Assembly (NCBI GenBank): GCA_027080135.1
Contig: JALWUJ010000148.1
Coordinates: 1 to 39,454, forward strand
Direction: 5' to 3'
DNA length: 39,454 bases
Source: Flavobacteriaceae bacterium
GTDB taxonomy: Bacteria > Bacteroidota > Bacteroidia > Flavobacteriales > Flavobacteriaceae
Notes under the pieces: generated by a model
Told to the model about the DNA's origin: nothing
The model's input: only the letters and a program-made list of their open reading frames with translations
Databases searched by the model: none
Position numbers and translations under genes: made by a program
Shown here: positions 1 through 39,454 of the stretch, in pieces
Layout: each line of letters begins with the position of its first letter
How positions within the stretch are numbered: the first letter of the stretch is position 1

Positions 1-262
1 GGTACTTTTTTATCAAGTTGTTTTCTAACAAAAGTGCATCAGTTTCAGTATCGACTACAATATGCTTAATCGTGACAATTTTTTTGACTAGCACGCGTGT
101 TTTTCCTAAATCGTGTTGTTTGGTAAAATAAGAAGAAACCCGTTTTTTTAAGTTTTTTGCCTTTCCAACGTATAACAATTTGTCGTCTTTATCGTAATAT
201 TGATAGACTCCCGGCTTGTTGGGTAAGGTGGATGTTTGTAATGCTACCGAAGGAATTGTCAT
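1..262 (-). CDS. uvrC: UvrABC system protein C, N-terminal part (cut by window edge)
   Basis: The minus strand reads MTIPSVALQTSTLPNKPGVY, followed by a GIY-YIG nuclease core (GVYQYY, then LLYVGKAKNLKKRV about 12 residues on) and ETDALLLENNLIKKY. This is the typical start of excinuclease subunit C, which makes the 3' incision in nucleotide excision repair as part of UvrABC in the cytoplasm. Only about 87 residues are present and the gene continues off the left edge, so the Uvr-binding and C-terminal nuclease domains cannot be checked. The ATG at 262-260 is the natural start, because family members begin a few residues before the PGVY motif. The gene is divergent from the rimK-like gene. An exact -7 box lies so close to the ATG that the message may be leaderless. 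The family assignment is secure. Confidence 0.93.
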   Translation of the reverse strand, partial: MTIPSVALQTSTLPNKPGVYQYYDKDDKLLYVGKAKNLKKRVSSYFTKQHDLGKTRVLVKKIVTIKHIVVDTETDALLLENNLIKKY

Positions 263-266
263 AGTT

Positions 267-274
267 CAAAGATA
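267..274 (-). promoter_or_regulatory. -7 promoter box of uvrC
   Basis: The minus strand reads TATCTTTG, an exact match to the Bacteroidota -7 consensus TAnnTTTG, ending only 4 bases before the uvrC ATG. No clear -33 TTTG/TTG is visible at the usual spacing. If used, transcription would start at or within a few bases of the start codon. The box match is observed; its use is inferred. Confidence 0.5.
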
Positions 275-346
275 ATGATGTTTTATAAAGATTGAATTAC
301 TGATTAGTAGATAAATTACTAAATTAGCAACAACGAAACTCACAAC

Positions 347-1222
347 ATGAACATTGCCATACTTTCAAGAGGAGTTAGCCTTTACTCAACACAAAGTCTG
401 TTTAAAGCTGGAGAAAAGCACCATCATTTAATGGAAGTAATTGATCCTAACTCTTGTACATTAGCCATCGAAAACGAAAAATCCATTGTAAAATTTCTCG
501 GTGATGTGGTGGATGATTTGGACGCAATCATACCACGTATTGGGGCTTCCAACACTTATTATGGCTCCACTTTAGTTCGGCATTTTGAATCGTTGGGCGT
601 ATTTACAACCGTTTCATCGAGTGCTATTTTGCAAACCAGAGATAAATGGACTTGTTCGCAGTTACTCTCTAAGGCGGGCGTTCCCATCCCGAAAACAATT
701 TTAGGATTTGCTCCTGAAGCGGCATCACTTCTTACTAATTTTGAAAACCTACCAGTCATTATTAAAATATTAGAAGGCACTCACGGAAACGGAGTAATTT
801 TAGTCGAAACTTATGTGAGTGCTTTATCAACTATAGAAACCTTAAAAACCGCAGGAATAAAATTTTTGTTACAAGAATATATTTCAGAATCTAAAGGAAC
901 CGATATAAGAGTAATCGTCGTAGATGGCGAAGTGGTGGCAGCAATGAAACGACAATGTAAAAGTGGCGATTTTAGATCCAATCTTCATCGCGGAGGTTCA
1001 TCAGAAAAAATAAAACTTAGTTACGAAGAAGAAAACATAGCCTTACGAGCAGCAAAAGCTATGAAATTAGGCGTTTGTGGAGTAGATTTATTGCAATCTG
1101 AAAGAGGTCCGTTGGTTCTAGAAATTAACTCTTCCCCAGGTTTAGAAGGAATTGAAACCACTACAAAAATAGATATTTCAAAAAAAATAATTAGCTATAT
1201 TGAAAGGAATAAAAGTTATTAG
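347..1222 (+). CDS. rimK: RimK family ATP-grasp glutamate ligase
   Basis: A 291-residue protein starting MNIAILSRGVSLYST, as in RimK. RimK proteins use ATP to add glutamate to a C-terminus (ribosomal protein S6 in E. coli) or to make poly-alpha-glutamate, in the cytoplasm. Visible landmarks are the pre-ATP-grasp domain (1-95), the ATP-grasp lysine and glycine-rich loop (IIKILEGTHGNGV, 138-150), the hinge QEYI (176-179), the DIRVIVVDGEVVAAM strand pair (186-200), and the metal and nucleotide residues in GVDLL (245-249) and LEINSSPG (258-265). Length and motifs are normal and nothing looks broken. It is followed after 88 bases by an AstE/AspA-like zinc hydrolase and then a folate gene, all on the same strand. 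The actual substrate in this organism cannot be read from the sequence. Confidence 0.92.
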   Translation: MNIAILSRGVSLYSTQSLFKAGEKHHHLMEVIDPNSCTLAIENEKSIVKFLGDVVDDLDAIIPRIGASNTYYGSTLVRHFESLGVFTTVSSSAILQTRDKWTCSQLLSKAGVPIPKTILGFAPEAASLLTNFENLPVIIKILEGTHGNGVILVETYVSALSTIETLKTAGIKFLLQEYISESKGTDIRVIVVDGEVVAAMKRQCKSGDFRSNLHRGGSSEKIKLSYEEENIALRAAKAMKLGVCGVDLLQSERGPLVLEINSSPGLEGIETTTKIDISKKIISYIERNKSY

Positions 1223-1310
1223 TGATGAGTGATGAGTTTAATAAAAATACAGAAAAGCAATACCGAAAAAGCTTTTGCGGCTTCGTGCTTTTGCGAGAGA
1301 ACACAAAATA

Positions 1311-2318
1311 ATGAAGAATAATTTTATAGAAACCCTTGAAATATTAGGCGAAAGAATAGGATTAGGTGAGAGTAGAGTAATCGATTTTAACCTAGCTAAA
1401 TTGTTTACTTCTACCAAAATTGAAATTCCTATAATTATTGAAAGGGCTAAAACTCCGGGTCCTACTGTATTAATAACCGCAGCAATTCACGGTGATGAAA
1501 TTAATGGAGTTGAAATTGTACGGCAGTTAATTGCCCGAAAAGTTAACAAGCCCAAAAGAGGAACTATTATCTGTATCCCAATTTTAAACGTGTTTGGTTT
1601 TTTAAATACGCAACGTACTTTTCCAGATGGACGAGACTTAAATAGATCCTTCCCCGGAACTCGAAGAGGGTCTTTGGCAAGTAGAGTTGCCTATCATTTT
1701 ACTACTGAAATTTTACCTCATGCAGATTATTGTTTGGATTTTCATACGGGAGGTTCCAGCAGGTTCAATGCTGCCCAAATTAGAATAAAACCCAATGACC
1801 ACAAGCTACTCGAATTAGCAAAAATATTTAACGTCCCATTTACGGTGTATTCCAATAATCTTAAAAAAACATACCGAGCAACTTGCGATAAAATTGGTAT
1901 CCCAATTATTTTATTTGAAGGAGGAAAATCATTAGAAAGTAACAAACAAATTGTGAATTATGGAGTAAGAGGAACCATTCGGTTTTTAAGTCATTTAGGA
2001 ATGCTAGATACAAAGTTTAAGGTAACTGTACCTCTAAAAAAAACGGTTGTTATTAAAAAATCCCGATGGTTACGAGCTCAACGAAGTGGTTTGTTTCATT
2101 TAAAAATAAAAATTAATAGCTTGGTTGAAAAAGGAGAAATGCTTGCCACCATTACCGATCCCTACGGAAAAATGCGTTATAAAGTTTTGGCTCCTAATAA
2201 AGGGTATATTATTAATGTAAATCAGTCGCCCATAGTACATCAAGGTGATGCTGTTTTTCATTTGTCAACAAAAGATGAAACAACTACTGAAGGAGAAAGA
2301 GAAAACACCGATGAATAA
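1311..2318 (+). CDS. succinylglutamate desuccinylase/aspartoacylase family zinc hydrolase
   Basis: A 335-residue M14-type metallohydrolase. The zinc-binding pattern is HGDE (His60, Glu63) plus the later histidine in LDFHTGG (His145). The substrate-binding DLNRSFPG motif is at 109-116 and a likely catalytic glutamate in ILFEGG is near 203. The last 90 residues form a beta domain with a lipoyl-like pattern (VEKGEMLATI ... LAPNKGYI), usual in this family. Family members remove acyl or amino-acid groups from N-acylated amino acids. The ATG at 1311 is preferred over an in-frame TTG at 1275 because the extra 12 residues (RLRAFAREHKI) do not resemble a protein start. The gene follows rimK, and its stop overlaps the start of the next gene by 8 bases, so they are probably co-transcribed. 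The substrate is unknown; reversal of RimK glutamylation is one possibility. Confidence 0.85.
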   Translation: MKNNFIETLEILGERIGLGESRVIDFNLAKLFTSTKIEIPIIIERAKTPGPTVLITAAIHGDEINGVEIVRQLIARKVNKPKRGTIICIPILNVFGFLNTQRTFPDGRDLNRSFPGTRRGSLASRVAYHFTTEILPHADYCLDFHTGGSSRFNAAQIRIKPNDHKLLELAKIFNVPFTVYSNNLKKTYRATCDKIGIPIILFEGGKSLESNKQIVNYGVRGTIRFLSHLGMLDTKFKVTVPLKKTVVIKKSRWLRAQRSGLFHLKIKINSLVEKGEMLATITDPYGKMRYKVLAPNKGYIINVNQSPIVHQGDAVFHLSTKDETTTEGERENTDE

Positions 2319-2892
2319 AACCGAATTTAGAAAAAAGTACAAGCATCTTAGAGAGGAAATTTCAGAAAATGAACTTGAAAATTTAAGTATCAAGATCGCA
2401 AATAACTTGCTAAAACTTCCTCCCGAATACTCGATATGGGATTGTAATAATTATCATATTTTTCTTCCCATACCAAACAAAAAGGAAGTCAACACCGAGT
2501 ACATTCTTCATATTTTACAAGGAAAAGATAAAACTATTATCGTACCAAAAGCACATATTGAAACTGGTGAAATGTCGCACATACTTCTGCAAGACAACAC
2601 AGTTTTAAAACCCTCAAACTATAATGTACCCGAGCCAGTTTCAGGTATTGAAATTTCTCCTTCACAAATCGATGTGGTTTTTATTCCTCTTTTAGCCTAT
2701 GATAAAAACGGAAATCGTCTAGGCTACGGAAAAGGATTCTACGATCGGTTTTTAACAAAATGCAAACCTGAAACACTCTTCATCGGACTCTCTTTATTTG
2801 AACCTGAAGAAGTGATTCCTTTTGAAGAAACCGATGTTCCTTTGCATTTTTGTATAACACCTAAAAAGGTTTATCAGTTTAAAAAATCGTAG
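2311..2892 (+). CDS. 5-formyltetrahydrofolate cyclo-ligase
   Basis: A 193-residue cytoplasmic enzyme that converts 5-formyltetrahydrofolate to 5,10-methenyltetrahydrofolate with ATP, recovering an inactive folate store. The N-terminal basic helix (KTEFRKKYKHLREEIS) and the signature LGYGKGFYDRFL (137-148) are diagnostic, and VVFIPLLAYDKNGNRLGYG is the standard lead-in. The ATG at 2311 gives the family's normal length. A longer reading from 2245 would run deep into the upstream gene and adds non-homologous residues. The start overlaps the stop of the hydrolase gene (ATGAATAA), which suggests translational coupling. No defect is seen. Confidence 0.93.
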   Translation: MNKTEFRKKYKHLREEISENELENLSIKIANNLLKLPPEYSIWDCNNYHIFLPIPNKKEVNTEYILHILQGKDKTIIVPKAHIETGEMSHILLQDNTVLKPSNYNVPEPVSGIEISPSQIDVVFIPLLAYDKNGNRLGYGKGFYDRFLTKCKPETLFIGLSLFEPEEVIPFEETDVPLHFCITPKKVYQFKKS

Positions 2893-2928
2893 TATATTTA
2901 GAAGCTAAACTAACATAGAATTATAATT

Positions 2929-3255
2929 ATGGAAACCATTTCTACTTTCGAAAATTCAGACAATAACCATATGCCAAATAATAATATGACTATGTCTATT
3001 ATTGGTGCTGTTTTAGGGCTTTGCTCACCTTGTTGTATTGGGCTAATAACTGGAATTATAGCCATTGTTTTGGCTTCTCAAGTTAACAATAAATATATGG
3101 CAGAGGATTTTGAAGGTGCAAGAAATTCAGCAAGTAATGCCAAAATATTAGCAATTATTTCTATAGTATTAGGTATTATTGGTCTCATACTAAATGCTAT
3201 TAATTTTATGTTTTTGGGAAATAATTTTTATCAAGACCTTATAAATAATCTATAA
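2929..3255 (+). CDS. CCC-motif, CD225/dispanin-like small membrane protein
   Basis: A 108-residue protein with a short hydrophilic N-terminus, a first membrane segment with a double cysteine (LGLCSPCCIGLITGIIAIVLA, near 31-51), a loop with NNKYMAEDFEGARNSASNAK, and a second membrane segment (ILAIISIVLGIIGLIL, near 73-88). The order of TM1, a loop with a small alanine/serine-rich helix, then TM2 is that of CD225/dispanin proteins, and Flavobacteriia carry many copies annotated as CCC-motif membrane proteins. The molecular role is unknown. It is followed 15 bases later by a DUF2752 gene, a pairing I recognise as common in Bacteroidota, so the two probably act together in the inner membrane. Confidence 0.75.
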   Translation: METISTFENSDNNHMPNNNMTMSIIGAVLGLCSPCCIGLITGIIAIVLASQVNNKYMAEDFEGARNSASNAKILAIISIVLGIIGLILNAINFMFLGNNFYQDLINNL

Positions 3256-3270
3256 TTTAAACATAAAAGA

Positions 3271-3645
3271 TTGTCTTTAAATAAACTCCTTTCAATACTA
3301 GCTTTTATTGGATTAGGCTTCGGTGTTTATTATTTTTATTCCAACAATCCCGCAAGTAAGGAAAGTCATTTTGCAGTTTGTATTACCAAAGCGGTAACAG
3401 GATATGATTGCCCAGGTTGTGGAGGACAAAGAGCGTTTCACGAATTATTACACGGAAACTTTATAGAAGCAGCAAGACTAAATTTGTTTATTTATTTTTT
3501 CGCTCCTTTGCTATTGTTTATTTTTCTGAAAGTAACTCTGAAGCCGTTTGGTATCAACTTACCTGATATTATTTTATCTACAAAATGGTTGGTTGCCATA
3601 TTGATGGCAATGCTAATATTTACAGTTCTAAGAAATGTAGTTTAA
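3271..3645 (+). CDS. DUF2752 membrane protein
   Basis: A 124-residue membrane protein with a TTG start. An in-frame stop lies just upstream at 3253 and there is no ATG until near the C-terminus, so TTG is the only reasonable choice. Membrane segments are seen at about 5-25, 72-92 and 104-122. Between the first two lies the DUF2752 hallmark: cysteine at 36 (AVCITKAVTGYDCPGCGGQR) with the CPGCG cluster near 47-51, then an RAFHELLHGNFIEAARLN helix. The CPGCGGQR cluster could bind metal or form a disulphide, but the family has no established function. It sits directly after the CCC-motif gene and appears co-transcribed. A REP-like inverted repeat follows. Confidence 0.8.
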   Translation: MSLNKLLSILAFIGLGFGVYYFYSNNPASKESHFAVCITKAVTGYDCPGCGGQRAFHELLHGNFIEAARLNLFIYFFAPLLLFIFLKVTLKPFGINLPDIILSTKWLVAILMAMLIFTVLRNVV

Positions 3646-3650
3646 TACTT

Positions 3651-3731
3651 TTGTCTTTCTGGGTTTGACCCAGAATCTAATTTATCACCTTCTATTTTAT
3701 TGTGGATCCTGAGTCAAGCTCAGAATGACAA
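3651..3731. repeat. REP-like inverted repeat between convergent genes
   Basis: Two 27-base arms (3651-3677 and 3705-3731) are inverted copies matching at 22 of 27 positions. Each arm has its own inner palindrome (TCTGGGTTTGACCCAGA on the left, CTGAGTCAAGCTCAG on the right). The element lies between the converging DUF2752 and lspA genes, where it could stop transcription from both sides. Its style, related to TGTCATTCTGAGCTTGACTC, recalls dispersed intergenic repeats in Bacteroidota genomes. Confidence 0.75.
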
Positions 3732-3737
3732 AGCGGA

Positions 3738-4358
3738 TTAGTTTATACTTTCCTCTTTCCCCTCCTTCGGAAAAGCACGTTTGTTAAAAACAATGAGCAA
3801 TCCAAAACCGGTACTAATAGACATATCGGCAATATTAAAAACGGGGTCGAAGAATGTGAAGTATTCGCCTCCCCAAAACGGAATCCAACTCGGTAAGAAT
3901 CCTTCCCACATCGGGAAATGTAACATATCTACTACTTTTCCGTGAAACAGTGTTTCGTAACCTCCATCGGGTGGAAACATGGTGGCAATTTGTCGGTGCG
4001 AATCATCAAATATAAGTCCGTAAAAAACAGAATCGATAATATTTCCCATAGCTCCTGCAAAGATTAATGCAATAGAAACAATTAATATGTTTGGATGTTT
4101 TTTACGTACCGAATCCCACAACCAATAACCAATACCAACAATAGCAACCAACCTAAAAAGAGTTAAAAAAAGCTTGCCGTATTGTCCAGGGATTTTTGCT
4201 CCCCAAGCCATTCCTTCGTTTTCTACAAAAGCAATTTTAAACCATTCGAAAATAGTGATACTTTCTCCTAACTGAAAATGAGTTTTGATATATATTTTTG
4301 AAATCTGATCTATCAGCAAGATCAAAATAATAATAAAAATGGATTTTTTTAGTGACAT
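3738..4358 (-). CDS. lspA: lipoprotein signal peptidase (signal peptidase II)
   Basis: A 206-residue inner-membrane aspartic protease that cleaves the signal peptide of diacylated prolipoproteins before the lipobox cysteine. Four membrane segments are visible. The catalytic aspartates lie in GAMGNIIDSVFYG and in FDPVFNIADMSIS, matching the conserved GNxxD and FNxAD motifs. The protein is longer than the roughly 165 residues of E. coli LspA because of an insert between the two catalytic motifs (FDDSHRQIATMFPPDGGYET ... PFWGGEYFTFFD), which is usual in Bacteroidota. I chose the start MSLKKSIFIIILILL at 4358 over an ATG seven codons earlier (4379), because it places the first membrane segment at the N-terminus. 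It is likely the last gene of the ileS cluster. Confidence 0.93.
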   Translation of the reverse strand: MSLKKSIFIIILILLIDQISKIYIKTHFQLGESITIFEWFKIAFVENEGMAWGAKIPGQYGKLFLTLFRLVAIVGIGYWLWDSVRKKHPNILIVSIALIFAGAMGNIIDSVFYGLIFDDSHRQIATMFPPDGGYETLFHGKVVDMLHFPMWEGFLPSWIPFWGGEYFTFFDPVFNIADMSISTGFGLLIVFNKRAFPKEGKEESIN

Positions 4359-4388
4359 AGATTTTTCTAATGTTGGCAAAAATAAGGT

Positions 4389-5027
4389 TTATTCATGAAT
4401 TTGATATAAAGAAATATCACCACTTAAACTCTCGGCTTCTATTTGATAATCTGAGGCGTTTTTATTTCTGTTTAAAAGCTCATTTATTACTGTTCCTTTT
4501 TTTGAAATTGCCCTTGCAAACATTTTGTTTTCGGCGTAAACTTCAATAAATCCCTGCTTGGTTTTTAGCATAGCGTTTCCTAAAAAATCTTGCAATTTGC
4601 AATTTCCGTTTTCTAATAAAACTGAAATATTTTTAAACTTCCCATAAGTTTCTACCGAAGCTATTTCGGCTTCAATTTTAATACTTATTTCTTCTGGAAC
4701 AATTAATTCTATTTCGATAGCAATTACTTTATGGGCGGCAAGTTTGTCGTTTTCAGTTTTAAAAAAAGGCGAAAATGAAGTGTCTATTTGAAGAGTTCCT
4801 TCTTTTTCAATCATATTTAAAACTACATTTTCGTAATGTTCGCCTTCAATATGGGTTTTTATTTTTATAGTGTTGGTTTTCTCTGAAGTAATTTTTATAT
4901 GATAAATAGTTTCTGTAGAAATTTCAATAGTAGAAATTTCGGAAGCACTAAATTCCTGTTCCATTACCTTTTGGGCAAAGGAGTTTCCGAAGAACATTAA
5001 AAATAATATGAAGTTGATTTTTTTCAA
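4389..5027 (-). CDS. exported beta-rich protein of unknown function (DUF4097-like)
   Basis: A 212-residue protein with a clear signal peptide (MKKINFILFLMFFGNSFAQ) ending in a typical Flavobacteriia AQ cleavage site. The mature part alternates short beta strands and is rich in Glu, Ile and Lys. Stretches such as ISVLLENGNCKLQDFLGNAMLKTKQGF and the ending AESLSGDISLYQI resemble the repeated strands of DUF4097-type putative adhesins, but I cannot assign the family firmly. It lies in the minus-strand run between the DksA/TraR-like gene and lspA, with about 100 bases upstream that carry an inverted repeat and only 30 bases before the lspA start. It could therefore be read with lspA. Confidence 0.6.
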   Translation of the reverse strand: MKKINFILFLMFFGNSFAQKVMEQEFSASEISTIEISTETIYHIKITSEKTNTIKIKTHIEGEHYENVVLNMIEKEGTLQIDTSFSPFFKTENDKLAAHKVIAIEIELIVPEEISIKIEAEIASVETYGKFKNISVLLENGNCKLQDFLGNAMLKTKQGFIEVYAENKMFARAISKKGTVINELLNRNKNASDYQIEAESLSGDISLYQIHE

Positions 5028-5048
5028 TTTGAACTATTTCAGAAATCA

Positions 5049-5106
5049 CTAAAAATAAAAAATTCCAAATCCCAAAGTCGATTATTGCTTTTGGAATTTG
5101 GAATTT
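5049..5106 (-). terminator. hairpin terminator after the DksA/TraR-like gene
   Basis: Arms of 18-19 bases (5060-5077 and 5088-5106) pair almost completely: AAATTCCAAAT against ATTTGGAATTT, extended inward by CCAAAG/CTTTTGG with one mismatch and one bulge. The loop is about 10 bases. On the minus strand the hairpin is followed by a T-rich run (TTTTTTATTTTTAG), which fits intrinsic termination 20 bases after the upstream gene's stop. It could also be a copy of a dispersed palindromic repeat. Confidence 0.6.
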
Positions 5107-5127
5107 ATAATTTTGATTTTAAAAGGG

Positions 5128-5508
5128 TTATTGCATATTCTTAGCTTCGATACTAAGTGTTGCGTGTGGCACTAATTTAAGTCGTTCTTTATTGATTAAC
5201 TTTTTAGTTACACGGCAAATTCCGTAGGTTTTATTTTCAATACGTATTAATGCGTTTTTTAAATCACGGATAAATTTTTCTTGACGTATTGCCAATTGCG
5301 AAGAAGTTTCTTTGCTCATTACCTGACTTCCTTCATCAAAAGCTTTAAAAGTTGGTGCGGTATCATCGGTACCATTATCACTATCGTTACGGAAAGCACT
5401 TTCAATTAAATGCAATTGTTTTTCTGCATTTTCAATTTTTTCAAGGATTAATTGCTTGAATTCTTCTAACTCGCTGTCGCTATATCTTACTTTTAATTCG
5501 TTGTCCAT
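5128..5508 (-). CDS. TraR/DksA family regulator with degenerate zinc finger
   Basis: A 126-residue cytoplasmic protein. The N-terminal two-thirds is a helical hairpin (YSDSELEEFKQLILEKIENA ... SQLAIRQEKFIRDLKNALIRIENK), and the C-terminus has the DksA-type signature YGICRVTKKLINKERLKLVPHATL. Proteins of this fold bind the RNA polymerase secondary channel and modulate transcription. Only one cysteine (GIC) of the four zinc ligands of E. coli DksA remains, a pattern I recognise as normal in Bacteroidota homologues. The ATG at 5508 matches the family N-terminus (MDNELKVRYSDSELEEF). A start at 5553 would overlap ileS and adds MMILPVGYKLKKYSI, which is unlike the family. It follows ileS by 4 bases, so it is almost certainly co-transcribed. 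Confidence 0.88.
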   Translation of the reverse strand: MDNELKVRYSDSELEEFKQLILEKIENAEKQLHLIESAFRNDSDNGTDDTAPTFKAFDEGSQVMSKETSSQLAIRQEKFIRDLKNALIRIENKTYGICRVTKKLINKERLKLVPHATLSIEAKNMQ

Positions 5509-5512
5509 AATA

Positions 5513-8500
5513 CTATACTTTTTTAATTTGTAACCTACTGGCAATATCATCAAAAACTATCTCGGTTCCTTCATTTAGTTTTTCTTCAAATTGCAAAACT
5601 TCGGTTAGGGTTTCACGTTTAATATAATCTAAATTTTGGCTTACTGCCTTGTTTAATTTTTCATCTTCTTGAAGGGTAATTTCTACTCTGTCCATCACTT
5701 CAAAACCAGCATCTTTTCGGATGTTTTGAATTCTATTAATCAACTCTCTTGCAATCCCTTCGTCTTTTAACTCTGGGCTTATCGTTACATCTAATGCAAC
5801 GGTAACGCCATCGTTATTTGCTACCAACCATCCTTCAATATCTTGAGAACTTATCACCACATCATCTTTGCACAATGTAGTATTTTTTTCGTTAACTAAA
5901 ACATTTATTTCTCCTTCTTTTTCGAGAGTTGAAATTTCTTCTTGACCAAAATTGGTAATTACTTGTGCAACGGCTTTCATTTCTTTTCCGAAGCGAGGTC
6001 CTAACTTTTTAAAGTCTGGTTTTATCTGTTTTACCAAGATTCCTGAACCTTCATCAATCAGCTCGATTTCCTTTACGTTTACTTCCGATTTTATTAAATC
6101 TGAAACAGCCAAAATCTCCTCTCGTTGCTCATTATTCAACACCGGAATCATTATTTTTTGTAAGGGCTGACGAACTTTAATTTTCTCTTTTTGACGTAAC
6201 GATAACACCAGCGAAGATATTGTTTGTGCCTTTTGCATTTTATGCTCTAGCGACTTGTCTATGTATGACGAATCGGATTTCGGGAAGTTACTTAAATGCA
6301 CCGAAATTTCGTCGGTTTTTACCGTTCCGTTTAATAAATCGCGGTACATTCTGTCCATAAAAAACGGAGCAACAGGTGCACTTAATTTACAAATGGTAAG
6401 CAAACAAGTGTGTAAAGTTTGGTATGCCGAAATTTTATCTTCGCCATAACTTCCTTTCCAAAAACGTCTTCTGCTTAAACGCACAAACCAGTTACTTAGG
6501 TTTTCTTGTACAAATTCTGAAATCGCTCTTGTTGCCTTGGTAGGTTCGTATTCTTCGTAAAATTTATCTACTTTTTTTATTAAAGTATTTAATTCTGAAA
6601 GAATCCAACGATCAATTTCTGGTCGTTTTTCTAAAACGATATCTGCTTCGGAATAATTAAAATTATCCAAATTAGCATACAAACTGAAGAAACTATAGGT
6701 ATTGTAAAGTGTTCCGAAGAACTTATTTCTTACTTCTGAAATTCCTGCCAAATCAAACTTTAAATTATCCCAAGGATTCGCATTACTAATCATATACCAA
6801 CGGGTGGCATCGGGACCAAATTGGTCTAACGTTTCAAATGGGTCGGTGGCATTTCCTAGACGTTTGGACATTTTTTGTCCGTTTTTGTCTAAAACAAGTC
6901 CATTGGAAACTACATTTTTATAAGCAACATCATCAAAAATCATCGTTGCAATCGCGTGCAAAGTATAAAACCATCCACGAGTTTGATCTACTCCTTCGGC
7001 AATAAAATCTGCTTTTCGCCAAGTGTTCTCTACTTTCTCTTTATTCTCGAACGGGTAGTGCCATTGTGCATACGGCATAGAACCACTGTCAAACCAAACA
7101 TCAATTAAATCGGCTTCACGTTTCATTGGATTTCCGGAAGCGGAAACCAATACAATTTCGTCAACAATGTTTTTATGAAGATCTACTTTTGCGTAATTTT
7201 CTTCGGAAAAATCATTGGAAACAAAATCTTCAAAAATGTCTTTTTGCAAGAAACCAGCTTTAACTGATTTTTGCATTTCGGATTTTAATTCTTCAATCGA
7301 GCCAATTGCCATTTCTTCGGTGCCATCTTCGGTACGCCAAATAGGAAGTGGGATTCCCCAATAACGAGATCGTGATAAATTCCAATCGTTTGCATTGGCA
7401 AGCCAGTTTCCAAAGCGTCCTTCTCCTGTTGCTTTTGGTTTCCAATTAATGCCTAAATTAAGCTCGAACATTCGATCTTTAAAATCGGTAACTTTAATAA
7501 ACCAAGAATCTAATGGATAGTATAAAATAGGTTTATCAGTACGCCAACAATTGGGATAACTGTGGGTGTATTTTTCTACTTTAAACGCTTTATTTTCTAT
7601 TTTTAATTGGATGGCAATCTCTACATCTACCGATTTGTCGGGTGCTTCGCCATCTGCGTAATATTCATTCTTTACATATTTACCAGCGTATTCCTTCATT
7701 TCTGAACGGAATTTTCCTTGTAAATTCACCAATGGCACTAACTTCCCGTTTTCGTCTTTTACCAACATTGGCGGTACTTCTGGCACTGCTTGTTTAGCAA
7801 CCATCGCATCATCGGCTCCAAAAGTTGGTGCGGTGTGCACGATTCCTGTTCCGTCTTCGGTAGTAACAAAATCTCCAGCAATTACTCTAAAAGCATTTTC
7901 AGGATGGTCGTTTGGTAAGGCGTAAGGCAATAATTGTTCGTATCGACTTTCTAAAACATCGGCACCTTTAAATTCTTTCAGAATAAAGAATGGGATTTTC
8001 TTTGCTCCTGCTTCATAGTTTTCTAAATCTGCTTCAGTTGAAACTTCTTCAAACTTTCCTGTAAATTGTTTTCCAACTAAATTCTTGGCTAAAATTACCT
8101 GAATTTCTTCATAAGTATATTGGTTAAAGGTCTTTACTAAAACGTAATCTATCTTTTTTCCAACGGTTAATGCCGTGTTAGATGGCAAGGTCCAAGGAGT
8201 TGTCGTCCAAGCCAAAAAGTGAATGTCGCCCTCGAGTTCTTTCAGAAAAGTTGGCAAGGTTTCTTTGATGGCTTTAAACTGAGCCACCACCGTTGTATCG
8301 GTTACATCTTGATAAGTTCCGGGTTGGTTTAACTCGTGTGAGCTTAATCCTGTTCCCGCTTTTGGAGAATACGGCTGAATGGTATACCCTTTATAAAGTA
8401 AGCCTTTATTGTAAATTTCTTTCAGCAACCACCAAACCGTTTCCATATATTTTGGATTGTAAGTAACGTACGGATCCTCCATATTTACCCAATAACCAAT

Positions 8501-8917
8501 GCGTTTGGTGAGGTTGTTCCAAATATCGGTGTAACGCATTACAGCCTTACGACAGGCTGCGTTATAATCTTCTACCGAAATGGTTTTACCAATATCTTCT
8601 TTAGTAATTCCCAGTTCTTTTTCTACCCCTAATTCAATTGGTAAACCGTGGGTATCCCAACCTGCTTTTCGTTTTACCTGAAAGCCTTTCATGGTTTTAT
8701 AACGTGGAAAAATATCCTTAATCGCACGTGCTAAAACGTGATGTACTCCTGGCAAACCGTTGGCAGATGGTGGCCCTTCAAAAAACACAAAAGGAGGTTT
8801 TCCTTCACGAGAGGAAATACTCTTTTCGAAGATGTTTTCTTTTTCCCAAAAATCGAGTATTTCTTCCCCTAATTTGGGAAGGTTTAAGCCTTTATATGTC
8901 TTAAATTCTGTGTTCAT
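5513..8917 (-). CDS. ileS: isoleucyl-tRNA synthetase
   Basis: A 1134-residue class I aminoacyl-tRNA synthetase that charges tRNA(Ile). The HIGH-type motif is in GPPSANGLPGVHH (48-60), followed by KAGWDTHGLPIELGVEKELG. The editing (CP1) domain shows AWTTTPWTLPSNTAL, and the KMSKS loop appears as KMSKRLGNATDPFE near 682. The anticodon-binding domain and a C-terminal extension follow. The WDTHGLPIE form, the length and the absence of a C-terminal zinc cluster fit the eukaryote-like IleRS2 type, often associated with low mupirocin sensitivity; that property is family knowledge, not seen here. The gene leads a minus-strand run with the DksA/TraR-like gene and lspA, an order common in Flavobacteriia. 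A near-consensus -7 box (TATCTTTT, 8953-8960) lies 36 bases upstream. Confidence 0.97.
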   Translation of the reverse strand: MNTEFKTYKGLNLPKLGEEILDFWEKENIFEKSISSREGKPPFVFFEGPPSANGLPGVHHVLARAIKDIFPRYKTMKGFQVKRKAGWDTHGLPIELGVEKELGITKEDIGKTISVEDYNAACRKAVMRYTDIWNNLTKRIGYWVNMEDPYVTYNPKYMETVWWLLKEIYNKGLLYKGYTIQPYSPKAGTGLSSHELNQPGTYQDVTDTTVVAQFKAIKETLPTFLKELEGDIHFLAWTTTPWTLPSNTALTVGKKIDYVLVKTFNQYTYEEIQVILAKNLVGKQFTGKFEEVSTEADLENYEAGAKKIPFFILKEFKGADVLESRYEQLLPYALPNDHPENAFRVIAGDFVTTEDGTGIVHTAPTFGADDAMVAKQAVPEVPPMLVKDENGKLVPLVNLQGKFRSEMKEYAGKYVKNEYYADGEAPDKSVDVEIAIQLKIENKAFKVEKYTHSYPNCWRTDKPILYYPLDSWFIKVTDFKDRMFELNLGINWKPKATGEGRFGNWLANANDWNLSRSRYWGIPLPIWRTEDGTEEMAIGSIEELKSEMQKSVKAGFLQKDIFEDFVSNDFSEENYAKVDLHKNIVDEIVLVSASGNPMKREADLIDVWFDSGSMPYAQWHYPFENKEKVENTWRKADFIAEGVDQTRGWFYTLHAIATMIFDDVAYKNVVSNGLVLDKNGQKMSKRLGNATDPFETLDQFGPDATRWYMISNANPWDNLKFDLAGISEVRNKFFGTLYNTYSFFSLYANLDNFNYSEADIVLEKRPEIDRWILSELNTLIKKVDKFYEEYEPTKATRAISEFVQENLSNWFVRLSRRRFWKGSYGEDKISAYQTLHTCLLTICKLSAPVAPFFMDRMYRDLLNGTVKTDEISVHLSNFPKSDSSYIDKSLEHKMQKAQTISSLVLSLRQKEKIKVRQPLQKIMIPVLNNEQREEILAVSDLIKSEVNVKEIELIDEGSGILVKQIKPDFKKLGPRFGKEMKAVAQVITNFGQEEISTLEKEGEINVLVNEKNTTLCKDDVVISSQDIEGWLVANNDGVTVALDVTISPELKDEGIARELINRIQNIRKDAGFEVMDRVEITLQEDEKLNKAVSQNLDYIKRETLTEVLQFEEKLNEGTEIVFDDIASRLQIKKV

Positions 8918-8952
8918 TTTTTATTCTTTTCTGAATTATTTTTCAGTTACTA

Positions 8953-8960
8953 AAAAGATA
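8953..8960 (-). promoter_or_regulatory. possible -7 box of ileS
   Basis: The minus strand reads TATCTTTT, one base away from TAnnTTTG, about 36 bases before the ileS ATG. A clear -33 element is not evident. This is the only reasonable candidate in the gap. Confidence 0.3.
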
Positions 8961-9021
8961 GCTGCGAAATTAAGAAATTGTTGAGATAAGACAATGCTTA
9001 TTGCCTTAAAATTAAGGGACT

Positions 9022-9054
9022 AAAAAAAGCCTTGCAGAATTAACTACAAGGCTT
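9022..9054 (-). terminator. intrinsic terminator of the lipoprotein gene
   Basis: On the minus strand, AAGCCTTG (from 9054) and CAAGGCTT (to 9027) form a perfect 8-base stem around a 12-base loop and run straight into a T tract (9028-9022). This is a textbook Rho-independent terminator, 17 bases beyond the stop of the upstream lipoprotein gene. Confidence 0.85.
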
Positions 9055-9070
9055 GAAGTAGTAAAAAATA

Positions 9071-9610
9071 CTATTTATTAAATCTTAATTCTTCAAAAGT
9101 ATTGGTTGTAATATCTCCAATAGTAACTTCATTCTCATATTCCAAATACAATTCTGATTCAGTAAAACGGGTAATATCGTATAATTTAGTGATATTTTGA
9201 CCTTCTATTTGGTATGATAAAGTTAATGTACTATTAGTAGAGTTCAGACTATAAGTTCCATTTACATCTAATGAAACTATAACATCATCATTTACTGTTG
9301 TTTCTCCTGAAGCAGATACAATGGTTACTCTTGTTGTCAACAAACCATTTGCTATAAAAGTTCCGCCATTACTAAAAGTGTAGTTTACGTCCTGAAATAT
9401 AATACCATCTGTTGTTGTAGTGGTAGTTGAAGAAGTCCCATTAGAAAAAGTAACTGTTTCGGCAACAATATTCTTTGAAAAAAACTGAGAGTAAGTATCT
9501 ATAAAATTCTCTAATGTTAAGTCGTAAGTGTCATTATTATTGTTATCACTACTACAACTCACTAATGTAGCTGCAACGAATAACACAAATAAACTTTTTA
9601 ATAGTTTCAT
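9071..9610 (-). CDS. small secreted lipoprotein, lipocalin-like beta fold possible
   Basis: A 179-residue protein with a signal peptide and lipobox (MKLLKSLFVLFVAATLVSC), so the cysteine at 19 should be lipidated by the LspA pathway. After the Cys comes a polar SSDNNNND linker, typical of Bacteroidota surface or periplasmic lipoproteins. The rest is predicted all-beta: alternating Thr/Val strands such as TVTFSNGTSSTTTTTTDGI, then NGTYSLNSTNSTLTLSYQIE and ELYLEYE. The strand pattern resembles lipocalin-like Bacteroidota proteins, but no diagnostic motif is present and the function is unknown. The ATG at 9610 is chosen over an upstream one (9682) because the lipoprotein signal starts here and an exact -7 promoter box lies between the two. 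It is divergent from the beta-barrel gene at 9684. Confidence 0.8.
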   Translation of the reverse strand: MKLLKSLFVLFVAATLVSCSSDNNNNDTYDLTLENFIDTYSQFFSKNIVAETVTFSNGTSSTTTTTTDGIIFQDVNYTFSNGGTFIANGLLTTRVTIVSASGETTVNDDVIVSLDVNGTYSLNSTNSTLTLSYQIEGQNITKLYDITRFTESELYLEYENEVTIGDITTNTFEELRFNK

Positions 9611-9628
9611 AGGTTTTATTTTAAGTGA

Positions 9629-9636
9629 CAAATATA
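9629..9636 (-). promoter_or_regulatory. -7 promoter box of the lipoprotein gene
   Basis: The minus strand reads TATATTTG, an exact TAnnTTTG match, ending 18 bases before the ATG at 9610. A -33 element at the expected distance is not obvious. It supports the shorter start of the lipoprotein gene. Confidence 0.5.
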
Positions 9637-9683
9637 AGTTGTTTTTTAGTAGTTTAGTAACCTTAAAACAGCAATAATTCATA

Positions 9684-10592
9684 TTGAAAAAATTTGTAAT
9701 TCTATTCCTATTTATTTCGTCTTTTTCTGAAGCCCAAGAATATGTAGATATATTTAGAACGGGCTACAGTTATACTTCTGAAGCAAAATTTGACGGTACT
9801 AATGAAAGCACCGATGTAAAATCGTTTGAAGCAGGACTTACCTTACCGATTGTTTTAAACGACAAATATGCCTTGATTACTGGAGTGGATTTTAGCACTC
9901 ATCATTTACTTTTATCACCAGAATTTAATCAAACTACCAATTTGTATAGTGCTCTTTTAAAAGTTGGTGTAGCAACGACTTATAATGAAAAATGGAGCAG
10001 TACGATTGTATTATTGCCTAAAATTTCTTCCGATTATAAAAACTTATCTAGTGATGATTTTTACTTTGGAGGTTTTGCAGTTGCCAAACTTAAAAAGAGT
10101 GAAAATTTTAAATATCGCTTTGGAGTTTATGCTTCTACGGAAGCCTTCGGAATGTTCGCCACACCCATTTTCGGGTTTTATTATTTGAGCCAAAGTAAAA
10201 AACTTGAAATTGATGCTTCCTTGCCCATTTCGGCGGATATAAATTATCGTTTTGGAAAAGCTGCTGTGGGTATTGATTACTTCGGAATTGGACGTAGTTT
10301 TAACATAAGTCAAGAAACATCCATTCCTGTTTATGTGGAACAAAGCCCTCTGGAATTTACCAGTTATTTTCAATACGGAATTTTAAACAACAACATTCTT
10401 CTTAGAGCTAAAGTTGGTTATACTAGCAATACTCACGAGGTATATGAGCAAGGTGACAAGTTGGATTTTAGATTGTCTGCATTCAGTTTTGGAGATAATC
10501 GCACCCAACTTAATCCTGATATATCAGGAAGTGTTATGCTAAAATTTGAAGCTATTTATCGTATTCATTTTAAAGATAAAGAGAGTCGTTAA
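9684..10592 (+). CDS. outer-membrane beta-barrel protein (DUF6268-like)
   Basis: A 302-residue protein with a signal peptide (MKKFVILFLFISSFSEAQ) and a mature part of alternating aromatic and polar strands ending in an aromatic-rich strand (GSVMLKFEAIYRIHF), as in outer-membrane barrels. The pattern fits the uncharacterised DUF6268 family of Bacteroidota porin-like proteins; I am not certain of the family number. Translation must begin at a TTG (9684), which places the signal peptide exactly at the N-terminus, and no ATG lies near it. It is divergent from the lipoprotein gene with 73 bases between the two starts. The function is unknown; transport or surface structure is possible. Confidence 0.7.
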   Translation: MKKFVILFLFISSFSEAQEYVDIFRTGYSYTSEAKFDGTNESTDVKSFEAGLTLPIVLNDKYALITGVDFSTHHLLLSPEFNQTTNLYSALLKVGVATTYNEKWSSTIVLLPKISSDYKNLSSDDFYFGGFAVAKLKKSENFKYRFGVYASTEAFGMFATPIFGFYYLSQSKKLEIDASLPISADINYRFGKAAVGIDYFGIGRSFNISQETSIPVYVEQSPLEFTSYFQYGILNNNILLRAKVGYTSNTHEVYEQGDKLDFRLSAFSFGDNRTQLNPDISGSVMLKFEAIYRIHFKDKESR

Positions 10593-10603
10593 ATCACCTC
10601 TTG

Positions 10604-10633
10604 TTTGTTAAAAAAAAAAAATTAGTATCTTTG
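10604..10633 (+). promoter_or_regulatory. Bacteroidota-type promoter (-33 TTTG, -7 TATCTTTG)
   Basis: TTTG at 10604-10607 and an exact TAnnTTTG box, TATCTTTG, at 10626-10633 are separated by 18 bases that are mostly an A run. The -7 box ends 23 bases before the ATG at 10657. This is the best promoter match in the window and should drive the HNH and zinc-ribbon gene pair. Confidence 0.75.
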
Positions 10634-10656
10634 AATTACTCCCACAATTAATAAAT

Positions 10657-11217
10657 ATGAAACCAGTACAAAGAAAAGATATCTGGAAGGATTTTTCGCG
10701 TCCTTCTTGGAAATACAAAAGAAAGTATAAAGTCTCTTGCTATGGAAATGTAAAGCGAGTTAAAAAATTACCGACGGACAAAGAAGTAAAAATTTATGTC
10801 TTAGCGGGTTATGAAACTTTTTCAGAAAGAAAAAAAGATGAAAAAACCGATTTAATTTATGTACACAGATTGGTTGCCGAATTATTTTTAGAACATGATC
10901 CAGAAAGAAAATATGTAATTCATAAGGATTTTAATAAGTTAAATAATCACGTTGAAAATTTACAATATGTAAATAGGCAAGAGTTGGTTTTACATAATAT
11001 GAACAATCCCATGGTTATCGCAAAGAAAAAAGAAGCTTATTATATGCCAAAATATTCTAAGTTAAACGTTGGAAAAGTACGAATGATTAAAAGAAAAATA
11101 TTTGATCCCAATCGCAAAACCCGAATGAAGATGATTGCCAAACAATTTGGAATATCAGAAATGCAATTGTACCGAATTAAATCGGGAGAAAATTGGGGTC
11201 ATGTAACAGATTATTAA
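10657..11217 (+). CDS. NUMOD4 and HNH-type DNA-binding protein
   Basis: A 186-residue protein with three parts. Residues 8-45 match NUMOD4 (WKDFSRPSWKYKRKYKVSCYGNVKRV), a DNA-recognition motif of homing endonucleases. Residues 68-112 are an HNH_3-like module (YVHRLVAELFLEHDPERKYV, IHKDFNKLNNHVENLQYVN). Residues 130-184 form a helix-turn-helix (KMIAKQFGISEMQLYRIKSGENWGHV). In the nuclease core the usual NHIDGNK segment reads IHKDFNK, so the first Asn is replaced although the histidine and NNHVENL remain; cleavage activity is uncertain. There is no intron or intein around it, so it looks like a resident chromosomal gene, perhaps a regulator. A strong promoter precedes it, and a zinc-ribbon gene follows after 4 bases. 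Confidence 0.8.
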   Translation: MKPVQRKDIWKDFSRPSWKYKRKYKVSCYGNVKRVKKLPTDKEVKIYVLAGYETFSERKKDEKTDLIYVHRLVAELFLEHDPERKYVIHKDFNKLNNHVENLQYVNRQELVLHNMNNPMVIAKKKEAYYMPKYSKLNVGKVRMIKRKIFDPNRKTRMKMIAKQFGISEMQLYRIKSGENWGHVTDY

Positions 11218-11221
11218 GAAT

Positions 11222-11572
11222 ATGAATAAGGAATGTCCAGAATGTGGTGAAAAAATTATTGGTAGAGCCGATAAAAAGTTTTGTAGTGATGCTTGCCGAA
11301 ATGCTCATAACAATGCACTAAACAAAGACAGCAAAAACCTAATTAGAAACATTAATAATCGTCTTCGAAAAAACTACCGCATTTTAGAATCTTTAAATCC
11401 AAACGGTAAAACAAAAACTACTAAAGAAAAATTAGTCCGACTTGGATTTAATTTCGATTTTTTCACCAGTACCTACACCACAAAAGCGGGAGCAGTCTAT
11501 TTTTATTTATACGACCAAGGCTATCTTCCTTTAGAAAATGATTTTTATTTAATTGTACAGAGGAAGGAATAA
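11222..11572 (+). CDS. small zinc-ribbon protein (DUF2116-like)
   Basis: A 116-residue protein whose first 30 residues form a zinc-binding module: CPECG at 5-9 and FCSDACRNAHNN near 22-33, supplying four cysteines and possibly histidine. This resembles DUF2116 zinc ribbons. The rest is basic and helical (LIRNINNRLRKNYRILESLN, TKEKLVRLGFNFDFFTSTYT) and ends with a short beta segment, which suggests a nucleic-acid or protein-binding role. The ATG at 11222 follows the HNH gene by 4 bases, so the two are almost surely one transcript. No function is known. Confidence 0.72.
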   Translation: MNKECPECGEKIIGRADKKFCSDACRNAHNNALNKDSKNLIRNINNRLRKNYRILESLNPNGKTKTTKEKLVRLGFNFDFFTSTYTTKAGAVYFYLYDQGYLPLENDFYLIVQRKE

Positions 11573-11626
11573 TTATCCTTTAACTATAAATGTTTTCAAA
11601 TAAATAATTTCATAAATTTACATTCT

Positions 11627-13015
11627 ATGAAATATCATTTCTCATCCTTTCTATTTATTCTTTTTTTTGGTTTAATTTCTAACGCCCAAAACAATCTCAG
11701 CGAAACTGAAATCAACCTCATCAATCTAAGTTTAGAAAAAAGTTACACCTTAAAAGAAGCTAATCACGAACTTTCTATCGATAGTATTGAAAGTAAAACC
11801 ATTCGTCAAAATTTTATTCCAACCCTAGAAATGAACGCACTTTATGGCTATGGTGCAAGTAGAATTAATGTCGATATTCCCACGGTACAACTACCTATTA
11901 CTGGAATAGAATTGTTTGAGGGTGAATCTCGGTTTGATGCCGCAGGTCAGGTTTTTAACACCAATCTAACTGCCAAAGCTCTTTTATTTTCTGGGCTTCA
12001 AGTAAATTATGGTTCTAAAGCTTCTGAAGAAAAAATCAAGGCAAAAAACTTTATGTTGAATGCTACTAAATCTGAAGTAATCAAAGATGTGATTGATACT
12101 TTTGATAAAATCGAATTGCTTCATCAAGCCGAAAGTGTGATTGAAGCCAGCGAAAAACGATTGGCAAAAGAAAAAGAAAGGGTGGTGAAAGCCATCGAAA
12201 ACGGATTGGCAATTCCCTACGATCGTCAAAAAATTACAGCAGCTGAATTGAACTTAGCTTCTAAAAAAGCAGAACTTTATGGTAATATGAATTTGTTGTA
12301 TCTAAAACTTTCAATGCTCACTAATGTAGATGTTGCCACTTTAGAAAACTATCAATTTGAATTAAAACCTTGGATGCTTCAAAACGACACAAATACTTTT
12401 CAGGATAGACCAGAATTAAAAGCCTTGGATGCTTCGGTAAATGCATACGACTATAAATTAAAGATGAATCGGAATGCGTTTTTACCGAAAGTTCAAGCTA
12501 TGGCTTCGCTTTCTTATTCCAATATATTTAACGCAAATTTACAAACTCCTTATTCCTTACCGGGTGGAGAAAATGTAAATTTAGAACTCAATAAATTTGA
12601 ATTATTCCCAACTTATTTTTTAGGAGTTGGGATGAATTGGGAAATTTTTAGCGGATTAAAACACTCTAACGAAACTGCAAAAACCACCATTGAAAAAAGC
12701 ATCGCCGAAGAGAAAAAAACCGATGCCGAAGAAAAATTAGAACTCTATGCAAAAAAAGTTCAAGTAGATCTTGAAGTAAAAAACCAACAGTTATTATTTA
12801 AGGAGCAAGAAAAGGAAGCTGCCTTTAACACCTTAAATTTAGCCATAAAAAGTTATCACGAAGGACTCATTTCCATCACCGAACGGTTGGAAGCTGAAAC
12901 AGATTATCAAGAAGCAGCACTTAACTATTACAAGCTAATTGCGCAACAACGAATGGCAGCCCTAGAATTGCTAATCTCTAAAGGAAGTTTACAAGTAGAA
13001 AACTTGAATCATTAA
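11627..13015 (+). CDS. TolC family outer-membrane efflux protein
   Basis: A 462-residue protein with a signal peptide (MKYHFSSFLFILFFGLISNAQ) and the repeated helical-hairpin organisation of TolC. Two homologous halves each carry long amphipathic helices (for example EASEKRLAKEKERVVKAIENGLAIPYD near 175-200, and the EEKKTDAEEKLELYAKKVQVDLEVKNQQL stretch near 360-390) and short barrel strands. TolC proteins form the outer-membrane channel and periplasmic tunnel of tripartite exporters. It heads a plus-strand run with a HlyD adaptor and two ABC-2 permeases, so it should be the exit duct of that pump. A 174-base gap containing a long inverted repeat separates it from hlyD. Confidence 0.92.
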   Translation: MKYHFSSFLFILFFGLISNAQNNLSETEINLINLSLEKSYTLKEANHELSIDSIESKTIRQNFIPTLEMNALYGYGASRINVDIPTVQLPITGIELFEGESRFDAAGQVFNTNLTAKALLFSGLQVNYGSKASEEKIKAKNFMLNATKSEVIKDVIDTFDKIELLHQAESVIEASEKRLAKEKERVVKAIENGLAIPYDRQKITAAELNLASKKAELYGNMNLLYLKLSMLTNVDVATLENYQFELKPWMLQNDTNTFQDRPELKALDASVNAYDYKLKMNRNAFLPKVQAMASLSYSNIFNANLQTPYSLPGGENVNLELNKFELFPTYFLGVGMNWEIFSGLKHSNETAKTTIEKSIAEEKKTDAEEKLELYAKKVQVDLEVKNQQLLFKEQEKEAAFNTLNLAIKSYHEGLISITERLEAETDYQEAALNYYKLIAQQRMAALELLISKGSLQVENLNH

Positions 13016-13046
13016 AAAAACAATGAAAAATAAAAACCGAAACTTT

Positions 13047-13117
13047 CCTGCAAGGTTTTAAAAACCTTGTAGGTATTGATGGAATTGACACCTACAAGGT
13101 CTCAAAGACCTTGCAGG
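13047..13117. repeat. long inverted repeat between tolC-like and hlyD-like genes
   Basis: Two 28-base arms (13047-13074 and 13090-13117) are inverted copies, nearly identical apart from the middle (TTTTAAAAA against TCTTTGAGA). Each arm is itself palindromic (CCTGCAAGG ... CCTTGTAGG). The spacer is 15 bases. It lies inside what looks like one operon, where a strong hairpin could reduce read-through or stabilise the message. The type resembles palindromic repeats dispersed in Flavobacteriia. Confidence 0.75.
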
Positions 13118-13189
13118 AGAGATTATTCAACTAAGCATATAATTAAGGAAATGAAAAACTTCTTTAACTAGAATTAAAACATATTAAAA

Positions 13190-14173
13190 ATGAAAAATAA
13201 AAAACAACTACTCATTCTTATAATTCCCGTTCTCATTATTATAGTCGGAATTATCCTTTTATACATTTTAAAACCCAACGAAAATGACAACCGAGTTTTT
13301 GTAGGATTGTTTGAAACTACCGAAATTAGAGTGGCTTCTGAAATTCCTGGACGTATCGAAAACATCCATATAAAATTAGGAGATCAAGTTGAAAAAGGGC
13401 AATTATTAGCTACGATTGAAAGTGATATTTTGGATGCTAAAATTCAACAAGCAGAAGGAATGTACCAAGCAGCTTCTGGGGTGAATGACAAAGCAAATTC
13501 TGGAGCGAGAAGCCAAGAAGTAGTTGCTGCCGAAGACCAATATAAAATGGCGAAAAGTCAATATGAATTTGCTGAAAAGTCATACAAACGATTAGCAGCA
13601 ATGATAAAAGACAGTCTAGTTTCGCAACAACAAATGGACGAAGTTACCTTTAAACGCGATGCCGCTTTTGACCAAATGAATGCTGCCAAATCTATTTTTG
13701 AAATGGCAAAGGAAGGTGCTAGAAAAGAAGATAAAAAATCTGCCAAAGGGCAAATGAATGCAGCTAGTGGAAAAGTGCAAGAAGCAAAAGCCTATTATGA
13801 AGAACTAAAAATTTATGCACCTGTTTCTGGGGAAATTTCTTCAAAATTAGCAGAAGAAAGTGAAGTGATGCCAGCAGGATACCCATTATTTACCATTCAG
13901 AAATTAGAAGATATTCACGCGGTAATTCACGTTAGAGAAGACTTTTTAAACGACTTTAAAATGGGAACCGAAATCACAGGAAAACTACCTGCTTTTAATA
14001 ATGATTCTCAAAAATTTAAAGTGACTTATATCGCACCAATGGCAGATTTTGCCGATTGGATTCCAACTGCAGATAAAGGCAGATTGGATATGAAAACTTT
14101 TGAAATTCACTTAACACCCCTTTCCAAAATTGATGGGCTGAGACCCGGAATGAGTGTAAACATCAAACTTTGA
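13190..14173 (+). CDS. HlyD family periplasmic adaptor
   Basis: A 327-residue membrane-fusion protein with an N-terminal membrane anchor (QLLILIIPVLIIIVGIILLY, 5-24). A lipoyl half-motif follows (SEIPGRIENIHIKLGDQVEKG and QLLATIESDILDAKIQQAE, 50-90), then a helical hairpin (about 90-200), the second lipoyl half (IYAPVSGEISSKLAEESEVM, near 208-227) and a beta-barrel domain ending in GLRPGMSVNIKL. It bridges the inner-membrane permeases to the TolC channel. Its stop overlaps the start of the first permease (TTGA), which shows tight coupling. Confidence 0.92.
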   Translation: MKNKKQLLILIIPVLIIIVGIILLYILKPNENDNRVFVGLFETTEIRVASEIPGRIENIHIKLGDQVEKGQLLATIESDILDAKIQQAEGMYQAASGVNDKANSGARSQEVVAAEDQYKMAKSQYEFAEKSYKRLAAMIKDSLVSQQQMDEVTFKRDAAFDQMNAAKSIFEMAKEGARKEDKKSAKGQMNAASGKVQEAKAYYEELKIYAPVSGEISSKLAEESEVMPAGYPLFTIQKLEDIHAVIHVREDFLNDFKMGTEITGKLPAFNNDSQKFKVTYIAPMADFADWIPTADKGRLDMKTFEIHLTPLSKIDGLRPGMSVNIKL

Positions 14174-15330
14174 AAATACTAATCCAAATAATTATTCGGG
14201 AGTTACACCGAATTAAAAAAAGAGCTGCCGCTTGGGTATTACTTTTGGTGATTCCTGTCGCCGTGTTCTTTTATTTGGGAGCGATTTATGAAGAAGGTGC
14301 GATTGAAAAAGTAAACATCGCGATATTGGATTTAGATCATTCTGACTTGAGTAGAAAAGTGATTCAGAGTGTTGAGGCAACTCCAAAATTAGACATTGTA
14401 AAGTTATTAAATTCCAATGACAATATTGATGAAGTGTTTGTTAACAATCCAGATATCAAAGGGTTTTATGTGATTCCAAAGAATTTTCAGAAAAACATCT
14501 TTCTCGGAAAACAAGAAAAGTTATTGGTTTACACCAATTCTTCCAATATCATTTATGGGAATTTAATTTACAAAGAAGCTGCCACATTTATCAGTACAAT
14601 GTCCGCAGGAATTAATTTGAATTCGTTCAAACTACACGGAATTCCACACGAAAAAGCATTAAAAATGGTGATGCCCATTAAGGTAGTTACAAAACCAATG
14701 TACAACTCCTATTACAATTATTTGTATTATTTAATTCCGGGTTTAACCACGGTTTTGTTGCAAATGATCGTGTTCTTTTTGGGAGCAAGATCCATAAATT
14801 CTGAATACGCAAATGATACTTATGGTGAACTATTAAAACTCACAAATGGCAGTATTTTTAAAATCATTTTCGGAAAATTAATCACTTATACCCTTTTAGG
14901 TTTTACGTTGGGCGTATTTATTTTTTCGGTGGTGCATCCAATGTTAGGAATTCCGATGAGTCCAAGTACCCTTCCATTTTTAGGAGTGGTTTTGGTCTTT
15001 GTAATGACCAACGCAATGTTGGGAATGATGATTTCTGCTATCTTTAAAAAAGAAGCCATTGCGATGGATATTTCGTTTGTGTATAACTCACCAGCCTTTG
15101 TATTTAGCGGATTTACTTTTCCTATTATGGCAATGCCCGCGTTTAATGCTTGGTATGCACAACTCCTTCCGTACACCCATTTTTTAAATGCTTTTATCAA
15201 AGGAATTGAAATGAATACACCCTTTTCGTTTTTAAGTCAGCAGGTTTTAAATTTATTTATTTTCTTTTTGGTGGGCTATGTGGTTACGGTGACCATTTTA
15301 CTAATTCAAAATAAAAAAGCAGCAGTATGA
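14170..15330 (+). CDS. ABC-2 type transporter permease, first subunit
   Basis: A 386-residue inner-membrane protein of the ABC-2 (YhhJ/YbhS-like) type: one N-terminal membrane segment (WVLLLVIPVAVFFYLGAIY), a large periplasmic domain beginning VNIAILDLDHSDLSRKVIQS, then five membrane segments from about residue 195 onward with the typical PAFVFSGFTFPIMAMP and QLLPYTHFLNAF stretches. It starts at a TTG that overlaps the hlyD stop by 4 bases; a downstream ATG would remove the first membrane segment. It is paralogous to the next gene. No ATP-binding motif is present in this protein, as expected of a permease. Confidence 0.9.
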   Translation: MKILIQIIIRELHRIKKRAAAWVLLLVIPVAVFFYLGAIYEEGAIEKVNIAILDLDHSDLSRKVIQSVEATPKLDIVKLLNSNDNIDEVFVNNPDIKGFYVIPKNFQKNIFLGKQEKLLVYTNSSNIIYGNLIYKEAATFISTMSAGINLNSFKLHGIPHEKALKMVMPIKVVTKPMYNSYYNYLYYLIPGLTTVLLQMIVFFLGARSINSEYANDTYGELLKLTNGSIFKIIFGKLITYTLLGFTLGVFIFSVVHPMLGIPMSPSTLPFLGVVLVFVMTNAMLGMMISAIFKKEAIAMDISFVYNSPAFVFSGFTFPIMAMPAFNAWYAQLLPYTHFLNAFIKGIEMNTPFSFLSQQVLNLFIFFLVGYVVTVTILLIQNKKAAV

Positions 15331-16481
15331 AACAGTGGATTACTATACTGAAAAGTGAGCTGTCTTTAATTTTTGAAGACAAAAGTATCTTGCTTACTTG
15401 TTTGGTCGCTCCCATATTATATGCCTTTTTTATCGGTTCTATTTACACTGAAAAAGATGTTGCTGAAATCCCAATTGCAGTTGTTGATATGGATCATTCC
15501 AATTTATCAAGAAAAGTTTCTCAGCTGATTAATACTTCAGAAAAAGTAAAAGTGGAAGGACATTATTCTACTATGGAAGATGCGATGTTTCATTTCAATA
15601 ATTTAGAAGTTCAGGGAATTGTTTTATTTCCGAAGGGTTTTCAGAAAAAGACAATGAATTTGGATGGTGCTCACATTGAACTCATCTTAAATAATACTAA
15701 GTTTTTAACTTCCAATGAAATTAATAAATCGGTACAGCAAGTAGTATTGACCGTTGGTGGTGGCGTTAGAATGCAATATTTTATCTCTAATAAAATTCCA
15801 GTTGAAATTGCCAAACAACAAGCACAACCCATACTCCCTGTGGTAAAATCCATCTATAATACGACCAATAATTATGGTGATTATTTATTGCCAATTTTAC
15901 TGATTCTAATCCTTCAACAAACCTTAATTATCAGCTTTGGACAAAGTGTGGTTCACGAATTTAAACACGGAATCTTGCAAGATTTAAACAGTTATTCCTT
16001 CTTCGGATTTATGAAAGTAATTTCGGCTAAAAGTTTTTATTATTTGGTGCTTTACACTTCCTATTTCTTTGTTTTTTACAAATTGATATTTCCGCATTTT
16101 TCATTGACATTTAACGGCTCTATTTTCTTGCATTTGTTCTTAGGATTGTTGTTTGTGACCGTAGTTTTAATTTACACGATTCTGGTCGCTTCGTTTTTCA
16201 AAACCACTATTGGTTGGACCGAAGTTGTGGCGTTTTCCACCTATCCATTATTTTTAGTTTCAGGCTATTCTTGGCCTATCGAGGCGATGCCAAAAGCAAT
16301 GCAATATTTTGCCAACAGCTTGCCTTCTACTCCTTATTTTAGTGTATTTAATTCGTTGGCTACTGAAGGCGCTAAAATGGAACACATCACCAACGGATTT
16401 ATTCATTTGCTGCTTTTGTTATTGGTTGGGTATTTGTTGTTGTTTTTTAGGTTTCGGTATATGAAATTTAAAAAGAATTAA
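15327..16481 (+). CDS. ABC-2 type transporter permease, second subunit
   Basis: A 384-residue paralogue of the preceding permease with the same layout: N-terminal membrane segment (LLTCLVAPILYAFFIGSIY), a periplasmic domain starting IPIAVVDMDHSNLSRKVSQL, and five C-terminal membrane segments with the conserved FLVSGYSWPIEAMPKAMQYF region. It overlaps the first permease by ATGA (15327-15330). Together they probably form a heterodimeric pore, as YbhS and YbhR do. No ATPase gene lies on either side, so the energy subunit must be elsewhere or absent. The substrate is unknown; drugs, lipids or polysaccharide-like molecules are typical of the family. Confidence 0.9.
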   Translation: MKQWITILKSELSLIFEDKSILLTCLVAPILYAFFIGSIYTEKDVAEIPIAVVDMDHSNLSRKVSQLINTSEKVKVEGHYSTMEDAMFHFNNLEVQGIVLFPKGFQKKTMNLDGAHIELILNNTKFLTSNEINKSVQQVVLTVGGGVRMQYFISNKIPVEIAKQQAQPILPVVKSIYNTTNNYGDYLLPILLILILQQTLIISFGQSVVHEFKHGILQDLNSYSFFGFMKVISAKSFYYLVLYTSYFFVFYKLIFPHFSLTFNGSIFLHLFLGLLFVTVVLIYTILVASFFKTTIGWTEVVAFSTYPLFLVSGYSWPIEAMPKAMQYFANSLPSTPYFSVFNSLATEGAKMEHITNGFIHLLLLLLVGYLLLFFRFRYMKFKKN

Positions 16482-16521
16482 AAAATAATTTGTAATTTTA
16501 CCATTCAAAAAATTTCAAAAA

Positions 16522-17373
16522 ATGAAAAAAAATATCACCACTTTATTAGTATTTCTATTTATAGGAATTTCAGCAATAGCCCAAAATTACGACATTATCT
16601 TAAAAACTAATGGCGAAGAAATGGAAGGAAATGTAAAAGCCATAAATGACGATTTTGTTTCTTTTGTTTATAAGAATGAATCGATTGATTACAATGTAAA
16701 AGTAACCGATATTGTAAAAATTAGTTTTGCTTCAGGTAGGGTTCAGTTTTTTAATAAGTTTGATGAGCCCGGAAATTCTAAGAATGCAAGTTTAGAAGAT
16801 CACCATAATAAAGTAGCTATTTTACCTTTCGCTTATATAAAAGATCAACGGGAAGGAGATCGAGTGATGAGCAATAAAATACAACAAGAAACTTTCTCTC
16901 TTTTAAATAAACACCGAGGAGGCTTAACCTACCAAAACCCTAATGACACTAATGCTTTACTAATTAAATCAGGAGTAACAAACAATAATATTCAAGGTTA
17001 TACCATGGGTGAAATTTGTAATATTTTGGGTGTTGAATTTGTGATACAAGGGGTAGTATCAGTTGAAAAGACCAACCAACAAAGTTTTAGTTCTTATTCA
17101 GAAACCACTAAAAACAAAGGAAATAATAAAGCATATATAGATAGTAAAGGTCATTTAGTTGGAAACCCAATGAACGACGGAAAGTCCCAATCGTATGGCT
17201 CTTCTTCTTCAACTAATGTTCAAAATTATGCAACTTCAATGACTATAAATATTTATAATGACAAAGGGAATAGCATCTACAGTCAAGACCATACCTCGTT
17301 TTGGAATACACAAGATGCTTATAAAATTACCTTAAAATATTTAGCAAAGAGAATGCCTCTTTATAAAAAGTAA
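16522..17373 (+). CDS. secreted protein with CsgG-like domain, function unknown
   Basis: A 283-residue protein with a signal peptide (MKKNITTLLVFLFIGISAIAQ). Residues 22-75 form a small beta domain (YDIILKTNGEEMEGNVKAIN ... VKISFASGRVQFF), seen at the front of many Bacteroidota exported proteins. From KVAILPFAYIKD (near 98) onward, the order of strand, then IQQETFSLLNKHRGGLTYQN, then ICNILGVEFVIQGVVSVE, recalls the CsgG/LpoB-like fold, in which a new name-giving strand opens after a short helical segment. A Ser/Asn-rich linker (about 190-235) precedes a C-terminal strand-helix pair. There is no lipobox cysteine. It follows the exporter by 40 bases, but a functional link is only suggested by position. 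Confidence 0.6.
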   Translation: MKKNITTLLVFLFIGISAIAQNYDIILKTNGEEMEGNVKAINDDFVSFVYKNESIDYNVKVTDIVKISFASGRVQFFNKFDEPGNSKNASLEDHHNKVAILPFAYIKDQREGDRVMSNKIQQETFSLLNKHRGGLTYQNPNDTNALLIKSGVTNNNIQGYTMGEICNILGVEFVIQGVVSVEKTNQQSFSSYSETTKNKGNNKAYIDSKGHLVGNPMNDGKSQSYGSSSSTNVQNYATSMTINIYNDKGNSIYSQDHTSFWNTQDAYKITLKYLAKRMPLYKK

Positions 17374-17480
17374 ATAATACAACGTGTGGCTATACGATGT
17401 ATGACATACAATTGTTTTAACTAAAATTTTGGTATTCTATATCCTAGCCTAAAGAGAGCAAGGAGTTTGTTACCTTTATA

Positions 17481-18968
17481 TTATTCCACTACTTTAAAAG
17501 ATTCAATAGCATCGTTGGGTGAAATTATTGAATAATCTTGCCAAAAAGTGGGGTCATATTGCGATAAATACGTAGCGATTACTTCTGTATTTTCAGTGAC
17601 ATTTTCATACTCGTTATTAGAGATAGCTTTCGATTCAAAAACCACTAATTCGTACTTTATTACTTGATTCATTCTTATATCTAAAGCTAAAGAAAGCTCG
17701 TTCTGTTTCCTTCTTCCTTTTACATGTTTATTTTTTTCAATTACTTTTAAAGGTCGGTCTAAGCCCATATAACTTCCATCTTCCAATTCTAAATATTTTG
17801 GACTGTAGGCTCCGTTTTTATCTTTTCCGAAGAGCATTTTTCCACGATATACATTATTGCGATAAGTAATTCCTAAAAGTCCGAACTTTTTAAGAGGTCT
17901 TACATTTTGAAAATCCATCCGAACGATAGCAAAATCTTGTGTGTTTACATAAATTGTCCCTTTAAAATCCTTACTTCCTTTTGGTGTAAAAGGAAGGATA
18001 TAAACCGTCATTCCATCGATTACCGTATAGTTTTCTAATACAAAATTATAACGGCTCGATTTATCTAGAACATCAATTTTGGTGTCTTCCTGAAAAAAAA
18101 GTTGCTCATAAAGTTCGGATATTCTGTTTTTTATTTGCTCCTGAAAATATTGGTTTCCTGTTCCAGATCGTTTTTCATACTCGGCTTTGGCTTCTTCATT
18201 TTCTTTAATGATAGAATCCACTTGCATTTTGGTGCTAAATATTCCAGATTTAATTTTTATGTAAGAATCTTTTTTTACGTTTTCATTAAAAATACGTTCC
18301 ATTTCGTTGCCAAGTCCTTCTGCAGAAAGATCCTTTTTTTTATCATATAATTCGGCTGCTTTGGTAACATATAATTTATGTTTGGTGTAATCGCCATAAA
18401 AATCACCTACAACTTCCTTATAATATGAAGACTTTTTAGGAATTATTCTAGAAACACTATCTACAAACTTTTTGTTGAGTTCTTCAATGGAAGATTTTTT
18501 AAAACCAAAATCCATTTTCTTAACCCTAGTAATATCCGATTGACGAAAGAAAATCTTTTTCTTAGAAAGGTTTACTTGGTAATTTTTATCTAGGTTTTCT
18601 TTTACTCTTTCTATTATTTCTTTAGCAGTTAAAACTTCGGTAGTTAAAAAAACTTGCTTTAATTCGAATATTTTAGGAGTTAATAATATCTCTAAACTAT
18701 CTTGTGGTTCCAAAAAAACTCCCTTGGTTTCATAGCCCATATAGGAGACATAAATAGAATCTTTTGGCTGCTTAACTTGTTCTAACAGAAAGCTAAATTC
18801 TCCTTCTTCATTAGAAATGATTCCTTGATTTTCACCTGTTTCAATAGTTGCATAAGCAATAGGTTCGCCTGTTTTTTCATCAATTACTTTTGCTGAAAAG
18901 GACTGGGCAGTTATTTCAGAAAGAATAAAAAAACTCAAAAGGGTTAGTGTAAATTTTAAAGCTTTCAT
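17481..18968 (-). CDS. exported protein with CarboxypepD_reg-like domain
   Basis: A 495-residue protein with a signal peptide (MKALKFTLTLLSFFILSEITAQ), then a carboxypeptidase-regulatory-like beta sandwich at about 23-105. The typical signs are SAKVIDEKTGEPIAYATIET, GIISNEEGEFSF and a DSIYVSYMGYETK strand. A long helical and then beta region follows (TAKEIIERVKENLDKNYQVN near 115-135, FKGTIYVNTQDFAIVRMDFQ near 340-360). This architecture is common in Bacteroidota outer-membrane-associated proteins of unknown role; a complete TonB-type barrel is not present. It is transcribed towards the CsgG-like gene, with a 107-base gap between the converging genes in which I see no clear terminator. Confidence 0.75.
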   Translation of the reverse strand: MKALKFTLTLLSFFILSEITAQSFSAKVIDEKTGEPIAYATIETGENQGIISNEEGEFSFLLEQVKQPKDSIYVSYMGYETKGVFLEPQDSLEILLTPKIFELKQVFLTTEVLTAKEIIERVKENLDKNYQVNLSKKKIFFRQSDITRVKKMDFGFKKSSIEELNKKFVDSVSRIIPKKSSYYKEVVGDFYGDYTKHKLYVTKAAELYDKKKDLSAEGLGNEMERIFNENVKKDSYIKIKSGIFSTKMQVDSIIKENEEAKAEYEKRSGTGNQYFQEQIKNRISELYEQLFFQEDTKIDVLDKSSRYNFVLENYTVIDGMTVYILPFTPKGSKDFKGTIYVNTQDFAIVRMDFQNVRPLKKFGLLGITYRNNVYRGKMLFGKDKNGAYSPKYLELEDGSYMGLDRPLKVIEKNKHVKGRRKQNELSLALDIRMNQVIKYELVVFESKAISNNEYENVTENTEVIATYLSQYDPTFWQDYSIISPNDAIESFKVVE

Positions 18969-19053
18969 ATAAAATTTATTGGTTATTTATATAGACGCAA
19001 ACTTTAAATATAGGGTTGCTTCTTACAACTTAGACGAGATAAATCGAGTTCTG

Positions 19054-19206
19054 TTACTTTTCAGGATTATTATCTTGATTTTCTTCTTGCCTCAACTTCT
19101 CTTTATCTTCTTTTGTAGGGGACATTTTATACATTAAATAGCCAAAACCAACCACCAAATGTAAAATAATAATTGTAATAACTGTGTAAAACCAAAAATC
19201 TGACAT
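19054..19206 (-). CDS. 50-residue single-pass membrane protein
   Basis: A short reading frame (51 codons with the stop) encodes MSDFWFYTVITIIILHLVVG, continuing FGYLMYKMSPTKEDKEKLRQ and EENQDNNPEK. A membrane helix spans about residues 6-25, followed by a strongly charged cytoplasmic-type tail. An exact -7 box (TAGTTTTG) sits 19 bases upstream of the ATG, and the codon choice fits the neighbours, so I regard it as a real gene. Sequences of this kind are common as conserved small hypothetical proteins in Flavobacteriia. No function is known; small membrane subunits of respiratory or transport complexes have this shape. It is divergent from the acyl-ACP desaturase gene. Confidence 0.72.
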   Translation of the reverse strand: MSDFWFYTVITIIILHLVVGFGYLMYKMSPTKEDKEKLRQEENQDNNPEK

Positions 19207-19225
19207 CGTTTTAAAGTTTATTACA

Positions 19226-19233
19226 CAAAACTA
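19226..19233 (-). promoter_or_regulatory. -7 promoter box of the small membrane protein
   Basis: The minus strand reads TAGTTTTG, an exact TAnnTTTG match, ending 19 bases before the ATG at 19206. A -33 TTTG at standard distance is not seen. Confidence 0.45.
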
Positions 19234-19337
19234 CACATTAACATGAACCTATGGTAATTAATAGATTTTAAATGAATGAAAAGTAAAATTTATAACCTAG
19301 AGTTGGATACTCTTCAATAAATTCGTAAAAAAAAGCT

Positions 19338-20354
19338 ATGGCAATTTCAAACATTCGGAAAGAAGTAATGAAAACTTTGGAAAAAGATGTGGATTATTTT
19401 CAAGATAATTACCTCATCGAACCTGAAAAAATATGGCAACCTTCCGATTTTTTACCAGATCCTCAAGAGGCTAATTTTTTAACCGAAATTGAAGAAATTA
19501 GAGAGCTTTCCAAAGAATTAAACGATGATTTTTGGGTTTCACTTGTAGGCGACATGATTACCGAAGAAGCCTTACCAACCTACGAATCTTGGTTGATGGA
19601 TTTAGACGGAGTAACGCAACACAGTGAAGATGGCGGTGATAATGGTTGGGCAAAATGGATACGAAAATGGACTGCCGAAGAAAACCGCCACGGGGATGTT
19701 TTAAACAAATATATTTATCTATCGGGACGAGTAAATATGCGAGAAGTTGAAATTACAACTCAACATCTTATTGCAGACGGATTTGATATTGGAACCGCAA
19801 AAGATCCTTATAAAAACTTTGTTTATACCAGTTTTCAAGAATTAGCCACTTATGTTTCGCATATAAACGTTTCAAAATCGGCTAGAAAAGCAGGGATGAA
19901 ATCGCTTTCTAAAATGTGTAGAATTATTGCAGGAGATGAAATGCGACATCATAAAGCATATTCAGAATTTGTAAAACGAATTTTTGAAATCGATCCCAGC
20001 GAAATGATGCTGAGTTACCTACATATGATGAAACATAAAATTACCATGCCAGCGATGCATTTACGGGAATCCTTTGGAACAAAAGGCTCCCTATTCGATG
20101 AATTTTCAAACGCTGCCCAACGAGCTGGTGTTTACACTAGTTTTGATTATGTTGCCATTATGGAAAAACTAAATCTTGCTTGGGATTTAGAAAACATCAC
20201 AGGATTAAACGATCAAGCTGAAAAAGCCAGAGATTATTTAGTAAAACTTCCTGAAAGAATGGCTAGAATTGCAGAACGTATTGTCATCCCAAATGAAGAA
20301 TATAAGTTTAAGTGGATGCAAGAAAGTGTAAAAAAAGCTTTTGTTACCATCTAA
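19338..20354 (+). CDS. acyl-ACP desaturase (diiron)
   Basis: A 338-residue soluble desaturase of the stearoyl-ACP type, which introduces a cis double bond into an ACP-bound acyl chain and so sets membrane fluidity. The diiron ligands are visible in two ExxRH-type motifs, EENRHG (114-119) and DEMRHH (200-205), with further acidic ligands in ITEEALP (Glu77) and TSFQE (Glu168). The WAKWIRKWTAEENRHGD helix is diagnostic. The length is close to plant and mycobacterial relatives. The ATG at 19338 is the first codon after an in-frame gap and gives a natural N-terminus. It stands alone between a divergent small gene and a broken surface-protein gene. Confidence 0.92.
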   Translation: MAISNIRKEVMKTLEKDVDYFQDNYLIEPEKIWQPSDFLPDPQEANFLTEIEEIRELSKELNDDFWVSLVGDMITEEALPTYESWLMDLDGVTQHSEDGGDNGWAKWIRKWTAEENRHGDVLNKYIYLSGRVNMREVEITTQHLIADGFDIGTAKDPYKNFVYTSFQELATYVSHINVSKSARKAGMKSLSKMCRIIAGDEMRHHKAYSEFVKRIFEIDPSEMMLSYLHMMKHKITMPAMHLRESFGTKGSLFDEFSNAAQRAGVYTSFDYVAIMEKLNLAWDLENITGLNDQAEKARDYLVKLPERMARIAERIVIPNEEYKFKWMQESVKKAFVTI

Positions 20355-20359
20355 AGTTT

Positions 20360-20394
20360 ACCCTTAGAAATTTAAGGGTTACCCCCTATTTTTA
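20360..20394 (+). terminator. possible terminator after the desaturase gene
   Basis: ACCCTTA (20360-20366) and TAAGGGT (20373-20379) form a perfect 7-base stem with a 6-base loop just after the desaturase stop. A short T run (TATTTTTAA, from about 20388) follows after TACCCCC. The stem is short and the T run is displaced, so confidence is moderate. Confidence 0.45.
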
Positions 20395-20405
20395 ATAGCT
20401 GTATT

Positions 20406-20438
20406 AATTAGTATGTTTGTTGAACAAACTCACTAATT
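20406..20438. promoter_or_regulatory. 33-base dyad-symmetric site
   Basis: The region has the form AATTAGT-AT-GTTTGTTG, then AACAAAC-TC-ACTAATT: two perfect 7-base inverted pairs around one central base, separated by a 2-base mismatch. It lies about 100 bases before the broken surface-protein gene. It could be an operator for a dimeric regulator or a second hairpin terminator for the desaturase; no T run follows it directly. Confidence 0.5.
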
Positions 20439-20539
20439 ATGAGATACTTATTGTTTGTTTACAAAAATAGGTTCAAATATTTTACATCTATTGTTATTTT
20501 GCTAGAATAAGAAACTTGTATTGGTTAAAATAATTTGAT

Positions 20540-21181
20540 ATGAAAAATTTTATCCTCTTATTCTTTTTGTTTAAACTTAGTGTTGGCTTTTCACAAAATG
20601 CTACTATTTCGGGTATAGATACTGGTTCGGTAATAGAAGATAATCTTCCGGTTGATGCATCTGGCACTTTAACCATAACCGACCCTGACGGTCCCACAGA
20701 AGAAAGTTTTGTGACACAAACGAATACTCCTGGTACTTATGGAACTTTTTCACTAGATGTAGCTGGGGCTTGGACTTATGCAGGAAATAATAATACTATG
20801 CAACAATTAGCCCAAGGTATGACAATTGATGATATTTTTGTAGTTTTCTCTTTTGATGGAACTACCCATAATGTTACTATTACCATTACAGGCACCAATG
20901 ACGCACCTATAATATTCGAAGCTCTTGATCTTTTTGCAGTAGAAGATGGATCAACAGTATCTGGAACAGTAACACCTATAGATTTTGATATAAATGATAC
21001 CTTTACATTTTTAGCATCTCAACCTGTCGAAGGTTCTGTAAGCATAGATAACAACACAGGAACATATTTTTTTAACCCAGACAATGGTTTTCAGTATTTA
21101 TCTGTAGGTGAAACAAATAATGTCACTTTTGATGTATCTGTTATGGACAATAATGGCGCTTCTGATATGGTTCACCACTAG
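20540..21181 (+). CDS. truncated VCBS-repeat surface protein, N-terminal fragment
   Basis: A 213-residue frame with a signal peptide (MKNFILLFFLFKLSVGFSQ) and two VCBS-type domains. The first (about 25-125) shows SGTLTITDPDGPTEESF, TPGTYGTFSLDVAGAWTYA and ITITGTNDAP; the second (126-210) is cadherin-like and ends NNGASDM. VCBS domains build bacterial adhesins. The frame then reads VHH and stops at 21179-21181, where family members continue with further strands. The DNA after the stop encodes, one frame over, the end of a beta-helix surface protein with a T9SS sorting domain. The fragment has no sorting domain of its own, so even if made it should not be exported across the outer membrane. I take it as the front of a gene damaged by deletion or frameshift. 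Confidence 0.7.
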   Translation: MKNFILLFFLFKLSVGFSQNATISGIDTGSVIEDNLPVDASGTLTITDPDGPTEESFVTQTNTPGTYGTFSLDVAGAWTYAGNNNTMQQLAQGMTIDDIFVVFSFDGTTHNVTITITGTNDAPIIFEALDLFAVEDGSTVSGTVTPIDFDINDTFTFLASQPVEGSVSIDNNTGTYFFNPDNGFQYLSVGETNNVTFDVSVMDNNGASDMVHH

Positions 21182-23076
21182 GTTTTACCCAACTCACCTC
21201 AGACCCCTTTTTAAACAGTGCAAACCCTGAAGGTTCAGATAATATTTTGGGTACCTCAGATGACGGCTTATACCCTGCTTTTGGCAGTGTGTTAATAGGA
21301 GCTGGTGATAATACCTTTAACACCCAACCTACTGATATTGTTGGCAACCCACGTATTTATGGTAGTACGATAGATGTAGGTGCTTATGAGACTCAAACTT
21401 GTTTAAATACCAGCCAATTTACCGATTCGGGCTGGTCCAATGGCATCCCCACAGATAGAGATACCCAAGCTATTTTTAGTACAGATTATACCACCAGTGC
21501 AGGAAATATTACTGCCTGCGAATGTAACGTACAAGCAGGAAACACCGTAACCGTAGAAGCAGGAGGTTACCTAGACATCCAAGGAAACATCTTAGTAGAT
21601 GGTAATTTAATAGTAGATCACGAAGGATCTGTAGTACAAACTAGTGATGCCGCCACCGTAACCAACAACGGAAGCATTCAAGTTATTAAAACTACTCCTG
21701 TTGCAACTGGAAATTCGTTTAGTATTTTAGGAAGCCCCATGTCGGGTACCACACGAGATGGTACTTTTGTAGATAATAATGTGGTAATGAGGCACGATAC
21801 TAATTTGTTTAATCTAGACCCAACCGTTACCGTAGTTAATATGGGAGCTGAACATTTTGCTGATACCGAAGGTGATAATTGGTTGTTTCTTACAGGATCC
21901 GAAAACATCAATCCCTCGCAAGGTTATTTGGTAGGTCCAACTACCGCGAGTGTTGGTAGTGGATTTTATAATTTAAATTATAGCCAAGGAACCTTAAACA
22001 ATGGTATTTACAATTATGATGTTGTCTATAATAATATAGGAACTACTTCAGAAAACAGAAGTAACAGCCCAAATATTATTAGTAATCCCTATGCTTCGGC
22101 TATCGATGCAGATATTTTTCTTAACGATAACAACCTAATTAACGAGGTGTATTTCTGGGAACATCTTACCCCTCCTAACAGTAGTTACCCTGGATATCGT
22201 TCCGAGAATTGGAGTATGGGAGATATTTCTTTGTACAACTTATCGGGGGGTGTGGCTGCTCCAAATGGTGGTGTAGCTCCCACCCAATTTATACCTTCTG
22301 GGCAAGGTTTTGGTGTAAAAGTTAACAACCTTGGAACCATTACTTTTAACAATGCCATGCGAGTAACAGGAAATAATACTGGCTACCGAAGCCCTGAAAA
22401 CACCAACAAAATTTATTTAAAAGTTAACAACGAAACGTATAATTTAAAGAGTACGATGTTGGTGAATTTTAACCCATTAGCTTCCGATGGATTTGAACCT
22501 GCTTACGATAGCAACCGATTAGCAACACCCGTTTCAATTTATTCGGTTGTTGATGATAAAGAACTTGCTATACAAGGTCGTTCGGTCTTTACCACCCAGC
22601 AAGTGGTTCCTTTAGGTTTTAGAACAATGGTGGAAGAAGAACAGACTTACACTATCTCTTTAGGAGAAATTGAAGGTGAAAATATTTTAGATGCAAACGT
22701 TTATTTAGAAGACAACTTGCTACATACCGTAACCAATCTTTCTGAAGAAAATTACACATTCACCTCCAACGAAAGCAACCAAAAAGATCGTTTTGTTTTA
22801 GTTTTTACTGAAAAAGTTTTAGGTACAAACAATGTTGCTTTATCTAATATTTCGATATATCCAAATCCGACAAAAGATGTACTTTATTTTGTTTCACCAA
22901 ATTCTAAAATTATTGGAATTGAGATTAACGACTTAAGAGGAAGAATAATTAACAAGATGACAGTTTTTTTTCAAAATCAATTTAAAATAGAAACTAGTCA
23001 ACTTAACTCAGCGGTCTATTTTGTAAAAATAAAAACAACTAAAGGAAGCATAACTAAAAAGATTGTTAAGGAGTAA
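21166..23076 (+). pseudogene. C-terminal remainder of T9SS-exported surface protein (out of frame, no start)
   Basis: This frame opens after a stop at 21163 and has no credible start: a TTG at 21247 falls inside a conserved domain. It begins YGSPLGFTQLTSDPFLNSAN, then GSDNILGTSDDGL, SVLIGAGDNTFN and DIVGNPRIYGSTIDVGAYET, which is the end of a choice-of-anchor-Q type right-handed beta-helix. A large beta-rich region follows, with GSPMSGTTRDG and SNPYASAIDADIF segments typical of Flavobacteriia secreted proteins. The last 75 residues are a T9SS type A sorting domain (NISIYPNPTKDVLYFVSPNS, NDLRGRIINK, AVYFVKIKTTKGSITKKIVK). Together with the upstream VCBS fragment it looks like one long gene that lost its middle and its frame near 21168. 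An assembly error is the other explanation. Confidence 0.7.
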
Positions 23077-23153
23077 CTAATTTTTTAAAGTAGAAATCTT
23101 TCACATTAAATTTGATTCAAAAAAAATCAAAAACAAATTTTTAATAATAAGAC

Positions 23154-23200
23154 AGAACCGAAGTTAAAAATTATATTATAAACTTCGGTTCTTTCTTTGC
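23154..23200. terminator. hairpin terminator between surface-protein remnant and sprF
   Basis: AGAACCGAAGTT (23154-23165) and AACTTCGGTTCT (23181-23192) form a perfect 12-base stem around a 15-base A/T loop. A T-rich run follows on the plus strand, and A/T-rich sequence follows on the minus strand. It lies between two converging genes and probably ends transcription of both, including the long spr operon. Confidence 0.8.
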
Positions 23201-23236
23201 TATTTTTCTTTTTCATAAAAACAAAAAACAAGCAGA

Positions 23237-24223
23237 TTATCGGTAGAGTTTACTATTCATATTGTTTTTACCTTTTGTACACGGACAATCACTTAAACTT
23301 TGCAACAAGTCAAAACCAATAGTAATAGCATGTGTTCCAGAATTATAGGTAGTTAAATCGTTAAGTGTTACTTGATAGGCATAAGCTACATAGAAAAATG
23401 ATTTTTTAATACCAGCCATAGGCCCAATATTTAGGGGCTGCATAATTTGGTCGTTTAAAAAGCGATAGGAAGCTCCTATCCAAAAGAAATCGTTTTTTCT
23501 GTTATATCTTTTATATTTAAAATTTAAATCGGTGCTAGACCTTCCATCACTGGTAAATAGCTGAACAAAAACAGAAGGTTCAAAAGCAGAGTTCCCCGAT
23601 CTATTAATAGTATATCCAGAATAAAATTGAAGGTTTAATAATGAATTTGGCTCTTGAATAGCAAAATCGTTGGTATCTTTTGATAGTAAGTTGTTAGCAT
23701 TTACACTCAACCAAAAATCTTTAATTCTGTATAGGGCTCCAATATCAAAATTATGGTTTATAATTGATCGGTCATCGGTTACAATAGGATCTATAGAAGG
23801 GTTTTCATAAGTAGTTTCAAAATTTTCAATAGCAATTCTAAACGAATTAACGTTATAAGATATACCTAAAGATAAATATTGTTCAGAAGTATAATCTAAA
23901 ATTAAATGGTGTGCAAACGAAAATTTTAATCCTTTTTGCTCGGTATTTCCATTTCGGTCGTTATAAGCCGAAACTCCAGCTCCTGAACGACTAGCAATTC
24001 TAATGTCTGAATATAAAGCTTGATTTTGTGGTGCATCTTTAATTCCCACCCATTGGGTTAACCCATTAATTCTTGTTCTAAAGTTATTACCAATTCCGGC
24101 AAAAGTTGGAGAAACTACAAAATCGTTATCTGCCAAATATTGGGTAAATACTGGCAGGTTAAGTTCTTGACCATAGCTTTGAAAAGCAATTATTATGAGC
24201 AAATATTTTAGTGTGTTTTTCAT
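23237..24223 (-). CDS. sprF: PorP/SprF family type IX secretion membrane protein (SprF)
   Basis: A 328-residue outer-membrane protein with a signal peptide (MKNTLKYLLIIIAFQSYGQ) and the PorP/SprF hallmarks: LPVFTQYLADNDFVVSPTFA at the start of the mature part, GLTQWVGIKDAPQNQALYSD, and barrel strands up to GTHAITIGFDLL. Members pair with a specific T9SS type B cargo; in Flavobacterium johnsoniae SprF is needed to place SprB on the surface. Here it follows the SprB-like giant by 46 bases and is the last gene before a strong terminator. The C-terminal LSDCPCTKGKNNMNSKLYR tail is short. The symbol rests on gene order as well as family. Confidence 0.88.
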   Translation of the reverse strand: MKNTLKYLLIIIAFQSYGQELNLPVFTQYLADNDFVVSPTFAGIGNNFRTRINGLTQWVGIKDAPQNQALYSDIRIASRSGAGVSAYNDRNGNTEQKGLKFSFAHHLILDYTSEQYLSLGISYNVNSFRIAIENFETTYENPSIDPIVTDDRSIINHNFDIGALYRIKDFWLSVNANNLLSKDTNDFAIQEPNSLLNLQFYSGYTINRSGNSAFEPSVFVQLFTSDGRSSTDLNFKYKRYNRKNDFFWIGASYRFLNDQIMQPLNIGPMAGIKKSFFYVAYAYQVTLNDLTTYNSGTHAITIGFDLLQSLSDCPCTKGKNNMNSKLYR

Positions 24224-24269
24224 AAGAATAAATTTAGGGTAACGGTTAAGTTCAAGAGTTTACTGGCAA

Positions 24270-27200
24270 TTACCTATATAGGGTAAAATGTCCAACAAAG
24301 TCACGGCTTTCTTCTCCTTGTATATCGGTTTCAACAACATACCAATAGTCTCCGGCAGGAAGATCATTTCCTTTATATGTTCCATCCCATTTCTCTCCTG
24401 CACGCAGGGTGACAACTTTACGTCCATAGCGATCATAAATTGAAAACATTAGATTTGGATAATTTGGGGCACATCCAATAGTCCAACCATCATTTATTCC
24501 ATCGCCATTAGGTGTAAAATAATTAGGGATACATATATCAATAAATTCTTTTGTTATTACAGCAACTGCAGTACATCCACTACTGTCTGTTACAACCACT
24601 TCAAAAGTTCCAGATTCGGTAATAGTGAAAACATTTTCACTTCCAAAATCTTCACCATTCAGACTGTATGTATATTCTCCATTACCTCCAGTTGCTACAG
24701 CTACAATTTCGTTTAGCTCACCATCTTCAAGCAGTAAATCTACAGAAGAAACTGCTTCAATATCAAAAAGCTCAGTCATTACACTACATCCGTTGGCATG
24801 TTGAACAGTAATATAATTGTCGGTTCCTGGTGTTACGTTTGTAAATATATTACTGTTTTGTAAAGGGCCGTCATTTATAGAATATTGCAATTGTGAAACA
24901 TCTACAAGTTCTTCATCTACAGTAACGGTAACAACATTGGTAGATACATTATCAAAACATTGAATTTCTACTTCTACTTCTGGAACTATAAATGCAGCTT
25001 CAGGGAAAGTAATATTCCATTCCGATTCACATCCAAAGAAATCACGAATGTAAACTAGGTGATCTCCACCAATTAAGTTTTCAAAATCAAAAATTGTTTG
25101 GGTGGCTTCTCCAGGAATAAAAGGTCCTTCGGGATTATCTAAACTTACACTATATGGAGGAGTTCCTCCTTCAATTTCAATACTGAAAGATCCGTCTTCA
25201 TCTCCTGCACAAACTTCAGGAAATATTGAATCTGGTACAATAGAAATTAAAACTGCAAGCGGTTCTGAAACTTCAAAATTAAAGGTTACAAAACATCCTT
25301 GTTCGTCTTGTACAATTACATCGTATTCTCCAGGAGCAAGGTTTTCGAATGTATTGGTTTCAAAAAACTGATTTAAGTTAGGTGAAATTGCATACATAAT
25401 TAAACCGGTTCCTCCAGTCGCTTGTATTTCTAAAACTCCATTATTTTCACCATTACAAAGTACATCAGTTACATCGTAGGTTACTTCTAAACTTGAATCT
25501 GGTTCGGTAATGGTTATTTGATCTGAAGTAGCTAAACAATCACCACTTACTACTTCTACTACATAAGTACCTGCAACTAAACCAGTAAATATTCCTGGAA
25601 TATCTTGGTCTGCTGGTATTACGTTTCCTACCACATCTTGAAGAGTGTAGGTATAATTACCCAAACCTCCTATAGCAGTTGCAGAAATAACTCCAGTGTT
25701 GTCTCCCGCACAATTTATTTCAGGATTAGTAGCTTCTAAAACTATTTCTAAATCTGGTAGTGGATCTATAGTAATTTCATTTGATGTTACATCCACACAT
25801 CCATTAGCATCTCTAACAAAATAGGTATAAACTCCTGGTGGCACAGAGAAAGTAATTGAGTTTGTAAAAGTTCCTAAAACAGTTGAAAAATAAATATTAT
25901 CACTGTACTCATAAGCTCCTGTACCTCCAGTTGCACTTAAAGTAAGTTCCGTTTCTATTAAACAGGTCTGTGTTGTATTTACAACTAAACTAGACTCAAT
26001 AGGGTCTGGTTGATTAATAATAACAGGTAAGGAAGTAAAAGTACAATTGTAACCATCTGTAATAGTTACAGAGTAAGTTCCAGCACCTAAGCCTTCAAAA
26101 ACATTTGAAGTTTGTGGGCCAGAGATAATAACTGGATTTGGTAGGGTTCTAGTTAAAGTATAAGTATAATTACCCATTTGACCACCTGTTACGTTTTGAA
26201 CTGTAAGTATTGCAGTTTGATCGTTAAAACAATTAAGCAGTGTTGTGTTAGGAACAAAATCTGCATCAATTGGGTCGGGTTCTTCTAGTATAATAGTTTC
26301 TGATTCAATACAACCATTATCATCTCTTACATTTACTATATATGTTCCTGCACTTAAATTAGAAAACATATTATTTGGTGAATATGGAAAAGTTGCCGCA
26401 CCTGTTAATTCGTATTCATACGGACTTGTACCTCCACTTGCAATAGCAGTTATTACTCCTAAGTCATTAGTACAAGTTACATTTCCTGTTTCTTCAACAA
26501 CTAATGTTAAAGGTGTTGGGGGCGAACCAATAGTAACAACATTAGTAGTAGTCATACAGAAAGGAGTATTTGTTTCTGTAATTTCTACATAAAAATTACC
26601 AGAAGCCAAGCCAGTAATTATTTCTGGGTTGGTGGAAGTATTTGCTGATACAGGACCTCCAATTGGTGTACCTGAATCATCAAACAATTGGTAAGTATAT
26701 GCACCTATATATCCTGAAATATTTAATTCTAATTCACCATTGGTATCACCAAAACAGTCGTTTACTTCTCTAAGGGATAATACAGCATCTATATTATCAT
26801 AAGGAAGAACTTCAAAGGGATTGGTTAAAAAATAACAGTTGGTATCCAAATCATTTACCTGATAATAATATGTACCTGGTGTAAGAATATCAAAAACATT
26901 GGAAACCTGTGGAGTTCCATTAGGCAACAAGATATATTCAAAATTACCCGAACCTCCTGTAACTATTATTTCAACGGTTCCTGTTTGGTTACAATCTATT
27001 GGAGTTACAATAGAAACATCTGCTGCTGTAATGGTTGGTAACGGATCTATAGTTACTGTGTTGGTAGCTACACAATTATTTGCATCAGTAACATAAACAG
27101 TAATTACTTGTGTTGTTCCATTATCTACTACTTCAAAAATATTAGAAGTAAAATAATTGGTTCCATCTATACTATATAAATAATTAGCAGTTCCTCCTAC

Positions 27201-30200
27201 TTCAGTAATTGTAATAGTAGAGGTTGAAACCGTATTGTCTGAATTACAAGAAAAAAGAGTTGCTGTTGCAGAAACAGTTAATAATGGGGGTTCTGTAATT
27301 ATTACATCTGCTGTGGTTATACACCCTCTTCCAGAAGTTACTTGTACAGTATAAATACCAACTGATAATCCTGTAAAGACATTTGTGGTTTGCGGACCAA
27401 CTACAATGGGTGCAATAATTTCATAAGTATATGTTGGATTGTCATTTCCTGGAAGTAAATCAACTACAATCTGACCATCATTACCACCTTGGCAATTTAC
27501 ATTTGTAACATCCGTAGTAAAAGTAACTGGAATTGCACTGTCTAAAGTAACCGAAACATCTTCCGTACATAAAGTTACGGTATCTGTTACTGTTACTGTA
27601 TAAGTACCCGAAGGTACTCCTGAAAACACATTTCCTGCTAATACTATTGAAGGAGGGTTTGGACTTATTGTGTAAGCATAGTTACCTGTACCTCCATTAG
27701 TAGTAACAGTAATTTCTCCATCGTCATCGGCACAAGTTGTTAAAGCAGTTATATCTGTGGTTATACCTAAAGGAGGTTCAATAACAACAGTAACTAAGTT
27801 ACCACAACCATTCACATCATTTACTTCAACGGTATGAGTACCAGAAGTTAAATTTGAAATTGAAAAAGGAAAGGTTTGTGTTTGAAAAGCACCACCATCT
27901 ATACTAATGCTATAAGGTGGTGTCCCAGCTGTTACTAGATTAACATCTATATTAAATTGTCCTTCTGGTGTAGCACATTGGTTGGTTGTAACCGCATTTA
28001 TTACAGGTGAAGGATCCATACCAACTACTTGTACAGGACTGGTCATAATACAACCATAAGCATCCATAACATGAACATAATAACTTCCCGCATTTACATT
28101 AAATGTACTTGTTGAATTCCAAGAAGGGTCTGTTGGTAAAGGAGCACCAGGAGTTGTAGTTAATTGGAAAACATAAGGAGGTGTTCCGTTTTGGGCAATG
28201 GCACTAATTACACCTGAATTTAAATTACAATTTGCATTCTGATCTACGGTTGCTGCTAAGCTTAATAAAAATGCTGATTCTGAAATAGAAAAAGGAACGG
28301 TAACCACACTACAACCTGCATTTGGTCCTGAAGTTTCTTGTATTAACACAAAATAGGTTCCAAAAGGTAAAGGTCCTAAATCTGAAACCACCAACGAACC
28401 TCCAGCTGGCACTGTACCTGTTCCAGAAATTCCAGTAGTATTTAAAGATAGAGAATCGTAGATTTCATAAGTAACATTAACTGCTGAACCATAAATACTA
28501 TTTATAGTAAACGATACATCTCCATCTGCACTACCTGTACAAGTAATATTATCTGAACTTACAGCAGTTGCTGTTAATGTAGAAGTTGTTGGAATTGGCA
28601 ATGCAGCTGTTTCATAATAACTACAATTAGTAGATTGGTCATACACTATAAATGTATAGGTAACACCTGGAATTAATCCTGTAAAAATAGTGGATTGACT
28701 TCCAGCGGGGTTTTCAGGAATCCAAGCTCCAGCAGGAAGTGGATATACTGTTCCTGGTCCTTGATAAATAGCAAAATAAAAAGGTCCTGAACTTGACAAA
28801 GCTGAACTTACAGTTACTACCGCCTGACCACCAGTGGTACAATCAACAGTGCTTGATATTGTAATATCTAAATCGTTTGGTGGAGAGGCTATAAGTACAT
28901 TTTGGTATAGAACAGAACATCCATTTGAATCAACAACATTAATTTCATATAATCCAAAATCAATCACATTAAATGTTACCGAAGTCGTACCAGATGCATT
29001 TAACTCAGTTGCGTTATATCCGTTTGTACCAGTTACAATATAGTTGTAAGGTGGCGTTCCACCAACAACACTATTTATAATAATAGAACCTTGTGAAACT
29101 CCACTAGAAGTACAAGTTATGTCAATCGTAGTATAATCTACAACAATTGGATCGGGTTCTGTAATAGTAATAGTATCTGTACCTGTACAAGAATTTCCAT
29201 CTGTAACGGTAATTGTATAATCACCCGCTGGTAAACCAGTAGTCTGTGTTCCGTAATCTGTACCAGATGTATTGTTATAAACATTTATCTGAAACGGAGG
29301 TGTTCCAGAGGTGGGATCTATGGTAATATCAATAGCACCATTATCATATCCGTTACACAAAATAGGTTGGGTTTGTGTAATTAAACTAATTGCTGGAAAA
29401 GTAATTGGATTAACTGTAATTATAGGCGTTGTAGTTGTACAAACTGTAGCATCTGTAATTTCAAACTGATAGGTTCCTGAGGTTCCTGTTGAATAGGTAA
29501 ATGAGGTTCCTGTTGCTCCTAAAGCACTAAAAGGAGCCCCATTAAATGATACAGCATAAGTATAAGGTGCAGTTCCTCCTGTAATACTTCCTGTAATAAT
29601 TGCATCAGGAGAAGCGGTACAATCTAAGCCTTTTGTTAAAACCGCATTGGCTGTTAATTCTGGAGCGATGATAACAGCAGGTAAAGTGGTTATACAACCA
29701 AAAGCATCTCTTATGGTAATGATATAACTACCTGGACCTATATTTGCAAATATATTTGTAGATTGATACGGCCCTCCGTTTATGCTATATTCAAAAGGTG
29801 CTTGACCAGAGGTAACATCTATTACAATTGTAGCATTGTTATTAGTGTCATAACAAAGATCAGATGTAACACTAATACTTGCAACTGGCGGAAGTGGAAT
29901 AATTAAATCAAATGTATCTGTAACCACACATCCGTTGGAGTCTTCAACAGAAATAGAATAGGTTCCTGCTTGGGTTAAATTCACAAACGTATTACTTCCT
30001 TGTGAAGGCAAAACGGTTAAATCTGGAAGAGTAAGTGTATAAACATATCCTCCCCAACCACCAGAGGTATTAATTGTTGCACTTCCGCTTCCAATACAAG
30101 TTATTGGTGTTGTATCTATAGAAATGGTTAATGCACTAGTTGGCTCATTAATTATTACAGTATCTGTAACTTCACAATTTGTGATTGTATCTGTAACTAC

Positions 30201-33200
30201 GATGGTATAAGTACCTGCAGGAAGGCCCGATACAACAACTGGTGATGTTCCAGCAGTAGGAGCACTTCCATTAATACTATATTCAAAAGAAGTAGATCCC
30301 GAAACTATAAATTGTAATGATCCATCTGTACCATTAAAACAACTAACATCGTTTAAAGTTTCAGAAAATATATCAATCGTAGGTAAAGGATCAATTACAT
30401 AAGTTTCACTATAAACACAATCGTTAGCATCTTTTACCTGAAATGTATAAATATCTGGAGCTAATCCAGTAAAAACAGGAGAGCTTTGATAAGGAGTTGC
30501 GGCTGTTGCTGGGGCTGTTATTTGGTATTCTAAAGGTGCTACACCTCCTGTTGTTCCTGTAATAGTAACCGAAGTAAGGTTTGTTGGACAAGTTAATGGT
30601 GAATTGCTAAACATTAAATCTGTTGGTGGATCTAAAGGTAAAATGGTAATTTCATTTGTTATAAATGTACAACCATTGGAATCCATGATAGTAACAGTAT
30701 ATGTTCCAGCAGTTAAGTTGTTAAAATTAGGATTTGATTGAAAATTTACACCATCAATGCTGTATGTATATGGAGGAGCTCCTCCCAAAACGTTAGAAAC
30801 AGTAATAGTTCCTGTTGAAGTACAAGTATAAGGAGCCGTTAACTCTGCAATACCAGTAATAGCAGTATTTATATTAATAGTAATAGTTTGTGGTTCTGAA
30901 ACACACACCGATGGTCCATTGGTATATTGAACTACTACATCGTAATTTCCTGGTGCAAGTCCTGTAAAAACATTAGAATTGCTAAAAGTTATTCCTCCAT
31001 CAATACTAAATTGAAGGGTATTTCCATTGGGGTTTGTAACATTAATTGTAATGGTACCCGTATCGCCTGCATCGGCACAAAGAATATCTGTTGTAGTAAT
31101 ATTAAATTCTGGAGCTGGAGATTCTTCAATTGTAATAGTAGTTTCAGCACTACAGTTATTAGAATCTACTACGGTAATATTATAAACTCCAGGGCTAGTA
31201 ACGACATATTCAGGAACGGTTTGAAAAACGGTAGTACTGTTTATAAAATAAAAATATGGGGCTGTTCCTCCTACTGGGTAAATAGTTATTTCACCATCAT
31301 TACAAGTTAATGGAACTGTGATTGCTGCTGTTACTGTTAACAAAGGAGGATCTATAATTTCAATATCTTGAGTATAGTAACAACCATCTTCTGTTTCAAC
31401 AACAACAGTATAAGTTCCGGGATTTAAGTTTTCAAAAGAATAGTTGTTTTCTACAATAGGACCAACACTATTTACCAAAACTCCACCTGAATAAATTGAA
31501 AAGAAATACTGGGGTTCCACATCGTTTGCAGCTAAAAAAACACTTCCTAAATCACCATTACATAAAGGTTGATGGATATTTATAGTTACTGTAAAATCTC
31601 TTTCTCTAATGGTAACATCAGGTATTGTAAAAACACAAGCACCTTCTGGCACTCCTATTTGCTGAATGTAAACAGTGTACAATCCCGGAGTAGTAATTGA
31701 AAAATAATTACTGCTTTGATAGTTTACGCCATCAAGGCTAAATTCATAACCACTAGGAACATTACCAACAGTTATGCTTCCAGGTGTGGTACAAATTATA
31801 TCGGTTACTGTTACTGTGGGGTCAAGAACATTTTTGTAAACATTAAAATAAAATTGATTGAAACATCCACCGTCATAATTTATTGTAAGTCGGTATTGTC
31901 CAGCGGTATCAGCAATAAAATCATCTCCAATTCCAACCTGATTCCAAGTACATGAACTATCTTCGTTAGCACAATTTGTGTCTCCAACGGGAGCACAACT
32001 ACCTTCATCTAATTTTTCCCAAACTACTGTAATGGCACTTGCTATATCAGTTTGAATTTCGGTAAAATCGTTTTCACCACATAGATATATATTGGGTAAA
32101 AGTTTTCCATCATTAGGACAGGTAACTACTTCGTCTGCATATGGAATTACAGGATTTGTAATAGTTCCTCCATAAAGGGTAACATTGTATTCTTGAACAA
32201 TAGATCTACAGGGAGCAAGAGCATTATCAAATGAGTAATAAACCCCTGTTGCTGTTACAGTTATTGATTGTCCTGTACCAATAACTGGGGTTCCTGTTGG
32301 GCTAGTAGACCAGGAATAAGAATCGTAACCATCAGCCGCTGTTAAAACGATACTATCGCCGCAAAGTGTTTCGTTTTGTGTAAAAACACAATCGTCGAGA
32401 TCTGCTAAAAAGTTAGTGGCTTGAGGTGTAATTAAACATCCTGTATTTGAGTTAATACTAGGGTCATCAGTAATTAAAAAATTGGGGTTAAGAGTACCTT
32501 GGTATGTTGCAAATGCCTGATTTTGAATAAGGTCTGAACAAGCATCTGCTAATTGTTGACAAGTATCTACAACTTGGGCTTCAATTCTTATTTCATAAAC
32601 AGGGTCGTTTTCTTCAACTAAATAATCTTCAACTGAAAAAACAATTTCACGGGTAACAGGATTATAACTTGATACGGTAACACCAGGGGGGAGTACCAAA
32701 TCTGTTGGGAAATTAAAAATAATATTGATAGGAAGAATATCTCTAATTGTAAAATTTGTTGCATTATCGTTTCCTATATTTTGAAAACCTATAACATAAT
32801 TTAAAGTTTGTCCTAATGCAACTGTTTGCCCTCCGATATTATTTCCAAATTCATCTTCAACAATTTTTGTTAGTACAATATGAGGTTCGATTATTTCAAC
32901 AGCAAAGGCAAGAAAATATTGAAAATAGGTGTCGCCACTAGTTTCTAACCTTACGGTTGCAGAAGTGGCATCGTTTGCTATAACCGTATTACCTGGATTA
33001 GGGACAACCATTACACCTGTATCAAAACCAAGCGTATTAGTACTATTTGGGTTTCGGTTATTAACAGGTAATGCGTTTAATTGTGTTACCGAACTATTAA
33101 AATAATTATTTGCGGGTCTATCTACTGTAGAAAGTGTAGTCCCGTTTAATTTTAAACGATCTCCTGTAATGGGTTTGTCACCCTCTAAAGTGGCGAAAGC

Positions 33201-33953
33201 AAAGTTTGCTCTAACAGGTGCTGGTGCGGGTACAGTTCTAAATCCAGAAACAGGGATATTTAGATTAGGATTTTGTGCATAACTTATAGCACTAAAACCA
33301 TCAAAACTAGTAATGGACTTTCCAGGTAGTGTTGGGTCTTCATAAACAATAAAAAGAGACCATCCAGCAGAGTAACCCGTACCATTATAAGGATCGAAAG
33401 AACCTGTTTCTCCCAATGCACTAGAAACATTAGCAATAGTATATGTTCCTAAATTATTTGACAATCCTGTAACGATAGATGTAACATCTGCATAGCAAGC
33501 ATAAGGAAAACTATCTCCTCCATCTACTGAAACTCCGTTTGCATCAAAAATTACTGTTCCTGTAATATCGTTATAACCACCAGTAGGTCCTTTAAATTTA
33601 ACTTCTGTAAAAGGATCGTCTCCTTTAGTAACAGCACTCCAGTATAAACCTGCATATTTAATTTCATAACAGTTTGGGTTTGGAATTTCTAAGTCAGCAC
33701 TCGAAGAACTAAAGGTATTTGGGTCTCCATCAATATCTATATATTGCATATCTACATTATGATTATACGCAGAATTATCATTAAATGGGTTATTATCAGG
33801 TCCTAAAATATTATTACCAATAAGAACAATATCTCCCTTAATATCTTGATCGTACCTAGGAGTAAATGGAATAAAATTTTGGGCAAAAGTTTGAATGCCG
33901 AATAATAGAAATAATAGAAGTGTGGGGTATCTTTTAAAAGTAGGTTTGTTCAT
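24270..33953 (-). CDS. sprB: SprB-like giant gliding adhesin with T9SS type B sorting domain
   Basis: A 3227-residue cell-surface protein. After a signal peptide (MNKPTFKRYPTLLLFLLFGIQTFAQ) come an N-terminal beta domain (about 30-350) and a DUF11-like domain (LTKIVEDEFGNNIGGQTVAL, near 358-480). Then there is a run of about 29 SprB-type repeats of 75-90 residues, each ending in a V-x-V-x-D-x-x-G-C motif such as VTIMDSNGC, ITVVDSNNC or VNVRDDNGC. The last 87 residues are a type B sorting domain (CIPNYFTPNGDGINDGWTIG ... DRYGRKV ... GEKWDGTYKGNDLPAGDYWY). SprB of F. johnsoniae is about twice as long, so this is a shorter version. It should be carried along the cell surface by the gliding motor. 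The frame is unbroken and sits between sprD- and sprF-type genes. Confidence 0.88.
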   Translation of the reverse strand: MNKPTFKRYPTLLLFLLFGIQTFAQNFIPFTPRYDQDIKGDIVLIGNNILGPDNNPFNDNSAYNHNVDMQYIDIDGDPNTFSSSSADLEIPNPNCYEIKYAGLYWSAVTKGDDPFTEVKFKGPTGGYNDITGTVIFDANGVSVDGGDSFPYACYADVTSIVTGLSNNLGTYTIANVSSALGETGSFDPYNGTGYSAGWSLFIVYEDPTLPGKSITSFDGFSAISYAQNPNLNIPVSGFRTVPAPAPVRANFAFATLEGDKPITGDRLKLNGTTLSTVDRPANNYFNSSVTQLNALPVNNRNPNSTNTLGFDTGVMVVPNPGNTVIANDATSATVRLETSGDTYFQYFLAFAVEIIEPHIVLTKIVEDEFGNNIGGQTVALGQTLNYVIGFQNIGNDNATNFTIRDILPINIIFNFPTDLVLPPGVTVSSYNPVTREIVFSVEDYLVEENDPVYEIRIEAQVVDTCQQLADACSDLIQNQAFATYQGTLNPNFLITDDPSINSNTGCLITPQATNFLADLDDCVFTQNETLCGDSIVLTAADGYDSYSWSTSPTGTPVIGTGQSITVTATGVYYSFDNALAPCRSIVQEYNVTLYGGTITNPVIPYADEVVTCPNDGKLLPNIYLCGENDFTEIQTDIASAITVVWEKLDEGSCAPVGDTNCANEDSSCTWNQVGIGDDFIADTAGQYRLTINYDGGCFNQFYFNVYKNVLDPTVTVTDIICTTPGSITVGNVPSGYEFSLDGVNYQSSNYFSITTPGLYTVYIQQIGVPEGACVFTIPDVTIRERDFTVTINIHQPLCNGDLGSVFLAANDVEPQYFFSIYSGGVLVNSVGPIVENNYSFENLNPGTYTVVVETEDGCYYTQDIEIIDPPLLTVTAAITVPLTCNDGEITIYPVGGTAPYFYFINSTTVFQTVPEYVVTSPGVYNITVVDSNNCSAETTITIEESPAPEFNITTTDILCADAGDTGTITINVTNPNGNTLQFSIDGGITFSNSNVFTGLAPGNYDVVVQYTNGPSVCVSEPQTITININTAITGIAELTAPYTCTSTGTITVSNVLGGAPPYTYSIDGVNFQSNPNFNNLTAGTYTVTIMDSNGCTFITNEITILPLDPPTDLMFSNSPLTCPTNLTSVTITGTTGGVAPLEYQITAPATAATPYQSSPVFTGLAPDIYTFQVKDANDCVYSETYVIDPLPTIDIFSETLNDVSCFNGTDGSLQFIVSGSTSFEYSINGSAPTAGTSPVVVSGLPAGTYTIVVTDTITNCEVTDTVIINEPTSALTISIDTTPITCIGSGSATINTSGGWGGYVYTLTLPDLTVLPSQGSNTFVNLTQAGTYSISVEDSNGCVVTDTFDLIIPLPPVASISVTSDLCYDTNNNATIVIDVTSGQAPFEYSINGGPYQSTNIFANIGPGSYIITIRDAFGCITTLPAVIIAPELTANAVLTKGLDCTASPDAIITGSITGGTAPYTYAVSFNGAPFSALGATGTSFTYSTGTSGTYQFEITDATVCTTTTPIITVNPITFPAISLITQTQPILCNGYDNGAIDITIDPTSGTPPFQINVYNNTSGTDYGTQTTGLPAGDYTITVTDGNSCTGTDTITITEPDPIVVDYTTIDITCTSSGVSQGSIIINSVVGGTPPYNYIVTGTNGYNATELNASGTTSVTFNVIDFGLYEINVVDSNGCSVLYQNVLIASPPNDLDITISSTVDCTTGGQAVVTVSSALSSSGPFYFAIYQGPGTVYPLPAGAWIPENPAGSQSTIFTGLIPGVTYTFIVYDQSTNCSYYETAALPIPTTSTLTATAVSSDNITCTGSADGDVSFTINSIYGSAVNVTYEIYDSLSLNTTGISGTGTVPAGGSLVVSDLGPLPFGTYFVLIQETSGPNAGCSVVTVPFSISESAFLLSLAATVDQNANCNLNSGVISAIAQNGTPPYVFQLTTTPGAPLPTDPSWNSTSTFNVNAGSYYVHVMDAYGCIMTSPVQVVGMDPSPVINAVTTNQCATPEGQFNIDVNLVTAGTPPYSISIDGGAFQTQTFPFSISNLTSGTHTVEVNDVNGCGNLVTVVIEPPLGITTDITALTTCADDDGEITVTTNGGTGNYAYTISPNPPSIVLAGNVFSGVPSGTYTVTVTDTVTLCTEDVSVTLDSAIPVTFTTDVTNVNCQGGNDGQIVVDLLPGNDNPTYTYEIIAPIVVGPQTTNVFTGLSVGIYTVQVTSGRGCITTADVIITEPPLLTVSATATLFSCNSDNTVSTSTITITEVGGTANYLYSIDGTNYFTSNIFEVVDNGTTQVITVYVTDANNCVATNTVTIDPLPTITAADVSIVTPIDCNQTGTVEIIVTGGSGNFEYILLPNGTPQVSNVFDILTPGTYYYQVNDLDTNCYFLTNPFEVLPYDNIDAVLSLREVNDCFGDTNGELELNISGYIGAYTYQLFDDSGTPIGGPVSANTSTNPEIITGLASGNFYVEITETNTPFCMTTTNVVTIGSPPTPLTLVVEETGNVTCTNDLGVITAIASGGTSPYEYELTGAATFPYSPNNMFSNLSAGTYIVNVRDDNGCIESETIILEEPDPIDADFVPNTTLLNCFNDQTAILTVQNVTGGQMGNYTYTLTRTLPNPVIISGPQTSNVFEGLGAGTYSVTITDGYNCTFTSLPVIINQPDPIESSLVVNTTQTCLIETELTLSATGGTGAYEYSDNIYFSTVLGTFTNSITFSVPPGVYTYFVRDANGCVDVTSNEITIDPLPDLEIVLEATNPEINCAGDNTGVISATAIGGLGNYTYTLQDVVGNVIPADQDIPGIFTGLVAGTYVVEVVSGDCLATSDQITITEPDSSLEVTYDVTDVLCNGENNGVLEIQATGGTGLIMYAISPNLNQFFETNTFENLAPGEYDVIVQDEQGCFVTFNFEVSEPLAVLISIVPDSIFPEVCAGDEDGSFSIEIEGGTPPYSVSLDNPEGPFIPGEATQTIFDFENLIGGDHLVYIRDFFGCESEWNITFPEAAFIVPEVEVEIQCFDNVSTNVVTVTVDEELVDVSQLQYSINDGPLQNSNIFTNVTPGTDNYITVQHANGCSVMTELFDIEAVSSVDLLLEDGELNEIVAVATGGNGEYTYSLNGEDFGSENVFTITESGTFEVVVTDSSGCTAVAVITKEFIDICIPNYFTPNGDGINDGWTIGCAPNYPNLMFSIYDRYGRKVVTLRAGEKWDGTYKGNDLPAGDYWYVVETDIQGEESRDFVGHFTLYR

Positions 33954-34029
33954 GGCGCACTTATTTTTTAGTACAATAACTCATAAAATGTATTTAAGGC
34001 GGGGGCGTTATGTTACATATTATTTATGA

Positions 34030-36390
34030 TTAATTTTCAATTTTTACAATAGTTATTTTTTCATTATAAGGTTCGTTTGATTTTGATTTTAATGCTCTTT
34101 CTGTTTCATTTATATTGGTGAATTTTCTAGAATAGATATAATATTCATTGGTTTTTACATCAAAAAAGAAATCTACTTCTTTATTTCCTGTTGATATAAC
34201 TTGAGATAAAAATTCATCTCGTTTTTTAATGTTGTTGTGTACAGCTAAAACAAGATAATATCCATTTTCAGCATGTTCTACATTTTTAACAATTTGAATA
34301 TTACCGTTTCTTTCTCTACCAAAATCTATATCTTTTAATTCCAAAGGTGTTGTTCTTAAAGAAACTGTTTGTTTTAAACTCTTCAGGGTATTTCTGTCTT
34401 TTGAATATCTATCTTGATCATTGTCATACGCAGCTCGTTTAATACGGCGTTTTCTTTCAAATTCAGTTGCAATTGATATTTCTTTTAGAGAAGATACTAA
34501 TTTTGCTTTTTCTCGGATTGCTTTTTCTTGTTCTGCTTTTAATTCTTCAATTCTATTTTTATAATATAAATTAGTTTCATCATTAAGGTCTGGGAAAGAA
34601 ACCATGCGTTCTTCTAATAGTGATTCAAGTTGTTTTATCTTTTTATTTTGTTTTAATATTATTTCGTCTAAATTTATCTTTATAAGTTCTATAGCCTCGT
34701 TTTCTTTACTTATACTTTTGAAAGGTTTTGGTTCTACATAGATATTTTGTTCGCTTAAATCGTTTTCTTCTTTTAAATCTTTTAAATCTTGTTCTTTTAT
34801 GGCCACTGCTGCAGCTAAGTCTGATAGTAATTTAGTTTGAAGCACATTTGATTGATCTGTTTCTGATGTTAATTTACTAATAGATTTTCCAATTCTATCT
34901 GTAGGGTTTACTAATAACTCATTTTTATTTTTTTCTGCTTCTTGTCTTGCCTGTTCTTCTGCTGCTATACGAGCTTGTTCCTCAGCTTCTTGTCTTGCTT
35001 GTTCTTCGGCTGCTATACGAGCTTGTTCCTCAGCTTCTTGTCTTGCCTGTTCTTCGGCTGCTATACGAGCTTGTTCCTCAGCTTCTTGTCTTGCTTGTTC
35101 TTCTGCTGCTATACGGGATTGTTCCTCAGCTTCTTGTCTTGCCTGTTCTTCGGCTGCTATACGGGATTGTTCCTCAGCTTCTTGTCTTGCTTGTTCTTCG
35201 GCTGCTATACGAGCTTGTTCCTCAGCTTCTTGTCTTGCTTGTTCTTCGGCTGCTATACGGGATTGTTCCTCAGCTTCTTGTCTTGCTTGTTCTTCGGCTG
35301 CTATACGGGATTGTTCCTCAGCTTCTTGTCTTGCTTGTTCTTCTGCTGCTAAACGGGATTGTTCTTCAGAATTAACTTTTGTTTCTGCAGGAGGTGTTTT
35401 AGCAACTTTTTTCTTTTTCTGATTATTATCAAAATTTAAAAGACCTGCTATTTCATCGTCTCTACTATAATCGTAATAATTATCGTTTTTAAATCTATAT
35501 GCGAGAGTAATCTCGTGAGAAGCACCAAAATCTGAAAGACCTCCTAAAGATTTTTCATAATTGTATTCGATAGCGAATTGTGGTGTTAAATTAACACCTA
35601 ACCCTCCAGAAAATCCATATTTTGAATTATAGCTTACTTGTGCCCAAATTCCTTTAGGTATGGTAATCATGGCTTGTCCTGAGATAACAGTGGCGTCTTT
35701 TTGAAATTCGGTTCTTCCTAATAAAGACATTCTACTATCACCAAAAAAACCATAGCCTCCAAAGTATCCCGTGTACATTATATGTCCTTGAATTCCACTA
35801 ATTGGATTTTCTTTCACCATTGCTGAAGTGTTAAAGTTATAAAGAACCAAGTTGTTGTATGAAATTCCAAAATCCATAAAGCCTGTTCCATAATTGAATC
35901 CAGGATTAACAGTTATTAAAAAATTGGAAGGAATATTATCTAGAGCTGGGTCATCAAAATTAGTAATTACTTTTCCACTATTTAAACCACTTTTGTAAGC
36001 TCCTACATTAAGTCCAAAAGTAGCATTACTATCTTCTTGAATTCGGACGTTATAAGCAAAATTTACTATCCCTCCAAAGGTAGTAAGCACTCCATAATTT
36101 TGTTGAAAAACTCCAACACCAGTACCAATATTTTCTCTAAAACGACCAGAATAGCCAAACAAATAAGTGTTTGGAGCATTATCTACACCTACTAATTCTC
36201 TTTTGTTAGTCGCTGTAATGTATTTGTTTTGTTCTCTTACAAAGCTAAAGGTTGGATTAACTATATACCTATTAAAAGTTAATGAGTTTCTAACAGGAAT
36301 ATCAAGTGCTACAACACCGTCTTCAACTTGTGAATAGCTTATTTGGAAAATACCCAACAAAAGGATGATATGTAATGCTATTTTATTCAA
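34030..36390 (-). CDS. sprD: PorP/SprF-type barrel fused to charged repeats, coiled coil and SPOR-like domain (SprD position)
   Basis: A 786-residue protein in four parts. After a signal peptide (MNKIALHIILLLGIFQISYS), residues 25-320 are a PorP/SprF-type barrel (FNRYIVNPTFSFVREQNKYI, LVGVDNAPNTYLFGYSGRF, GVGVFQQNYG, ending HEITLAYRF). A basic linker (QKKKKVAKTPPAE) leads to nine 16-residue repeats of the form RIAAEEQARQEAEEQS at about 341-484. A long helical region with further coiled-coil stretches follows. The last 90 residues (NGYYLVLAVHNNIKKRDEFL ... NEYYIYSRKFTNINETERAL) have the strand-helix pattern of SPOR peptidoglycan-binding domains. Its ATG lies one base after the sprC stop and sprB follows after 76 bases. 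The symbol is by position in the sprC-D-B-F order; the barrel family is clear, and the SPOR call is tentative. Confidence 0.75.
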   Translation of the reverse strand: MNKIALHIILLLGIFQISYSQVEDGVVALDIPVRNSLTFNRYIVNPTFSFVREQNKYITATNKRELVGVDNAPNTYLFGYSGRFRENIGTGVGVFQQNYGVLTTFGGIVNFAYNVRIQEDSNATFGLNVGAYKSGLNSGKVITNFDDPALDNIPSNFLITVNPGFNYGTGFMDFGISYNNLVLYNFNTSAMVKENPISGIQGHIMYTGYFGGYGFFGDSRMSLLGRTEFQKDATVISGQAMITIPKGIWAQVSYNSKYGFSGGLGVNLTPQFAIEYNYEKSLGGLSDFGASHEITLAYRFKNDNYYDYSRDDEIAGLLNFDNNQKKKKVAKTPPAETKVNSEEQSRLAAEEQARQEAEEQSRIAAEEQARQEAEEQSRIAAEEQARQEAEEQARIAAEEQARQEAEEQSRIAAEEQARQEAEEQSRIAAEEQARQEAEEQARIAAEEQARQEAEEQARIAAEEQARQEAEEQARIAAEEQARQEAEKNKNELLVNPTDRIGKSISKLTSETDQSNVLQTKLLSDLAAAVAIKEQDLKDLKEENDLSEQNIYVEPKPFKSISKENEAIELIKINLDEIILKQNKKIKQLESLLEERMVSFPDLNDETNLYYKNRIEELKAEQEKAIREKAKLVSSLKEISIATEFERKRRIKRAAYDNDQDRYSKDRNTLKSLKQTVSLRTTPLELKDIDFGRERNGNIQIVKNVEHAENGYYLVLAVHNNIKKRDEFLSQVISTGNKEVDFFFDVKTNEYYIYSRKFTNINETERALKSKSNEPYNEKITIVKIEN
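34939..35370 (-). repeat. nine tandem 48-base repeats inside the sprD-like gene
   Basis: Nine head-to-tail 48-base units encode RIAAEEQARQEAEEQ followed by Ala or Ser; the first has RLAA and the last ends EKNK. The units differ at only a few positions (GCT/GCC, and ACGAGC against ACGGGA, which gives the Ala/Ser swap). Such near-identity points to recent expansion by slippage or unequal crossing-over, so copy number may vary between strains. No stop occurs in two antisense frames, which explains the open plus-strand frames there. Confidence 0.92.
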
Positions 36391-36391
36391 C

Positions 36392-37858
36392 TTATTTAAT
36401 TATAGTTATAGAGCCTTTTTTTTGTTTTCCTTCGGGTGTTGTAATTATATAATAGTAAACCTCATTTACACTACTATTATTACTATAATCTTGTGGCCAA
36501 TTATTTGAATAATCTGTAGTATTAAGTTCTACTTTTCCATTACTAGAATAAATAACTACTTGCGTGTTGCTACCGCTTACATATTGTAAGGGTATAACCC
36601 AAGTATCATTAATTCCATCACCATTGGGGCTTATTATATTTGGAATGTTTTCAACTTCTGGAAAAGGGTTAATGTATTCTTCAACCAAAAAAGTAAGTTG
36701 GTCTGTAATATTACAGTTGTTGTTTTGAGTTATAGTAACTCGATAATTTCCAAATTCTGTAACTGTAAAAGTGTTTTGTGTTGCATTAGGGATTTCTAAA
36801 TCGTTTAAAAACCATTGAAATTCTGGATTAATTGCTGAAGTAGTAATGGTTACTTCTAAAGATTCTCCCTCTTCTAACATGACAACACTCTCTACATCTA
36901 TACTACTTGTAAAATCTCCAGCTTCTAAATCTATATTTCCAGTTGCTTCACAACTTCCAAAATTAACGACAACCGAGTATGCTCCTGAGGTGGAAGTTTC
37001 ATAAGTTTGGTTAGTAGCTCCAGAAATTGGGTTTCCTTCTTTGAACCATTGGTATCCGTTTCCTTCAACCGTACTTAAAATCGTAGGGCCATATGCAGAG
37101 CAAAAAGGGTTTCCTAAGCTTGAATCTATTGAAGCAAAAACTACATCGCCGGATGAAGCTTCGGTTACTGTAACCCTATTTGAAAAAGAATTAGATGTAC
37201 ATGTTCCATAGTTGGTTTCGACAAAATATTTTCCTTCTTCAGTAACTGAAAGTGTTTCTCCTTGAGCTACAAAAACAAAAGTGGTTGAGTTAATTTCTTT
37301 AAACCAATTAAAGGTTAAAGAAGGGTAGTTTAAAGGAGAATCGTTATCACCTGTTCCCGGATTGTCTATAGTTAAGAGGTAACTTCCGCCTGGGCAAAAG
37401 CTTGCTGTTGGATTAAGATTATTGATAGTAAAAGGACTGTCTTGCAATTTGTAATAAGCAGAAAAACTAACTGATGGGGTGCTTGTTGCAACAGGATGAG
37501 TGCTTTTTATTTTAAGTTTATACCCTTCACCTGCAGTATCTGTTGGTAGTGAAATATCTACAGAGGCAGGTGAGGCAGTAATTGCTCCTGGATTGGATGT
37601 ATATACAATTGTGGGGTCTGAAAAATCGCCATCTGCATCCGACATTTCAATAATAAATTGATTGTTAGTATCTACACCAGACTCTGGGCTAAACACAAAG
37701 TTGACCGTAAATGAATTAAAAGTATCATTAGCACAAGCTTGTGTGAACTCAAGATTAGGAGTTCCAATAACAATCTGAGCCTTCATTTTTCCAAAGAAAA
37801 AAAACATTAAAAAAAAGACTATGAAAGGGAAACAAGTTTTGGGGATAATTTTTTTCAC
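36392..37858 (-). CDS. sprC: T9SS type B sorted surface protein with Ig-like domains (SprC position)
   Basis: A 488-residue exported protein with a signal peptide (ending FFFFGKMKAQ near residue 28). A first beta domain (about 30-140) has the pattern FTQACANDTFNSFTVNF ... EGYKLKIKSTHPVATSTPSV. It is followed by Ig-like/PKD-like domains with paired cysteines (ASFCPGGSYLLTI, NYGTCTSNSF, GNPFCSAYGPTIL, VVNFGSCEATG, TQNNNCNITDQ) and a type B C-terminal sorting domain (NIPNIISPNGDGINDTWVIP ... VYYYIITTPEGKQKKGSITI). It should be moved across the outer membrane by the type IX system. The stop lies one base before the sprD-type ATG. Position and domains agree with sprC of the gliding operon, whose mutants fail to spread on agar; the exact role is not known. 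Confidence 0.75.
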   Translation of the reverse strand: MKKIIPKTCFPFIVFFLMFFFFGKMKAQIVIGTPNLEFTQACANDTFNSFTVNFVFSPESGVDTNNQFIIEMSDADGDFSDPTIVYTSNPGAITASPASVDISLPTDTAGEGYKLKIKSTHPVATSTPSVSFSAYYKLQDSPFTINNLNPTASFCPGGSYLLTIDNPGTGDNDSPLNYPSLTFNWFKEINSTTFVFVAQGETLSVTEEGKYFVETNYGTCTSNSFSNRVTVTEASSGDVVFASIDSSLGNPFCSAYGPTILSTVEGNGYQWFKEGNPISGATNQTYETSTSGAYSVVVNFGSCEATGNIDLEAGDFTSSIDVESVVMLEEGESLEVTITTSAINPEFQWFLNDLEIPNATQNTFTVTEFGNYRVTITQNNNCNITDQLTFLVEEYINPFPEVENIPNIISPNGDGINDTWVIPLQYVSGSNTQVVIYSSNGKVELNTTDYSNNWPQDYSNNSSVNEVYYYIITTPEGKQKKGSITIIK

Positions 37859-37952
37859 TTATATTTTTTTAATGTTTTTTAATATTTAACAATACCCGTA
37901 TATCCAGAAAGTATCTAGGTATAGTTTATGAAACTTTTTTTGGTATGTATTT

Positions 37953-39260
37953 TTATTTTTCAGGAAGACTAATTGCTATAATTTTATTAATACGAAGTCT
38001 AAAATCTGGATTATCCAAATTTTTAACATCTATAAAAGTTTCTGTATCTACACCTTGCGAATAAACATTTGCAAATACACTATTCCCATACCAATTTTCT
38101 AGGTCTTCATTATTAGGAACATTTTCAGTAAATATATTTCCTTCACAATTGTTAAAATACATATTAGTAAATTGCATTTTGGAAAGATTATCGTTATCTA
38201 TCTGAATTTTTTTATCTAAAATAACTGCTGGATTAAAACCTGAAAAAATAGTTTTGTTTACAGAAAAGGAAGCTCCGTTTTTAACGTACATTGCTTCATG
38301 AACCAACCCAACTTTAATGTCGGCTTCGAGATTATTACTTAATACCATAATTGTATTGTTGTTAACTTCAAGATGTGATCCTTTTTTAGTTGAATCCACT
38401 TCTTCGATGTTATTATAGGAAGCTAAATATATACTACTAGCTCCTCCCGAAGTTGTATGATATGGAGATTTAATTGCTAATGAATTTGCCAATAAAGATT
38501 GAGCTCCAAAATTAAAGTTAAAATCATTTCTTTTAGCTCTAAAAGAAACCAATTGATAAAGCATGGTGTCTCCTCCTATTATTTGGAAAGAGTTTCCTTG
38601 GCAATAGCTTACCATAATATTTTCCAAAATGGTTTCGTTTCCAACACCTGCAAGTGTAAGACCATTGTAATAACCATAATCTTTGGTTCTTTTACCAGCA
38701 TATTCAATTCTTACATATCTTAATATTCCTGAATTACTCTCAGGATTAGAACCTCCAAATTGTAATACATCTGAAGATGGGGCGTTAAGACCACAAATCA
38801 TTTCCGAATTTTCGGTAAGCATATTGGTTGGTGCATTTCCTAAAATAAAAATTCCCCCCCAGTCACCTTTTTTTCTTACACCTCTATTAGATGAAAAAAT
38901 AATTGGGTCTGTTTGGGTACCTTCTGCCAGAATTTTTGAAGTTCTTCCTATAATTAATGACGCTTTAGATTTGTAATCTGCAAGTATTAGTGTGCCAGGT
39001 TCAATAGTAAGTGTGGTACTATCTGTTACAAAAACATCTCCTAACAAAAGATAAACCTCTTTTTTATTAAGTATTGTATTTTTTGTGATGTTTCCGGAAA
39101 GTATCTGAGTAGGTTCGGGATATTTATTATCACTCGTTTTAAAATCGGTCCAGATACTTAACCAATTTTCATTTCCGTATATACCTTTTTCTTGTTGAGC
39201 TTGTAAACTGAAAATGGGAAAAAGTAGAAAAAAGATAAATTTTAAGTAGTTTTTTTTCAT
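37953..39260 (-). CDS. exported right-handed beta-helix protein upstream of sprC
   Basis: A 435-residue protein with a signal peptide (MKKNYLKFIFFLLFPIFSLQAQ). The mature part carries TLTIEPGTLILADYKSKASL, TDPIIFSSNRGVRKKGDWGG and IFILGNAPTN, then SGILRYVRIEYAGKRT. This set is typical of a Bacteroidota parallel beta-helix family found in many secreted proteins, sometimes mislabelled multidrug transporter. Further helix turns run to about residue 380. I see neither a type A nor a type B sorting domain: it ends LRINKIIAISLPEK. It lies 94 bases before the sprC-type gene on the same strand and is the first gene of the run inside this window. In F. johnsoniae the spr operon also has extra genes before sprC, but I cannot say this is a match. 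Confidence 0.7.
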   Translation of the reverse strand: MKKNYLKFIFFLLFPIFSLQAQQEKGIYGNENWLSIWTDFKTSDNKYPEPTQILSGNITKNTILNKKEVYLLLGDVFVTDSTTLTIEPGTLILADYKSKASLIIGRTSKILAEGTQTDPIIFSSNRGVRKKGDWGGIFILGNAPTNMLTENSEMICGLNAPSSDVLQFGGSNPESNSGILRYVRIEYAGKRTKDYGYYNGLTLAGVGNETILENIMVSYCQGNSFQIIGGDTMLYQLVSFRAKRNDFNFNFGAQSLLANSLAIKSPYHTTSGGASSIYLASYNNIEEVDSTKKGSHLEVNNNTIMVLSNNLEADIKVGLVHEAMYVKNGASFSVNKTIFSGFNPAVILDKKIQIDNDNLSKMQFTNMYFNNCEGNIFTENVPNNEDLENWYGNSVFANVYSQGVDTETFIDVKNLDNPDFRLRINKIIAISLPEK

Positions 39261-39454
39261 ACCAAATATTATTTAAACATTGATTACAATAATAATGTTT
39301 TATTTCAAAATATATCTATAATATGCATATTTTTTCGATTAAATGCATTTATATTTAACATTTAACAAAAAAGGATTGTACGTATTTTTATGAAAAAAAA
39401 TTAATTAGTTTATTTTTAAACTATTATAAAAAAACAAAATTAATAGTAATATAG

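Follow-up and report, generated by a model that had tools for sequence, protein, structure and literature searches.

Members of the PorP/SprF family ordinarily end after about 300 to 330 residues. Why does one such protein in a Flavobacteriaceae genome continue for another 450, and what does its extension do? We addressed this question in a window of 39,454 nucleotides (the whole stretch of DNA that was analyzed; contig JALWUJ010000148.1 of GenBank assembly GCA_027080135.1), for which an original prediction made from the sequence had described a PorP/SprF barrel with a long arm and a SPOR-like end.

The long-armed protein is SprD

By its place and architecture, the gene at positions 34030 to 36390 is sprD, a known gliding gene. 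It belongs to a group of four genes that run on the minus strand in the order sprC-sprD-sprB-sprF:

36392 to 37858, minus strand: sprC, type B substrate of the type IX secretion system (T9SS), 488 aa, likely SprD cargo (CHU_C, TIGR04131)
34030 to 36390, minus strand: sprD, 786 aa, TTG start; PorP/SprF barrel, helical arm, three-helix bundle, and SPOR-like head
24270 to 33953, minus strand: sprB, gliding adhesin, 3227 aa, with 19 SprB-repeat stretches and a type B C-terminal domain (Pfam/NCBIfam scan)
23237 to 24223, minus strand: sprF, SprB carrier, 328 aa (Pfam scan)

The barrel and the long arm of the original prediction were confirmed in a protein of 786 aa with PF11751 at residues 29 to 298; the minus strand and the identity as SprD had not been part of that prediction. 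The sprCDBF operon and the name SprD reportedly go back to Rhodes and colleagues in 2011. The sprC product scored 48.5 bits against CHU_C (cutoff, 27) and 39.6 bits against TIGR04131 (cutoff, 35). The TTG start of sprD lies 1 nt past the sprC stop codon, and a GTG or TTG was found 1 nt after the stop codon of the sprC-like gene in 11 of 12 near relatives (the exception, L049, has a 23-nt gap). Within a set of relatives consisting of the best 80 of 296, a sprC-like open reading frame (ORF) sits directly upstream of sprD in 67 of the 70 loci with room for it when ATG starts are required; in the remaining loci (L037 to L039) it appears once GTG starts are allowed. An ORF of at least 700 aa follows downstream in 78 of the 80 loci. 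For some relatives, the reading began at an internal ATG (the likely start being GTG or TTG), so their signal peptides are absent from alignment A3 and residue numbering is shifted.

For comparison with the described protein, F. johnsoniae SprD was located through the published primers for sprD deletion (PMC9870892). Of 398 genomes of the genus, just one contains the primer that lies within the final 33 bp of sprD, and this genome matches all four primers exactly. As in the window, the gene follows sprC and precedes sprB, and its product has a barrel, a cysteine-free mature chain (the only cysteines, at residues 12 and 16, are in the signal peptide), an Ala-rich arm, and the bundle and head. 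The two proteins share the ENDLSE motif, and they end in AIVKVEN (F. johnsoniae) and VKIEN (window). The F. johnsoniae protein is 1588 aa long, against 786 aa in the window, with an arm of 1043 against 241 residues; a long arm is therefore normal for SprD, and the window version is short. SprD is present in F. johnsoniae outer-membrane proteome data (PMC11885536), and a 2023 review describes SprC and SprD as associated with gliding motility (PMC10202324).

We dropped the idea that the arm marks an unusual protein: the distal part of SprD was found in 50 of 149 Flavobacteriaceae genomes at an E value of 1e-40 or better, with weaker matches in 14 further genomes. About 10 of those 50 genomes have frames of only 321 to 484 aa, some of them at contig ends, and the frame breaks inside the arm in one genus (L022, L091).

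Barrel and sidedness of the arm

The protein encoded by sprD divides into the following parts, all on the minus strand:

36331 to 36390, minus strand: signal peptide, residues 1 to 20 (...SYS|Q; by eye)
35497 to 36306, minus strand: PorP_SprF domain, residues 29 to 298 (Pfam; AlphaFold2 strands)
35368 to 35490, minus strand: basic linker, residues 301 to 341 (sequence; no secondary structure predicted)
34933 to 35367, minus strand: helical arm rich in Ala, Glu, Gln, and Arg, residues 342 to 486 (model of low confidence, mostly pLDDT 46 to 73)
34937 to 35369, minus strand: tandem repeat, 9.0 copies of 48 bp (16 aa), 95% matches
34366 to 34896, minus strand: conserved three-helix bundle, residues 499 to 675, with motifs around DLKDLKEENDLSEQ and FERKRRIKRAAYDN
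34033 to 34311, minus strand: SPOR-like head, residues 694 to 786, ending in VKIEN (model and profile links)

SprD matched PF11751 with 156.9 bits (cutoff, 22.3; E = 1e-45) and TIGR03519 with 158.6 bits (cutoff, 90.55). The AlphaFold2 model places 15 strand segments within residues 57 to 299, or 14 if segments 172 to 179 and 182 to 185 form one strand; PorP and SprF are described as 14-stranded (PMC9143113). A Foldseek search with the barrel returned mostly outer-membrane barrels, with 8gl6_F, a chain of a T9SS complex, at rank 7. The strand count alone is insufficient to place the arm. The SprF tail is reported to be periplasmic and bonded to GldK (PMC12635249), and because the SprD arm starts where this C-terminal tail starts, homology supports a periplasmic arm, in line with the original prediction.

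The ordinary size of the family held up in a survey of 14 genomes, where 84 of 108 PF11751 matches were in frames shorter than 400 aa. These genomes had been selected for holding a SprD-type hit, so the presence of one in 14 of 14 carries no information on the frequency of SprD. Frames longer than 450 aa numbered 24 and consisted of 14 SprD-type proteins, with ends related to the head of the window SprD, and 10 proteins of two other classes from five genomes.

A variable arm carries a conserved distal module

The nine charged helical repeats that had been noticed in the arm are real, as the 9.0 copies of the 48-bp unit show. From the end of the barrel to the ENDL motif, SprD proteins measure 174 to 1043 residues (median, 292), and from the motif to the C terminus they measure 243 to 247 residues in 61 of 61 cases. 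These lengths were obtained for 61 of 82 SprD sequences, the other 21 being truncated or without a detectable motif. Ala makes up 29% of the pooled arm, Glu 19%, and Lys 14%; Gly and Pro together account for 1.5%. When 40 SprD sequences were compared in pairs, mean identity was 69% for the barrel and 39% for the arm; the bundle reached 54%, with 82% around ENDL, and the head 63% (where the search pattern missed L203). The arm thus resembles a leash that tolerates changes in length and carries a conserved working end.

In the model, the head has strands at residues 710 to 718, 740 to 744, 749 to 757, and 780 to 785 and helices at 721 to 733 and 760 to 768. The strings from which a SPOR-like pattern had been read sit at residues 710 to 720 and 749 to 767, within a predicted order of strand-helix-strand-strand-helix-strand. 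Beyond SprD, BLAST with the distal part showed this end to be shared by other PorP/SprF fusions, a LysM protein, and OmpA proteins, as well as by HU-CCDC81 proteins, where it lies next to a Pfam SPOR domain.

The head is related to SPOR domains through intermediates

Pfam SPOR (cutoff, 21 bits) had no match in the window SprD at E values up to 1 for the whole protein or up to 10 for the distal part, and a Pfam/NCBIfam scan of the protein returned nothing for SPOR. In a direct profile comparison, SprD heads reached a probability of 8% and a score of 19.1 against 26 Flavobacteriaceae SPOR domains, a score exceeded by 1 of 100 column shuffles. Stronger links run through intermediate profiles: SprD heads (A4) matched the ends of SprD orthologs (A6; 97.5%, E = 6e-12), and these ends (84.4%, 7e-6) as well as a pooled profile (A7; 94.9%, 5e-8) matched the SPOR domains (A5). 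Both of the latter scores exceeded all 100 column shuffles (43.0 for the pooled profile, against a maximum of 15.2), and the reversed SPOR alignment scored 14.2, 11.6, and 13.1. Since the pooled set was picked from BLAST hits, its SPOR score is partly carried by the orthologs.

The fusions L170 to L178, L180, and L182 lie between a SprC-like gene of 725 to 782 residues and a very large ORF (11 of 13 loci; in L171 the large ORF comes after a gap of 2.6 kb, and loci L180 and L182 are cut short), and because of these flanks we regard them as SprD orthologs. When seven syntenic orthologs were scanned, five reached the Pfam SPOR cutoff (L124, L128, L129, L131, and L133), with L133 exactly at the cutoff and the best stretch of L124 in the middle of the arm; L126 and L136 missed it. 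No Pfam SPOR match was obtained for L122 and L127, two PorP fusions that do not occupy the SprD position. In a Pfam scan of 64 relatives, the results cover 25 of 89 families, and a few SPOR matches could be hidden among the rest. The SprC-like proteins of the orthologous loci fall below the type B cutoff of 35 bits (24.9 to 29.4 bits; five scanned), and those of other families lie above it (45.4 to 54.7 bits; four scanned).

When PDB sequences were searched with the entire protein, its distal part, the ends of the orthologs, or the pooled profile, all matches were attributable to chance or composition. An ordinary SPOR profile recovered the solved SPOR structures of CwlC and FtsN, which A6 and A7 missed. 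Foldseek and VIA-align searches with the C-terminal model matched three-helix bundles throughout and did not reach the head; the head is modeled with high pLDDT in the beta-alpha-beta-beta-alpha-beta order of SPOR. The SPOR-like end of the original prediction therefore stands at the family level, via orthologs and intermediate profiles, and fails as a direct Pfam match; this indirect support points to SPOR-family descent of the head. Literature searches, with subscription papers mostly outside their scope, returned nothing on SprD together with SPOR and gliding or on PorP together with SPOR and type IX secretion. As far as these searches go, the descent of the head and the wider class of PorP-SPOR carriers are new.

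That class extends beyond sprD. The ten other long carriers of the survey have SPOR-like ends by eye; Pfam SPOR was above the cutoff in three, below it in five, and without a match in two. All six PorP fusions scanned from other families reached the 21-bit cutoff; five lie right after a SprC-like gene, and none precedes a giant ORF in the stretch read. In locus L179, which lacks sprB, a sprC-like gene is followed by three tandem fusions, and the fusion in L181 is isolated. The idea that long PorP/SprF proteins always lie between sprC- and sprB-type genes was consequently dropped: 10 of the 24 frames longer than 450 aa belong to the two other classes, and L179 and L181 do not conform either. 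The PorP-SPOR fusion seems to be older than the long arm.

Carrier tails fall into three classes

The Cys-X-Cys of the SprF tail is reported to be disulfide bonded to the moving track protein GldK in F. johnsoniae (PMC12635249). The corresponding residues in the window are as follows:

23279 to 23287, minus strand: Cys-Pro-Cys of the SprF tail, residues 313 to 315, absent from SprD (sequence)

The C-X-C was kept in all 43 SprF proteins found in SprD loci. No cysteine was found beyond residue 50 in 72 full-length SprD proteins, and the window SprD has none at all.

F. johnsoniae has 11 PF11751 proteins, of which six end in PRFF, three carry a Cys pair (SprF, CPC; L189, CNC; L192, CFGC), one is SprD, and one is of another kind. 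Each of the six PRFF-ended carriers is followed by a PorE-like protein with OmpA and PD40 domains, and these carriers also lack cysteine outside the first 22 residues. L192 adjoins a type B substrate of 1263 residues, which we take, from its position only, to be Fjoh_4750, a protein reported to move. Two further carriers of the window genome end in PRFF and PRYF, both with PorE-like neighbors. Among 60 short carriers of the 14 chosen genomes (60 of 84, a hand-picked sample of the upper, middle, and lower parts of the list), 26 have a Cys pair (L244 and L260 included), 29 have PRFF-type ends, and 5 have other ends; a PorE-like gene comes next in 0 of the 26 and in 24 of the 29, respectively. 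L233, counted among the others, ends in RPRFF without a PorE-like gene next to it and could be counted as PRFF-type. The VKIEN end of SprD is not of the PRFF type, and its next gene is sprB, with no PorE-like neighbor. Carrier C-terminal tails thus fall into Cys-pair, PorE-paired, and arm-bearing classes.

What the head may bind

SPOR domains characterized so far bind wall glycan, and in RlpA and FtsN, a strand-1 Gln and basic residues of strand 3 touch the glycan, with main-chain contacts dominating (PMC6895207). In 25 aligned SprD heads, the Gln position is always Val or Ile, the GSF stretch is AVH (24 heads) or AVQ (one), and the aligned basic position of strand 3 is Tyr or Phe. The Gln is also missing in 18 of the 26 ordinary Flavobacteriaceae Pfam-SPOR domains, so its loss is weak evidence against wall binding; the presence of the head in LysM and OmpA proteins favors the wall as its ligand.

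DISCUSSION

Type B substrates work in pairs with the PorP/SprF carriers encoded beside them (PMC12618676, PMC9143113), and SprD is accordingly the likely SprC carrier. Movement of SprC along the gliding track, unimpaired in an sprF C324A mutant, is reported in a 2025 paper (PMC12635249, in one sentence and a figure legend that cite a thesis). If SprD carries moving SprC, SprD should move too, and given the cysteine counts in SprD and SprF, it would do so by other means than the SprF disulfide. The best candidate for the coupling would then be the conserved distal module. In the reading that we prefer, tentatively and at somewhat below an even chance, SprD would be an outer-membrane PorP/SprF-type carrier that exports and holds SprC. 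A length-variable, TolA-like helical arm would replace the short SprF-type Cys-X-Cys tail, and the fixed-length module at its tip (the bundle and the SPOR-derived head) would couple SprD noncovalently either to the track or to a partner in the periplasm close to the wall, each of which would be the ligand of the head. Two observations weigh against it: the glycan binding of SPOR domains (PMC6895207) and the LysM and OmpA proteins with this head favor the wall, and lack of cysteine is common among carriers, as in the six PRFF-ended proteins of F. johnsoniae.

The head could instead bind peptidoglycan and hold SprD and SprC still to provide a fixed point or a guide, as an anchor resembling PorP-PorE-PG1035 with the wall part fused. 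The SPOR family of the head and its recurrence in LysM and OmpA proteins agree with this, as does the pattern of neighbors, in which PRFF-type carriers are followed by a PorE-like gene and SprD does without one, as if self-sufficient. Such an anchor is unlikely, and the wall tether of the original prediction is doubtful, in view of the reported movement of the likely cargo, SprC, along the track (PMC12635249); the substitutions at the glycan Gln and GSF positions add a weak argument in the same direction. SPOR descent and SprC movement would be reconciled if SprD moved with SprC via the barrel or another partner and the head touched the wall only dynamically, as a brief skid, a brake, or a sensor of denuded glycan at the septum or poles. 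An arm with a minimum length but no clear maximum would suit a leash reaching the wall; both the wall binding and the second track contact are putative, however, and we give this dynamic contact a rather low probability as well.

A rigid spacer between the outer membrane and the motor, which the original prediction had allowed for, is most unlikely, as is an inert low-complexity tail. At 1.5 Å per residue, residues 342 to 486 would form a helix of about 22 nm, near the width of the periplasm. A fully helical F. johnsoniae arm would measure about 156 nm, far more than that width, which together with the sixfold range of arm lengths (174 to 1043 residues) speaks against a rigid radial spacer, and since the distal module keeps its length and sequence, the tail is not inert. 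It is very unlikely, too, that the head is no SPOR domain and shares only a common alpha/beta layout. The missing Pfam match, the low direct profile score, the failure of A6 and A7 to find CwlC and FtsN, and the structure searches that did not reach the head would fit this explanation; against it, five of seven syntenic orthologs reach the SPOR cutoff, their ends align to the head, and the pooled profile beats every shuffle.

SprD has partial parallels in known systems. Like SprD, SprF is a PorP/SprF barrel beside a type B substrate in the same operon; it differs in its short Cys-X-Cys tail bonding GldK (PMC12635249), where SprD is cysteine free with a SPOR-tipped arm. In Porphyromonas gingivalis, PorP is likewise a family carrier of a type B substrate, PG1035, and PorE binds peptidoglycan (PMC9143113), but the wall link there is a separate OmpA-type protein, whereas SprD carries its own SPOR-family domain. 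SPOR domains (PF05036; FtsN, RlpA, DamX) share with the head the order of strands and helices and a profile relation via intermediates, and they differ in the canonical Gln and GSF stretch and in direct Pfam matches. Domain II of TolA, a protein anchored in the inner membrane, resembles the arm as a long Ala-rich and charged helical periplasmic stalk, for which we claim no homology; NCBIfam PRK09510 aligned to SprD residues 324 to 489 with an E value of 2.7e-5, far below the cutoff and driven by composition.

More speculatively, and with less confidence than we place in the preferred reading of SprD, the tails may form a code: a Cys pair would bond to the moving GldK track, PRFF would recruit PorE and the wall, and the SPOR-tipped arm would be a third tether; in SprD, a SPOR-derived head with a former role in wall binding would hitch SprC to the moving track, with no disulfide involved. 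Such tail classes would allow type B surface proteins to be sorted by sequence into mobile ones, wall-bound ones, and users of an arm. The roles of SprC and SprD in gliding are poorly defined, and the SPOR-family head of this carrier points to a partner for SprD that can be tested. A track-riding SprD would require a second coupling to the gliding machinery of Bacteroidota, one that works without cysteine. The SPOR-related end of the arm hints that surface proteins may have an additional means of attachment, either to the gliding machinery or to the wall.

Reading frames at the sprD arm and upstream of sprC

Two features in the window lie beside or across from the sprC and sprD genes:

34942-35375, plus strand: two open reading frames of 136 and 142 aa, opposite the arm of sprD
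37953-39260, minus strand: a 435-aa protein encoded upstream of sprC

The two plus-strand frames are no more than shadows of the 48-bp repeat in the sprD arm. The sprD frame itself is broken within the arm at two related loci from one genus (L022 and L091, the latter from Flavivirga aquatica), which may reflect a frameshift, an assembly error in the repeats, or a split gene. For the 435-aa protein, scans against Pfam and NCBIfam gave no match over the cutoff. In the F. johnsoniae sprD region (L168), a similar-looking open reading frame of 430 aa is likewise located upstream of sprC.

SprD-like heads and SPOR-like domains in other proteins

Four HU-CCDC81-type proteins (L117, L118, L120, and L121) have as their last domain a SprD-like head ending in KVEN, and a Pfam SPOR domain precedes the head in both of those scanned (L117 and L121). 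A second family with a SprD-like head comprises L119, where the head is found near the C terminus behind LysM domains, and open reading frames of about 580 to 664 aa that many g128 genomes (a genus) contain. Two OmpA/PD40 proteins (L123 and L135) carry an N-terminal SPOR-like domain at residues about 46 to 153 (Pfam SPOR, E values of 0.07 to 0.08).

SPOR-like ends were also observed on other long PorP/SprF proteins. At L179 (positions 6262-13045), three PorP-SPOR-like fusions of 506, 468, and 450 aa stand in tandem after a 724-aa SprC-like gene; a giant sprB was absent from the 19.5 kb of this locus. Two more long classes (L200 to L204 and L205 to L209) end similarly, the first with extra residues beyond the head. 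One class precedes a LuxR-like regulator, and one is near a ClpB-like gene (neighbors named by eye).

C-terminal tails of PorP/SprF carriers

Tail types were sampled in PorP/SprF carriers from an F. johnsoniae-like genome (G564; L210 to L219), the window genome (L220 and L221), and 14 genomes chosen for a SprD-type match (L222 to L281). Among these hand-picked carriers from the 14 genomes, a PorE-like gene adjoined 24 of the 29 with a PRFF-type end and none of the 26 with a Cys-pair tail. The proposed C-tail code of PorP/SprF carriers sets the Cys-pair tail against the PRFF-type end.
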